NCBI GenBank assembly: GCA_016939365.1
Contig: JAFGHD010000025.1
Span: 1-56,019 of the forward strand
DNA: 56,019 bases
Origin: Bacteroidales bacterium
GTDB lineage: Bacteria > Bacteroidota > Bacteroidia > Bacteroidales > JAFGHD01
Reading direction: 5' to 3'
Within the stretch, counting starts at the first letter, position 1, and every line of letters begins with the position of its first letter. The notes below the pieces were generated by a model. That model worked only from the letters and a program-made list of their open reading frames with translations, was not told the origin of the DNA and searched no databases. The position numbers and the translations under genes were made by a program. Of the stretch, positions 1 to 56,019 are shown piece after piece.

Positions 1-1197
1 CCGCTGTCAGAAGGAGTGTACATCCTGGCCGGTCAGTCAATGAACAAATATTGTGAGTTTATAGTTGATGAAGTGCAGGAGTTCACTTTCAGCTGCGATT
101 TTCATGACATTACAGGAACCCTTGAATTCAGTGGGTCGGAAATCAACAATCTGTTTTACCGGCACATCCGGATACAGGCAGAGGTGGTGCCCCGGATGGA
201 GCGGTTGAGATCGGTTTTATCGAGGGTGCGCCAACAGGACTCGATATCCATGATCAATGACAGCATTGCTTTGCTCGATCAACAATCCAAAGGATTCAAG
301 GAGTATATAGCGGGGAAAGTCCCCGGCTCGCTCCTTTACTCCATGCTTTTTGCCATGACTGAAGTGGAGATACCCCATACCCTGGAAGGGAAAGCAGCTT
401 ATCATTATTACAGGGATCATTACTGGGATCATTTTGATCTCTGTGATGACCGTTTGGTGCGAACGCCAATATTCCATAAAAAACTCGAAAAGTTTTTCAG
501 CAATGTGATTGTGCAGCATCCAGACACCCTGAAATCTGAAGCGGATTGGCTTATCAGCCAGATGAACCCGTCAGGTGATCTTTTCAAATTCACGGTCTGG
601 TATCTGACATTCAAGTACGAAACCTCCAGGATCATGGGTTTCGACGAGATATTTGTCCATATGGTGGATAGGTATTATGCGACTGGCAAGGCCTTCTGGG
701 CAGACTCGCTGACCATCAGAAACATAATCAAACGAGCGGATGAACTCCGGCCGGTATTGCTGGGCAATAAGGCCCCGGAACTCATCCTCATGGATACATC
801 CCGTCAGTTCATTTCTCTGCATGGGCTGGAGGCTGAATACACATTGGTTCTTTTCTATGAATGCGACTGCGGCCATTGCAGGAAGGAGATCGGTGAACTC
901 AAGGAGTGGTATCTGGACAACCATCATGGACTCGAAGTTTATGCTGTATGTACTGATACATCAATGGCGGATTGGAAATCCCTGATCATCCAGCAGGATT
1001 TGAAATGGCTGAATGTCAATGCCACCCGGAGTATCACCCCAGCCTATTTCAGACTGTATCCCATCCCGGCAACTCCGGCGCTGTTCCTGCTCAACAGGGA
1101 TAAGGAAATCATTGCGAAAAGGTTGCGGACGGAACAGCTCCGACCTTTTCTTGATGAGTATGTGTCCGGAAGAAAAAAGGAAGCGGGTGAAAATTGA
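1..1197 (+). CDS. Thioredoxin-like (TlpA-type) protein with DUF5106-like middle, 5' partial
   Basis: The reading frame is open from base 1 (it begins P-L-S-E-G-V-Y), so the true start lies left of the window and the GTG at 16 is not a start. The first ~50 residues look like the end of a DUF4369-type domain. The middle is an alpha-helical DUF5106-like part with a VQHPDT phrase and the block IMGFDEIFVHMVDRYY. The last ~140 residues are a thioredoxin fold with the active-site motif CGHC inside ECDCGHC and the cis-Pro loop IPATPALFLL. In Bacteroidota such proteins are usually exported or lipid-anchored envelope oxidoreductases, but the signal peptide would be outside the window. The substrate is unknown. 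The gene stops 83 bp before the PKD gene, which has its own promoter. Confidence 0.85.
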   Translation, partial: PLSEGVYILAGQSMNKYCEFIVDEVQEFTFSCDFHDITGTLEFSGSEINNLFYRHIRIQAEVVPRMERLRSVLSRVRQQDSISMINDSIALLDQQSKGFKEYIAGKVPGSLLYSMLFAMTEVEIPHTLEGKAAYHYYRDHYWDHFDLCDDRLVRTPIFHKKLEKFFSNVIVQHPDTLKSEADWLISQMNPSGDLFKFTVWYLTFKYETSRIMGFDEIFVHMVDRYYATGKAFWADSLTIRNIIKRADELRPVLLGNKAPELILMDTSRQFISLHGLEAEYTLVLFYECDCGHCRKEIGELKEWYLDNHHGLEVYAVCTDTSMADWKSLIIQQDLKWLNVNATRSITPAYFRLYPIPATPALFLLNRDKEIIAKRLRTEQLRPFLDEYVSGRKKEAGEN

Positions 1198-1222
1198 ATC
1201 CGGGCAAACCAAAACAGGAAAA

Positions 1223-1256
1223 TTGCCGTATACAGTGGCAAAATATTGTATATTTG
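1223..1256 (+). promoter_or_regulatory. Bacteroidota-type promoter for the PKD protein
   Basis: TTG at 1223-1225 and TATATTTG at 1249-1256 match the TTG/TAnnTTTG pattern with a 23-nt spacer, slightly long. The predicted transcript starts about 18 nt before the ATG at 1281. Confidence 0.5.
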
Positions 1257-1280
1257 GTTCGTCTAATTTAGGGAAGTGGA

Positions 1281-4200
1281 ATGAGTTTTAACATGAAGGA
1301 TGGCCGAAACCGGACGATTCTTCTATGCCTGTCGACGGTGTTTTTGTGGATTGCTTTGGGCACAGACCTCAGGGCACAATGTCCCATCAATCCTGATTTC
1401 ACATATGATCAGTACTGTGACAGTCTGAAATTCTATGATGCCTCAGTATTGACAGGCGGTGGAGATATAGAGAGCTGGTTCTGGAATTTCGGGGACGGAG
1501 GGACCTCATCAAACCAGAATCCGTTACATGAATATGGTATGTCCGGTGATTACAACGTCACACTCACGGTTACGCATACTTCGGGCTGTGATACTTCCGT
1601 TGTAAAGACCGTAATGATTCATTTTCCGGAGGCCATTTTCAGCATGGTAAAGGCCTGTCCCGGACTGCCGACCGTGTTCACCGACCTGTCAGTACCCAAC
1701 GCCACCTCCATTACGGACTGGTTGTGGGATTTTGGGGACGGCAATTCATCCGTCCAGCAAAACCCGGCCTATGCATATTCTGCAACGGGTATATATGATG
1801 TCGTTTTAACAGTGACCAATGACCTGGGTTGTGAGGACGACACTACAGAAATCCTTTTACTGGGGCCCTTGGCCGGTTTTTATGCCGATACGGTTTGCTA
1901 TGGCACTTCGACTCAGTTCACAGATACCTCTTCTTCTCTGGGTGATCCGATCGTTGCCTGGGACTGGGATTTCGGAGACGGAGGAACATCTTCGGTAAAA
2001 AATCCCTTTCATGAGTTTGCCTCACCGGGCATACAGTCAGTCAAGCTGGTGGTTACGAACAATATCGGATGCCTTGATTCGGTTGTTCAGGATGTGCGGG
2101 TAGATTCGCTGCCGGTGCCCTTGTTCACCCATACTCCGGCATGCCTGGGAACCGAAGTCTGCTTTTTCGACGAATCCATTCCCAATTCCGACAGCATCCT
2201 CAACTGGATATGGACGATTGATTTCTCCACAACAATCACAGGTGAAGACACCATATGCTGGTTGTTCACCGATCCGGGTGATCACGCAATCTGGCTGACG
2301 GTCATTAACTCAAACGGATGCTCGGCGACTTTGATGGATACGGTCTATGTCGCAGAAACACCGGTGGCCTCTTTCACTGCCGACGAAATATGTTTCGGCA
2401 ACCTGACAACCTTCAGCAATACCACGCAGACACAGGGCGTTGAGACCAACTGGCTTTGGAATTTTGATGATCCCCCGTCAGGAGGTGCCAATACTTCATC
2501 TCTTGAAAACCCAACTCATTTGTTTACAGGACCAGGATCATTCAATGTGAAGCTGGTGGCTGAAAACATATACGGATGTGCGGATTCTGTATTGAATTTG
2601 GTCATGGTGGACTCTCTGCCTGAGGCAAGTTTTTCGTTTCCGGGTGTTGCGGTGGGCGTTCAGGTTACATTCACCGATCTCTCTGTCCCTCATGGATCAC
2701 CCATCATCACAAGGTACTGGGATTTTGGTGACGGAACCACAGTAACCAATCCTAACCCCGTTGTCCATACCTACCAGAATACCGGAGACTTCGATGTTTT
2801 ACTGGCGGTTTGTGATGCGAACGGGTGCTGTGATACCTTGATACAGACCGTAACCGTCGTTGGACTCCCATTTGCCGATTTCTCATTTTCCGTGGAGCTG
2901 CTGACGGCAGATTTTAACGATGAATCGCAGCCCATATTGCCAACCATTCCCATTGTGTCATGGTTTTGGGACTTCGGAATATCTTCTCTTACGACAGACA
3001 CTTCAACCTTGCAGAATCCAAGCTTCCTGTATCCTCTGACAGGCACCTACCAGGTTTTCCTGCAGATAACCGATATCAATGGAGGGCAGGATGATACAAC
3101 CATGAGCGTCTATGTCGGTGAAGCCCTGTTTGCTGTTTTCGATTCCGATGATGTATGTTTTGGCGACAGCACTACCTTTTATGATTATTCAACGGGCTCT
3201 GCTCTTGCAGATATCGACCATTGGGAATGGAACTTCGGGGATGGCAACACCTTAACCTATGTGGAGCATGTACCGTTTGTCAGACACTTGTATGAAGAAG
3301 CGGGGGTTTACAAGGCACAGCTTGTGATCCGTTCCGATCAGGGCAGTCAGGTCTTTACTGATACAGCGTCCAGTTATGTATGGGTCAACCGTAATCCTAT
3401 TGTTGCCTTTGATTCGACAGGTGTTTGCTTAGGAGATCCGACATTTTTCGTAGATCAGTCTGACCCCAATGGCACTCTCATTACCAACTGGCTCTGGAAT
3501 TTCGGTGACGGATCCACATCCACACAAAAGGATCCTGTGCATTATTTCACTCAACTGGGTGTTTATAATGTCACCCTGAAGATCACCAACGAACATGGAT
3601 GTACCGACAGTACCATGCAACATTCATACGTTAACCTGGCTCCCAACCCCCGGTTTGAATACCTTGACAACTGTGTAAGTCAGCCTACCTATTTCTTTGC
3701 TTATTTCGACAGCCTCACCACTACAGTCACAGAGTGGAAGTGGTATTTCATGTATCCCGACACCAGTGCAGTCTCAGATGAGCAAAACCCCGTTTTCTAT
3801 TACCCCCTGGTAGGTTCCTTTGAAGTCATTCTGCATGCCTCTGCCTACGGCTGTGAACAGGACACATCCGACCGCATTTTTATTTACCCCATTCCATACA
3901 GTGATTTCGAAATCATGCCCAATTACGAAGGGGTTCAGGGTAAGACTTTTTTTGAGAATCAATCCATTTATGCCTCTGATTTCTTCTGGGACTTTGGGAA
4001 TGGCAACTATTCCGAAGAGATGAATCCTACGGAAGTGTATGAAGAAGACAGCACCTATATCATTACGATGATCGCCTATAATGAATATGGCTGTACGGAT
4101 ACAAGCATGCAGGAGCTGGAGGTCTATTTCAAAGGATTGCACATACCGACCGCTTTTTCGCCCAACAATCCCAATTCGGAGGTGGCCCTTTTTACACCCA

Positions 4201-4454
4201 AGGGAATCAACCTGAAAGAATACCATATTCAGGTATATGATCTTCGCAGCAACCTGTTATGGGAATCTGAAGAGATTGATGAATACGGGAGGCCAGTCGA
4301 AAGCTGGGACGGGTATTTTGAAGGCAGGTTGATGCCCCAGGGCACCTATATCTGGAAGGCCAGGGCCGTTTTTCGTGATAATACATACTGGGAGGGAACC
4401 AACCAGCAAAGCGAGAAATATGTTACGCAGGGAACTGTTACCCTGATCAGGTAA
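1281..4454 (+). CDS. Multi-PKD-domain surface or secreted protein with T9SS type B sorting domain
   Basis: This 1057-aa exported protein has a signal peptide ending near LRAQ (residue ~33); an in-frame ATG at 1293 is an equally possible start. I count eleven PKD-like repeats of about 80 residues, most with the W-x-W-x-F-G-D-G core (for example WFWNFGDGG and WLWNFGDGS) and a closing YxVxLxVT-type strand. A degenerate repeat near residues 285-360 lacks the FGDG core. The last ~100 residues, from IPTAFSPNN to the end, match the gliding-motility-associated C-terminal domain (type B), which directs T9SS export and surface attachment. No catalytic domain is visible, so it is most likely an adhesin or structural surface protein. 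It converges on the next gene with an 8-bp gap. Confidence 0.9.
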   Translation: MSFNMKDGRNRTILLCLSTVFLWIALGTDLRAQCPINPDFTYDQYCDSLKFYDASVLTGGGDIESWFWNFGDGGTSSNQNPLHEYGMSGDYNVTLTVTHTSGCDTSVVKTVMIHFPEAIFSMVKACPGLPTVFTDLSVPNATSITDWLWDFGDGNSSVQQNPAYAYSATGIYDVVLTVTNDLGCEDDTTEILLLGPLAGFYADTVCYGTSTQFTDTSSSLGDPIVAWDWDFGDGGTSSVKNPFHEFASPGIQSVKLVVTNNIGCLDSVVQDVRVDSLPVPLFTHTPACLGTEVCFFDESIPNSDSILNWIWTIDFSTTITGEDTICWLFTDPGDHAIWLTVINSNGCSATLMDTVYVAETPVASFTADEICFGNLTTFSNTTQTQGVETNWLWNFDDPPSGGANTSSLENPTHLFTGPGSFNVKLVAENIYGCADSVLNLVMVDSLPEASFSFPGVAVGVQVTFTDLSVPHGSPIITRYWDFGDGTTVTNPNPVVHTYQNTGDFDVLLAVCDANGCCDTLIQTVTVVGLPFADFSFSVELLTADFNDESQPILPTIPIVSWFWDFGISSLTTDTSTLQNPSFLYPLTGTYQVFLQITDINGGQDDTTMSVYVGEALFAVFDSDDVCFGDSTTFYDYSTGSALADIDHWEWNFGDGNTLTYVEHVPFVRHLYEEAGVYKAQLVIRSDQGSQVFTDTASSYVWVNRNPIVAFDSTGVCLGDPTFFVDQSDPNGTLITNWLWNFGDGSTSTQKDPVHYFTQLGVYNVTLKITNEHGCTDSTMQHSYVNLAPNPRFEYLDNCVSQPTYFFAYFDSLTTTVTEWKWYFMYPDTSAVSDEQNPVFYYPLVGSFEVILHASAYGCEQDTSDRIFIYPIPYSDFEIMPNYEGVQGKTFFENQSIYASDFFWDFGNGNYSEEMNPTEVYEEDSTYIITMIAYNEYGCTDTSMQELEVYFKGLHIPTAFSPNNPNSEVALFTPKGINLKEYHIQVYDLRSNLLWESEEIDEYGRPVESWDGYFEGRLMPQGTYIWKARAVFRDNTYWEGTNQQSEKYVTQGTVTLIR

Positions 4455-4462
4455 CCCTCTTA

Positions 4463-5959
4463 TTATTCCGGTTTATATTCATATGCCCCCAGGTCCGGCC
4501 CTTGATCACTGATCCGGTTGTTACCTTTCAGATCAAAGACAACAGGGATGGGAGAACCGGTTATCACCTGCAGGTCACCTGCATCGATCACCGGGGAAAG
4601 CGTATCCGGCTCCAGCTTGTTCGTGTAGGGATCCAGGAACAGTGGATCCTGATTCCTGAGGCAGTTGATAAAATGTTGCTGATCATTCATCTCCATGGTG
4701 GTTTTCAGGAGGCAGTGGTCAAAACGGTAGTTGAATCCGACGGCCGGATCCTTAGCCAGGAGAATCTCTTCTTCGAGATTTCCGAAAAAAATGCAGTTGC
4801 CGAAATAGGCATTTTCCAGTGATCCAAGATAGGTAACGGGATTCCCCCCTGCATCCTCAATGACGATATAATTGCTGAGGGTGAACATGGGATTTTGCCT
4901 GATGGAGAAGTTCCAGAAATTCGCAACAGTGCAGTGCCTGAAATCATAATATCCTCCGGTGGAGAGAAACAGTGTGTTTTCTGCACAATTGAAGAACACA
5001 CAGTTGCCGGCTTCCACGCGGTAAGCGATGGTGAAAAGCCCCCAGCGGCTCATGTTGCGGATAACGGTGTTTTCAAGCCTGAGGGAAACCGGAAGGGTAT
5101 TATCCGGACTGATCACCTCAGCCTGGATACCTATGAATCCATTCTTTACAATTGCATTCTGAAAACTATTCTCACCCCCTTCATTGATCCATATCCTGTC
5201 CCATTGTCCCGGCAATTCCTTGTATTCCATCTCAAGCCTGTCTCCCTGGAAGATCACCGGCTCTTCCAAGGTTCCTGATACCACGAGTGTTCCACCACGA
5301 TACACCCACAAACCTGAATTGTGGTGGAAATGCACGTTTACACCGCTTTCGATAATGAGTGATCCTGCTGAATCGACAACTCCGTAGCCGTATATCACAT
5401 AGGGTTTGTCGTTGATCCAGGTGACACTTTCATTTTCATTGGCAATGATGGAATAGGGGAACCTGAAACCGGGCAGCATACTGGTACCAATGAAATAATG
5501 GGCATCCTGACCCCATGCAACAAGATCGATGTCCTGAACGTTACCATTGGTTTCAAACAGGAGTGAATCCTTCACAATCAGAGGATTGTCTTGTTGAAGA
5601 GGATCAACAGTCACACGGATGAAAATAAAAATACTGTCACGGGCTTCGATTTCGATATCCGTCAGCACTGTGGCAGCCGCTCCGTCGATATTCACACGGT
5701 AGGGGGATTGCACTCCACCGGCCAGGAAAATCCTTGAAACCTTCAGCTTTTTGTCATGGGTGTTGAATACCTTCAATATCCGGGTAGTGGATCCAATGGT
5801 TGTGAAAAGGGTATCGAAAATGACGGTATCAGCGGAGAACATCAACATGTATCCCGGACCTTCAGCAACCGGATCATCCCTGCGGCAGGAGAGGGAAGTG
5901 AATATCCAGGCCAGTAGCAGGATGAAAACGAGCTTCCAATACTTCGGATTTACTCTCAC
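4463..5959 (-). CDS. Beta-helix lipoprotein of unknown function
   Basis: This is an SPII lipoprotein with an N-region RVNPKYWK, a hydrophobic core and lipobox SLSC, followed by RRDD. A longer frame runs to a TTG at 5995, but a -7 element lies at 5979-5986, inside that extension. I therefore choose the GTG at 5959, which leaves a normal short n-region. Residues ~30-140 look like Ig-like strands (DTVIFDTLFTTIGSTTRILKV style). The remainder has recurring short strands with Asn and Gly turns (IRNMSRWGLF, CVFFNCAENTLF, HCTVANFWNF) typical of right-handed parallel beta-helices. The C-terminus contains PVIDAGD and GPDLGAYEY, common at the end of such Bacteroidota surface proteins. No catalytic residues can be assigned; carbohydrate or matrix binding is possible. 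Confidence 0.75.
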   Translation of the reverse strand: MRVNPKYWKLVFILLLAWIFTSLSCRRDDPVAEGPGYMLMFSADTVIFDTLFTTIGSTTRILKVFNTHDKKLKVSRIFLAGGVQSPYRVNIDGAAATVLTDIEIEARDSIFIFIRVTVDPLQQDNPLIVKDSLLFETNGNVQDIDLVAWGQDAHYFIGTSMLPGFRFPYSIIANENESVTWINDKPYVIYGYGVVDSAGSLIIESGVNVHFHHNSGLWVYRGGTLVVSGTLEEPVIFQGDRLEMEYKELPGQWDRIWINEGGENSFQNAIVKNGFIGIQAEVISPDNTLPVSLRLENTVIRNMSRWGLFTIAYRVEAGNCVFFNCAENTLFLSTGGYYDFRHCTVANFWNFSIRQNPMFTLSNYIVIEDAGGNPVTYLGSLENAYFGNCIFFGNLEEEILLAKDPAVGFNYRFDHCLLKTTMEMNDQQHFINCLRNQDPLFLDPYTNKLEPDTLSPVIDAGDLQVITGSPIPVVFDLKGNNRISDQGPDLGAYEYKPE

Positions 5960-5978
5960 GGAAAATGATTTTGCCTTG

Positions 5979-5986
5979 CAAAGATA
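5979..5986 (-). promoter_or_regulatory. -7 element for the beta-helix lipoprotein
   Basis: The minus strand reads TATCTTTG (plus CAAAGATA), a perfect TAnnTTTG match. No clear TTG was found about 20 nt upstream. If active, the leader is about 13 nt and the translation start must be the GTG at 5959. Confidence 0.45.
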
Positions 5987-6136
5987 GTGCCTCAAAGGAA
6001 AGATTGCGGATAAACTATTTGTTTTATTGCATCCCTTCCATGCCTGGCATTAACAACGCGGGTGCCGGGTATGCGGTAGTGCCCTCATACCTGTGAACTG
6101 ATCTGATCATCCTGGTGTCTTTACTTCGATCATGTA

Positions 6137-6168
6137 TTGAGTGGAATAAAATTCAACTTGTATATTTG
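6137..6168 (+). promoter_or_regulatory. Bacteroidota-type promoter for the NlpC/P60 gene
   Basis: TTG at 6137-6139, a 21-nt spacer and TATATTTG at 6161-6168 form a near-consensus promoter. The predicted leader to the ATG at 6204 is about 30 nt. Confidence 0.6.
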
Positions 6169-6203
6169 TATTCCTGAATGAGGTTTGACAAGCAGGTTTT
6201 TGA

Positions 6204-6992
6204 ATGAGAACTACGGGATTTGCAATATGTGCGTTGAGTGTCATTCCGGTTCGCCGGGAGCCTTCCCACCTGGCGGAGATGACTACCCAGATGCTTTTTG
6301 GAGATATGGCTGTGATCCTTGCGACAGAGCCACCTTGGGCTCATATCAGGATCGTTCATGACCAATATGAAGGCTGGGCGGAATTGCGCCAGCTTACCGT
6401 CCTGACCGAGGAACAATTCAAGTCCCTGAACAGGATTCCCTGCCGTTTTACCCTGGAATTGGTACAACTGATGACCTGTAGGAATGAAAATCTGTATTTA
6501 CCTGTCCTCTTGGGTAGTGCTATCCGGCAATTGGATTCGCAGCCGATGTTATATGGAGATCGGGAATATTATTACGAAGGAGATATGACAACACCCGGCG
6601 AACCCCCGCGCCGAAAACAAGTCATCGAAAACGCAATGGTTCTCCTTGGCGCACCATATCTTTGGGGAGGGAGAACGCCTTTCGGGATTGACTGTTCGGG
6701 GCTCGTGCAGCTGGTTTACCGGATCAGCGGTATTGACCTGCCAAGGGATGCCTCCATGCAGGTACATCATGGCGAAACGGTCAGTTTTCTTACGGAAGCG
6801 GAACCTGGCGATATCCTGTTTTTTGAAAATGAGGAGGGGGAAATCGTACACACAGGTATATTGCTGAATTCCAGGGACATCATCCATGCATCAGGGAAGG
6901 TCAGAATCGATCAGGTGGACCATGAGGGGATTTTTGATACCCGGATCAAACGTTATACCCACAGGTTGCGCGTAATCAAGCGTATTCTCTGA
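6204..6992 (+). CDS. NlpC/P60 (C40) cysteine peptidase with N-terminal SH3-like region
   Basis: The protein (262 aa) is a predicted peptidoglycan peptide hydrolase. The C-terminal half (from ~residue 130) is an NlpC/P60 domain with Cys164 in DCSGLV, His216 in VHTGIL and His228 in IIHASG as the likely catalytic triad, preceded by the YLWGGRTPFGIDCSG signature. The N-terminal ~125 residues look like SH3b strands (AVILATEPPWAHIRIVHDQYEGW). No signal peptide or lipobox is seen, so it may act on imported muropeptides in the cytoplasm, as other leaderless C40 proteins do. It stands alone behind its own promoter. Confidence 0.88.
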   Translation: MRTTGFAICALSVIPVRREPSHLAEMTTQMLFGDMAVILATEPPWAHIRIVHDQYEGWAELRQLTVLTEEQFKSLNRIPCRFTLELVQLMTCRNENLYLPVLLGSAIRQLDSQPMLYGDREYYYEGDMTTPGEPPRRKQVIENAMVLLGAPYLWGGRTPFGIDCSGLVQLVYRISGIDLPRDASMQVHHGETVSFLTEAEPGDILFFENEEGEIVHTGILLNSRDIIHASGKVRIDQVDHEGIFDTRIKRYTHRLRVIKRIL

Positions 6993-7169
6993 ATCTCCCC
7001 GGTGCAAGCCCTTGATCAGCCGGTAAAAGTAAGCGGCAGGATGGCTTCATTGCAATTCCCACGGTTCAGTTCTCCGGCTTCAATCCATACAAAGAATGAA
7101 TGTGCGGATTTCCGGCTATGTCCTTGCGTATCTGGATGTGTGCCATGATCTCCTCTGTCACCGGAGTCG

Positions 7170-7709
7170 TCAATGATGACGGGTAGTGGAAAACCTGTAG
7201 TATATCAGCCCTTCATCCGGCTCATTTTCCAGTCCTGCTTTTTTTTTAACGATCTCGATCTGTTGGTCAACGGTCCTTACCGAGGATATCCCCGGAAGCA
7301 AAACTGCCCGTCTTCCGAATTTGTCGGAGACAATGACTCCGTACCTCTCCGGATCAAGCTGATCGGGGCCGTCAATTCTTTCAGGCTCCGAGAGCAGATC
7401 CACCGATATGGTAATCTCATTCAACTCGGATGGGACGAGCGGATCAAAACGGGCATCGTGAAAGGCAGCTGAGACAGCATTCTTCCTGATCCCGTCGTAA
7501 AGATGATCCCGATGGGGTTCAATGGTTCCGATGCAACCTCTCAGGCTTCCGTCTTTCCTGTGAATGCTGACAAAACACCCACATTTCATCTTCCGGATAC
7601 TGTCAATCTCTTCCGTCAGGTTTTGAGGTACTGACCATTTAAGGCCAAGATATTCCATGATCGCTTCCAGGGCAATTGCGGTGTATGCCGAATCAGTTGA
7701 ATAGAGCAT
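7170..7709 (-). CDS. AMMECR1-domain protein
   Basis: This 179-aa protein consists of one AMMECR1 domain. It has the hallmark LRGCIG hexapeptide at residues 56-61, preceded by CGCFVSIHRKDG and followed by DARFDPL and ITISVDLLSEPE. The biochemical role of AMMECR1 is unknown. In many prokaryotes it occurs with Memo and an AmrS-type radical SAM protein; neither is adjacent here. It is the last gene of a minus-strand run nusB - lipoprotein - AMMECR1 with gaps of 17 to 20+ bp, so it is probably co-transcribed with nusB. The ATG at 7709 is the only good start. Confidence 0.88.
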   Translation of the reverse strand: MLYSTDSAYTAIALEAIMEYLGLKWSVPQNLTEEIDSIRKMKCGCFVSIHRKDGSLRGCIGTIEPHRDHLYDGIRKNAVSAAFHDARFDPLVPSELNEITISVDLLSEPERIDGPDQLDPERYGVIVSDKFGRRAVLLPGISSVRTVDQQIEIVKKKAGLENEPDEGLIYYRFSTTRHH

Positions 7710-7729
7710 TTGACGGATCGGATAATGCC

Positions 7730-8380
7730 TTATTTCATCAAGTCCTCTGTCTTTTCAAGGCCGTATTTGCTGTATATGTATTTCTTATGACTGGTTTTTT
7801 CTCCGTTCTCATCGTATTCGATATAGGTCTCGGAAAGCATTTCATTTTTCTCATTGGGCTCAAAAATGATCCTGCTCTTCACCACACCGTTATCATAATA
7901 TCCCAGGTCTTCCACCATCTGGCCTCTTTCGTTGTAGGAAAATGTGTTTCGGGACTTTCTGACAAGCTCATTGTCAGGGCCATAGGATTCAAACCGCTGT
8001 TCCGTTTTCTGATTTTTCTCGTTGTAGGAATAGAAGTTCACATTTCTGAACAACAGATCCCCTGTTGGTTTGAAGGATTCCTTAATCTCCTTGACCACAT
8101 TGTTCCGGTCGTCGTATGTATAGAAGTATTTTTCACGCGACCGCAGTGTTTGATATCCCCGGCGGTAGGATGCCGAGTGGCGCTCAATGATCCTGCCCAG
8201 GCTGTCATACACAAGCTGTGGCTGCTCTTTTTCCACGACAGGGTCTTTCATTGTTTTTTCCTTGCTCTTGCTACATTGCGAGCATGAAACGCAGCACAGG
8301 GCAATGATCAGGATCATCCATGCAAGGATCACCATTGTACCTGTTTTTACCCGGTTCATTGAATTCATAGCTTTCGTCAT
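7730..8380 (-). CDS. Putative lipoprotein with Rhs/YD-like repeats
   Basis: I do not recognise a named family. The ATG at 8380 is chosen over a GTG at 8392 because it gives a normal signal sequence: basic n-region NRVKTGT, a long hydrophobic stretch, then CVSC as a probable lipobox. The mature ~180 residues contain about five repeats of the form Y-x-Y-N/D-E-x-x-x (YTYDDRNN, YSYNEKNQ, FSYNERGQ, YIEYDENGE), the short beta-strand repeat seen in YD/Rhs-type and MORN-like Bacteroidota lipoproteins. It lacks the large Rhs core and any toxin domain, so it is not a polymorphic toxin. It lies between nusB and the AMMECR1 gene. Confidence 0.7.
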   Translation of the reverse strand: MTKAMNSMNRVKTGTMVILAWMILIIALCCVSCSQCSKSKEKTMKDPVVEKEQPQLVYDSLGRIIERHSASYRRGYQTLRSREKYFYTYDDRNNVVKEIKESFKPTGDLLFRNVNFYSYNEKNQKTEQRFESYGPDNELVRKSRNTFSYNERGQMVEDLGYYDNGVVKSRIIFEPNEKNEMLSETYIEYDENGEKTSHKKYIYSKYGLEKTEDLMK

Positions 8381-8408
8381 GATTGGTTCCACTTGTATAC
8401 TTGAGGAT

Positions 8409-9374
8409 TTACGAATCGATCAGGCCCCTTCCGGATTTCTTGATTTGACCAACGGCTTTTAAATCAGCAATGAGCTTGTCCAGGATGCCGTTCACAAATA
8501 CCTTGCTCTTGGGAGTACTGTATATTTTGGATATTTCTATATATTCATTGAGGGATACCTTGATGGGAATGGACTGGAATTCAAGAAATTCTGCCAAAGC
8601 CATCTTCAGAATGATCATATCCATTGCAGCCACTCTCTCCAACTCCCAGTGTTCCAGCTTTACCCGGATCAACTCTTCGTATTCATGACTGTGGATAATG
8701 GACTTAAGGAACAAATTTACGAAAAACCGGTGGTCCTCTCCCTTACCGTTCTCCACATTATCTTTGAGGAGGGGGGGAAGGTGGTGGTCTTCATCCCAAT
8801 CCTCGCTGAATTCCTTAAACAGTTTAATCAGCAGCAGATTTGCCGTGAAAAAATCATCTGACCAATAAATGTGACGTTCTTCATAGAAAGAGTGAAGCGC
8901 CTCGGATTTCATCAGGTGTTTTCTGACCAGCAGGTTTATGAATTCCTTATCTTCCTGATACGATCCTTCAGGTGAATTCACATAGGCTTTATAATCGCTG
9001 CTCTCCCTGATCTGCTGGTATAGCTTGCCTATCAACGTCATTTCTCCTGTCCATGACACATTGAATTTGCCAAGCCCGTGGATATAATCCCTGTTGCATG
9101 CCAGCTGGGCGATAAAACGGTTATTGATGAATTTGGTATTGGGATGCAGGTCTTCCTCGGAAGGGATGAACTTTTTTTTCCCTTCTTCGATTCTTCTTTT
9201 TGCGAAATCAACGATCTCGGGGATCAGCGACAACTGGTAGAAAAAAAGTTCATGCAGCTTGGTAAGGGATCTCAGGAGTTCCTTTTCCGCCAGGTCCAAG
9301 CGGTCATTGCCTGAGATAAAAAAGCTGTATAATGCCTGTAATACCTTAACTCTGAGGTGCCTTCTGCTCAGCAT
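8409..9374 (-). CDS. nusB: Transcription antitermination factor NusB (long Bacteroidota form)
   Basis: NusB binds boxA RNA with S10 and supports antitermination of rRNA transcription. The N-terminus MLSRRHLRVKVLQALYSF is the classic NusB opening. The C-terminal ~110 residues carry the NusB core: ELERVAAMDMIILKMALAEF, IPIKVSLNEYIEISKIYSTPKSKVFVNGILDKL. At 321 aa it is more than twice the E. coli length because of a ~170-residue helical insertion between these parts, normal for the phylum. It is the first gene of its operon and has a consensus promoter ending 21 bp upstream of the ATG. Confidence 0.95.
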   Translation of the reverse strand: MLSRRHLRVKVLQALYSFFISGNDRLDLAEKELLRSLTKLHELFFYQLSLIPEIVDFAKRRIEEGKKKFIPSEEDLHPNTKFINNRFIAQLACNRDYIHGLGKFNVSWTGEMTLIGKLYQQIRESSDYKAYVNSPEGSYQEDKEFINLLVRKHLMKSEALHSFYEERHIYWSDDFFTANLLLIKLFKEFSEDWDEDHHLPPLLKDNVENGKGEDHRFFVNLFLKSIIHSHEYEELIRVKLEHWELERVAAMDMIILKMALAEFLEFQSIPIKVSLNEYIEISKIYSTPKSKVFVNGILDKLIADLKAVGQIKKSGRGLIDS

Positions 9375-9394
9375 CCTATTTCAAAGAATTTATG

Positions 9395-9422
9395 CAAATA
9401 TAGGGATTTTGGACAGATGCAA
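9395..9422 (-). promoter_or_regulatory. Promoter of the nusB operon
   Basis: The minus strand reads TATATTTG at 9402-9395 with TTG at 9422-9420 and a 17-nt spacer. The predicted leader is about 15 nt. Confidence 0.5.
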
Positions 9423-9499
9423 AAATGCCGGCAAATATTGCATTTGAGGGAAATTAATTATACTTTTAAATTCTCCAGATTTTAAACGATCAAGTCACC

Positions 9500-11659
9500 A
9501 TGAAAAAGTCAGTCTTTAACCTTACAGATGCGTTTCTGGTTTTGATGATTGTTTTTCAATCTTCAGGTCAGAATATTTCCGTTTCGGAAGACAGCAGCCA
9601 TGTGGCTGATCCATCAGCCATATTGGATGTTCACTCAACTTCCAAAGGATTGCTGATTCCGCGGATGACAGAATTGGAAAGGGATGCCATTCAGGTGCCG
9701 GCTACAGGCCTGCTGATTTTTCAGACGGATGGCATTCCCGGATTATATTTAAACGAGGGAGATGCGAATAATCCCTCATGGATCAGTCTGGTGAGTTATT
9801 CCGGGCAGGTCTGGCAAAGAGATACCCTGCGTCGGCATGTTTTTCTCCCTGATGCTTCTGACAGTGTAGGTGTGGGTATCCGGCATCCTGAGGAAAAGCT
9901 GGAGATCAACGGACATCTGGTCATTGACACATTGGATCCCTTCCTGCGTTTCAATCAGGATAGTTTTCCAGCCGGCAGGATACGGTATTATTTGCCTCCC
10001 GATAACGGTTATCTGCATTTTCAGTCATGGGACATGAATAATTTCGAAGCTACAGGCATCGTGTTACGATCACCTTTCCAGCGGGTCGGTATCGGTACCC
10101 TTGATCCTGCGACCAGGCTGGATGTGGCGGGTACGGTGAAAATGACCGGATTTCTGATGCCAGGCGGCGCCGGAGAAGGAAATGTGCTCACATCAGATCA
10201 GGACGGATACGGCACATGGACATCGCCACCCATCAAAGGATCAGGATCGGCAGAATATATACCCAAGTTCAACGAGCCAAGAAATCTGGTCAACTCCTCA
10301 CTCCGTGAGATCATTTACACGCAATCCCAGGATCCACAGATTCCCCCTGATTCTTCCGCTGTGCATTTATTCCTGTACAGGCCTGAAATCTGGTCATCTA
10401 CGCTGGGCCTTTCCAATGATTCTGCAGGTGCCGTCCCGGGTAGCGGGCTGGAGCTGGGTTTCGGTTTGAAATCAGGAATAAGGGATGCCTATCTGCTGAA
10501 TATGGCATGTGGAAACCTTCACCTGGGCACAGACAGCATTAACAGGATACGGATCGACACTGCGGCATACATCAGTTTTAAAGGCGATCTGGTACTTGAT
10601 TCGGCAGATGCATGCGTTATGTGGGTAGATACCTTTTTCATTGAACCGCCTCAGGAAAGAACCTTTGCCGAGGCAAGGCTGGTGAAGGAACTGGGAAATT
10701 ATCCTTATGAGACGGACCGGTACTTCCACCTTCATTCCTGGACCGAAAACTATCAGGAATTTTATGACACAGGAATAATCCTCAGGCCACCATTCAACTT
10801 TGTCGGCCTGGGTACGAAGTGGCCCGAAAAGAAACTGGAAATCGAAGGGAACATGATGCTGGACACGGTGAATGCTGCCATTTTTTTCGCAGACCGGAAT
10901 TTCCCTCAGGGATATCCTGACGACATCGCACGAATCGCCTACGAGAGAAATCCTCCAAATACCCCATTCAAAATACTTCATCTCCAGGCATGGGACGGTT
11001 TCAATATGGAGGAGCCCGGGCTGGTTGTCAAATCGGACAACGAATATACAGGTGTTGGATTGCTGAATCCACTAGCCAGACTGCATGTCTTTCAGGATGA
11101 TTTTGATGACGCCTTCAGGGTGGATGATGAGTATTCGGATGACACACCTTTTGTTATCGATAGGGAAGGCGACGTACATCTGGGAGGTGATGTTTACAGT
11201 GATCATGACCTGACTATTGATGCAGGGAACAGGAAAATCACGATCCTCAGCGGGAATTCCAAAATCATACTTGAGAATGGGAACATTACCATTGAATCGT
11301 CACACAACCTGAATATACATGCCGGAAATAATATTGTGGTGGATGCAGGAGGCAGTATTCAGTTCTCTGCAGATATGGATCTGGATCTCCAGGCCGGCAA
11401 TCAATGCCGGACCTCAGCAGGGATAAAGATAAAGCACAATGTCTCCAATTCATCTGTGCTCATAGATGCGGTAAAAGTGGCCATGCAGGGATCTCCATAT
11501 GTGCACCTGAATGGGCCTGGAAGGATGGTTTCGGGAATGAACCATCTGGTCAGTTCCCCTGCTGGGGGAGGATTAGGCCCCATTATACAGGGTAATCCTT
11601 TTGTACTTATGGGCCTTGATACAGAAGGGGACAAGGATCAGAATGATCCCGAAAGATAA
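9500..11659 (+). CDS. Exported fibre-like protein with gp5/VgrG-like octad beta-helix C-terminus
   Basis: This 719-aa protein has a signal-like N-terminus ending near SSGQ. Residues ~25-100 form a module common in Bacteroidota tail-fibre-like proteins (DPSAILDVHSTSKGLLIPRMT...GLLIFQTD...GLYLN). Next come GIGT/P repeats (VGIGTLDPATRLDVAG). Three copies of a ~80-95-residue unit (about 121-199, 367-438 and 439-530) share L-x-I-x-G...D-T/S...F...H-x-x-S/A-W...GI/LVL/V. From ~568 to ~672 the chain becomes regular eight-residue repeats (LNIHAGNN, IVVDAGGS, LDLQAGNQ), as in the triple-stranded beta-helix needles of phage gp5 and VgrG, followed by a strand pair VAMQGSPYVHLNG. No chaperone or T9SS domain is seen. 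It is probably a trimeric fibre or spike; the function is not known. Confidence 0.65.
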   Translation: MKKSVFNLTDAFLVLMIVFQSSGQNISVSEDSSHVADPSAILDVHSTSKGLLIPRMTELERDAIQVPATGLLIFQTDGIPGLYLNEGDANNPSWISLVSYSGQVWQRDTLRRHVFLPDASDSVGVGIRHPEEKLEINGHLVIDTLDPFLRFNQDSFPAGRIRYYLPPDNGYLHFQSWDMNNFEATGIVLRSPFQRVGIGTLDPATRLDVAGTVKMTGFLMPGGAGEGNVLTSDQDGYGTWTSPPIKGSGSAEYIPKFNEPRNLVNSSLREIIYTQSQDPQIPPDSSAVHLFLYRPEIWSSTLGLSNDSAGAVPGSGLELGFGLKSGIRDAYLLNMACGNLHLGTDSINRIRIDTAAYISFKGDLVLDSADACVMWVDTFFIEPPQERTFAEARLVKELGNYPYETDRYFHLHSWTENYQEFYDTGIILRPPFNFVGLGTKWPEKKLEIEGNMMLDTVNAAIFFADRNFPQGYPDDIARIAYERNPPNTPFKILHLQAWDGFNMEEPGLVVKSDNEYTGVGLLNPLARLHVFQDDFDDAFRVDDEYSDDTPFVIDREGDVHLGGDVYSDHDLTIDAGNRKITILSGNSKIILENGNITIESSHNLNIHAGNNIVVDAGGSIQFSADMDLDLQAGNQCRTSAGIKIKHNVSNSSVLIDAVKVAMQGSPYVHLNGPGRMVSGMNHLVSSPAGGGLGPIIQGNPFVLMGLDTEGDKDQNDPER

Positions 11660-11710
11660 TAATATAGATGCCTCAAATTATTCTAGTGCTGTCACCTCGA
11701 GAAACAGAAT

Positions 11711-12439
11711 TCACCCAGCGGGCAGGTACTCCCTGTTGATGCGGCTCATACTGCGGTAAAGGTTATGCCGTGCCAGCCTGTGACTTTTGAGCAGCTCATC
11801 GAGGACAGGCCGGATAGTGTCCTTTCTCACATTGCCCTCATAGGGACAGAGTAAGGGTGAATAAGGCAGCCCCAGGGTGTCGGCATACCTTTGCACCTCA
11901 TGTGCCGAAAGCAGTGCCAACGGTCTGATCAGTTCCAGTGTACCGCCGAACATGACCAGCCGGGGCGGCATGGTGCTGAACTCCCCGTGATAGACCATAT
12001 TGATCAGCAAGGTCTCCAGGATGTCGTCCATGTGGTGACCGAAAGCCGCTTTGTTGCAGCCCATGGACTTAGCCAGATTGAAGATCTCTTTTCTTCGCAC
12101 AAAGAAACAGCGGAAACAGGATGGTGAACGATCCGGAGCCTCTTCATCTGAAAGACATGCTTCGATCTGTACCAATGGAACATTGAGGCTTTCACAGAAA
12201 TCATCCAATCCGTGAGCCTGATGCCGGCGCAGCTCTTTTAATGCAACGTGCACCGCCGTGATCCGGAACGAGCCGGGAACCAGTCTCCGGTGATAGACGA
12301 GTGCTTCGAGCATCACCGCTGAATCCTTGCCGCCGGATAACGCTGCCATCACATGATCGCCGGGACTGATCATCCCGTAACGGTAAACGGCACGGGAAAC
12401 CTTTTTGCGGGTCTTGACAATGAAACCTTTGCTGGTCAA
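11711..12439 (-). CDS. ttcA: tRNA 2-thiocytidine biosynthesis protein TtcA family
   Basis: TtcA uses ATP and an Fe-S cluster to thiolate C32 of certain tRNAs. The 242-aa protein has the PP-loop SGGKDS at residues 35-40. A CxxC pair is at C108/C111 (SCFRC), with a third conserved Cys at C198 in LLCPYEGN, the usual cluster ligands, and GHHMDDILETLLINM is also typical. The frame has no ATG before the conserved RAVYRYG helix; the TTG at 12439 is the only plausible start after the in-frame stop, so I keep it. It is the last gene of a likely operon with guaA and the LysM gene, 51 bp after the latter. Confidence 0.88.
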   Translation of the reverse strand: MTSKGFIVKTRKKVSRAVYRYGMISPGDHVMAALSGGKDSAVMLEALVYHRRLVPGSFRITAVHVALKELRRHQAHGLDDFCESLNVPLVQIEACLSDEEAPDRSPSCFRCFFVRRKEIFNLAKSMGCNKAAFGHHMDDILETLLINMVYHGEFSTMPPRLVMFGGTLELIRPLALLSAHEVQRYADTLGLPYSPLLCPYEGNVRKDTIRPVLDELLKSHRLARHNLYRSMSRINREYLPAG

Positions 12440-12490
12440 ATCGCAAAAAATAAGTTCAACTTAAACATGCAGTGTGCAGGATTATTGCAT

Positions 12491-14821
12491 TCAGTCAGGA
12501 ATGTCATCGGCGTTAAATTCCTGAAAATCCTTCAGATGAATCAGGTTCCAGTAAGTATTTTCCAGTCCACCGCCGGTGATGCGCCTGAAATGATATTTTG
12601 TGGACAAGGGAGTGATATCAGGATCGTTCAGATTTTCCGGGAAACGGGATCCATAACGGTTCAGTGCATTGAGGAAAAACCACCCCGCATCGAAACCGTC
12701 AAAGGCATAACCTGATACAATGGGCTCTGTATGATAGCGGTTCCTGAAAGCAGTGATAAATTTAAGGGTTTGCCTGGAAGAGTAATCCAAATAATAGTCA
12801 CGGAGGAAATGAAAATTGAGATTCATCAGGTGATTCGCCTCGAGGTTGTCGAATCCCTGCCAGTCTGGCAATCCAAAAACGGTGATCTCATAACTTTTCC
12901 CTGTTTTGTTCAATTCCGAAAGTATCTGGTGAGCAAATACCCTTTCATCGGTAAGGACGATCACGATGTTGTCCCTGAGCCGTGAAAGGCTCACTTTCAG
13001 ACCCGGCAGGCTGTCCCGGGTATATATGATCTCTTTGACGGAATTGCTGAAATAGGTGCTGTCTTTCAGACTCCGCTGAATCTGTTGCTTGCGTATTAGG
13101 GTATTTTCGGTATATAATGATGTATGGTTGTTTAAAACTGCGAACATCCGGTTGATGCGGTCATTTCCGATATAGATCCCTGCGGGGATTTTCCTGTTGA
13201 TCTGGTTTTTGATATGGGAAGCCTCTTCAGCCCATTGGTAATTGTTGTGCCTGACAAGGAGAATATTGGAAGCTGGGTGATTGCGGCCTATGTGATCGGC
13301 AAGCATGGTGGTTCTGCTTTCCAGTGAGGGTTTCATTTTGATCACCTGTGGATTGTCTTGGATGATCTCTTCACGGAAAGAGAGGGGGTTGACTATCGGG
13401 ATTTCGTACAGGCGGGAGAATCCCGCCACTTTGGCGAAGGGCCCGCTGTAGAAGGGTCCGATGATCAGATCCATACGCTGCAGCTCGGATCTTCCCAGCA
13501 CCATTTCTGCTTTGCGTGTCTCCTGATCGATGTCATAGACAAAAAGGTTGATCTTCATTCCCATCCGGGCCAGCGAATCGGCAGCCAGCAGGAAGCCTTC
13601 ATAAAACTGGATAAAGCGGAAAGGTTTGATATCGTCCAGATCTTCCTCGCTGATCTGTTCCACCAAAATGCTGTCCTTTTCATCAAGAAAAAGGGGCACC
13701 ATCAGTGCAACGTTGAATATCACATCCCTGGTATCCGGGAACTCTGCAACACCTGTATCGCCGGTGCCGGGGGCGGGCTGCTCCTCGCCAGCGGTACTGT
13801 CAGGCGCGGTGGTTTCCCGGTTGACGGGGATCCGGATCACCTGCCCCCTGTCCACCTTCCTTGTGATATCCGGATTGAACGCCCTCAACTCCTCGGTTTC
13901 CAACTGGTATAGCTGTGCGATCTTCTCCACCTTCTGCTTTTCTTCTGAAGTATGTAGGATGAAATCACCAGTGGCCGGATCTGCCTTTACCCTGATCTGT
14001 TGTCCGGAATGGATGGCGTCGGCCAGACCGGGATTGATCGATTTCAGAGTGTCAACCGGCACACCGTAGCTCCGGGCAATCGAATATACCGTTTCCCCGT
14101 TGCTGACGGTATGCATGAGGGTTGTGGATTGCCCCTGTGATTCAGGGGGCTGATTCTCTTCCGGCGCTTCACCGGATCCGGGAATCAGAATATCCTGCCC
14201 GGCTTTCAGTCCTTCCCTGAGAAACGGGTTTGCATTGAGTATCTCCCCCGTGGTTACATTGTAAGTTCTGGCCAGGCCGTAGAGAGTCTCTCCGGATTTC
14301 ACGGTATGGGAAATAAATCCGGTTTTGTCCGGGGGGATCAGGGGCTCATCCAGACGCGGAATCCTGAGAACCTCACCAATATGGAGACTTTCACCCATCA
14401 CGGGATTCAATTGCCTGATACGGTCCATGGCAACGAGGTATCTTCGCGAAAGTCCGAACAGGGTTTCCCCGGGGCTGACGATATGATAATGAAATCTGGC
14501 CGTATCCAGTGCCTGACGTACCTCCGGAGCTGACGATTCAGATTCCCGGACTACCGGAATCTTGATCAGATCGCCCGGTTTGATGCCCTCCCTGGAGGAT
14601 GGATTATAAAGAAACAGGGTGTTTACGTTAACGCCATACGTTCTGGCAAGGGAATAGAGCGTTTCTCCTTCCTTGACAAAATGGATGTAATACTCCTGAC
14701 CATCCAGTATCTCAATAATCTCCGACTTTTCCGGTGCAACCTGTGTCAGTACGGGAAGGCAAAGCACCATGAATGAAGCCAGTAAAATGCCCCTCAGATG
14801 TCGGAAGTTTGTATGCTGCAT
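12491..14821 (-). CDS. LysM-repeat protein fused to a type-1 periplasmic-binding domain
   Basis: The product (776 aa) has a cleavable signal peptide (to about residue 26). It has four clear LysM repeats (GETLYSLARTYGV, GETLFGLSRRYLV, GETLYGLARTYNV, GETVYSIARSYGV) and a fifth degenerate one, together covering residues ~45-335. An acidic Pro/Glu linker follows. The C-terminal ~400 residues resemble the Leu/Ile/Val-binding fold of ABC substrate-binding proteins and receptor ectodomains (VALMVPLFL, MDLIIGPFYSGPFAKVAGFSRLYEIPIVNPLS, IVSGYAFDGFDAGWFFLNAL). LysM binds peptidoglycan glycan; a wall-tethered sensor or binding protein is a reasonable guess. It lies 21 bp behind guaA on the same strand. 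Confidence 0.85.
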   Translation of the reverse strand: MQHTNFRHLRGILLASFMVLCLPVLTQVAPEKSEIIEILDGQEYYIHFVKEGETLYSLARTYGVNVNTLFLYNPSSREGIKPGDLIKIPVVRESESSAPEVRQALDTARFHYHIVSPGETLFGLSRRYLVAMDRIRQLNPVMGESLHIGEVLRIPRLDEPLIPPDKTGFISHTVKSGETLYGLARTYNVTTGEILNANPFLREGLKAGQDILIPGSGEAPEENQPPESQGQSTTLMHTVSNGETVYSIARSYGVPVDTLKSINPGLADAIHSGQQIRVKADPATGDFILHTSEEKQKVEKIAQLYQLETEELRAFNPDITRKVDRGQVIRIPVNRETTAPDSTAGEEQPAPGTGDTGVAEFPDTRDVIFNVALMVPLFLDEKDSILVEQISEEDLDDIKPFRFIQFYEGFLLAADSLARMGMKINLFVYDIDQETRKAEMVLGRSELQRMDLIIGPFYSGPFAKVAGFSRLYEIPIVNPLSFREEIIQDNPQVIKMKPSLESRTTMLADHIGRNHPASNILLVRHNNYQWAEEASHIKNQINRKIPAGIYIGNDRINRMFAVLNNHTSLYTENTLIRKQQIQRSLKDSTYFSNSVKEIIYTRDSLPGLKVSLSRLRDNIVIVLTDERVFAHQILSELNKTGKSYEITVFGLPDWQGFDNLEANHLMNLNFHFLRDYYLDYSSRQTLKFITAFRNRYHTEPIVSGYAFDGFDAGWFFLNALNRYGSRFPENLNDPDITPLSTKYHFRRITGGGLENTYWNLIHLKDFQEFNADDIPD

Positions 14822-14842
14822 ATCAGGATGCCGGTTGTTTTA

Positions 14843-16372
14843 TTATTCCCATTCGATCGTTGCCGGGGGCTTGGAGCTGATGTCATACACCACCCTGTTG
14901 ACACCCTTGACCTGATTGATGATCTTGCTGGATATCCGGGCCAGGAAATCATAGGGAAGCTGTGACCAGTCTGCGGTCATCCCGTCCGTGGAATTCACCG
15001 CACGGAGTGCTACTACGTTCTCATATGTCCGTTCATCTCCCATAACACCGACGGTGTGGATGGGCAGCAGAATGCTCCCGGCCTGCCATACCTTGTCATA
15101 AAGGCCAGCCTCTTTCAATCCTTCAATATAGATGTGATCCACATCCTGAAGTATCCTCACCTTCTCTGCCGTTACTTCTCCCAGTATCCTGATGCCCAGG
15201 CCGGGGCCGGGGAATGGGTGCCTCCGGATGATGGCAGGCTCCATTTCCAGAAAAGCCCCTATTTTTCGTACCTCATCCTTAAACAACGTATTCAGGGGTT
15301 CCACTATTTTCAGTTTCATGAAATCCGGCAATCCACCTACGTTGTGATGGGACTTGATGGTGGAAGAAGGTCCCTTGACCGATTTCGATTCGATCACATC
15401 AGGATAGATGGTCCCCTGGGCGAGCCAGACAACGTCCCTGATCTGATGCGCCTCTTCGTCGAAAACCTCGATAAAAGTCCGTCCGATGGCCTTTCTTTTC
15501 TGTTCCGGTTCGCTGATCCCTTTCAACGAGCTGTAAAACCGATCCTTTGCATCCACGCCCTTTACGTTCAGCCCCATATGCTTGTAGGAATCCAGTACCG
15601 TTTCAAATTCATATTTCCTGAGCAGCCCGTTATCTACGAAGATGCAATGCAGGTTTTTGCCGATGGCGCGGTGGAGCAGTGCTGCCGTCACGGAAGAATC
15701 CACACCCCCGGAAAGGCCCAGCACCACCTTGTCATGGCCGAGCCTGTCAGACAACTCCCTGATGGTGGTCTCGACAAATGATGCCGGGGTCCAGCTCTGT
15801 GCACAGTGGCAGATATCCACCACGAAATTCCTGAGCAAAATGGTGCCCTCTTCCGTGTGATAGACTTCAGGGTGGAATTGGATACCAAAGGTATCCTGTT
15901 CTGCGATCTGGAATCCGGCCACCTTTACATCAGCCGTGCTTGCAATCGTCCTGAAATTTACCGGAAGCTCACGTATGGTATCCCCGTGCGACATCCATAC
16001 CTGACAACCCTGGGTCATGCCGGTCAAAAGGGGATTGGCCCGGTCTATGAAGTCCAGGTGAGCCCTGCCGTATTCACGGATCGCTGAAGGCATGACATCA
16101 CCTCCCATGCTCAGGGCAATATACTGTGCGCCATAACAGATGGAAAGAACCGGCACACGGCCCAGGATCCCGCTGAGGTCCGGAGCTGGTGATCCTGTAT
16201 CTCGAACCGAATAGGGACTTCCTGACAATATCACCCCTTTGATGAAGGGAGATATGCCGGGATAATTATCAAAAGGATGTATTTCACAGTAAACGTTCAG
16301 TTCCCTTACCCGCCGTGCGATCAGCTGGGTGTACTGCGAACCGAAATCCAGTATCAGGATGACCTCTTCCAT
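14843..16372 (-). CDS. guaA: GMP synthase (glutamine-hydrolysing)
   Basis: GuaA converts XMP to GMP using ATP and glutamine. The protein (509 aa) is full length. Its N-terminal class-I amidotransferase domain has nucleophile Cys79 (SICYGAQ) and His167/Glu169 (QFHPE). The ATP-pyrophosphatase domain has the PP-loop SGGVDSS at residues 221-227. The C-terminal dimerisation domain ends in the conserved phrase KPPATIEWE. All key residues are present. It opens a minus-strand operon with the LysM protein and ttcA. Its promoter sits so close to the ATG that the mRNA would be leaderless or nearly so. Confidence 0.97.
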
Positions 16373-16379
16373 AGGGACA

Positions 16380-16411
16380 CAAAATTAGGATCATCTGATG
16401 ACCGGTACAAA
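16380..16411 (-). promoter_or_regulatory. Consensus promoter of guaA, predicting a leaderless mRNA
   Basis: The minus strand reads TTTG (16411-16408), a 20-nt spacer and TAATTTTG (16387-16380), a perfect match to the TTTG/TAnnTTTG pattern. The -7 box ends 7 nt before the guaA ATG at 16372, so transcription should begin at or within a base or two of the start codon. Confidence 0.6.
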
Positions 16412-16534
16412 TCAAGATGTTAACATTTGACAAACACAGAAAAGCATTAGGGATCCGTGATCCTTTTTACCGGCTGGTAGGGTACACCCATCCTGCCGTA
16501 CCTATAAATGACATTCCAGATCATTGGTTTGCGG

Positions 16535-16566
16535 TTGAAATAATTGACTTTCAGCCGTTTTATTTG
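16535..16566 (+). promoter_or_regulatory. Possible promoter of the Hcp-like gene
   Basis: TTG at 16535-16537, a 21-nt spacer and TTTATTTG at 16559-16566 (one mismatch to TAnnTTTG). The predicted leader is about 25 nt. Confidence 0.35.
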
Positions 16567-16597
16567 TATTTTTATAGAATAACCAATACATTTCCTA

Positions 16598-17560
16598 ATG
16601 AAAAAGATAGCATTGCTCTTTCTTTGCGGCCTGGGACTTGTTTCGCTTCATTCCCAGAACATCGCCGTAACCGACGACAGCACCTATACGGCTGATCAAT
16701 CCGCCATGCTCGACATTAAGTCAAATAACAAAGGGATGCTGGTACCCCGGATGACCTTCAGCCAGCGGGAGGCTATTATATCTCCTGCCAAAGGGCTGCT
16801 GATATACCAGACAGATCAAACAGAAGGTTTCTATGTAAATCAGGGAACTCCTGCCGCTCCCAGCTGGACCGGATTGACTTCCGGGACGAACAACCTGTGG
16901 CGTCTTGATTCGATGGGCACAGCCACCATTCTGTCCGATCCCGATCAGAGGGTGGGGATCGGCACGTCAGACCCACAGGCCAGGCTATCTGCCAACGGGA
17001 TGGTGCAATCCGTATCAGGCGGATTCAAGTTCCCTGATGGCACAGTGCAGACCACCGCTTCGGAAAATGCCCGTGAAGAGAGCGGTGCCGCTGAAGGCAG
17101 ATGGTGGATCGCCATGGAATGCTCCGAATGCCCGGGCAGCTGGCAAATACAGGGATATGAGGGCTGCTCCCAGGTGTTCAAACTGGAATGGGGCCTCCAA
17201 TGGCCATTTGACGGAGGTACAGGCCAGATAACAGGAAGCAGGGAGCTTCAAGCCCTGACCGTCACCAAAAACATTGACAAAGCGACCGTTTGTTATATCC
17301 AGAAATGCGACCAGGGATCCAATATCCCAAGTATTAAATTTAAATTCATCTGGTTTGATCCACCTACCGGGAATATCCAGGAATACTATAAAATTGAATT
17401 GACGAACTGCAGGGTGGTCGATCTCCATCATGATATCGTATACATGGGGAATGAAAGGCTGGCGCATATGGATGTCATTTCCATCTTGTACGAGGAAATC
17501 CTGTGGCAATGGATCCCGGATCAGATCATACACCAGACCACCTGGATACCGCCTCCCTGA
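16598..17560 (+). CDS. Exported protein with fibre-like N-terminus and Hcp-like (type VI tube) C-terminal domain
   Basis: This 320-aa protein has a clear signal peptide (MKKIALLFLCGLGLVSLHSQ). Residues ~22-135 repeat the N-terminal module of the 9500-11659 protein: AMLDIKSNNKGMLVPRMT, GLLIYQTD, VGIGTSDPQARLSANG, then a FPDGTVQTTA turn common in tail-fibre stalks. From ~167 to ~315 the sequence follows the Hcp pattern: a GYEGCSQVFKLEWGL strand, GSRELQALTVTKNIDKAT, IPSIKFKFIW, EYYKIELTNCRVV and a closing MDVISILYEEILWQW. Hcp normally forms cytoplasmic hexameric tubes of type VI systems and has no signal peptide. Export plus fusion to a stalk points to a different role. No other T6SS gene is in the window. 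The Hcp call rests on remembered family patterns. Confidence 0.7.
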   Translation: MKKIALLFLCGLGLVSLHSQNIAVTDDSTYTADQSAMLDIKSNNKGMLVPRMTFSQREAIISPAKGLLIYQTDQTEGFYVNQGTPAAPSWTGLTSGTNNLWRLDSMGTATILSDPDQRVGIGTSDPQARLSANGMVQSVSGGFKFPDGTVQTTASENAREESGAAEGRWWIAMECSECPGSWQIQGYEGCSQVFKLEWGLQWPFDGGTGQITGSRELQALTVTKNIDKATVCYIQKCDQGSNIPSIKFKFIWFDPPTGNIQEYYKIELTNCRVVDLHHDIVYMGNERLAHMDVISILYEEILWQWIPDQIIHQTTWIPPP

Positions 17561-17679
17561 TCTGCTTCATTATCCTTAACGACAGGAAAATAATACCCTG
17601 ACAAGCGGTCACCTTCCCTAACGGTTATCGTCAGTCATGGCCTGTATGAAGCTGCTTTCAGGATTGCGCCGCAATGTGC

Positions 17680-17687
17680 TAATTTTG
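17680..17687 (+). promoter_or_regulatory. -7 element for the radical SAM gene
   Basis: TAATTTTG is a perfect TAnnTTTG match, but no TTG lies about 20 nt upstream. If used, transcription starts about 5 nt before the ATG at 17699 and downstream of, or at, the TTG at 17693. Confidence 0.4.
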
Positions 17688-17698
17688 CCTCCTTGAAC

Positions 17699-18655
17699 AT
17701 GCAGATCACAGACCTGAACCTGGATGAATTGCTGCTGCCCTTAGAAACAATGGCAGACTGCACCTGGTGCCCCCGGGAATGTCATGCCGACCGTTTCGGT
17801 GATCATTTAGGTTATTGCAACAGCGGTGCCGGCTTCAATATCTCCTCGATCTGCGTTCATCATGGGGAGGAGCCTGTGATCAGCGGCAACCGGGGCATCT
17901 GCAATATCTTTTTCTCTCATTGCAACATGCAGTGCATCTATTGCCAGAACTACCAGATCAGCCGGAATACACATTCCGAACAAGGTAGAATCATGACACT
18001 TGATGAGGTTCTTGCACAGTGTCTGAATATCCTGGATCAGGGTGCCGGGGCGGTGGGTTTCGTATCTCCCTCACATCATGTGCCTCATGTTATGGTAATC
18101 ATCAGGGCACTGAGGCTGCTTGGGAGGAATCCTGTATTCGTCTATAACACCAATGCCTATGATAAGGTGGAGACGATCCGTCTGCTGGATGGCTGGATCG
18201 ATGTGTATCTGCCCGATCTGAAATACATGATCCCGGGGCTGGCTGAAAGTCTTTCAGACACTCCCCATTATCCTGAAATTGCCGCTGCAGCCGTCAGGGA
18301 AATGTACCGTCAGAAAGGCTCCACCCTGATCACCAACCATGAAGGTTACGCCGCCAGTGGGCTGATCATCAGGCATCTGGTCCTGCCCGGCCAGATCGAA
18401 AACAGCCTGAATGTGCTCCGCTTCATCGCAGAAGAGGCCTCTGCGAAGGTAAATGTATCCCTGATGGCCCAGTATGGTCCCGTACGGGACACAGCGGATC
18501 ATCCCTTCCTGGGAAGGACATTGCTGCCGGCGGAATACAGTGCTGTACTGAATGAAATGGAACGCCTGGGGCTTTACCGGGGCTGGATACAGGAGCTGTC
18601 GAGCAGCATGGAGTACCGTCCTGATTTCATGCGTGCCGATCCTTTTGTACCATAA
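17699..18655 (+). CDS. Radical SAM protein, PflX (COG1313) type
   Basis: The 318-aa protein has the radical SAM cluster motif C75-x3-C79-x2-C82 (HCNMQCIYCQNYQIS). Before it come a second Cys set CTWCPREC and GYCNSG, typical of PflX and AmmeMemoRadiSam-type activases. The rest is a partial TIM barrel with GAGAVGFVSPSHHVPHVM, VYNTNAYD and VDVYLPDLKYM. It should bind a 4Fe-4S cluster and cleave SAM; the substrate is unknown and no glycyl-radical enzyme is nearby. The frame reaches a TTG at 17693, but the ATG at 17699 fits better with the -7 box at 17680-17687. The methyltransferase gene follows by 38 bp. Confidence 0.88.
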   Translation: MQITDLNLDELLLPLETMADCTWCPRECHADRFGDHLGYCNSGAGFNISSICVHHGEEPVISGNRGICNIFFSHCNMQCIYCQNYQISRNTHSEQGRIMTLDEVLAQCLNILDQGAGAVGFVSPSHHVPHVMVIIRALRLLGRNPVFVYNTNAYDKVETIRLLDGWIDVYLPDLKYMIPGLAESLSDTPHYPEIAAAAVREMYRQKGSTLITNHEGYAASGLIIRHLVLPGQIENSLNVLRFIAEEASAKVNVSLMAQYGPVRDTADHPFLGRTLLPAEYSAVLNEMERLGLYRGWIQELSSSMEYRPDFMRADPFVP

Positions 18656-18693
18656 CACTCCGGATACCCGGGGTAGGCCGATATATCAATGAT

Positions 18694-19479
18694 ATGCAGA
18701 AAAGACACACCGACCGGCAGAAATACTTCAACGAGCAGGAGCTGACCACCTCCCGCTATGTGGTTCCCTTCATTGCAGGCATTAAAAAGATAGAACCGGA
18801 TTGTTCCGTTCTGGAGATCGGCTGCGGTGAGGGAGGAAACATGAAACCCTTTCTGGATATGGGATGCAAGGTGACCGGTGTGGATCTGTCCGAAAGCAAG
18901 ATCAACAACGCTCGGTTGTTCTTCAGCAATCACCCGAACCGCGACAGGCTTACCCTTCTCTCTTCTGATATTTTTGATGTGTCATCTGATCTCGGCAGGT
19001 TCGATATCCTGATGATGCGGGATGTGCTGGAACATATTCATGACCAGGGCCGTTTCCTGCATTTTATCAAGGGATTGATGAAGGAGGATTCTGTCCTGTT
19101 TGCAGGTTTTCCGCCATGGCAGAATCCTTTCGGTGGGCATCAGCAGATCTGCCGGAACCGTTTTCTTTCAAAAACCCCATACCTGCACCTTCTTCCGGGT
19201 GTTCTCTATAAGAGGATTCTCAGGTGGGGCGGCGAGCCGGTGAATCGCATCGAAAACCTGATGGAGGTAAGGGAAACCCGGATATCCATCGAACGGTTCC
19301 TGAGGATCGTGCGGAAAGAGCAATTCCGGATTGCCGGAATGATCCATTATCTCATCAATCCAAACTACGAGATCAAATTCGGTCTGAGTCCCCTGAAGGT
19401 TCATGGCTGGTTAACTGCTCTTCCATGGCTGAGAAACTTTTATACCACCACATGTTATTACCTGATCATGCCCCGGTGA
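18694..19479 (+). CDS. Class I SAM-dependent methyltransferase
   Basis: This 261-aa protein has the Rossmann SAM-binding motif VLEIGCGEGG at residues ~39-48. An acidic motif II follows in CKVTGVDLSESKI, and then FDILMMRDVLEHIHD, the pattern of type-11/UbiE-like methyltransferases. The C-terminal ~100 residues are basic and aromatic (PWLRNFYTTTCYYLIMPR), as in enzymes acting on glycolipid or polysaccharide precursors, but no substrate can be named. It starts 38 bp after the radical SAM gene and lies 96 bp before gapN on the same strand. Confidence 0.85.
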   Translation: MQKRHTDRQKYFNEQELTTSRYVVPFIAGIKKIEPDCSVLEIGCGEGGNMKPFLDMGCKVTGVDLSESKINNARLFFSNHPNRDRLTLLSSDIFDVSSDLGRFDILMMRDVLEHIHDQGRFLHFIKGLMKEDSVLFAGFPPWQNPFGGHQQICRNRFLSKTPYLHLLPGVLYKRILRWGGEPVNRIENLMEVRETRISIERFLRIVRKEQFRIAGMIHYLINPNYEIKFGLSPLKVHGWLTALPWLRNFYTTTCYYLIMPR

Positions 19480-19575
19480 TGCACATCTGCCGGAATGCAA
19501 ACCGGCATGTAATCCCGGTAAATGACCCGGCAATGATGCATCTGTATATCCTGCAAAAAAATCAACAAAAGAAGG

Positions 19576-21213
19576 ATGAGCCATTCAGACAATTTGGGAT
19601 CAATGATCTCCGGTGTTTTCCCCGCATGGGAAGAAATACCCGCTGTTCACCGCCAGGAGAGGCCCGTCGGACAGCGCGAATACCTGGTGGACGGCGAGAT
19701 CCGTATCTGGGAAGGTAAAGTCCAGGAGGTACTCTCTCCGATATGGATCGGTGGCACCGGAGGATTTAGGCAACATGTCGTTGGGCATTACCCGCTTCTG
19801 ACACGGAAGGAGGTTGATGAAATCCTTGATTCTGCGCAACGTGCATACGGAAATGGTTTCGGTCAGTGGCCGACCATGACGGTGCAATCCCGCATAGAGC
19901 ATGTGGAGGATTTTCTCATGAGGATGACAGACAAACGCGATGAGGTGGTGAAGCTGCTGATGTGGGAGGTCGGGAAGACCCTTCAGGATTCGGAAAAGGA
20001 GTTTGACCGGACGGTGGGGTACATCCAGGACACCATCGGAGCTTTGAAGGAACTGGATATGAGGTCTTCCGGTATTGTGACTGACCAGGGCGTCATGGCC
20101 CAGATAAGGAGGGCACCGTTGGGAGTCGTACTTTGTATGGGGCCTTTCAATTATCCGCTGAATGAAACATTCACCACCCTCATTCCGGCATTGATCATGG
20201 GAAACGTAGTCATCTTCAAGCCGCCGAGGCTGGGTGTGCTGCTCCACAGGCCGCTTCTGGAAGCCTTCCGGGATGCATTCCCTCCAGGGGTGGTGAACAC
20301 TGTTTACGGTGACGGCCAGGAGGTGATCGCCCCGATGATGCAATCCGGTAAGATCGATGTGCTGGCCTTTATCGGAAGCAGCCGTGTGGCCGACATCCTC
20401 AAGCATCAGCACCCAAGCCCCCACAGGCTGAGAAGCGTGCTTGGGCTCGAAGCGAAAAATGCAGGCATCATACTCGAAGATGCTGACATGGATCTCGCGG
20501 TTGACGAGGTCTTGACTGGTGCCCTCTCATTCAACGGGCAACGATGCACCGCCTTGAAGATCATTTTCGTACACCGGAAAGTAGCCGAGGGGTTCATCGG
20601 ATCACTTTCGGGGAGAATATCAACCATTGCATGCGGAATGCCATGGGAAAAAGGGGTGATGATCACCCCGCTGCCCGAGCAGGGCAAACCGCGGTATTTG
20701 GGGGAACTGATCGATGATGCGGTTGTCCATGGGGCACGGGTGATCAATGAAGCAGGCGGAATCATAAACCGGTCGTTTTTCTTCCCGGCATTGCTCTATC
20801 CGGTAAATGACCGGATGCGGGTCTGGCATGAAGAGCAGTTCGGCCCTGTGATCCCCGTGGTGCCTTTTGATGATCTGGATACTCCGCTAAGGTACATCAG
20901 TGAGTCAGACTTCGGTCAGCAGGCAAGCATCTTCGGCAGGGATGCAGGACGTATCGCACAGCTCATCGATCCCCTGGTCAACCACCTGTGCCGCATCAAC
21001 CTGAACAGCCAATGCCAGCGTGGCCCCGATACGTTCCCGTTCACCGGACGTAAGAACTCAGCCGAGGGAACCCTTTCCGTCACAGATGCCCTGAGGGTAT
21101 TCTCTATACGGACGCTCGTTGCCGCCAAATACAACACGCAGAACAGAGAACTGGTAAACCGGATACTCCAGGAGCATCAGTCCGCCTTCCTGAGAACCGG
21201 ATATGTGCTCTGA
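19576..21213 (+). CDS. gapN: NADP-dependent glyceraldehyde-3-phosphate dehydrogenase (GapN-type ALDH)
   Basis: This 545-aa aldehyde dehydrogenase has catalytic Cys324 in FNGQRCTALK and general base Glu292 in GLEAKN. It has the cofactor-site phrase GPFNYPLNETFTTLIPALIMGNVVIFKPP and the C-terminal block CRINLNSQCQRGPDTFPFTGRKNS, a phrase I associate with the non-phosphorylating GapN clade. GapN oxidises glyceraldehyde 3-phosphate directly to 3-phosphoglycerate and makes NADPH. The first ATG has an AGAAGG immediately adjacent (no spacer), so the ATG at 19603 could be the real start. No phosphorylating gap gene is in the window. Confidence 0.88.
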   Translation: MSHSDNLGSMISGVFPAWEEIPAVHRQERPVGQREYLVDGEIRIWEGKVQEVLSPIWIGGTGGFRQHVVGHYPLLTRKEVDEILDSAQRAYGNGFGQWPTMTVQSRIEHVEDFLMRMTDKRDEVVKLLMWEVGKTLQDSEKEFDRTVGYIQDTIGALKELDMRSSGIVTDQGVMAQIRRAPLGVVLCMGPFNYPLNETFTTLIPALIMGNVVIFKPPRLGVLLHRPLLEAFRDAFPPGVVNTVYGDGQEVIAPMMQSGKIDVLAFIGSSRVADILKHQHPSPHRLRSVLGLEAKNAGIILEDADMDLAVDEVLTGALSFNGQRCTALKIIFVHRKVAEGFIGSLSGRISTIACGMPWEKGVMITPLPEQGKPRYLGELIDDAVVHGARVINEAGGIINRSFFFPALLYPVNDRMRVWHEEQFGPVIPVVPFDDLDTPLRYISESDFGQQASIFGRDAGRIAQLIDPLVNHLCRINLNSQCQRGPDTFPFTGRKNSAEGTLSVTDALRVFSIRTLVAAKYNTQNRELVNRILQEHQSAFLRTGYVL

Positions 21214-21277
21214 TCCCACATTTTGGATTTCACCTGATCGTGATGCAAAATAACAGAGTTACAGAAGGAATGTGGGA
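21214..21277. terminator. Inverted repeat between convergent genes
   Basis: TCCCACATT (21214-21222) and AATGTGGGA (21269-21277) are perfect 9-bp arms separated by 46 nt, beginning right after the gapN stop codon and ending 29 bp before the end of the convergent M23 gene. There is no T-run, so it may be a mRNA 3'-end structure shared by both transcripts. Confidence 0.35.
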
Positions 21278-21306
21278 CAGACAATATGGTGGTTGCAATC
21301 CCAGAA

Positions 21307-23529
21307 TCAGGGATGAATGACGGTCAGCTTGACCGGCTCGAAGAAATCCGGGCCTTTCAGAATGATGAAATACAATCCCCGCGGCCAGCCGCTCACATCG
21401 ATGTGAAAACCGGTTTCTTCATCTGGTACGCTGCCCCTGAAAAGGTTCTTCATCCCTGTATCAAATGCTTCCCAACTGAATCCGCAGTATGGCTTTCCGG
21501 CAGGCAGGCTGATTTCAACATTTCCGTCCGCAGGATTGGGAAAGATGCGGGCATTCCCTGCGGTCTCATTCCCCGGCAGGGATGAAATGCCATTGCTGAA
21601 GGTAACATCCATGCTGTCGGCATCCATATTGCCGTATTCATCCCATATCTCCACAAATATCCTGTAGATGCCGTCAGTATAGCTGGCTGTTGAAAAGGCA
21701 AGGTTTTTTTCATTCAGATCCAGGATGGTATCACCGTTGTTATTGGTCAGTATCTGGTAATAATTCCTGTCTTCGGACATCCATGGGGGAGAGGTCAGAA
21801 TCCCGCCCTTTTTGTAAAGCAATGGCGCGTATTCTTCGTAATGGTAAGAGTCATAAAAGCTGTAAGGGTGATTCAACACCTGGCCGAGCGTCCTGTGCAG
21901 GATGGTGTCTCCGTCTGACGGGCGTGTGATCCAGTAATATGTTTTGAATGCGGGCTGTTCCCATTCCGATCCGGTGAAATAGTCGCTGGCTTTGACGAAA
22001 ATATCGACATCCCCGTAAAGATCATCCGGGGCGAGGTACAGGTTGGACTCATTCTGGCAGAAGCCGAATTTGGAATAACTGAAGACCGGTTCGATCTGTG
22101 GAGGGATCAGGTCGGTGTTGGGAACCAGGGCAAGCAGCGGATTAAAGTTGATCCCCCATTCGTTGTCATCGAATGACCATACTGTGCCGATATCCCGTAT
22201 CTCCACAAAATGGATATGGCCCCAGTCCCATGTCCATTCAATGATATCTCCCAGGTAATCATGCAGATGCACATAGTCGGCCACATCAAACTGAATGGTG
22301 GATTCAATAAGATGGGCATAAAGCCAGCCGTCGGAATATCCTGACACCTGCTCGGGGCTGATGGCAGTGCGCCAGTAGGAAGCACCGCCAATGGTCAGGA
22401 CACATTTCACCCACCCTTCTTCCACGGCATACACCGGCTCCCCGATAGGGGTGATGATATCAAGCCCCTGATGCAGATAAGACCAGTCGGGGGAACCATC
22501 ACCCATGTGCTGTTCATAATAGTTCCAGACCGTATGGGTGGTATCAAAAGGGACGAAGGGCCAGGGGATTTGTCCGCTTTTCAGCCGCTTTCCTGTTTCC
22601 TCGCGGGCCCTTAGCATATCTGGAAGAAGACGTATCTCTCCCGCTCCTTCTGAAATCAGTTCCCCGCCATAATCATATGATCTCCAGAAACCCTGGGAGA
22701 TTCTGTCGTCACGGTAATGTATTCCTGCAACGTACCCATTCCTGACTTCCAGGACATCCCGGAATGAATGGTTTCCCTCCAGATGATCCTGAACCATGCA
22801 GGTTCCAAGTTCAGTATCGGCAATCCACAGATCATGCCTTGTGATCATTGCCAGATGTCTGCCGGTATTCGAAAAAGCCATTCCCCTGATGAAACCGGAA
22901 GGGAGTGCAGTCTCGGATATCTTCATGTTTTTCCGGAAGACGGTTACCGTACTTCCTGTGGATACAGCCAGCAGGCTACCATCATGTGAAAAAACCGCTC
23001 TGAAACCGCCAGAGGTTCTGTATTCCATGAGATTCTCGAGGTCAAGGACGTGAAGGCCTGAAATACCGCCCCACGCAAACGAATTGCCGTCCGGTGAAAA
23101 AAGAAACAGATCAGGGCTCTGTGCACTTCTTTCCGCATATCTCCCGCCATTTTCATCAAGAAAAACCAGCCTTGTCATATTCTGATGATGCATGGCCATG
23201 TTGAAAAACACCACCTTGCCGCTGTTTGACACCATAGCGTCCGCTCCGGGGGCTACAGGTAGAATATACTTCAACTGACCATCCCGAAATAGCTTGAAAT
23301 CATTGAGTAATCTATCTTCATCTGTCGGGAATGCAGGTGTGAAGGTGCATGTATAGAGGCCATTTTCCGATACGATCCTCTGATATACTCCACAGGATTC
23401 CGGGACAATCATTCCATTGATGGCTATCCGCAGGTGCTTTGGCAGAAACGGATTCTGCTGGGCGAAGAGGGATGCAGTGGCCATCGCCGAAGCAAGTAGG
23501 AATGCTCCCAGGTAATGGTGGGTTTTCAT
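21307..23529 (-). CDS. Secreted M23-like metallopeptidase-domain protein with T9SS type A sorting domain
   Basis: I start this at the internal ATG (23529), which begins a standard signal peptide (MKTHHYLGAFLLASAMATASLFAQ); the frame extends 31 codons further upstream with no signal character. Mature residues ~25-300 have WD/PQQ-like propeller strands (LFLFSPDGNSFAWGG, AVFSHDGSLLAVSTG, GMAFSNTGRHLAMIT). The middle contains an M23/LytM-like domain with HQGLD (HxxxD) and HIHF (HxH), with GEPVYAVEEGWVKCV and DGWLYAHL, so the zinc ligands look intact. The last ~80 residues (RIFPNPADGNVEISLP...GLYFIILKG...VKLTVIHP) are a type A T9SS sorting domain. It may cleave peptidoglycan or act on extracellular polymers. 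Confidence 0.82.
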   Translation of the reverse strand: MKTHHYLGAFLLASAMATASLFAQQNPFLPKHLRIAINGMIVPESCGVYQRIVSENGLYTCTFTPAFPTDEDRLLNDFKLFRDGQLKYILPVAPGADAMVSNSGKVVFFNMAMHHQNMTRLVFLDENGGRYAERSAQSPDLFLFSPDGNSFAWGGISGLHVLDLENLMEYRTSGGFRAVFSHDGSLLAVSTGSTVTVFRKNMKISETALPSGFIRGMAFSNTGRHLAMITRHDLWIADTELGTCMVQDHLEGNHSFRDVLEVRNGYVAGIHYRDDRISQGFWRSYDYGGELISEGAGEIRLLPDMLRAREETGKRLKSGQIPWPFVPFDTTHTVWNYYEQHMGDGSPDWSYLHQGLDIITPIGEPVYAVEEGWVKCVLTIGGASYWRTAISPEQVSGYSDGWLYAHLIESTIQFDVADYVHLHDYLGDIIEWTWDWGHIHFVEIRDIGTVWSFDDNEWGINFNPLLALVPNTDLIPPQIEPVFSYSKFGFCQNESNLYLAPDDLYGDVDIFVKASDYFTGSEWEQPAFKTYYWITRPSDGDTILHRTLGQVLNHPYSFYDSYHYEEYAPLLYKKGGILTSPPWMSEDRNYYQILTNNNGDTILDLNEKNLAFSTASYTDGIYRIFVEIWDEYGNMDADSMDVTFSNGISSLPGNETAGNARIFPNPADGNVEISLPAGKPYCGFSWEAFDTGMKNLFRGSVPDEETGFHIDVSGWPRGLYFIILKGPDFFEPVKLTVIHP

Positions 23530-23755
23530 GGCAATAAATTTGAGGATAAAATTTTTTGGTATGATCAATTTTTCAGGATGTCGTTTTACATTTGCATGAG
23601 GCAGCATGGAGCGTTTGCCCATATTCTGGGTTGCTAAATTACTGAATTTTCAGCCAGGCGGCTGTCAGACTCCATTCCGGGCAGATGCAATTGCTTGTCC
23701 AACAGCGTGATGCGCTCAACTGATGCACCTGGTGTGATTGACGGATTGAATATCC

Positions 23756-23771
23756 TTCCGGAGTGCCGGAA
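23756..23771 (+). promoter_or_regulatory. Perfect hairpin upstream of the histidine-kinase operon
   Basis: TTCCGG-AGTG-CCGGAA forms a perfect 6-bp stem with a 4-nt loop, 38 nt before the kinase ATG. It could be a leader hairpin or an operator. The rest of the 280-bp gap (23530-23809) shows no gene and no strong promoter match. Confidence 0.3.
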
Positions 23772-23809
23772 AGTCTGCCTGGAAAATGCCATTTTAAAGG
23801 ACCAGAACC

Positions 23810-25918
23810 ATGAACAGGTATTTGGGGGTCATTGGATTAGTCATATGGGCTGTTACAGGGGCACATGGCAATTGTCCCTTATCCCCGGACATTGATGGGA
23901 CCAGTCCGAACCCTGATGACCCGATCAGTGTAATGCTTGACAGGGCTGAATCGTATGTCAGGGATGGCAGATATGATTCGGCTTTCTGTGTGGCCCGTCG
24001 GATGAAAGCCATGGAGCGACCAGAAGACAACCAGATTGCTGATATCCACAACCTGTTTATCCTGGGCATCATTAAGGCAGCGCAGTTTCAGTCCGATTCA
24101 GCCAGGATTTTGCTTGAGAAAGGGCTGGATCTTGTCAAAACCATTGAACCTGATTCTTCATTGCAATTGCTTACGATAAAGGGCAGGCTGCTTTTCAGGC
24201 TGGGTTACATGCATATGATCCATTCTGCCTCATATGAGCTGGTGCAGGATTATGTGATCCAGAGCCTGAAAATCGGTGAAAAAATCAAAGACAACAGGCA
24301 TGTATTTGCATGCTACCGGATACTGGCATTTAACCAGCGCCTGGCAGGAAACACAAAAGAAGCGCTGGAATATGCCCATGAGGCACTCCTTCTGACCTCA
24401 GGTGTTTCCGTTGATACATCACAGCTCATTTCCGTGATCAATGAAATCGGAAACAATTACGGAATACTCAAGATGGAAGACAGCATGCGGTACTTTCAGG
24501 AAAAGGCTCTTAAAATGGCTCAGGAAATAAAGGATTCAAATGCCATTAACTATATCGTTCATGATATCGGTCATTACTTTTTGATGGAGGGCCAATATGA
24601 TGCGGCCTTGAATTATCTTTTGGAAGCCCATCAGATCAGTAAAAAGAGAGGTCATTCCCGTGAGGAGGCTGTTTCGTCTTCCAACCTGGGACATTGTTAC
24701 CTGGGTCTTGAAAATCTTCCGATGTCGATATTTTATTTTACATATGCCCTTGATGTGGCTGCAAAAAACAATCTCCGGAGTGAAGAGTTGAACGCACTCG
24801 AAGGACTTGCAGAAGCATTCTGGCGATCAGGGCAAACCCGAAAAGCTTATATTTATCTCCGAAAACACAATATCCTCAGCGATTCTCTTTTTAATTCCGA
24901 GAAATCGAAGCTTCTGGATGAAATCCAGGTGCAGTACAAAACTGAAAAGAAACAGCGGGAAAACGATATTCTGAAGTACGACATCGCCATGAAAGAGCTC
25001 AGCCTCAGGCATGCGAAAAGGACCCGGAATTTCATTATCTGGATATTTGGTACTGTCGTACTTTTTATTGGTTTGATGACCGTTGTCCTGCTGATCAGGA
25101 ATAAGGAGAAAGTCAGGGCGAACCGTTTGCTTGCACAGCAGAATGAAGAGATCATCAGTCAACGTGACCGTCTCAGCCACTTACTGGAGGCTCTCAGGAA
25201 CAATGAAGCGGCACTCCTTGAATCCAATGCAACCAAGGACAAGTTTTTTTCCATCATTGCGCATGATTTGAAAAATCCTGTGGCCGCAATGGCTGGATTG
25301 ACAGATTTCATGTCGGCGCATTTCTCGGGGATGAGTGAGAGCGATCGGATGGCTTTTTTTTCGCGGATCAACGCCTCAGCAGCTAGTCTTTCCCGCCTGG
25401 TGGAGAACCTCCTCCAATGGTCCCGCACACAAAATAATAAAGTAACAATCCATCCGGAAGATTTATCAGTCAGGGATCTGGTGGATTCAGTTACAGGGAC
25501 TTTATCAGCAATGGCCGACAGGAAGCAAATCAGGATTGTCACAGTACCCCCAGGTGCATTGATGGTAAGGTCTGACAGGGACATGGCGGAGTTCATTCTC
25601 CGTAATCTAGTGTCCAATGCCATTAAATTCAGTCATCCGGGAGGGCAGGTATGGATCAGTGCATATTCAAGAGACACCATGGTGATCATCGGTGTCAGGG
25701 ATGAAGGGATGGGAATCACTGAAGAGCAAAGGAGCGTGTTGTTCAAAACAGACAATCCTTTCAGGCAGAGGGGAACGGGAAATGAGGAGGGTACGGGCCT
25801 TGGGCTGGCTATTTCAAAGGAATTCGTTGAGCGAAACGGGGGAGAGATATGGGCAGAAAAGGCAAATGGAAAGGGAAGCGGGTTTTTCTTTTCTTTGCCT
25901 GTAGCAAATAAAGTCTAA
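23810..25918 (+). CDS. TPR-containing membrane sensor histidine kinase
   Basis: This 702-aa kinase has a signal peptide ending in GAHG, then roughly 350 residues of helical TPR-like repeats (residues ~40-395; for example AAFWRSGQTRKAYIYLRKH and GHCYLGLENLPMSIFYFTYAL). One transmembrane segment (about 408-430) and a coiled coil lead to the HisKA domain with phospho-acceptor His485 in IIAHDLKNPV. The HATPase domain has an N-box (NLVSNAIKFS), G1 box (VRDEGMGI) and G2 box (GTGLGLAISKEFV). The TPR part is probably periplasmic. No response regulator is adjacent. It opens a run with an SDR, galK and PPK2, 14 bp before the SDR. Confidence 0.92.
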   Translation: MNRYLGVIGLVIWAVTGAHGNCPLSPDIDGTSPNPDDPISVMLDRAESYVRDGRYDSAFCVARRMKAMERPEDNQIADIHNLFILGIIKAAQFQSDSARILLEKGLDLVKTIEPDSSLQLLTIKGRLLFRLGYMHMIHSASYELVQDYVIQSLKIGEKIKDNRHVFACYRILAFNQRLAGNTKEALEYAHEALLLTSGVSVDTSQLISVINEIGNNYGILKMEDSMRYFQEKALKMAQEIKDSNAINYIVHDIGHYFLMEGQYDAALNYLLEAHQISKKRGHSREEAVSSSNLGHCYLGLENLPMSIFYFTYALDVAAKNNLRSEELNALEGLAEAFWRSGQTRKAYIYLRKHNILSDSLFNSEKSKLLDEIQVQYKTEKKQRENDILKYDIAMKELSLRHAKRTRNFIIWIFGTVVLFIGLMTVVLLIRNKEKVRANRLLAQQNEEIISQRDRLSHLLEALRNNEAALLESNATKDKFFSIIAHDLKNPVAAMAGLTDFMSAHFSGMSESDRMAFFSRINASAASLSRLVENLLQWSRTQNNKVTIHPEDLSVRDLVDSVTGTLSAMADRKQIRIVTVPPGALMVRSDRDMAEFILRNLVSNAIKFSHPGGQVWISAYSRDTMVIIGVRDEGMGITEEQRSVLFKTDNPFRQRGTGNEEGTGLGLAISKEFVERNGGEIWAEKANGKGSGFFFSLPVANKV

Positions 25919-25932
25919 ACCCACAATGCCTG

Positions 25933-26712
25933 ATGATGGAACTGGGTATTAAAGACAAACTTTTCATCGTAACGGGTGCTTCCAGTGGTATGGGGCTTGG
26001 CGTTGTCCGCCACCTCATCGGCGAAGGGGCACGTGTGGTGGCTCTGGCAAGGAACAAAGAAAGATTGTCAGAAGCCGGCCGTCAACTGGGCAGTCTGTTT
26101 GAACCGGTGTGTGGGGATATCACAACACCTGAAACAGCAGAAACCCTTATCTCTCATTTGGACGGCAGAATTCCTTCGGGTATTTTTCTCAATTCAGGAG
26201 GACCTCCGGCAACCCATTTCCTGGAAACCGGGATGGAACAATGGGATGATGCCTACAGATCGGTATTTCGCTGGAAAGTGATTCTTTTAAAGCATTTTCT
26301 TCCCATGATGATCACCCGGCGTTATGGCCGTATCCTGCTCCTGGAGAGTGTTTCGGTGAAGCAACCTGTAAAGGGCCTGATACTCAGCAATTCCTTCCGC
26401 TCTGCAGTTGCGGGTCTGGTGAAGACCATATCCAATGAAACGGCTCAATATGGTGTCACGATCAATATTCTTGCTCCGGGATATCATGATACCCCTGCTG
26501 TGAAAAGGGTTTTTAAAAAAACATCCGCAGAAAAAGGAATTACGGCAGATCAAGCAAGGCAGCAAGCGATATCAGGAATACCTGTGGGAAGGATGGGCAC
26601 CAGTGATGAAATAGGTGCCATGGCTGCATGGCTGTTGTCTGTCCATTCGGGATATATTACAGGTCAGGTGATCAGTGCAGACGGAGGTCTGGTACGTTCT
26701 ACCTTTGGATGA
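25933..26712 (+). CDS. Short-chain dehydrogenase/reductase lacking the usual YxxxK
   Basis: A Rossmann-fold SDR (259 aa; ATGs at 25933 and 25936) with the cofactor motif TGASSGMGLG near residues 13-22 and the C-terminal block GTSDEIGAMAAWLLS...YITGQVISADGG. The catalytic region reads LLESVSVKQPVKGLILSNSFRSAVAG. Where classical SDRs have YxxxK, this has SxxxR, so both Tyr and Lys are replaced. The serine of the tetrad (LLESVS) is present. I recall an SDR branch with SNS-x-R at this place, so the enzyme may be functional with different chemistry, but the substrate is unknown. It lies between the kinase (14 bp) and galK (1 bp), so is probably co-translated. Confidence 0.85.
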   Translation: MMELGIKDKLFIVTGASSGMGLGVVRHLIGEGARVVALARNKERLSEAGRQLGSLFEPVCGDITTPETAETLISHLDGRIPSGIFLNSGGPPATHFLETGMEQWDDAYRSVFRWKVILLKHFLPMMITRRYGRILLLESVSVKQPVKGLILSNSFRSAVAGLVKTISNETAQYGVTINILAPGYHDTPAVKRVFKKTSAEKGITADQARQQAISGIPVGRMGTSDEIGAMAAWLLSVHSGYITGQVISADGGLVRSTFG

Positions 26713-26713
26713 T

Positions 26714-27895
26714 ATGGATACTCTGGAACTCATCAATGGATTCAGAAAATTCTTCGGGGAGGGTGGCCAGCCCTGCCATCTCTATTTTGCACCGGGCAGG
26801 GTGAATCTTATCGGCGAACATACCGATTACAACGGTGGTTATGTCCTTCCGGTATCCATTCATCTGGGTACATATCTGGCGGTAAGGATATCAGGACGTG
26901 ATGAATTTGCCTTGCGGTCACTTCAGTTCAAAGATGGTGGAGCATTGACCAGGCCAGGTATTCGTAACAAAACCATAAGTGGGTGGATGACCTACCCAGC
27001 CGGTATATTGAATGAATTTTTTGACTGCGGGGTGGATATCCCGGGCATAGAAATGCTTTTCGGTGGAAATATCCCGTTGGGATCCGGCCTGTCGTCATCG
27101 GCATCCATCGAGATGGTCACTGCCTTTGCATTGAATGAACTGCTGGGATTGAAATGGCCGGCGACAAAGCTCATCATGCTGGCCCAGCATGCCGAAAACC
27201 ATTATGTCGGAATGAATTGCGGCATCATGGATCAGTTTGCCGTGGCAATGGGTAGCCCGGAACGCGCCATTTTCCTGAATTGCAGCACACTTGAATATGA
27301 GTCTGTTCCGGCGGATATGGGAGATGCTGTCCTGATTGTGACCGATTCCCGCAAAAGCCGTAGCCTCACACAATCGGCATACAACGCCAGGCGGTCAGAA
27401 TGTGAAAACGCACTTATGCATCTGAGGAAAGGAAAACCAGCAGACAACCTGTCCGGTTATACCACCGTGGAGTTTGAACGTTTAAAGCATTTGATCCCGA
27501 ACGAGACACTTTTGAGGAGGGCGAGGCATGTGATTACCGAAAACGACCGGGTGTTCAGGTGCGTGGAGGCGCTTCGCAACGGATCGCAGAACCGGTTTGG
27601 AGAACTGATGTATGAATCCCATGTGTCATTGAGGGATGATTATGAAGTTTCCTGCGATGAGCTCGACATATTGGTGGAGGAGTCGATGGATTGCCCGGGA
27701 GTATTCGGATCCCGGATGACGGGTGCCGGGTTTGGAGGATGCACTGTGACCCTTGTCATGAGGGATCAGGCACCCGCTTTCATGACAAAACTCAGGAATC
27801 ACTATTTTCGTCGTGCCGGGTTGGAACCGGGATTTTATCCGGTTGATTCTTCCCGGAGGCTGGAAAAACTTGCTGTTGTACCTTCCTGCAGATGA
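26714..27895 (+). CDS. galK: Galactokinase
   Basis: GalK phosphorylates alpha-D-galactose to galactose 1-phosphate in the Leloir pathway. It has the galactokinase signature PGRVNLIGEHTDYNGGYVLP at residues 27-46, the GHMP ATP-binding loop PLGSGLSSSA at 121-130 and the third GHMP motif GAGFGGCTVTLV. The ATG at 26714 is used; the frame extends to a GTG at 26675 inside the SDR gene. It begins one base after the SDR stop and is followed 31 bp later by PPK2. A mutarotase lipoprotein gene lies convergent downstream; galT and galE are not in the window. Confidence 0.95.
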   Translation: MDTLELINGFRKFFGEGGQPCHLYFAPGRVNLIGEHTDYNGGYVLPVSIHLGTYLAVRISGRDEFALRSLQFKDGGALTRPGIRNKTISGWMTYPAGILNEFFDCGVDIPGIEMLFGGNIPLGSGLSSSASIEMVTAFALNELLGLKWPATKLIMLAQHAENHYVGMNCGIMDQFAVAMGSPERAIFLNCSTLEYESVPADMGDAVLIVTDSRKSRSLTQSAYNARRSECENALMHLRKGKPADNLSGYTTVEFERLKHLIPNETLLRRARHVITENDRVFRCVEALRNGSQNRFGELMYESHVSLRDDYEVSCDELDILVEESMDCPGVFGSRMTGAGFGGCTVTLVMRDQAPAFMTKLRNHYFRRAGLEPGFYPVDSSRRLEKLAVVPSCR

Positions 27896-27926
27896 TGGGT
27901 GCAAAGTATCATTTATTTACAAGTTC

Positions 27927-28718
27927 ATGCAGCAAAAGGACCCAAAACTATCGGACAAGGTATATGAAAAGGAGCTGATCCGGCTTCAGCTCGAACTGGT
28001 GAAGTTACAGGAATGGATTCGTGAGAAAGGGCTCAGGGTGGTTGTGATCTTCGAAGGCCGGGATGCAGCCGGAAAGGGAGGAACCATCAAGAGGATTACC
28101 GAGAAACTCAATCCGCGTGTCTGCCGGATCGTAGCTCTGACAAAACCCACCGAGAGGGAACGGACTCAGTGGTATTTCCAGAGATATGTGGCACACCTCC
28201 CGGCCCAGGGTGAAATGGTGCTGCTCGACAGGAGCTGGTATAACAGAGCCGTGGTGGAGCGTGTAATGGGCTTTTGCACTGAAAACGAATACTGGGAGTT
28301 TCTCAGATCATGTCCCAATTTTGAACGCATGCTGATCCGCTCGGGCATCATCCTGCTCAAGTATTGGTTCTCTGTCAGCGATAAGGAGCAGGAACGCAGG
28401 TTCATGGCCAGGATCAATGATCCTACCAAACGTTGGAAATTCAGTGATGTTGACCTGAAATCCTTCGAATTGTGGACCGAGTATTCGAAAGCCAAGGATG
28501 AGATGTTTGCCTATACCGATACCAAACAATCACCCTGGTATGTAGTCAGGGCAGACGACAAAAAAAAGGCCCGGCTGAACTGTATCCATCATATGCTCAG
28601 TATGATCCCATACGAATACATCCCTCCCGACCCCCTCGAATTGCCGAAGAGAAGAAACTCCGTGGGATATATCAGGCCGCCGATCAATGAGCAGACTTTT
28701 GTGCCTGAAGTATATTGA
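27927..28718 (+). CDS. ppk2: Polyphosphate kinase 2 (PPK2) family
   Basis: PPK2 transfers phosphate between polyphosphate and nucleoside phosphates. The ATG at 27927 gives 263 aa, the usual single-domain length; the upstream frame overlaps galK and is not needed. Motifs: Walker A EGRDAAGKGG at residues 43-52, Walker B LLDRSWYNRAVVERVMGF at ~99-116, and NDPTKRWKFSDVD with SPWYVVRADDKKKARLN in the lid and base-binding region. All hallmark residues are present. It may recycle ATP for GalK, given the shared transcript, but that is inference. Confidence 0.92.
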   Translation: MQQKDPKLSDKVYEKELIRLQLELVKLQEWIREKGLRVVVIFEGRDAAGKGGTIKRITEKLNPRVCRIVALTKPTERERTQWYFQRYVAHLPAQGEMVLLDRSWYNRAVVERVMGFCTENEYWEFLRSCPNFERMLIRSGIILLKYWFSVSDKEQERRFMARINDPTKRWKFSDVDLKSFELWTEYSKAKDEMFAYTDTKQSPWYVVRADDKKKARLNCIHHMLSMIPYEYIPPDPLELPKRRNSVGYIRPPINEQTFVPEVY

Positions 28719-28738
28719 TCCGCCCGGTCAGAAGGCGA

Positions 28739-29899
28739 TCACTTTTTTTCAGCGCTGAACTTATAAATGACCGTGTGGTGATACCTTTCGCCGGGTCGGA
28801 GGATGGTATCCGGAAAGCCCTTCTGGTTGGGTGAGTCGGGGAAATGTTGGGTCTCCAGACAAAGACCCCCATGTTGCCTGTAAACGATACCCCTTTTGCC
28901 TGTGATACTTCCGTCAAGGAAATTTCCTGAATAAAACTGCAGCCCCGGCTGGTCCGTGATCACTTCCATCACCCGGCCTGACAACGGATCTTTCAGGGTC
29001 GCTACCTTCCTCAAGTCATCTGGACGGTTAAGCACCCAGTTATGGTCGTAGCCTCCCTGAACATTGCCAATTCTGGCTCCGATGGAGGTCATTTCCCTGA
29101 AATCCCAAGGCGTACCATCTACTCCACTGATCTTACCGGTGGGAATGAGCCCGGAGTCTACAGGTGTGAAACAATCCGCATCGATCTGGAGGAGGTGATC
29201 CAGTATGCCACGGCCCGGATCTGCGGAAAGGTTGAAATAGCCATGATGACTCAGGTTGACCGGTGTCGGCTTATCGGTTACGGCGCTGAATTGAATCATC
29301 AGCTCGTTGGTGGGAGTTAGTGAATAGGTCACTGTAATATCCAGGTTTCCCGGGTATCCCTCTTCACCGTCAGGGGAAAAGTAATGGAGAACAAGAACGG
29401 CAGTATCGCCTGAAAGATGCGCCTTCGCATCCCAAACTTTTTTATCCAGGCCCCCAACCCCCCCATGAAGGTGGTTTTCGCCGTTGTTTTTGCCCAGAGT
29501 GTAGACTGAATCTCCCAGGCAGAATTTTCCCTGCCTGATCCGGTTGGCATACCTCCCTACAATTGCACCGAAATAGGGTGATTCCTTCAGGTATTGCTCA
29601 AGTCGTTCATAGCCGAGGACGACATCGCCGGTATCCCCGTGTGCATCAGGAACTTTCAGGGCAGTGACAATACCCCCGTAGTTGGTAATGCTCGCTGTCA
29701 TGCCTGATGGACTCTTCATGGTAAACAGATCGATCTGCTTTCCGTGTACCTTCCCGAAATGTTTTTTCATGATGGTAGGTTTTACTGTTTTGACAGGGAT
29801 ATCCCTGTGGCAACCGCAAAATACGGTACCATACAGCAGGGTTAGATACGCAAGGGCGAACAATGCCTGCCGGTCGGTTCTAAACAGTTTTTTCATCAT
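28739..29899 (-). CDS. galM: Aldose 1-epimerase (galactose mutarotase) lipoprotein
   Basis: GalM interconverts alpha and beta anomers of galactose and other aldoses. The 386-aa protein has a hydrophobic leader ending CGC (Cys30 the likely lipidated residue), so it is probably an outer-face periplasmic lipoprotein. Motifs: YANRIRQGKF, NHLHGG, LSHHGYFNL with the catalytic His pair, and the catalytic Glu in LETQHFPDSPNQ. It converges on the galK-PPK2 operon with a 20-bp gap. Its start overlaps the preceding gene's stop by 4 bp, so they are translationally coupled. Confidence 0.93.
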   Translation of the reverse strand: MMKKLFRTDRQALFALAYLTLLYGTVFCGCHRDIPVKTVKPTIMKKHFGKVHGKQIDLFTMKSPSGMTASITNYGGIVTALKVPDAHGDTGDVVLGYERLEQYLKESPYFGAIVGRYANRIRQGKFCLGDSVYTLGKNNGENHLHGGVGGLDKKVWDAKAHLSGDTAVLVLHYFSPDGEEGYPGNLDITVTYSLTPTNELMIQFSAVTDKPTPVNLSHHGYFNLSADPGRGILDHLLQIDADCFTPVDSGLIPTGKISGVDGTPWDFREMTSIGARIGNVQGGYDHNWVLNRPDDLRKVATLKDPLSGRVMEVITDQPGLQFYSGNFLDGSITGKRGIVYRQHGGLCLETQHFPDSPNQKGFPDTILRPGERYHHTVIYKFSAEKK

Positions 29900-30744
29900 G
29901 GTATTTGGGCGTTTTTCCCTCCCTGCCCTGAATTTGCCGACTGGAAGTGTTTTGATACCTGCTCAGTGAAGATCCGGGCAACAGAGGCCGACATCGGGTG
30001 ATGGAATGCCATCCGTTCGGGATGCCACTGCACCGCAAGGAGGAAAGGTTTATCCGTTCCGGATTTCCATGTAATGGCTTCGATCAGATGATCCCGGGTG
30101 TGGGCGAGGCTCATGAGGGGAGGGGCCAGATCCCTGATCCCCTGGTGGTGGTTTGTGTTGACCTCCAAAGTATCTCCCGCACGGGTACCGAAGAAATTCA
30201 TCGTTCCTTCCATGATCAGTGGATGGTAACAATCGTAGGTCTCCGGTATTCTATGAGTCTCGGGTGAGTTCATCTGAGCGGGAATATCAGCATAAAGGGA
30301 GCCGCCAAGGGCTACATTGATCAGCTGCAATCCCCTGCAGATGCCCAGTACCGGCATGCCGAGGTTCAGCGCTTTTTCAAGCAGTGCGAACTCCAGGGTA
30401 TCTCTCCAGGGTACCACCTCACAATAACCAGTATCACTGCCTCTTCCGTAAAATGCAGGATGGAGGTCGGCACCGCCTGTAAGCAGCAGCCCGCTGCATC
30501 TCTCAAGCAACAAGAGTGCGGAATCCAGACCGTGCCCCGACATCTCGATGAATCTTACTGAGGTATCGGCACTGCGTATCCATGAATAGTAATACATGTA
30601 CTTGTCATGCGGCTGTCCCACGGAGACAGCCATACAGTGTTGCCTGCGGGGCTGTCCGGTTTGGCAGGAAGCCAACTGAAACAGAATCCCCATCCATATC
30701 AGGGCTGAAATGCGGGGACAACGGCGATCCGGGGGAGGGTACAT
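29896..30744 (-). CDS. Exported class-I glutamine-amidotransferase-like hydrolase (PuuD/gamma-glutamyl hydrolase type)
   Basis: This 282-aa protein has the fold pattern of gamma-glutamyl-GABA hydrolases: LLLTGGADLHPAFYG, nucleophile Cys in GICRGLQLINVALGGSLYADI, an NTNHHQGI strand and His/Glu in QWHPERM. It starts with a signal-like segment and lipobox QLASC (Cys27), so it is predicted to be a periplasmic lipoprotein, whereas PuuD is cytoplasmic. It probably hydrolyses gamma-glutamyl amides or peptides outside the cytoplasm. It sits 3 bp after the membrane protein gene and overlaps galM by 4 bp. Confidence 0.85.
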   Translation of the reverse strand: MYPPPDRRCPRISALIWMGILFQLASCQTGQPRRQHCMAVSVGQPHDKYMYYYSWIRSADTSVRFIEMSGHGLDSALLLLERCSGLLLTGGADLHPAFYGRGSDTGYCEVVPWRDTLEFALLEKALNLGMPVLGICRGLQLINVALGGSLYADIPAQMNSPETHRIPETYDCYHPLIMEGTMNFFGTRAGDTLEVNTNHHQGIRDLAPPLMSLAHTRDHLIEAITWKSGTDKPFLLAVQWHPERMAFHHPMSASVARIFTEQVSKHFQSANSGQGGKNAQIP

Positions 30745-30747
30745 GGC

Positions 30748-31359
30748 TCAGGGATGAGTGATGATTTGTGCATTGCGGTAAACAAGGAAAACGGTCGTGG
30801 AGACAACGATCAGTATTACGGATATAATATAAAGTATCACAGAGATGCTGAAATGAGGAATCAGGAGAAATCCTGCGGCAAATGTACCCAGAATGCTTCC
30901 TGCGGTTGATAAGGCATAGAGGGTGCCCACCGTGGAACCGCTTCTCTCAGGGTCTCTCAGTCTCAGACGGGCAGCAAAAGGGGAAACCATCCCCAAAAGC
31001 ATGCCGGGCAGGAAAAAGAGCAGCAGCGAGGACCAGACTGCTATCCATTCCACACTCAGGGCCTTTCCGGTCATCCAATCCATCAATCCTTTACGCAGAA
31101 CCGTGGTGATGGCCATGAGCACCCCGGCAATGAAAATGATCATCGCCAGGATATCGAACCTGGGAAGCCGGTCGGCAAGCCTCCCGCCAAGGAAATATCC
31201 CAGACTCAGACTGGCAAGTATGACCCCGATGATGGAGGACCAGACAAACAGGGATGTCCCCACATACGGCCCCAGCATGCGCGACCCCATTATCTCGAAG
31301 GCCATGACGACCGCACCGCAGAAAAAAACCGTTATCTCCAGTAAAAAACCTCTCACCAT
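30748..31359 (-). CDS. Membrane protein like the transporter half of fused MFS/spermidine synthases
   Basis: The 203-aa protein has six or so hydrophobic segments and phrases typical of the N-terminal membrane part of the fused MFS/spermidine synthase family (AFEIMGSRMLGPYVGTSLFVWSSIIGVILASLSLGYFLGGRLADR; LGMVSPFAARL; GTLYALSTAGSILGTFAAGF). The aminopropyltransferase domain that normally follows is absent; the frame has its own stop and a different gene begins 3 bp later. No frameshift was seen. It may export or pass a small solute; substrate unknown. It is the first gene of the operon with the amidohydrolase and galM and has a consensus promoter. Confidence 0.8.
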   Translation of the reverse strand: MVRGFLLEITVFFCGAVVMAFEIMGSRMLGPYVGTSLFVWSSIIGVILASLSLGYFLGGRLADRLPRFDILAMIIFIAGVLMAITTVLRKGLMDWMTGKALSVEWIAVWSSLLLFFLPGMLLGMVSPFAARLRLRDPERSGSTVGTLYALSTAGSILGTFAAGFLLIPHFSISVILYIISVILIVVSTTVFLVYRNAQIITHP

Positions 31360-31376
31360 TGTTCTGTCTCAACTCA

Positions 31377-31407
31377 CAAAGATAATCCGGTTGGAGATAT
31401 CCGGCAA
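31377..31407 (-). promoter_or_regulatory. Promoter of the membrane protein - amidohydrolase - galM operon
   Basis: The minus strand has TTG (31407-31405), a 20-nt spacer and TATCTTTG (31384-31377), a full match to the Bacteroidota pattern. The leader to the ATG at 31359 is about 11 nt. Confidence 0.6.
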
Positions 31408-31650
31408 CAGAAACTCCGTTGCCCCCATCTTGTATACTCATGGATCCTGGAAAGTGCATCCTTGCATCCCCAACGGAAGGGGTGGAGTTCCGTATTATAC
31501 AACCTCAGGAAATTGGTATTTTTACTCCGTTGAAAACAGACCGTTGGAGTCCATCAGGGTATTCCCTGCCATGAACGGAAGGGATGATCTGTGGGGATTT
31601 GGAAGAGCCCTGCGGCCAGGTGCCTCCAGTATTCATTCACTACCTTGGAT

Positions 31651-33063
31651 ATGAGACAGTACAGGATCGGCCCTCATCCCAGGCTTTTGATCATTATGGG
31701 ATGCTTTCTCGGTTCCGTGACAATGTGTATCCTTTCGGGATGCGTCAGGCAAAAGACAGATAACGCGGCCGGGGGGATTACCCTGCAGAGTGAAGTACGT
31801 CACCCTGCATGGAGCGTCCAATCGGTGATCTATGAGGTCAACATCCGGCAATACACCCCTGGCGGCACTTTTAATGATTTTCTACCTTATCTGGAAAGGC
31901 TCAGGGATCTGGGAACGGACATTTTATGGCTGATGCCCATACATCCCATCGGGGAGAAAAACAGGAAGGGTTCCCTGGGTTCCTATTATTCGATAAGGGA
32001 TTACCGTGCCGTTAACCCGGAGTTCGGTACGCTTGATGATTTCAAAAAACTGGTCAATGAAGCACATCAGCTTGGATTGAAGGTGATCATCGACTGGGTG
32101 GCCAATCATTCTGCGTGGGACAACCCGTTGATCGAACTCCACCCTGAATGGTACACACGTGACAGCGCAGGTATGATGGTTTCTCCTTTCGACTGGACCG
32201 ATGTGGCAGACCTTGACTATGAACAGGCCGGGCTCTGGGATTGGATGATCGAATCCATGAAGTTCTGGGTGGTGGAAACCGGGATCGACGGTTTCCGCTG
32301 TGATGTGGCAGGAATGGTTCCTACGGCTTTTTGGGAAAAGGCACGGACATCCCTTGAAAAGGTTAAACCGGTCTTTATGCTTGCAGAGGCCGAGCAACCG
32401 GATCACCATATCAGGGCTTTTGATATGTCTTACAACTGGGAACTGCATCATCTGTTCAATGAAATTGCTGCCGGTTCCTCAGACCCGGATGCCATTACCG
32501 CCTGTCTGGAAAAGCAGGGGGAAATCTACCCTGCAGATGCTTACAGAATGTTGTTCACTTCGAACCATGATGAGAATTCATGGAAGGGATCAGCCATTGA
32601 GCGGCTCGGTTTTGCAGCTGCGCCAATGGCTGTTCTGTCATTCACCTTGCCCGGCATGCCCCTGATCTACAGCGGCCAGGAGGCAGGCATTGACAGGAAA
32701 CTGCTGTTTTTTGACAAGGATACCATTGACTGGGACCTCGATACCTCATGGTTTGGATTTTATCATAAGCTGGCACGGATGAAAAGGGGGCACCCTTCAC
32801 TGGCAAATGGCTCATCAGGAGGTCGATTTGTCCCGTTATCCACAACTGCTGGGAAAAGGACTTTTGCTTTTGCACGCGAGCTGAATGGGCCTGATCTTAT
32901 TGTGCTGACGCATTTTTCGGAGCAACCTGCGCGGTTTCTAATAAAAGAGCAGGGTATAAGCGGCAGTTATACTGACCTTTTCTCAGGCCGGAAACTCCGT
33001 TTAAAAACTGGAGATACACTGGCTCTGGGCCCATGGGGATACCAGATTCTCACGAGGGACTGA
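31651..33063 (+). CDS. Alpha-amylase family (GH13) lipoprotein
   Basis: This 470-aa enzyme has a hydrophobic leader and lipobox LSGC (Cys31), so it is probably a surface or periplasmic lipoprotein. Starting at the ATG at 31651 (the frame extends to 31591) keeps that leader intact. The TIM barrel contains region I DWVANHSAWD, the nucleophile Asp218 in GFRCDVAG, acid/base Glu246 in MLAEAEQ and Asp307 in SNHDEN, all present. It ends with a short GH13 C-domain (FALARE-like strands; LTHFSEQPARFL). It probably hydrolyses alpha-glucans such as maltodextrins. It is divergent from the membrane-protein operon. No SusC/SusD pair is adjacent, so it is not in a typical polysaccharide utilisation locus. 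Confidence 0.92.
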   Translation: MRQYRIGPHPRLLIIMGCFLGSVTMCILSGCVRQKTDNAAGGITLQSEVRHPAWSVQSVIYEVNIRQYTPGGTFNDFLPYLERLRDLGTDILWLMPIHPIGEKNRKGSLGSYYSIRDYRAVNPEFGTLDDFKKLVNEAHQLGLKVIIDWVANHSAWDNPLIELHPEWYTRDSAGMMVSPFDWTDVADLDYEQAGLWDWMIESMKFWVVETGIDGFRCDVAGMVPTAFWEKARTSLEKVKPVFMLAEAEQPDHHIRAFDMSYNWELHHLFNEIAAGSSDPDAITACLEKQGEIYPADAYRMLFTSNHDENSWKGSAIERLGFAAAPMAVLSFTLPGMPLIYSGQEAGIDRKLLFFDKDTIDWDLDTSWFGFYHKLARMKRGHPSLANGSSGGRFVPLSTTAGKRTFAFARELNGPDLIVLTHFSEQPARFLIKEQGISGSYTDLFSGRKLRLKTGDTLALGPWGYQILTRD

Positions 33064-33113
33064 TAAACCTGTATTAACAGATGTCTGGAAAACGAAGTTT
33101 TTAAGTCCCAAAA

Positions 33114-33143
33114 TTTGATTTATTAAAAATTATTCTAACTTTG
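33114..33143 (+). promoter_or_regulatory. Upstream promoter P1 in the rpsL gap
   Basis: TTTG at 33114-33117, an 18-nt spacer and TAACTTTG at 33136-33143 match TTTG/TAnnTTTG. The predicted start of transcription is near 33150, just before the structured region. Confidence 0.6.
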
Positions 33144-33149
33144 CACCCT

Positions 33150-33354
33150 CAATTTGAATCGTTCTGTCATAATTTATTGAAGATTAGGGTAATTCGGGAA
33201 ACCTGACAAACTGAGACGGTTATAGGTTTCCACTCCGCTGTATACTACCAGGCACGTTCTTGACAGAAGTACAGCGGCGTGCGTCTGAACCATCCTTGGT
33301 GAAGTGTTTCCAGATACCATTTGTTAAAAATCGACGCAGATCATTGTTTTTTTT
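33150..33354 (+). ncRNA. Predicted structured RNA (about 205 nt) between P1 and rpsL
   Basis: Perfect stems seen directly: GGAAACCT (33197-33204) with AGGTTTCC (33224-33231), 19-nt loop; CCGCTGTA (33235-33242) with TACAGCGG (33270-33277), containing an inner TTCT-TGAC-AGAA hairpin; TGCGTC (33280-33285) with GACGCA (33333-33338), enclosing ACCA-TCCT-TGGT. A run of eight T follows at 33347-33354. Together with P1 this reads as a promoter-structure-T-run unit, either an independent small RNA or the 5' leader of the ribosomal operon. I do not recognise the family. The asymmetric loop ACCAGGCA and GAAGTACAGC recall the SRP RNA tip, but there is no GNRA tetraloop. Confidence 0.4.
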
Positions 33355-33383
33355 ACAATTATTCTGTGTTATAACAATTTTAT

Positions 33384-33391
33384 TAATTTTG
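33384..33391 (+). promoter_or_regulatory. Second -7 element P2 before rpsL
   Basis: TAATTTTG is a perfect TAnnTTTG match 53 bp before the rpsL ATG; no TTG lies at the usual distance upstream. A start near 33397 would leave a 47-nt leader. The hairpin at 33392-33410 overlaps this site. Confidence 0.4.
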
Positions 33392-33410
33392 CCCCCCCGT
33401 TTCGGTGGGG
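33392..33410 (+). promoter_or_regulatory. GC-rich hairpin in the rpsL leader
   Basis: Seven C plus G (33392-33399) pair with CGG-T-GGGG (33403-33410) around a TTT loop: eight positions with one mismatch. No T-run follows. In a transcript from P1 it would be a stable leader hairpin. Confidence 0.35.
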
Positions 33411-33443
33411 TATGTGAAATTATAAGAGTTTAAAAGTGTTGAT

Positions 33444-33821
33444 ATGCCTACTATTCAGCAATTGGTAAGAAAAGGCCGGAAAAAGCTGACTGAGAAAAGC
33501 AAATCTCCTGCACTGGACAGTTGTCCGCAGAGGAGAGGGGTCTGTGTCAGGGTCTATACGACTACACCGAAGAAACCCAACTCCGCCATGCGGAAGGTGG
33601 CAAGGGTCAGGCTGACCAATCAGAAGGAGGTGAATGCCTACATCCCTGGTGAAGGACATAACCTGCAGGAGCATTCCATTGTTCTGATCAGGGGGGGAAG
33701 GGTCAAGGATCTCCCCGGTGTCAGGTACCATATCATCCGCGGGGCATTGGATACCTCTGGCGTGGAGGGCCGGTCGCAACGCAGGTCAAAATACGGGACA
33801 AAAAGACCGAAGAAAAAGTAA
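33444..33821 (+). CDS. rpsL: 30S ribosomal protein S12
   Basis: S12 sits at the decoding centre. The 125-aa protein has the two conserved loops [17 protein letters not shown], holding the Lys linked to streptomycin response, and [13 protein letters not shown], with the Asp that can be methylthiolated. Both read as wild type. It is the first gene of a 17-kb unbroken plus-strand ribosomal cluster. Confidence 0.98.
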
Positions 33822-33855
33822 ACCCCTTTGTACAATCATGCTTAGTTAAATATAT

Positions 33856-34323
33856 ATGAGGAAATCGAAACCCAAAAAGAGGAACACCCTTCCTGATCCC
33901 AGATTCAATGACCCGATGGTGACGTTGTTCATTAACAACATCATGCTGAGGGGAAAGAAAAGCGTCGCTTTCCAGATATTTTACGATGCGATCGATATTG
34001 TCGGGGAAAGGACCAAGGAGGACGGCCTGGAGGTATTTAGAAAAGCCTTGGCCAATGTCACGCCTTCTGTGGAAGTGCGAAGCCGCAGGATCGGGGGGGC
34101 CACTTTTCAGATTCCTACTGAGATCAGACCTTCGAGGAAACTTTCCGTTGGAATGAAGAATCTGATCGGCTTCTCCAGGAAACGGCATGAGAAATCCATG
34201 TCACAAAAACTGGCTGCTGAGATCATGGCTGCATACAAGGAGGAAGGATCCGCTTTCAAGAAAAAGGAAGATACACACCGCATGGCTGAAGCCAACAAGG
34301 CCTTCTCCCATTTCAGGTTTTAA
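33856..34323 (+). CDS. rpsG: 30S ribosomal protein S7
   Basis: S7 nucleates assembly of the 16S 3' domain. At 155 aa it is the normal length, starting [15 protein letters not shown] and containing [21 protein letters not shown] and [19 protein letters not shown]. It lies between rpsL and fusA (gaps 34 and 20 bp), the standard str order. In E. coli S7 represses this operon, but no matching site is evident here. Confidence 0.97.
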
Positions 34324-34343
34324 TCCCTGATTACAGGCAGACA

Positions 34344-36452
34344 ATGAGCGCACGGTTGACACATACAAGGAATATCGGGATCATGGCCCATATCGACGCG
34401 GGAAAGACCACCACGACCGAGCGCATCCTTTATTATACAGGCATCAACTACCGTATCGGCGAAGTACATGATGGGACGGCTACCATGGACTGGATGGTAC
34501 AGGAGCAGGAACGCGGTATCACCATCACTTCCGCCGCCACAACCGTTTTCTGGCAGGTCGGAGGTGAAGAATTCAGGATCAACATCATTGATACACCCGG
34601 TCATGTGGATTTCACTGTTGAAGTGGAGCGTTCCCTTAGGGTACTTGACGGAGCAGTGGCACTGTTCTGTGCGGTCGGAGGTGTCGAACCACAGTCCGAA
34701 ACCGTCTGGAAGCAGGCCGACCACTATCATGTCCCCAGGATATGCTATATCAATAAAATGGATAGGGCAGGTGCCGATTTCTATTTTGTCGTCAACCAGA
34801 TAGAATCGAAATTCCATGCCATTCCGGTACCGGTCCAGATACCTATCGGGGAAGAGGACCGTTTCAGGGGGATCATCGACCTGATCAGCATGAAAGCCTA
34901 CCAATGGGATCCGGAAACCCTCGGAAAGGACTATTCTGAAATCCCTGTACCCGAGGAATATGCCGCGACTGCTGCAGAATACAGGTCGAAAATGCTCGAA
35001 CGGCTGGCCGATGATAACGAGGATATACTGGAAAAGTTCCTGGAAAATCCTGATACGATCACACAGGATGAAATACGGCACGCACTGAGGAAAGGAACGA
35101 TTGGACTCCGGATCACACCTGTACTTTGCGGAGCATCCTTTAAAAATACAGGCGTACAGTTGTTGCTGGACGCCGTTGTTTATTACCTGCCTTGTCCTGA
35201 TGAGGTACCTGCTATAAAGGGTATTCATCCCCATACCGGTCATGAGGAGTTCAGGAACGCTGATATCACTGAACCGTTTTCTGCACTGGCTTTCAAAATT
35301 ACGACAGATCCCTACGTGGGCAGAGTCGCTTTTTTCAGGGTCTATTCCGGAAGTGTGAAAGCCGGTGAGCATGTGCTCAATGTCAACACAGGGAAGAAGG
35401 AAAGGGTATCCAGAATCATGCAGATCCATGCCAACAAGCAGAAGCCTGTAGAGGTGATCGGAGCGGGAGATATCGGAGCGCTGGTGGGCTTTAAGGAAAT
35501 ACGAACCGGCGACAGCCTCTGTCATCCCGGTCATCCCGTACTTCTTGAATCAATGGCATTTCCCGAACCTGTTATCAACATGGCCGTGGAACCTAAGACA
35601 CAGGATGATGTTGATAAGCTGAATGAATCTCTCCGGAAGATCGCCGAGGAGGATCCCACTTTTACCCTGAAAAATGATGAGGAAACCGGACAAACGATCA
35701 TCAGTGGCATGGGTGAGCTTCATCTGGAGATTGTTCTGGACAGGATCAAAAGGGAATTCAATATCGAGTGCAACCGGGGAGCCCCGCAGGTGGCATATAA
35801 GGAAGCCATTCTGGGGTCCGTTTCACATCACTATATCTATAAGAAGCAGACAGGAGGCAAAGGAAAATTTGCCGAGTTGGCCTTCGAGATTTCTCCGGCT
35901 TCCGACGGATTCAAGGGGCTGGATTTTATCAATGATATCAAAGGCAATGACATCCCAAAACAGTTCATTCCTTCCATTGTCAAGGGATTTCAGTCAGCCA
36001 TGTCGAACGGCGTACTTCTGGGGTACCCTCTGGAAAATCTCCGGGTTCGCCTGACAGGAGGCAGTCACCATCCGGTGGATTCCGATCCTCTGGCATTCGA
36101 GATCGCAGCCAGTCTCGCCTACAGGGAAGCATGCAAAAAGGCTCAGCCGGTTTTGCTGGAGCCCGTTATGAAGGTGGAGGTGGTTACTCCTGATCTGTAT
36201 ATCGGTGATATTTCCAGTGATCTTAACAAACGCAGGGGAAAGGTGATGGAGATCGAGCCCCGGATCGGAAATCAGATCATCCGTGCCATGGTTCCGCTGT
36301 CAGAGATGTTCGGTTATGTCACATCCCTGAGAACCATCACATCCGGAAGGGCCACAGCATCACTTGAATTTTACAATTATGCCATTTTGCCCCGTGAGCT
36401 TACGGAGCATGTAATATATAAAATTAAAGGATATCTCGTAAACACATATTAA
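34344..36452 (+). CDS. fusA: Elongation factor G
   Basis: EF-G is the GTPase that drives translocation. The 702-aa protein has G1 [20 protein letters not shown]3 [12 protein letters not shown]4 NKMDRAG, and domains II to V, ending with the usual [22 protein letters not shown] block. All key motifs are intact. tuf does not follow, which is normal for Bacteroidota where it sits elsewhere. rpsJ starts 11 bp later. Confidence 0.98.
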
Positions 36453-36463
36453 AAGATAGTAAC

Positions 36464-36769
36464 GTGAGTCATAGGATTCGCATCAAGCTCAAATCGTACG
36501 ATCATAACCTGGTCGACAAATCGGCAGAAAAGATCGTAAAAACTGTAAAATCAACGGGTGCGGTTGTTACCGGTCCTATACCCCTTCCAACCGACAAAAA
36601 GATTTTTACGGTAAACAGGTCCACCTTTGTGAACAAGAAATCCAGGGAACAATTCCAGTTGTGCTCATACAAAAGACTACTCGACATATACAGCAGCACG
36701 ACAAAGACCATCGATGCACTGATGAAACTGGAGCTTCCCAGCGGGGTGGAAGTGGAAATCAAGGTTTAA
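36464..36769 (+). CDS. rpsJ: 30S ribosomal protein S10
   Basis: This 101-aa protein starts at a GTG ([24 protein letters not shown] follows). S10 also acts as NusE in antitermination with NusB, whose gene is at 8409-9374. The C-terminal [10 protein letters not shown] is typical. No better ATG exists upstream: the preceding bases are the fusA stop and a short spacer. Confidence 0.97.
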
Positions 36770-36798
36770 GGTTTTTGATTTTTAACTGATATTCGGAA

Positions 36799-37428
36799 AT
36801 GTCAGGATTAATAGGAAAGAAAATCGGGATGACCAGCGTTTATGACGCCAATGGGAAGAATGTTCCCTGTACGGTCATTGAAGCCGGTCCCTGCGTGGTG
36901 ACACAGGTAAAAACCACTGACAAGGATGGATATGAAGCCATCCAGCTGGCTTTTGGCGAGCGAAAGGAGAAACACACCAGTAAGGCACTGAAGGGCCATT
37001 TTGATAAAGCCGGTGTGACACCCAAGAAGGTTATTGCCGAGTTCACCAGGTTCGAGGCGGGACATCAGAAAAAGTTCGGGGACGTCCTTAATGTTAATGT
37101 GTTTATCGAAGGCGAATACATTGATGTGGTGGGCATTACCAAGGGCAAGGGATTTCAGGGAGTGGTCAAAAGGCATCATTTCAGGGGCGTAAATGATAAT
37201 ACGCATGGTCAGCATAACAGACAGCGGGCACCCGGATCGATTGGGGCATCCTCCTATCCCTCCAGGGTATTCAAGGGTCTCAGGATGGCCGGTCAGACAG
37301 GAAGCAATCGGGTCAAACTGATCAACCTTCAGGTAGTGAAATTAATTCCTGAGAAGAACCTCGTGCTGCTCAAGGGAGCGGTCCCGGGGCCAAATGGATC
37401 ATATGTAATTCTTGAAAGATGGAGCTAG
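36799..37428 (+). CDS. rplC: 50S ribosomal protein L3
   Basis: L3 is a 23S-binding assembly initiator near the peptidyl transferase centre. It is 209 aa with start [16 protein letters not shown] and the centre-reaching loop [25 protein letters not shown]. Its stop overlaps the rplD start by 10 bp, implying coupled translation. Confidence 0.97.
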
Positions 37429-38051
37429 AAGTCTATAACATCAACGGTCAGAAGACAGATAAGAAGGTTTCTGTGGACGATACGGTGTTCGGTATTGAGC
37501 CCAATGATCATGCCATTTATCTGGACATCAAGAACATAATGGCCAACCGCAGGCAGGGCACACATTCATCCAAAACCAAAAGTCTGGTCTCGGGAAGCAC
37601 CCGGAAACTGAAAAGGCAGAAAGGAACAGGTACCGCCCGTTTCGGGAGTATCAAAAATCCCCTTTTCAGGGGTGGTGCCAGGACTTTCGGCCCTGAACCA
37701 CGTGATTATTCCCTCCGGATCAACAAGAAGTTGAAGAAGCTGGCCAGGCGTTCAGCTCTTTCCTACAAAATGAAGGAAAACGGAATCATCGTGCTGGAGG
37801 ATTTCAGCATGGAAACATCAAAGACAAAAGATTTTGCCCAGATACTGAAGAATTTTGACCTTACCGGGAAAAAGGTGCTCCTGGTGGCCACCAGGCCTGA
37901 CGCAAACCTTCTCTTGTCCAGCCGGAATATACAATCGGCAAGGATCGTTGAAGCCAGGAATATCTGCACATACGACATACTCAATGCCAACAGCCTGCTG
38001 ATTGCAGAGAGCTCGCTGGAGGAGATTCAGAGGATCAATTCAGCCAACTGA
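37419..38051 (+). CDS. rplD: 50S ribosomal protein L4
   Basis: L4 (210 aa) lines the exit tunnel. It has the extended loop [36 protein letters not shown]. The ATG at 37419 lies within the end of rplC. In E. coli L4 autoregulates the S10 operon, but no equivalent leader can be identified here. Confidence 0.97.
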
Positions 38052-38076
38052 GGATTATCCTGCTAAAAAAAAGGTT

Positions 38077-38367
38077 ATGGAAATTATCATAAAACCGGTG
38101 ATCACCGAAAAGATGACAGGCCTGGGCGACAAGCTTGGCAGGTATGCTTTCATTGTCAGGAAAAATGCCAACAAGCTGCAGATCAAAAAAGCGATCCAGG
38201 AACTTTATGGTGTTGAGGTGGAAGCGGTAAACACCATGAACATATCCGGGAAGAACCGTTCCAGGTTTACAAAAACCGGTGTGATCACCGGAAGAACGGC
38301 ATCATACAAAAAGGCCATCGTTACATTGGCCAAAGGTGAAACAATTGATTTTTATAGCAATATCTAG
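38077..38367 (+). CDS. rplW: 50S ribosomal protein L23
   Basis: The ATG at 38077 gives a 96-aa protein beginning MEIIIKPVITEKMT, the conserved L23 start; an upstream frame to 38002 overlaps rplD and has no L23 character. L23 docks SRP and trigger factor at the tunnel exit. Confidence 0.96.
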   Translation: MEIIIKPVITEKMTGLGDKLGRYAFIVRKNANKLQIKKAIQELYGVEVEAVNTMNISGKNRSRFTKTGVITGRTASYKKAIVTLAKGETIDFYSNI

Positions 38368-38372
38368 AATAA

Positions 38373-39197
38373 ATGGCTTTAAGGAAATTAAAACCCACCA
38401 CGTCAAGTCAGCGTTTCAAGCTGATCAGTGCGTTTGATGAAATCACTGCCACAAAGCCTGAAAAAAGCTTACTGCAACCCGGCAGGAAGACCGGTGGCAG
38501 GAACAGCGAGGGAAAAATGACCATCCGTTATATTGGCGGGGGTCACAAGCAACAATACCGGGTCATCGACTTTAAACGGGACAAGGAAGGCATTCCTGCA
38601 ACCGTGAAGTCGATCGAGTATGATCCGAACCGGACTGCACGGATTGCCCTTCTGTTTTACTCTGACGGTGAAAAACGCTATATTCTTGCGCCTCAGGGGC
38701 TCAAGGTGGGACAACAGATCATGTCGGGCAAGGGTGTAGCTCCCGAAGTGGGAAACACATTGTACCTGAGTGAGATTCCATACGGAACGATCGTCCATAA
38801 CATCGAGTTGAGGCCGGGGCAGGGAGGCAAGATGGCACGGAGTGCCGGTACTTATGCACAGCTGATGTCACGGGATGGGAAATTCGCTATCCTGAAACTG
38901 CCCTCCGGGGAGACCCGGATGATCCTCCAGGCATGCCGCGCAACGGTTGGAATGGTTTCCAATGTAGATCACAGCCTCGAGGTTTCAGGAAAAGCAGGAA
39001 GGAGCCGTTGGTTAGGTCGCCGCCCGAGAACCCGTGGTGTGGCTATGAATCCCGTCGACCATCCTATGGGCGGTGGCGAAGGAAGAGCATCAGGAGGTCA
39101 CCCCCGCTCCAGAAAAGGAACACCCGCCAAGGGATACAAAACACGGGCGCCTAAAAAGAACTCATCAAAGTATATCCTTGAGAGAAGGAAGAAATAA
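38373..39197 (+). CDS. rplB: 50S ribosomal protein L2
   Basis: L2 (274 aa) bridges subunits and supports peptidyl transfer. It opens [15 protein letters not shown] and contains [38 protein letters not shown] with the conserved His, and a lysine-rich tail. It is full length, 5 bp behind rplW. Confidence 0.98.
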
Positions 39198-39217
39198 CAA
39201 ATCAATCATCCAGATCC

Positions 39218-39496
39218 ATGAGCCGTTCATTAAAGAAAGGACCTTATATAGACTACAAGCTGGAGAAGAAAATACTTCAGAGTGTCGAATCCAAGAAGAA
39301 GTCCGTCATCAAGACCTGGTCACGTGCTTCCATGATTTCTCCCGACTTTGTCGGACAGACGATCGCCGTTCACAACGGAAACAAGTTCATTCCGGTCTAT
39401 ATCACTGAAAACATGGTCGGGCACAAACTGGGTGAATTCGCACCCACTCGTGTATTCCGCGGCCATGCAGGCAGTAAGGATAAAGGTAAAAGATAA
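39218..39496 (+). CDS. rpsS: 30S ribosomal protein S19
   Basis: At 92 aa it has [19 protein letters not shown] and the [10 protein letters not shown]-x-FRGH signature near the C-terminus. It binds the 30S head with S13. Full length. Confidence 0.97.
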
Positions 39497-39510
39497 ATAA
39501 TTGCATAAAA

Positions 39511-39918
39511 ATGGGTTCCAGAAAACATCTGAAAGCGGAAGAAAGAAAAGAAGCCCGGAAAAAGCTGTTCATCGCCAGGTTGAGGAACTGCCCCAGTTCA
39601 CCCAGAAAGATGAGGCTTATCGCGGATATGATCAGGGGAGAATCCGTGGATAAGGCATTGTATCTTCTGAAATATGGCAAGAAAGAGCCATCCGGAATGT
39701 TATACAAGCTGCTTCTTTCGGCCATTGCCAATTGGCAAAACAAGAATGAGGGGGTCCGCATTGAGGATGCCCACCTGTTCGTAAAAAGTGTGAGTGTGGA
39801 CGGCGGCCGTGTGCTTAAAAGGCTTCAGACTGCACCGCAGGGACGTGCCCACAGGATCCGGAAAAGATCCAACCACGTGACACTCATTTTGGACAGCAAA
39901 GAAGTTGAAAATAATTAA
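39511..39918 (+). CDS. rplV: 50S ribosomal protein L22
   Basis: L22 (135 aa) reaches into the exit tunnel. NCPSSPRKMRLIADMIRG and the hairpin KRLQTAPQGRAHRIRKRSNHVTLIL, where macrolide-resistance changes occur in other bacteria, are visible and look ordinary. Confidence 0.97.
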   Translation: MGSRKHLKAEERKEARKKLFIARLRNCPSSPRKMRLIADMIRGESVDKALYLLKYGKKEPSGMLYKLLLSAIANWQNKNEGVRIEDAHLFVKSVSVDGGRVLKRLQTAPQGRAHRIRKRSNHVTLILDSKEVENN

Positions 39919-39928
39919 TAGATACTGA

Positions 39929-40630
39929 ATGGGACAAAAGACAAATCCGATCGGCCTCAGGCTCGGAATCATCAGGGGATGGGATTCGAACTGGTATGGA
40001 GGAAAACAGTTTTCCCAGAAACTTGTTGAGGATGAACATATCCGCAAGTACCTGAATGCAAGGCTGGCTAAGGCCGGCATATCAAAAGTGCTCATTGAGA
40101 GGACACTGAAACTGGTTACCGTGACCATTTTCACTGCACGTCCCGGCATCATCATCGGCAAAGGCGGGCAGGAGGTGGACAAACTGATGGAAGAGCTCAA
40201 GAAACTGACCAGCAAGGAGATACAGATCAACATCTCCGAGATTAAGAGACCTGAACTTGATGCGGTCATCGTGGCGAATGCCATTGCACGGCAGATAGAA
40301 GGCAGGATATCCTTCCGGAGGGCCATCAAGACAGCTGTGGCATCGACCATGAGGATCGGTGCAGAGGGAATAAAGGTTCAGATATCCGGCAGGCTCGCTG
40401 GAGCTGAAATGGCAAGGAACGAGACGTACAAGGAGGGCAGGATACCACTTCATACCCTCCGTGCTGATATCGACTATGCTCTTGCTGAGGCCCATACAAC
40501 CTATGGACGCATAGGCGTAAAGGTTTGGATTTGTAAAGGAGAAGTCTATGGAAAGAGGGAGTTCCTGCCGGTTGAATCCGCTGCCAGACCCAAAGTCCCC
40601 GGAAGGGCAAAACGTTCCAGAAAAAGGTAA
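39929..40630 (+). CDS. rpsC: 30S ribosomal protein S3
   Basis: S3 (233 aa) forms part of the mRNA entry site. It has an [14 protein letters not shown] start, KH-domain loop [13 protein letters not shown] and C-domain [30 protein letters not shown]. The last residues are a short basic tail. Confidence 0.97.
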
Positions 40631-40651
40631 TCAAACAACCTGAATATTGTC

Positions 40652-41080
40652 ATGTTACAACCCAAGAAAACAAAATACCGCAAACAACAGAAAGGCAGGA
40701 TGAAGGGGAATGCCATGCGGGGCAACCAACTCGCATTCGGGTCATTCGGTATCAAATCCCTTGAAACCTCGCTGATAACCGGACGCCAGATCGAGGCGGC
40801 CAGACAGGCCGTTACCCGTCACATGAAACGTGAGGGCCAGATATGGATCAGGATATTTCCCGACAAGCCCATTACCAAGAAACCCGCAGAGGTCCGTATG
40901 GGAAAGGGAAAAGGCGCTCCGGAGATGTTTGTTGCCCGCGTTACTCCGGGCCGGATCATGTTCGAAGCCGATGGGGTTCCTCTGGAAATAGCCAGGGAAG
41001 CTTTGCGCCTGGCGGCCCAGAAGTTGCCTGTCCCGACCAAGTTTATTGTCAGAAGAGATTATATTGAAGAAACCAACTAA
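40652..41080 (+). CDS. rplP: 50S ribosomal protein L16
   Basis: This 142-aa protein begins [21 protein letters not shown] and has [38 protein letters not shown], the L16 signature. It contacts the A-site tRNA elbow. rpmC follows after 6 bp. Confidence 0.97.
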
Positions 41081-41086
41081 TGTGCA

Positions 41087-41290
41087 ATGGAACAGCAAGT
41101 AGTCAGGGAGCTATCCACACCCGAGCTTAAGGAACGACTGGAGGACGAGGTAAAACAACTGGTCAAGCTGAAAATGAACCATGCGGTTTCACCCCTTGAA
41201 AATCCAAATAAAATAAAGGTATACCGCAGGGCAATTGCAAGGATCAAAACGGAACTTAGAAGAAGAGAACTCGAAGAAACCAAAAAGTAA
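41087..41290 (+). CDS. rpmC: 50S ribosomal protein L29
   Basis: A 67-aa two-helix protein with [27 protein letters not shown] and [15 protein letters not shown]29 lies at the tunnel exit beside L23. Full length, between rplP and rpsQ. Confidence 0.95.
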
Positions 41291-41297
41291 AGACCGG

Positions 41298-41555
41298 ATG
41301 GAAACCAGAAATCTCAGAAAGGAGAAAATCGGAGTCGTGGTCAGCAATAAGGCTGAAAAGTCGATTGTCGTGGAAGTTGAGAGAAAGGTGATGCACCCGA
41401 TTTACGGCAAGTTTGTCAAGAAAAGGTCCAAATTCATGGCACATGACGAGCAGAATGAATGTAATGAAGGGGATATGGTCCGCATCATGGAGACCAGACC
41501 ACTCAGCAAAATGAAATGCTGGAGATTAGTTGAAATCATAGAAAGAGCCAAATAA
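41298..41555 (+). CDS. rpsQ: 30S ribosomal protein S17
   Basis: The ATG at 41298 gives 85 aa: [25 protein letters not shown], then [21 protein letters not shown]17 is a primary 16S-binding protein. A longer frame to 41235 overlaps rpmC and is rejected. Confidence 0.96.
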
Positions 41556-41557
41556 TC

Positions 41558-41926
41558 ATGATACAGCAGGAGTCAAGGTTAACAGTTGCGGATAACAGCG
41601 GAGCCAAGGAAGTGCTGTGTATCCGGGTACTGGGAGGTACCGGAAAACGGTATGCAGGCATCGGGGATAAGATTGTGGTTACCGTAAAAAACGCCCTTCC
41701 TTCCGGCAACATCAAGAAAGGAACCGTGATCAAGGCCGTGGTGGTCAGAACCCGCAAGGAAAAGCGCCGCAGTGACGGCTCTTACATCCGCTTTGATGAC
41801 AATGCAGTGGTACTCCTGAACAATGCCGGAGAGATGATCGGAACCCGTATTTTCGGACCTGTTGCCAGAGAGCTTCGGGAAAAACAATATATGAAGATCG
41901 TGTCATTGGCACCTGAGGTGCTCTAA
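41558..41926 (+). CDS. rplN: 50S ribosomal protein L14
   Basis: This 122-aa protein begins [27 protein letters not shown] and contains [26 protein letters not shown]. It starts 2 bp after rpsQ. L14 contacts the 30S at bridge B8 and binds the silencing factor RsfS. Confidence 0.97.
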
Positions 41927-41937
41927 TCCATTGTGTG

Positions 41938-42261
41938 ATGATTAAAAAACTGCATATAAAAAAGGGAGATATGGTGATGGTCATTTCCGGCGACTTCAAG
42001 GGCCGTCAGGGAAGGGTGCTCCGGGTGAATGTCGAAAAGGAGCGGGCCATCGTTGAAGGTGTCAATATGGTATCAAAGCATACCCGCCCGAACAAGGATA
42101 ACCCAAAGGGAGGTATTGTAAACAAGGAAGCGCCGATTCACGTCAGCAACCTCATGCTTACGGATGGTTCGGGGAAAACCACCCGCACCGGCCGAAGACA
42201 GGACGAGAAAAGTAAAAAGAGCGTTCGATATTCAAAAAAGACGGGGGAGGTCATTAAATAA
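41938..42261 (+). CDS. rplX: 50S ribosomal protein L24
   Basis: I use the ATG at 41938 rather than the GTG one codon before it. The 107-aa protein has a KOW motif ([22 protein letters not shown]) and [21 protein letters not shown]. It initiates 50S assembly. Its TAA overlaps the ATG of rplE by one base. Confidence 0.96.
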
Positions 42262-42818
42262 TGGAATATAAACCCAGACTTAAACAGAAGTATCAGGAGG
42301 AGATCATGCCTGCCCTCCTGAAGCAGTTTTCCTATAGTTCGGTAATGCAGGTGCCAAGGCTGATGAAAATTTGCCTTAATCAGGGACTGGGTGATGCCAT
42401 TACTGATAAGAAACTGATCGATACCGGAGTTGAGGAGATGACACTGATTGCAGGCCAGAAAGCAGTCTCCGTGAAATCCAGGAAAGACATCTCCAATTTC
42501 AAGCTCAGAAGGGGTATGCCCGTTGGGGTCAGGGTTACACTACGCGGTAACAAAATGTACGAGTTCCTCGATAGGCTCATCTCTGTTGCCATACCCAGGA
42601 TCAGGGATTTCAGGGGCATTAATGACAAGGGATTTGACGGCAGAGGCAATTACACGTTCGGAATTACAGAGCAGATTATCTTTCCTGAGATCGATATCGA
42701 CAAGATCAGCAAGATCAACGGAATGGATATTACCCTGGTAACCTCTGCCCGAACCGACCAGGAATGTCTTGCCCTTCTGAAGGAATTCGGACTTCCTTTC
42801 AAAAATCAAAACAGATAG
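42261..42818 (+). CDS. rplE: 50S ribosomal protein L5
   Basis: L5 binds 5S rRNA. The 185-aa protein contains [32 protein letters not shown] and [19 protein letters not shown]. It overlaps rplX by one base (TAATG). Confidence 0.97.
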
Positions 42819-42822
42819 GAAT

Positions 42823-43092
42823 ATGGCAAAGGAATCAATGAAAGCCAGGGAGATTAAAAGGCGCCGCATGGTGGAGAAATTTGCTGCGCGTCGGCAGGAA
42901 CTTAAAGCTGCGGGAGACTTTGTGGCATTGCAGAAACTGCCCAGAAACTCTTCCCCTGTCAGACTCCACAACAGGTGCAATCTTTCAGGCAGACCCAAGG
43001 GTTACATGCGTCAGTTCGGTGTTTCCCGCATCAACTTCAGGGAGATGGCGCTCAAAGGCCTGATACCCGGTGTGAAGAAGGCAAGTTGGTAA
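42823..43092 (+). CDS. rpsN: 30S ribosomal protein S14 (zinc-free long form)
   Basis: At 89 aa it is the long type without the CxxC zinc ribbon: only one Cys ([28 protein letters not shown]) is present. Full length, between rplE and rpsH. Confidence 0.96.
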
Positions 43093-43112
43093 TTACAAAT
43101 ATTAGTTTTCAA

Positions 43113-43511
43113 ATGGTAACGGATCCGATCGCAGATTATTTAACCAGAGTGAGGAATGCAGTGATGGCCCGGCACAGGATCGTGGAAATCCCAACCTCAG
43201 GCATCAAGAAAGAGATCACAAAAATCCTCTTCGAAAAGGGATTTATCCTCAATTATAAATTTGAGGATGATTCCAAACCGGGTAATATTAAGATTGCACT
43301 CAAGTACCATCCCGTCACCAAACTTCCGGCCATCAACAGCCTGAAGCGCATCAGCCGCCCCGGACTCAGGAGGTACACCAATGCTGATGAACTGCCCAGG
43401 GTGCTCAACGGTCTTGGAATTGCCGTGATTTCCACCTCACAGGGTGTCATGACGGATAAAGAAGCCCGTAAGCTCCATATTGGAGGTGAGGTGTTGTTTT
43501 ATGTTAGTTAA
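43113..43511 (+). CDS. rpsH: 30S ribosomal protein S8
   Basis: The ATG at 43113 starts [21 protein letters not shown], the standard S8 opening, giving 132 aa. Upstream frame to 42975 lies inside rpsN and is rejected. The C-terminal [27 protein letters not shown] is typical. S8 is the spc-operon repressor in E. coli. Confidence 0.96.
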
Positions 43512-43532
43512 TTCTGGAAAATCCGAGATGAT

Positions 43533-44090
43533 ATGTCAAGAATAGGCAATTTACCCATACCCATTCCCGGCGGTGTCCAGGTTTCTGTGGATAAGGCAAA
43601 TATCGTCACCGTCAAAGGAAATCTGGGTGAACTGAAACAAGAGGTGGATCAGGCTATCTCGATCAAGATCAGTGAAAAGCAGATCCAGTTGGAACGCAGC
43701 ACCGATGAGATCGATCACAGAGCCAAGCATGGACTATACCGGGCTTTGATCAATAACATGGTCAAGGGAGTTTCCGAGGGATTCAGAATTGAGCAGGAAC
43801 TGGTTGGAGTGGGATATAAGGCTGAAGCAAAAGGACAGATTATTGAATTTTCACTGGGTTATTCGCATTCAGTCATCATGGAATTACCGGAGGAGGTAAA
43901 AGTCCAGACTGTTGTGGAAAGGGGGAAAAACCCGGCAATCATCCTTACCAGCCATGACAAACAGCTACTGGGACAGATCGCTGCCAAGATACGTTCATTG
44001 AGAAAACCCGAACCATACAAAGGCAAGGGCATCCTGTTCAAGGGCGAGATCCTCAGGAGAAAAGCCGGGAAGGCGGCATCAGAGAAATAA
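43533..44090 (+). CDS. rplF: 50S ribosomal protein L6
   Basis: This 185-aa protein has two alpha/beta repeats and ends with [21 protein letters not shown], the family signature. The start [17 protein letters not shown] is standard. It sits near the sarcin-ricin loop. Confidence 0.97.
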
Positions 44091-44118
44091 TTGCTTCATC
44101 ATTAAAATAATACTCACA

Positions 44119-44481
44119 ATGGCGGTTAAAAATAAGAAAGTTTACAGACGGAGCCGGATCAGGATGCGGATCCGGAAAACAGTGAAGGGTACCCGGGAGC
44201 GCCCGAGGCTGTCTGTATTCCGGAGCAACCGTGAGATTTACGCGCAGCTGATCGATGATCAGGCAGGACATACCCTGGCCGCAGCATCTTCAGCCCTGAA
44301 GGAGGTGTCAGACATCAATGGCTCCAAGATTGAAAAAGCCAGGATGGTCGGACAAATCATTGCCCGTTTGGCCAAAGAGACAGGCATTGAAGAGGTCGTT
44401 TTTGACAGGGGAGGATATCTCTATCACGGAAGGGTAAAAACATTGGCGGATGCAGCCAGAGAAGGAGGACTAAAATTCTGA
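44119..44481 (+). CDS. rplR: 50S ribosomal protein L18
   Basis: A 5S-rRNA-binding protein of 120 aa: [31 protein letters not shown] and [24 protein letters not shown]. Full length, 28 bp after rplF. Confidence 0.97.
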
Positions 44482-44486
44482 GAACC

Positions 44487-45005
44487 ATGCAAAATCTGAA
44501 TGTTAAAAGGGTCAAATCCAGCGAAATAGAATTCAAGGACCGGCTGGTCAGCATCCAAAGGGTTACCAAAGTCACAAAGGGCGGAAGAACATTCAGTTTT
44601 TCAGCCATTGTTGTGGTGGGAAACGAAAAGGGGGTTGTGGGATACGGACTCGGGAAGGCGAAGGAGGTCACCGCTGCCATCAGCAAAGGTATTGACGATG
44701 CAAAGAAGAACCTGATCCGGGTGCCGATTAAAAATGGTACAGTGCCTCACGAACAGGAGGGTAAATACAGTGGTGCACTCGTCTTTCTGAAACCCGCTGC
44801 CCCGGGAACCGGTGTGATCGCAGGGGGGGCCATGCGTGCTGTTCTGGAAAGCGTGGGGGTCAGGGATGTACTCGCCAAATCCAAAGGTTCATCCAATCCC
44901 CACAGTGTGGTCAAGGCAACTATCAATGCCCTGTTACAAATGAGGGATTCCAATACGGTTGCTCAGCTCAGGGGGGTTACGCTTGAAAATGTATTTAATG
45001 GATAA
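44487..45005 (+). CDS. rpsE: 30S ribosomal protein S5
   Basis: This 172-aa protein has the double-stranded-RNA-binding-like block [26 protein letters not shown] and [23 protein letters not shown]5 helps decoding fidelity. It starts 5 bp after rplR. Confidence 0.97.
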
Positions 45006-45023
45006 TTGATAATTGTTCATGAA

Positions 45024-45203
45024 ATGAAAAAAGTCAGAATCCGACAAGTTATCAGCGGTATTGGCCATCCGGCGAAACAGAAAAGAACGCTGGAAGCACT
45101 GGGAATAAAAAAAATGCATCAGGTACGTGAAGTGGAGCTCTCTCCACAGATCGAAGGTATGATCAACAAGGTGAGGCATCTGCTGGAAGTAGAAGAAATA
45201 TAA
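45024..45203 (+). CDS. rpmD: 50S ribosomal protein L30
   Basis: The ATG at 45024 gives 59 aa (MKKVRIRQVISGIGHPAKQKRTLEALGI), the normal L30 size. The frame extends to a TTG at 45006 right after the rpsE stop, which I reject. Confidence 0.95.
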   Translation: MKKVRIRQVISGIGHPAKQKRTLEALGIKKMHQVREVELSPQIEGMINKVRHLLEVEEI

Positions 45204-45224
45204 ACAAATTCATTATTAATTACT

Positions 45225-45671
45225 ATGGATCTCAGCAATCTAAAACCAGCTCACGGTTCAGTCTCTGGCAGCAAACGAATCGGACGTGGACAAGGATCAG
45301 GCAAGGGCGGAACTTCCACCAGGGGTCATAAGGGAGCCCAATCCAGATCAGGATATAAGCGCAAACCCGGATTTGAAGGGGGACAAATGCCTCTGCACCG
45401 TCGGGTCCCAAAATATGGATTCAAAAATATCAACAGGGTAGCTTATAAGGGAGTGAATTTGGATGTATTGCAAAAACTGGCGGAAAAAAAGGGTTTATTG
45501 GCCATTGATCCCCTGACTCTGGCTGAAAACGGCCTGGCATCAGGAAAAGAACCCATTAAAATTTTGGGAAGAGGTGGTATCACGATGAAACTGGATGTCA
45601 CTGCTCATGCTTTTTCAGACAAAGCCATGAAGGCCATTGAAGCACAGGGTGGAACCGTAATTAAAATCTGA
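45225..45671 (+). CDS. rplO: 50S ribosomal protein L15
   Basis: This 148-aa protein has the Gly-rich N-terminus [29 protein letters not shown] and the C-terminal [19 protein letters not shown]. It is a late assembly protein of the 50S. secY follows after 5 bp. Confidence 0.97.
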
Positions 45672-45676
45672 ATTTG

Positions 45677-47047
45677 ATGAAAAGGCTGATACAGACCATA
45701 CGGAATATTTATAAGATTGAGGACCTCAGAAACAGGATACTGTATACCCTGGGGATTATCCTGATTTACAGGCTGGGTGCCTATATCGTGTTACCCGGCG
45801 TAGACCCCCATCAGCTGGCAAATCTCCAGAACCAGACAAGTTCCGGTTTGCTCGGGCTACTGAATATGTTCTCCGGAGGAGCCTTTTCGAATGCCAGCGT
45901 ATTCGCCCTCGGTATCATGCCCTATATCTCCGCATCCATTGTGGTTCAGTTGCTGGGAATTGCCATTCCCTATTTCCAAAAATTGCAGAAGGAAGGAGAA
46001 AGCGGAAGGAGAAAAATAAACCAGATCACCCGGTACCTGACCGTCATCATTCTCGTTTTTCAGTCACCGGGTTATATTGCCAACCTCGTGAGGCAACTTC
46101 CGGCTGAAGGAATATACCCCTTCGACCCAAACCTTACCACTCATTCCGTATTTTCATTCTTCGGAATATCATCCATCGTTATCCTGACTGCAGGTTCGAT
46201 GTTTATCATGTGGCTGGGTGAAAGAATCACAGATAAAGGGATCGGCAATGGCATCTCCCTGATCATCATGATCGGTATCATCGCCCGCCTGCCTTTTGCA
46301 CTTTTCGGGGAATTTGTCTCCAGAATGGAAGAAAAGGGTGGCGGTGGACTGGTATATTTCATTCTGGAGATCGCAATACTTGTCATAGTCATTCTGCTCT
46401 GTATACTTCTGGTGCAGGGGACGCGGAGAATTCCGGTTCAGTATGCCAGACGGATCGTGGGAAACAGGCAATACGGCGGGGTAAGGCAATATATCCCCCT
46501 GAAGGTGAATGCGGCAGGTGTGATGCCGATCATCTTTGCACAGGCGATTATGTTCCTTCCTATCACCCTGGCGGGATTTGCCGCATCGGAAACACTTACA
46601 CCCATAGTGGCTGCATTTGCCGATATCAACGGTTTCTGGTACAACTTCACTTTCTTTGTCCTGATCATACTCTTTACATATTTTTATACTGCCATCACGA
46701 TCAATCCCAATCAGATGGCGGATGATATGAAGAAAAACGGCGGATTCATTCCCGGAGTGAAACCGGGTAGGAAAACAGCTGAATTCATTGATAATGTGAT
46801 GTCGAGGATCACCCTTCCGGGATCGATTTTCCTGGGAATTGTGGCGATCATGCCTGCCATAGTAAGCCTCTTCGGAATCAGCACACAATTTGCACAATTC
46901 TATGGCGGAACATCACTGTTGATCCTGGTGGGTGTCGTTCTGGATACACTTCAGCAGATCGAGAGCCATTTGTTGATGAGGCATTATGATGGTTTGACGA
47001 AATCGGGAAGGATAAAGGGAAGGTCATCCATGAGCATGACCGGATAA
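45677..47047 (+). CDS. secY: Protein translocase subunit SecY
   Basis: SecY forms the Sec channel. The ATG at 45677 (456 aa) is used in place of the TTG one codon before. About ten membrane segments are visible, with the plug-region phrase GLLNMFSGGAFSNASVFALGIMPYISASIVVQLL and the cytosolic loop RRIPVQYARRIVG before TM7, then NPNQMADDMKKNGGFIPGVKPG before TM9/10. Full length and intact; the standard position after rplO. Confidence 0.97.
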   Translation: MKRLIQTIRNIYKIEDLRNRILYTLGIILIYRLGAYIVLPGVDPHQLANLQNQTSSGLLGLLNMFSGGAFSNASVFALGIMPYISASIVVQLLGIAIPYFQKLQKEGESGRRKINQITRYLTVIILVFQSPGYIANLVRQLPAEGIYPFDPNLTTHSVFSFFGISSIVILTAGSMFIMWLGERITDKGIGNGISLIIMIGIIARLPFALFGEFVSRMEEKGGGGLVYFILEIAILVIVILLCILLVQGTRRIPVQYARRIVGNRQYGGVRQYIPLKVNAAGVMPIIFAQAIMFLPITLAGFAASETLTPIVAAFADINGFWYNFTFFVLIILFTYFYTAITINPNQMADDMKKNGGFIPGVKPGRKTAEFIDNVMSRITLPGSIFLGIVAIMPAIVSLFGISTQFAQFYGGTSLLILVGVVLDTLQQIESHLLMRHYDGLTKSGRIKGRSSMSMTG

Positions 47048-47072
47048 TCCCGTTGTCGAGTAATCCAACGAA

Positions 47073-47843
47073 ATGGCGATCACGAAAACTGAAGAAGAAG
47101 TCGAGCTTATCAGGAAAAGTTCTTTGCTTGTTGCAAGGACACTGGCCGAAGTGGCTAAACACCTTCAGCCAGGTGTCAGGACGATCACACTGGACAGAAT
47201 TGCCGAGGAGTTCATCAGGTCTCACGGAGCCCTCCCCGGATTCAAAGGGTACCACGGATTCCCTTTTACATTGTGCATATCATCCAATGAAGAGGTGGTT
47301 CATGGTTTTCCCGGTGAAAGAATTTTGAAGGAGGGTGATATCGTATCGGTGGATTGTGGGGTGAAGTGGAACGGATTTTACGGGGATTCCGCCTATACCT
47401 TCGCAGTAGGAAAGATCAACCCGGAAGTGAGGTTGCTTTTGGAAAGAACGAAACAATCGCTCTACCTGGGTATTGAAGCAGCTGTTTCCGGAAACCGTGT
47501 GGGAGATATCGGCTATGCAATACAATCGCATGTGGAGAGTTTCGGCTATTCGGTGGTAAGAGATCTTGTGGGACACGGTGTAGGAAAAAACCTTCATGAA
47601 AAGCCCGAAATACCAAATTTTGGCAGGAAAGGTACAGGGTCCAAGCTGTTGGAGGGAATGGTGATTGCCATTGAACCCATGATCAATCTGGGTGGAAAAA
47701 GTGTTGTCCAGGAAAATGACGGATGGACCATACGGACGACCGACAGAAGGCCATCAGCCCATTTCGAGCACACCATAGTGGTAAGAAAGGGACAGTCAGA
47801 GATACTGTCTTCCTTTAAATATATTGAACAGCTAATTCAATGA
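47073..47843 (+). CDS. map: Type I methionine aminopeptidase
   Basis: Map removes initiator Met from new proteins. The 256-aa enzyme has the five metal ligands: two Asp in [17 protein letters not shown], His in [12 protein letters not shown], Glu in GMVIAIEPM and Glu in FEHTIVV. The substrate His is in VVHGFPG. It sits between secY and infA, the usual order. Confidence 0.96.
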
Positions 47844-47865
47844 AAATACAGGCTATCTGATCATT

Positions 47866-48084
47866 ATGTCGAAACAAGCTTCGATAGAAGTTGATGGAAC
47901 GGTTATTGAATCGTTGGGAAATGCCATGTTTCGCGTTGAGCTGGAGAATGGGCATATCATAACGGCCCATATCTCAGGCAAGATGCGCATGCACTACATC
48001 AAGATACTACCCGGTGACAAGGTGAAGCTGGAAATGTCACCGTATGATCTGACAAAGGGAAGGATAACATACAGGTACAAATAA
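47866..48084 (+). CDS. infA: Translation initiation factor IF-1
   Basis: A single S1/OB-fold of 72 aa: [67 protein letters not shown]. It binds the 30S A-site. Full length. Confidence 0.98.
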
Positions 48085-48096
48085 ACACTTTAAGCC

Positions 48097-48213
48097 ATGA
48101 AAGTTAGGGCATCAGTAAAAAAGCGGACCCCGGACTGCAAGATAGTGCGGAGAAAGGGCAGGGTCTATATCATTAACAAAAAGAATCCCAAATACAAGCA
48201 AAGGCAAGGGTGA
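48097..48213 (+). CDS. rpmJ: 50S ribosomal protein L36 (zinc-free form)
   Basis: A 38-aa protein read directly: [20 protein letters not shown], ending [11 protein letters not shown]. Only one of the usual four zinc ligands (Cys14) remains; the others are Thr11, Asn27 and Tyr in place of His, as in Bacteroidota L36. It starts 12 bp after infA. Confidence 0.96.
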
Positions 48214-48245
48214 TTCAAGTATACTAAAATCAAGTCGTCAAAGAT

Positions 48246-48626
48246 ATGGCCAGAATTGCAGGAGTAGATATTCCGAAAAACAAAAGGGGTGAGGTTGCAT
48301 TGACCTACATCTTCGGTATCGGCAGGTCCACTGCCCAGAAAATCCTGAATGAAGCAGGCATTGACTGCAATAAAAAGGTTCAGGATTGGACGGATGATGA
48401 GCAGAACACCATCCGCAACCTGATCAATAGTAAGTTGAAAGTTGAGGGAGAACTGCGGTCCGAAGTCCAGATGAACATTAAACGTCTGATAGACATCGGA
48501 ACGTACCGTGGAATGAGGCACAGGCTCGGGCTTCCGGTAAGGGGGCAGAGTACGAAGAATAATGCCCGGACCCGTAAAGGCAGAAGAAAGACAGTTGCCA
48601 ACAAAAAGAAGGCCCCCAAGGGCTGA
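48246..48626 (+). CDS. rpsM: 30S ribosomal protein S13
   Basis: This 126-aa protein has [30 protein letters not shown] and the C-terminal [24 protein letters not shown], contacting the P-site tRNA. Full length. Together with S11, S4, alpha and L17 it forms the alpha-operon segment. Confidence 0.97.
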
Positions 48627-48667
48627 TGATCATTTGATTTTTTAATTACAGATATAAATATCAGGAA

Positions 48668-49057
48668 ATGGCGAAAAGCACGAAAAGCACGAAGAAAAGG
48701 ATTGTCAGGGTTGATGCGATCGGTAAGGCCTATATCAGCGCATCTTTCAACAATATCATCATCAGCCTTACAAATAACAATGGGCAGGTGATATCCTGGG
48801 CATCCGCGGGCAAGATGGGTTTCAGGGGATCGAAGAAAAATACTCCCTATGCAGCACAAATGGCCGCATCAGAATGTGCAAAAACCGCGTACGACCTGGG
48901 ATTAAGAAAAGTCCGAGTCTACGTGAAAGGACCTGGTGCAGGTCGCGAATCGGCCATTCGTACCATCCATACCAATGGCATTGAGGTGATGGAAATCAAT
49001 GATGTGACCCCCTTGCCTCATAATGGATGCAGACCTCCCAAAAGAAGGAGGGTTTGA
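48668..49057 (+). CDS. rpsK: 30S ribosomal protein S11
   Basis: This 129-aa protein contains [46 protein letters not shown] and ends with [17 protein letters not shown]. It is located at the 30S platform. The short Lys/Ser/Thr N-terminus is usual. Confidence 0.97.
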
Positions 49058-49104
49058 TCGAAACCGGATCGGATTATTCAAACTGAACTTTTATACCATA
49101 ACAG

Positions 49105-49710
49105 ATGGCAAGATACATCGGACCAAAATCCAAGATTGCGAGAAAATTCCGGGAAGCAATATACGGACCGGATAAGTTTTTTGAGCGCAAAAACTACCCC
49201 CCCGGACAGCATGGACCCAACAAAAGAAGAAGCAAGCAGTCAGAATACGGCGTACAGCTGCAGGAAAAACAAAAGGCAAAGTATACCTACGGGATACTGG
49301 AACGGCAGTTCAAAAATATTTTTCACCGGGCTTCCAGCAAGAAAGGTGTTACTGGAGAGGTCTTGCTTCAACTCATCGAAGCAAGACTCGACAATGTGGT
49401 CTTCAGGATGGGTATAGCTCCTACCCGCGCAGCGGCCAGACAGCTGGTATCCCACCGCCATATTACCGTTAATGGTGAATTGGTGAACATCCCCTCTTAT
49501 TCCACCAGGCCCGGAGATATCATTGGGATCAGGGAACGCTCCAAATCCCTTGAATCTATTCACAATTCACTGGCTTCCAAAATTGGCAAGTATTCATGGC
49601 TCGAATGGGATGACAACCTGATGAGCGGAAAATTCCTGAATTACCCCTCCCGGGAGGAAATTCCGGAGAACATTAAGGAACAGCTGATCGTCGAATTGTA
49701 TTCCAAGTAA
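49105..49710 (+). CDS. rpsD: 30S ribosomal protein S4 (zinc-free form)
   Basis: S4 is a primary 16S-binding protein. The 201-aa chain starts [21 protein letters not shown] and contains the S4 RNA-binding domain ([36 protein letters not shown]). The N-terminal cysteines of the zinc form are absent. Confidence 0.97.
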
Positions 49711-49731
49711 ACAAATCAATATCACCTGAAT

Positions 49732-50724
49732 ATGGCATTATTTGCATTTCAGAAGCCCGAAAAGGTTTTGATGCTGGAAGCCGACAATTCCAGGGGAGTC
49801 TTCGAATTTCGCCCCCTTGAACCCGGTTTTGGTATTACCATCGGGAATTCCCTGAGAAGGGTCTTATTGTCCTCCCTCGAAGGATTTGCCATTACCTCCA
49901 TAAGGATTGAAGGAGTTGAACAGGAATTTTCTACCATCAAGGGCGTGGTAGAGGACGTGACTGAAATCGTCCTCAACCTGAAAAAAATTCGGTTTAAAAG
50001 GCAGATAGAAAGCGAGAACAGCGAAAAAGTTCATGTTGTTATTGGCGACCAGGAGGTCTTCACCGCCGGCAATATCAACAAGTTTCTCTCGGTTTTCCAG
50101 GTGCTGAATCCCGAGGTGATCATTTGCCACATGGAACCCTCCCTGAAACTCTCCATTGAGATGAACATTGAGAAGGGCAGGGGATATGTACCGGCAGAAG
50201 AAAATAAAGTGATGAATGCCCCATTGGGAACGATTTATCTGGATTCAATCCATACCCCCATCCAGAATGTGAAGTTCAAGGTGGAAAATTATCGGGTTGA
50301 ACAGAAAACCGACTATGAAAACCTGATACTGGAGATCACCACCGATGGATCGATTCATCCCAAGGATGCACTTAGGGAAGCAGCCAAAATCCTGATCCAT
50401 CACATCATGCTCTTCTCTGATGAAAAGATCACCCTTGATACGGAAGAAAGGACAGTCACCGATGAGTTTGATGAGAATTCGCTGCATATCAGGCAGTTAC
50501 TTAAGACGAAGCTGGTCGACCTGGATCTTTCAGTCAGGGCACTGAATTGCCTGAAGGCTGCCGATGTGGAAACCCTGGGCGATTTGGTACAGTTTAATAA
50601 AAATGATCTCCTGAAATTCAGGAATTTCGGAAAGAAGTCACTGACGGAACTCGAAGAACTTGTGAAATCCAAAAATCTGGAATTTGGAATGAATATCGCC
50701 AAGTACAAATTAGATAAGGAATAA
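49732..50724 (+). CDS. rpoA: RNA polymerase alpha subunit
   Basis: The 330-aa subunit has the N-terminal dimerisation domain ([29 protein letters not shown]) and C-terminal helix-hairpin-helix domain ([43 protein letters not shown]), which binds UP elements and activators. Full length. rplQ starts 5 bp after its stop. Confidence 0.98.
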
Positions 50725-50729
50725 ATGCA

Positions 50730-51500
50730 ATGAGACACAGGAAAGGATTCAAACAGCTATCGAGGAAAAGGGAACACCGCCAGGCTATGCTGGCAAACAT
50801 GGCCAATTCCCTGATTCTTCACAAGCGGATATTTACAACTCTGGCAAAAGCCAAGGCTCTCAGAATATATGTTGAACCTTTGATCACCAAAGCGAAACAT
50901 TCGATCACTACCAAAACCTCCAAGGAGGAGGCCACTCATCTCCGGAGGATCGTTTTCAGTTACCTGAGAAGTAAGGAGTCGGTTACGGAATTGTTCAGGG
51001 AAGTTTCATCAAAAGTTGCAGACAGGCCAGGAGGTTATACACGTATCATCAAAACCGGAAATCGTACGGGTGACAATGCCGAAATGTGCCTGATCGAGCT
51101 GGTAGATTTCAACGAGAACCTTTTGGCAGAAAAAGAACCCAAGAAACCTAAAACAGCCAGGCGCAGAAGGGGAGCAGCCAAGAAAGTACTCGATGCAGCT
51201 CCGGCTGCGGCAGCAAAAACCGCAAAAACCGGCGATACAGCAAAAGCATCTGAAAAAGAACCCGTTGATGAGGCACCGGCCAGGGACAAAAGCCCAAAAG
51301 ACAGCCCGGACGCATCCGCAAAGGCCCCGGAATCTGTCGAACCTTTGACAGAACAAGAGACCCCTGAAGATCCGGCCGATGAAATACCTGAAGCCGCTGA
51401 AACCAGGAAATCTGCAAAAACTCCCGCTGAAGAGCAAAAGCCGGATGCAGGGAAATCAGATGAACCTGAAGGAGCTGGGAAGGAAGATAATAAGAAATGA
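50730..51500 (+). CDS. rplQ: 50S ribosomal protein L17 with a long low-complexity C-terminal tail
   Basis: Residues 1-~130 are a complete L17 ([54 protein letters not shown]). The remaining ~125 residues are rich in Lys, Ala, Pro, Glu and Asp without a recognisable fold, doubling the usual length. Many Bacteroidota L17 proteins have such tails, though this one is long. It is the last ribosomal gene in the cluster; eno follows after 148 bp. Confidence 0.95.
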
Positions 51501-51579
51501 GCTTTACCATCAGGGTTTTGAAAGGGTAAGACGATGCATTTCGCTTTATCCTGTTTTTCCGTTTATCCCCAAGCCATGA

Positions 51580-52944
<1,365 letters not shown>

Positions 52945-52967
52945 TCCGTGTGATATCTTCAGAACAT

Positions 52968-52983
52968 CCGGTCATATAACCGG
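52968..52983. terminator. Hairpin after eno
   Basis: CCGGT-CATATA-ACCGG is a perfect 5-bp stem 23 bp after the eno stop, in the gap between the convergent eno and VTT genes. There is no T-run, as is common for transcript ends in this phylum. Confidence 0.35.
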
Positions 52984-53047
52984 CCTCGTGGAAATTCCAG
53001 ATGAGAAAAATATCTTACGATCCGGTTGTTCCTGATGAAAGTCCATT

Positions 53048-53635
53048 TCAAAGCGACTGCGTATACCAGATTATGGCTGCGTATACTGCGTACCGCAGAA
53101 AGCGGGACGACGCGTATATGAAATATTTCCGGCAGGGGTAATCCAGAGACCCCATCAACATGCTGATGCCTGAATAGGGTAGTGGGGTCAGTGCTGCCAC
53201 CAGGATAAGAAATGCTCCATAGCGGTTCAGCATGGAATGGTATTTTCCAAGATATCTCTTTCGGATCAGCCTGAAATAATTCCAAGCCGACAGTTTTTTG
53301 CCAATAAGAAAATCCGTTGCACCTGCAATTATGGAGATCAGTGCAAATATCGCAATATAGATGATGTAAACGGTGAGGCTGCCCGGCCTCAGTGCCCACA
53401 CCATAAAGAGTTCGGGAGGAATGATCCCGAAGATCAGTTCCGATAACGAATAGATCGTGTAAATCAGAAAATCATTCTCGAAAAGGGGTTCCAGCCATGA
53501 CAGGTAATCCATTGCAACATAATGCCTGAAGATGATCACCAGTCCAATAATAGATGCCAGCCAAATTAATCCCCTCAGGAGGTTCCTGATCAGAAAACGG
53601 GTCTTGTCAGAAAATCTGAGGTAAACTGCTGGCAT
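53048..53635 (-). CDS. VTT-domain (DedA/SNARE-associated-like) membrane protein
   Basis: This 195-aa protein has four or more hydrophobic segments and the VTT/DedA-like pattern: ELIFGIIPPELFMVWAL, a conserved Gly-x-x-x-Gly-like stretch (ISIIAGATDFLIGKKLSAWNYF), a RYGAFLILVAALTPLPYSGISMLMGSLDY block with the Arg/Pro residues typical of the family. Such proteins are thought to be lipid scramblases or undecaprenyl-phosphate/PE flippases; the exact substrate is unknown. It starts 11 bp after the glgB stop on the same strand, so probably co-transcribed. Confidence 0.85.
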   Translation of the reverse strand: MPAVYLRFSDKTRFLIRNLLRGLIWLASIIGLVIIFRHYVAMDYLSWLEPLFENDFLIYTIYSLSELIFGIIPPELFMVWALRPGSLTVYIIYIAIFALISIIAGATDFLIGKKLSAWNYFRLIRKRYLGKYHSMLNRYGAFLILVAALTPLPYSGISMLMGSLDYPCRKYFIYASSRFLRYAVYAAIIWYTQSL

Positions 53636-53646
53636 TATGAAGAATT

Positions 53647-55659
53647 TTATTTGATCTTAAATACGAGTGCCGTCCTGCAGGGAAGATATACACTCAGGAG
53701 GTGTGAATCCGCGGATTCATCATACAGGGTGTTGTATGTCATTGATGTGTCAACCCTTTCATGGCCTCCGAACTGTCTGCTGTCTGTGCTTAGAATGATT
53801 CTGTATGCCCCTGGGATATCAACCCTGAATCCATAATCGGGGATTGATCTGTCGGGATGAAAATTGAAGGCGAAGATCACTCTGTTGCGCTCGAATATGA
53901 TGGTTTTGTTCAGGGTATCCATATTTATCTGCTTGGCAAACCAGTGCGAGAAGATGTCCTTTTCCTGCATCACCCTGACCATGGCTGCATCGAAAGCACC
54001 CAGAAACCGGTACTTCAGATCCGGATTGTCCAGCAGGGACCATTGGCGCCTGGCATAGTGATAGCTCCACTGATTCCCTTCCCTTGGGAAGTCGATCCAT
54101 TCGGGATGTCCAAACTCATTGCCCATGAAATTCATCCAAGCCTGCCCGCCCAATGCAAGGCTGATCAGTCGGATCATCTTATGGAGAGCCATGCCCCGGT
54201 CTATGACCGGATTTGAATCATCCTTATGCATGTGCCAGTACATCTCCTTGTCCATGAGCCAAAAGGCGATGGTCTTGTCTCCGACAAGCGCCTGATCATG
54301 GGATTCACAGTATGAGACGGTCTTGACGTATGGAAGCCTGTCATTGAGCACATGCCACATCTCATAAATATCCCATTCTTCATCTCTCTTCTCTTTCAGA
54401 TACCGTGTCCAGAAATCAGGTATCCCCATCCCAAGGCGATAATCAAAACCAAGACCTCCTTCCTTTACCGGAAATGTCAGACCGGGCATCCCCGTGACAT
54501 CCTCTGCAATGGTGACAGCATCATGCCGAAAGTAATGTATGAGCTTGTTGGCCAGCTGCAGGTAGGTTATGGCATCCCATTCCACCCCTTTTCTGAAATA
54601 CTTATCCCTTTCATTTATAGGCTCATTCCCATGATGAAAATACATCATAGATCCAACGCCATCGAACCTGAATCCGTCAAAGTGAAACTCTCTCAACCAG
54701 TATTTCAGGTTGGACAGCAGGAACCGCAGCACTTCTGTTTTTCCGTAGTCGAAAAGCTTTGAATCCCATTGGGGGTGATTGCCCCGGTCGCCGGGGTGGA
54801 AGTACTGGGCGTCAGATCCGTCAAACTCATTGATCCCTTCATTCGTATTTTTCACGGTATGTGAATGGACCACATCGAGTATTACTGCAATGCCTGCCTT
54901 GTGGGCTTCGCGAATTAACCGCTTTAACTCTTCAGGTGTACCGAATCTTGAAGAGGGGGCAAAGAAATTGGAAACATGGTAACCGAAAGAGCCATAGTAG
55001 GGGTGTTCCTGGATAGCCATCAGCTGTATGGCATTGTAACCCGCTTTTTTGATCCGGGGCAGGATGTTTTCCTCAAATTCCCTGTACGTACCGATCCCCG
55101 GTTTTTCCTGCGCCATTCCGATATGGCATTCATAAATGAACAACCCTTTTGATGATTCGAGCCTGTAGTGGTCACCCTCCCAGTCGAAACGACCCGTGAA
55201 CCAGAGCTGACCGGAGAAATTCTTTGTCTGTTCATCCTGCACCACGCGGGTAATGTAGGCGGGAATTCTGAACTGAGTCCCTCTTGGGGATCGGACCACA
55301 ACCTTGATAAGGCTCCCGTGAACAAAGGAATTGCGGTATTCCTTTTCCGGCAGAAAGATTTCCCAGACACCGAACTCGTTGCGGGTCAAGGGATGCAAAT
55401 TGTCATCCCATCCGTTGAAATCGCCTGTCAGATGAAGGGAATCAGCCATCGGTGCCCACTCCCGGTATATCCATCCCTTGTTGTGACGGTCGTAGTTGAT
55501 CCCGAAATACCGGTATCCATCAGCAAATCGTAACAGACTGCCGAAGTCCCTTTCAATCTGTGCCAGTCTTTGACGATACCTTTCATACCTTTCGAGAATA
55601 TCACGGGCACTCGGCTCAAGCCAGGGATCTGTTTTTACCAGATTGATTCGGGAATTCAT
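53647..55659 (-). CDS. glgB: 1,4-alpha-glucan branching enzyme
   Basis: GlgB makes alpha-1,6 branches in glycogen. The ATG at 55659 (670 aa) is chosen because a -7 element lies at 55690-55697, inside the longer frame. It has an N-terminal CBM48-like domain (GINYDRHNKGWIYREWAPMADSLHLTGDFNGWDD), a GH13 barrel with DVVHSHTVKNTNEG, the nucleophile Asp in GFRFDGVGSMMYFHHG, Glu in TIAEDVTG and Asp in CESHDQA, and a C-terminal beta domain. The size and several phrases (GNEFGHPEWIDFPREGNQWSYHYARRQW) match the eukaryote-like GBE branch found in Bacteroidota. Confidence 0.95.
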   Translation of the reverse strand: MNSRINLVKTDPWLEPSARDILERYERYRQRLAQIERDFGSLLRFADGYRYFGINYDRHNKGWIYREWAPMADSLHLTGDFNGWDDNLHPLTRNEFGVWEIFLPEKEYRNSFVHGSLIKVVVRSPRGTQFRIPAYITRVVQDEQTKNFSGQLWFTGRFDWEGDHYRLESSKGLFIYECHIGMAQEKPGIGTYREFEENILPRIKKAGYNAIQLMAIQEHPYYGSFGYHVSNFFAPSSRFGTPEELKRLIREAHKAGIAVILDVVHSHTVKNTNEGINEFDGSDAQYFHPGDRGNHPQWDSKLFDYGKTEVLRFLLSNLKYWLREFHFDGFRFDGVGSMMYFHHGNEPINERDKYFRKGVEWDAITYLQLANKLIHYFRHDAVTIAEDVTGMPGLTFPVKEGGLGFDYRLGMGIPDFWTRYLKEKRDEEWDIYEMWHVLNDRLPYVKTVSYCESHDQALVGDKTIAFWLMDKEMYWHMHKDDSNPVIDRGMALHKMIRLISLALGGQAWMNFMGNEFGHPEWIDFPREGNQWSYHYARRQWSLLDNPDLKYRFLGAFDAAMVRVMQEKDIFSHWFAKQINMDTLNKTIIFERNRVIFAFNFHPDRSIPDYGFRVDIPGAYRIILSTDSRQFGGHERVDTSMTYNTLYDESADSHLLSVYLPCRTALVFKIK

Positions 55660-55689
55660 CTTGTGTGCATGGATGACGATACAGTCCGG

Positions 55690-55697
55690 CAAAGGTA
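55690..55697 (-). promoter_or_regulatory. -7 element for glgB
   Basis: The minus strand reads TACCTTTG, a perfect TAnnTTTG match, with no clear TTG about 20 nt upstream. The leader to the ATG at 55659 would be about 25 nt. Confidence 0.4.
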
Positions 55698-55810
55698 ATA
55701 AATGCATCCCTCATCACCCGGGTACTGCATTCCTGCCGATACTTTTATTTATATCAATTCTAAATAATAGATTTTATTCGTACTTTTTACACAGCCGATA
55801 AGTAGCCTTG

Positions 55811-56019
55811 ATGATGGAAATGAATGAAGTTCTCGAAAAAGTGCCGGGACATCTGATGAGCCTGGTCGTCGACCTACTTTACCCAAAATATACGGGACAG
55901 GATCACGCGGTATGGAGATATATCATAAGGCAGAATGTCCGCTACCTGCCCGGGGTTGCTCATCCTTCCTATCTTGCTGGATTAAGTAAGACAGGCATCA
56001 GCATCAACCGGATACCTCA
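55811..56019 (+). CDS. Biopterin-dependent aromatic amino acid hydroxylase, 3' partial
   Basis: The frame opens at ATG 55811 (or 55814) and runs off the right edge. The visible 69 residues (KVPGHLMSLVVDLLYPKYTGQDHAVWRYIIRQNVRYLPGVAHPSYLAGLSKTGISINRIP) match the start of the catalytic domain of bacterial phenylalanine-4-monooxygenases: the QDHAVWRYI-R helix and YL-GL-GI-IP block. The family hydroxylates phenylalanine using a pterin and non-haem iron, but the iron-ligand region lies outside the window, so function is by family only. A TACTTTTT (one mismatch to TAnnTTTG) at 55781-55788 could be its -7 box. Confidence 0.8.
   Translation, partial: MMEMNEVLEKVPGHLMSLVVDLLYPKYTGQDHAVWRYIIRQNVRYLPGVAHPSYLAGLSKTGISINRIP

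What the first reader, a model, noticed from the sequence alone, without database searches (positions are those of the whole stretch)
16598..17560. Exported protein fusing a fibre-like N-terminus to an Hcp-like type VI tube domain
Seen: a clean signal peptide, a tail-fibre-like module, then from about residue 167 a run that follows the Hcp pattern (GYEG strand, LTVTKNIDKAT, IPSIKFKF, EYYKIELTN, a closing YEEILWQW). Known: Hcp tubes of type VI systems are cytoplasmic, leaderless and polymerise into a tube. Inference: here the Hcp fold may be displayed outside the cytoplasm on a trimeric stalk, with a new use such as adhesion, a decoy, or an extracellular tube cap. No other T6SS gene is near.
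Basis: partly seen in the sequence, partly recalled or inferred. Interest (0 to 1): 0.75.

Follow-up and report, generated by a model that had tools for sequence, protein, structure and literature searches.

The report
Exported fibre-like protein with Hcp head
A bacterium with no detectable type VI secretion machine makes an exported fibre-like protein whose tip is a genuine copy of that machine's tube-building domain, and related stalk-plus-Hcp proteins turn up in other bacteria and in archaea, so this building block seems to have been reused outside the cell.

Summary
Window 16598-17560 encodes a signal peptide, a Bacteroidota tail-fibre-type module and a true Hcp domain (PF05638 E 1.6e-18; AlphaFold pLDDT 92; Hcp1 4hkh Z 20.3, 1.7 A over 144 residues). 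The genome has three such fusions on three contigs and none of three contractile-machine markers tested. In a tree the three domains group with six leaderless Hcps, each encoded beside TssC: the domain probably came from a type VI tube protein. Exported Hcps are not unique: 8 of 43 Hcp-bearing genomes in a phylum draw of 395 have one, and a draw that includes Thaumarchaeota has many. Hcp also follows collagen-like stretches in one actinobacterial and several archaeal proteins. Best reading: a secreted or envelope fibre-like protein with Hcp as its head, for binding or assembly. Ring formation, trimeric stalk, surface location and ligand are inferred, not shown. New variant of a known kind.

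The parts
16598..17560 (+). whole gene, 320 aa: exported fibre-module / Hcp fusion
   Evidence: fusion repeated in two paralogues
16598..16657 (+). signal peptide, residues 1-20 (cleavage near HSQ/NIA, inferred)
   Evidence: sequence; heuristic score 2.71
16658..16888 (+). Bacteroidota / phage tail-fibre-type module, residues 21-97 (SAxLDxxSxxKGxLxPRMTxxxRxAI..PAxGLxIYQT)
   Evidence: 24 of 118 phylum genomes; 244 of 423 pattern-matching viral-contig stretches encode a relative; model pLDDT 84-97 in the blocks of residues 21-90, 71 in 91-100
16889..17059 (+). stalk-like stretch with VGIGTSDPQARLSANG and FKFPDGTVQTTA motifs, residues 98-154
   Evidence: motifs kept in the three own-genome fusions; model low-confidence here
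17099..17548 (+). Hcp-fold domain, residues 168-317 (Pfam core 17120-17512)
17204..17251 (+). extended loop region of the Hcp domain (PFDGGTGQITGSRELQ), counterpart of the ring-stacking loop
   Evidence: loop role from PMC4650826 (passages)
17120..17167 (+). span between Cys175 and Cys190, invariant in the three own-genome fusions (possible disulfide)

Best explanation
This is a Sec-exported, T6SS-independent fibre-like protein. After export the N-terminal tail-fibre-type module and the VGIGT/FPDGTVQTTA stretch form a base and stalk, probably trimeric, and the C-terminal Hcp domain, recruited from a T6SS tube protein, serves as the head in the place where sister proteins carry adhesin or fibre-tip domains (Lcl C-terminal domain, S74, Collar). 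The head most likely binds a partner (glycan, matrix or cell-surface ligand) or joins fibres together, working like a secreted or envelope adhesin. Shown: ORF, fusion, Hcp fold (predicted, high confidence), relation to T6SS Hcps, absence of three T6SS/contractile markers from the assembly. Inferred: export, trimeric stalk, location, oligomeric state of the head, binding function.
For: Hcp homology and fold. Three fusions in one genome. No TssC (PF05943), Bacteroidota TssC (PF17541) or gp25 (PF04965) in a 97.5%-complete assembly; ring in the control E. coli, and rings in 1 of 60 class genomes (G012), though in 0 of its 14 named controls. The N-module carries interchangeable C-terminal domains: of 36 module proteins, 3 Hcp, 3 S74, 2 Lcl_C (2 also match NCBIfam 'collagen-like adhesin Lcl'), 1 Collar. 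The same swap elsewhere: Hcp behind a collagen-like stretch in an actinobacterial protein (Collagen 1.4e-7, over cut-off) and a thaumarchaeal one (0.0055, under cut-off). 14 of 15 genomes with an exported Hcp lack PF05943. The window protein and its C175 and C105 paralogues have lost 14, 21 and 17 of 31 positions conserved in 32 other Hcps, which fits release from tube and sheath contacts.
Against: No anchor or outer-membrane export signal was found: no T9SS sorting domain (the test is weak, since a plausible T9SS protein in the window scored only 11.7 against 23), so the protein may stay in the periplasm. Loss of conserved residues is not a general mark of export: the exported Hcps L117, L119, L124 and L143 keep 31, 30, 30 and 28 of the 31 positions, L139 24 and L145 22. 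The N-module model is moderate (pLDDT 71.4, pTM 0.46) and its structural matches are weak (best Z 4.1, no Foldseek E below 1). The fusion with this module was seen only in its own genome. The second genome of its genus and family has no Hcp match, though it is 92% complete with 6% contamination. Exported Hcp domains are not richer in cysteine than leaderless ones (mean 1.1 of 38 against 1.4 of 93). No ligand or binding residue is known.
Confidence: 0.5

Rival explanations
1. The Hcp domain is a structural ring or cap: it oligomerises (hexamer or stacked rings) to lock together, align or cap the fibres, or to build an extracellular tube, and binds no ligand of its own. It would take the assembly role that S74 is thought to have in sister proteins (recalled).
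For: Hcp domains form hexameric rings that can stack (PMC4650826 passages); the extended loop with its Gly and G.R is kept in the window protein and the C105 paralogue; S74 occurs in 3 of 36 module proteins.
Against: The C175 paralogue has lost most of the loop; the three own copies depart from the family at 14, 21 and 17 of 31 conserved positions; a trimeric stalk and a six-fold ring do not match one to one.
Confidence: 0.28
2. Envelope decoy or defence: the exported Hcp domain meets and blocks incoming Hcp tubes or their effectors from T6SS-armed neighbours.
For: The domain groups with T6SS Hcps, and Hcp rings bind effectors (PMC8262886, passages).
Against: No immunity or defence gene noticed among the ORFs of window 9000-26000 (by eye; not scanned against PADLOC); the neighbours of the two paralogues, by eye, are other genes; exported Hcps also occur in archaea and Actinomycetota, where T6SS attack is not a known pressure (recalled).
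Confidence: 0.06
3. Hidden T6SS or extracellular contractile machine: the gene is a divergent tube subunit of a machine missed here.
For: PF05638 membership; the assembly is in 197 contigs and 97.5% complete.
Against: Signal peptide and long fibre-type N-terminus; three marker families absent; no machine genes noticed nearby.
Confidence: 0.04
4. Relic: a T6SS Hcp captured by fusion and exported without a selected function.
For: Narrow distribution of this fusion and loss of many conserved residues.
Against: Three diverged copies with open frames, a shared cysteine pair and shared lineage-specific replacements point to selection.
Confidence: 0.08

Closest known systems
T6SS tube protein Hcp/TssD (PF05638, TIGR03344)
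   Same: Sequence family, beta-barrel fold, extended-loop region; nearest tree neighbours are Hcps encoded beside TssC
   Different: Signal peptide, long N-terminal fibre-type region, no T6SS marker of the three tested in the assembly, many conserved residues replaced
Bacteroidota 'tail fiber domain-containing' exported proteins with S74 or Collar C-termini
   Same: Signal peptide, N-module, VGIGT-like motifs
   Different: C-terminal domain is Hcp instead of S74 or Collar
Collagen-like adhesin Lcl (PF07603 Lcl_C, NF046116)
   Same: Plan of N-terminus, stalk and C-terminal head; Lcl_C is on the N-module in 2 of 36 proteins, and Hcp is on collagen-like stretches elsewhere
   Different: The window protein has no match to collagen repeats or Lcl_C
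Hcp genes with PEP-CTERM, removed from an Hcp survey (PMC8262886, passages read)
   Same: Hcp domain with a sorting signal
   Different: No PEP-CTERM match here; N-terminal fibre module instead
Specialised Hcps with C-terminal extensions (PMC8262886, passages read)
   Same: Multidomain Hcp
   Different: Here the extra region is N-terminal and exported; only 15 residues follow the Pfam match

Membership tests
T6SS Hcp/TssD | PF05638 match over the curated cut-off | tested here: met
   67.6 bits against 23.5
T6SS Hcp/TssD | NCBIfam TIGR03344 cut-off | tested here: inconclusive
   58.0 against 58.9 for the whole protein, 60.6 for the domain alone
T6SS Hcp/TssD | Hcp beta-barrel fold | tested here: met
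   pLDDT 92.3; 4hkh_A Z 20.3, 1.7 A, 144 aligned
T6SS Hcp/TssD | Leaderless cytoplasmic protein | tested here: not met
   Signal-peptide-like N-terminus (heuristic, not SignalP)
T6SS Hcp/TssD | Encoded with, or in a genome with, T6SS sheath and baseplate genes | tested here: not met
   PF05943, PF17541 and PF04965 absent from the 97.5%-complete assembly
T6SS Hcp/TssD | Hexameric ring stacking into a tube | not testable with these tools
   Monomer prediction only; stacking loop kept in 2 of 3 copies
Specialised Hcp with C-terminal effector | C-terminal extension over 60 aa after the Hcp domain (criterion of PMC8262886) | tested here: not met
   Hcp match ends at 305 of 320
Bacteroidota tail-fibre-type exported protein | N-module with signal peptide | tested here: met
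Bacteroidota tail-fibre-type exported protein | Homotrimeric fibre | not testable with these tools
   Only indirect: partner domains and weak matches to phage receptor-binding proteins
Collagen-like adhesin Lcl | Collagen repeats and Lcl_C domain | tested here: not met
   No such match in the window protein
T9SS substrate | C-terminal sorting domain | tested here: inconclusive
   None found, but a plausible T9SS protein in the window scored below cut-off too
Extracellular contractile injection system tube | gp25-type baseplate gene in the genome | tested here: not met
   PF04965 absent from the assembly

The most novel reading that the evidence does not exclude
The Hcp domain is a general extracellular head module that has left the T6SS repeatedly: bacteria and archaea without T6SS display it on fibre-module, collagen-like or coiled-coil-like stalks, or fused to Ig-like repeats, where it forms rings or head clusters that bind or bridge cells. 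Exported Hcps would then be a separate functional class of PF05638, with this protein as a stalked member.
Probability: 0.35. Interest if true: 0.8.

Novelty: new variant of a known kind. Interest (0 to 1): 0.58.

Why it matters
Hcp annotations are commonly read as evidence of type VI secretion. Exported, stalked Hcp domains in genomes where no machine was found show that this reading can be wrong and give a test case for how a secretion-tube subunit can be turned into an extracellular head. The archaeal and actinobacterial examples make the question broad and directly testable with purified proteins.

Tried and rejected
Chance similarity or frame artefact: rejected, since the fusion recurs on three contigs and the fold match is strong. 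Hidden T6SS: not found with three markers. Phage or plasmid origin: tblastn found no record where one place covers 80% of the query; 78 plasmid records matched in part (20 listed; the best covers 79% at 25% identity across OmpA-family and Hcp genes of Caballeronia) and 2 phage records. The Hcp alignments found no relative in viral contigs, although the N-module is common there.

Named genomes with the same fusion: the first genome-contig scan gave nothing; the second gave 53 loci, and I saw the N-module before Hcp in none. Disulfide enrichment as a mark of export: not supported. Loss of conserved residues as a general mark of export: not supported. Fold of the N-module: no firm match; 11 of the first 13 rows are hyaluronidase, tailspike, Mtd or capsule-lyase chains (that all of these are phage proteins and trimers is recalled), but Z is only 3.2-4.1 and no Foldseek E is below 1. 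One origin of the exported type: the tree needs 13 label changes, at least 5 forced by starred branches, with weak deep branches and an unsettled bootstrap. A mixed full-length alignment (A4) was dropped because MAFFT misplaced the first part of the Hcp rows. Papers: searches (and 107 for Lcl); passages read, one abstract and outline; in these listings and passages I saw no account of stalked or archaeal exported Hcps.

Full report
What is there. The gene at 16598-17560 (+) encodes 320 residues. Upstream lies guaA on the other strand and downstream a radical-SAM gene on the same strand (names from reading the translations, not searched), so it is not in a secretion cluster. Residues 1-20 look like a Sec signal peptide. 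Residues ~21-97 are a module found in 24 of 118 genomes drawn from the phylum. A plasmid-borne homologue in Aureispira is annotated 'tail fiber domain-containing protein'. VGIGTSDPQARLSANG and FKFPDGTVQTTA follow. From residue 168 on the protein is an Hcp domain.

The Hcp call is firm. PF05638 scores 67.6 bits against a cut-off of 23.5. TIGR03344 scores 58.0 against 58.9 for the whole protein and 60.6 for the domain alone. The best solved relative by sequence is 4hkh_A (E 7.4e-15). AlphaFold2 on residues 163-320, with a 33-row alignment (the domain plus 32 rows from 32 of the 53 loci; near-copies and five fragmentary or doubtful loci were left out), gave mean pLDDT 92.3 and pTM 0.85. Foldseek's first hit is the Hcp1 structure 4hkh_A (E 2.0e-13), and VIA-align gives Z 20.3 with 1.7 A over 144 residues. 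Tail-tube proteins of pyocins, phages and extracellular systems follow at Z 8-10.

Three copies, no machine found. The own genome (3.67 Mb, 197 contigs, 97.5% complete) has three PF05638 matches, all in N-module fusions with a signal-peptide-like start: the window gene, a 322-aa protein on C175 and a 545-aa protein on C105. Their neighbours differ (by eye). TssC (PF05943), the Bacteroidota TssC (PF17541) and gp25 (PF04965) are absent. PF05943 and PF04965 ring in the control E. coli; PF17541 rings in 1 of 60 class genomes and in 0 of the 14 named controls. The only other genome held for its family has no match to the Hcp domain, but is 92% complete with 6% contamination.

Where the Hcp domain came from. 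The tree has 97 rows: three own domains and 94 others chosen from 132 Hcp ORFs, after 13 named rows (fragments, repeats, the window's own copy) and near-copies over 75% identity were dropped; 39 rows were labelled exported, nine of the labels by eye because the heuristic misses non-ATG or lysine-poor starts. The three own domains form one group (100/99) inside a 9-row set (95/99) with six leaderless Hcps of the same phylum. Those six lie beside TssC genes: I scanned ten neighbours, at least one for each locus, and each locus gave a TssC; one locus also gave TssB, gp25 and TssF, and a second gave TssF. So the domain was probably taken from a T6SS Hcp. The bootstrap had not settled, and the tool flags the window row for odd composition and the C175 row as long, so this is good but not final evidence.

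Since then the window protein and its C175 and C105 paralogues have lost 14, 21 and 17 of 31 positions conserved in 32 other Hcps, and share replacements such as His to Trp, Pro to Val and Leu to Tyr. They share two cysteines, Cys175 and Cys190 of the window protein. This loss is particular to the trio: the exported Hcps L117, L119, L124 and L143 keep 28 to 31 of the positions, L139 24 and L145 22. The extended loop that stacks rings in another Hcp (PMC4650826, passages) is kept in the window protein and C105 and mostly lost in C175.

Exported Hcps are a wider class. PF05638 is found in 43 of 395 phylum genomes, 49 matches. Reading the match contexts, 10 of the 49 matches, in 8 of the 43 genomes including the own one, have signal-peptide-like N-termini; one match (L065) is a fragment without its N-terminus. 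Only the own genome has the fibre-module fusion. A class draw of 395 genomes gave 5 with matches to the own-type profile, none a new fusion. A scan of the GTDB set gave 53 loci, mostly leaderless Hcps, but with exported ones in Heimdallarchaeota, Planctomycetota, Peregrinibacteria and Bacteroidota. In the phylum that holds the Thaumarchaeota locus, 12 of 398 genomes have 27 matches; by eye 25 of the 27 begin with a signal-peptide- or signal-anchor-like stretch and the other two are fragments in one genome. The actinobacterial draw gave 8 of 396 genomes with 12 matches; of the 11 I could read, one, the collagen fusion, looks exported. Of 15 genomes with an exported Hcp tested for PF05943, 14 lack it (G212 has it, with separate leaderless Hcps); the sixteenth genome of that call was a T6SS-bearing comparison and rang. 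Of these, only the own genome was tested for PF17541, and several are incomplete MAGs.

Stalk plus Hcp, more than once. In the Frankiaceae MAG protein (L139) a signal-peptide-like start (by eye; the heuristic gave it 0.04) and 20 Gly-X-X triplets precede Hcp (Collagen 1.4e-7, over cut-off). In the Thaumarchaeota protein (L124) a signal peptide, another region and a run of 9 triplets precede Hcp (Collagen 0.0055, under cut-off); L177 from another archaeal genome is its close relative. Neighbouring genes of L124 look archaeal (plastocyanin-like, succinyl-CoA synthetase; recognised by eye). One archaeal protein (L178) has a coiled-coil-like stretch before Hcp, and others continue after Hcp into Ig-like repeats (by eye).

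What sits in the head position. Among 36 N-module proteins (35 found through plus the C175 paralogue), Pfam finds Hcp in 3, S74 in 3, Lcl_C in 2, DUF5907 in 2 and single cases of Collar, beta-helix, glycine-rich and YadA-head domains; several proteins were cut by the ends of the fetched stretches, so these are lower counts. NCBIfam 'collagen-like adhesin Lcl' matches 2 of the 36. The Lcl C-terminal domain is a trimer that binds glycosaminoglycans (PMC11162425, abstract). So fibre module and collagen stalk each carry more than one head, and Hcp appears on both. This is the main reason for an adhesin-like reading. It is an argument from company, not a functional result.

Mechanism and its gaps. 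I propose: Sec export; a probably trimeric N-module and stalk; an Hcp head that binds a partner or joins fibres. A three-fold stalk could feed a six-fold ring as a dimer of trimers, which would link two fibres, but nothing here tests it. No outer-membrane sorting signal was found, so the protein could be periplasmic. The N-module model is only moderately confident (pLDDT 71.4) and its matches to phage receptor-binding proteins are weak.

Prior knowledge. A large Hcp survey states in its methods that Hcp genes with the PEP-CTERM sorting signal were removed (PMC8262886, passages), so Hcps with a sorting signal were met before and set aside. My searches (listings, and passages of six papers) showed no account of stalked or archaeal exported Hcps; the library lacks most subscription journals and holds no bioRxiv preprints. 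Hence 'new variant of a known kind'.

Noticed in passing
window 9500-11659 (+): A second N-module protein (719 aa) ends in a VgrG/DUF2345-like beta-helix stretch with weak matches to T6SS spike and baseplate models: fibre modules with tube-like and spike-like parts in one genome.
   Followed up: partly
L174 with L191, L185 with L192, L187 with L193, L181 pair: In the phylum that holds the Thaumarchaeota locus, signal-peptide Hcp genes sit next to a second exported Hcp gene, in some cases one with long Ig-like repeats (by eye).
   Followed up: partly
L204, L205, L209, L220 (IMG/VR contigs): The same module that is N-terminal in the exported bacterial proteins sits at the very C-terminus of several phage appendage proteins.
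   Followed up: partly
L066 2914-3462 (-): An exported 182-aa Hcp lies directly beside a second exported protein gene that ends in a T9SS-like tail (by eye).
   Followed up: no
G944, four contigs (loci L164, L167, L169, L170): One genome of the actinobacterial draw has four PF05638 matches, with no signal peptide seen in the three that I could read.
   Followed up: no
L207 2956-3336 (+): A viral-contig protein has the N-module followed by collagen-like repeats (by eye).
   Followed up: no
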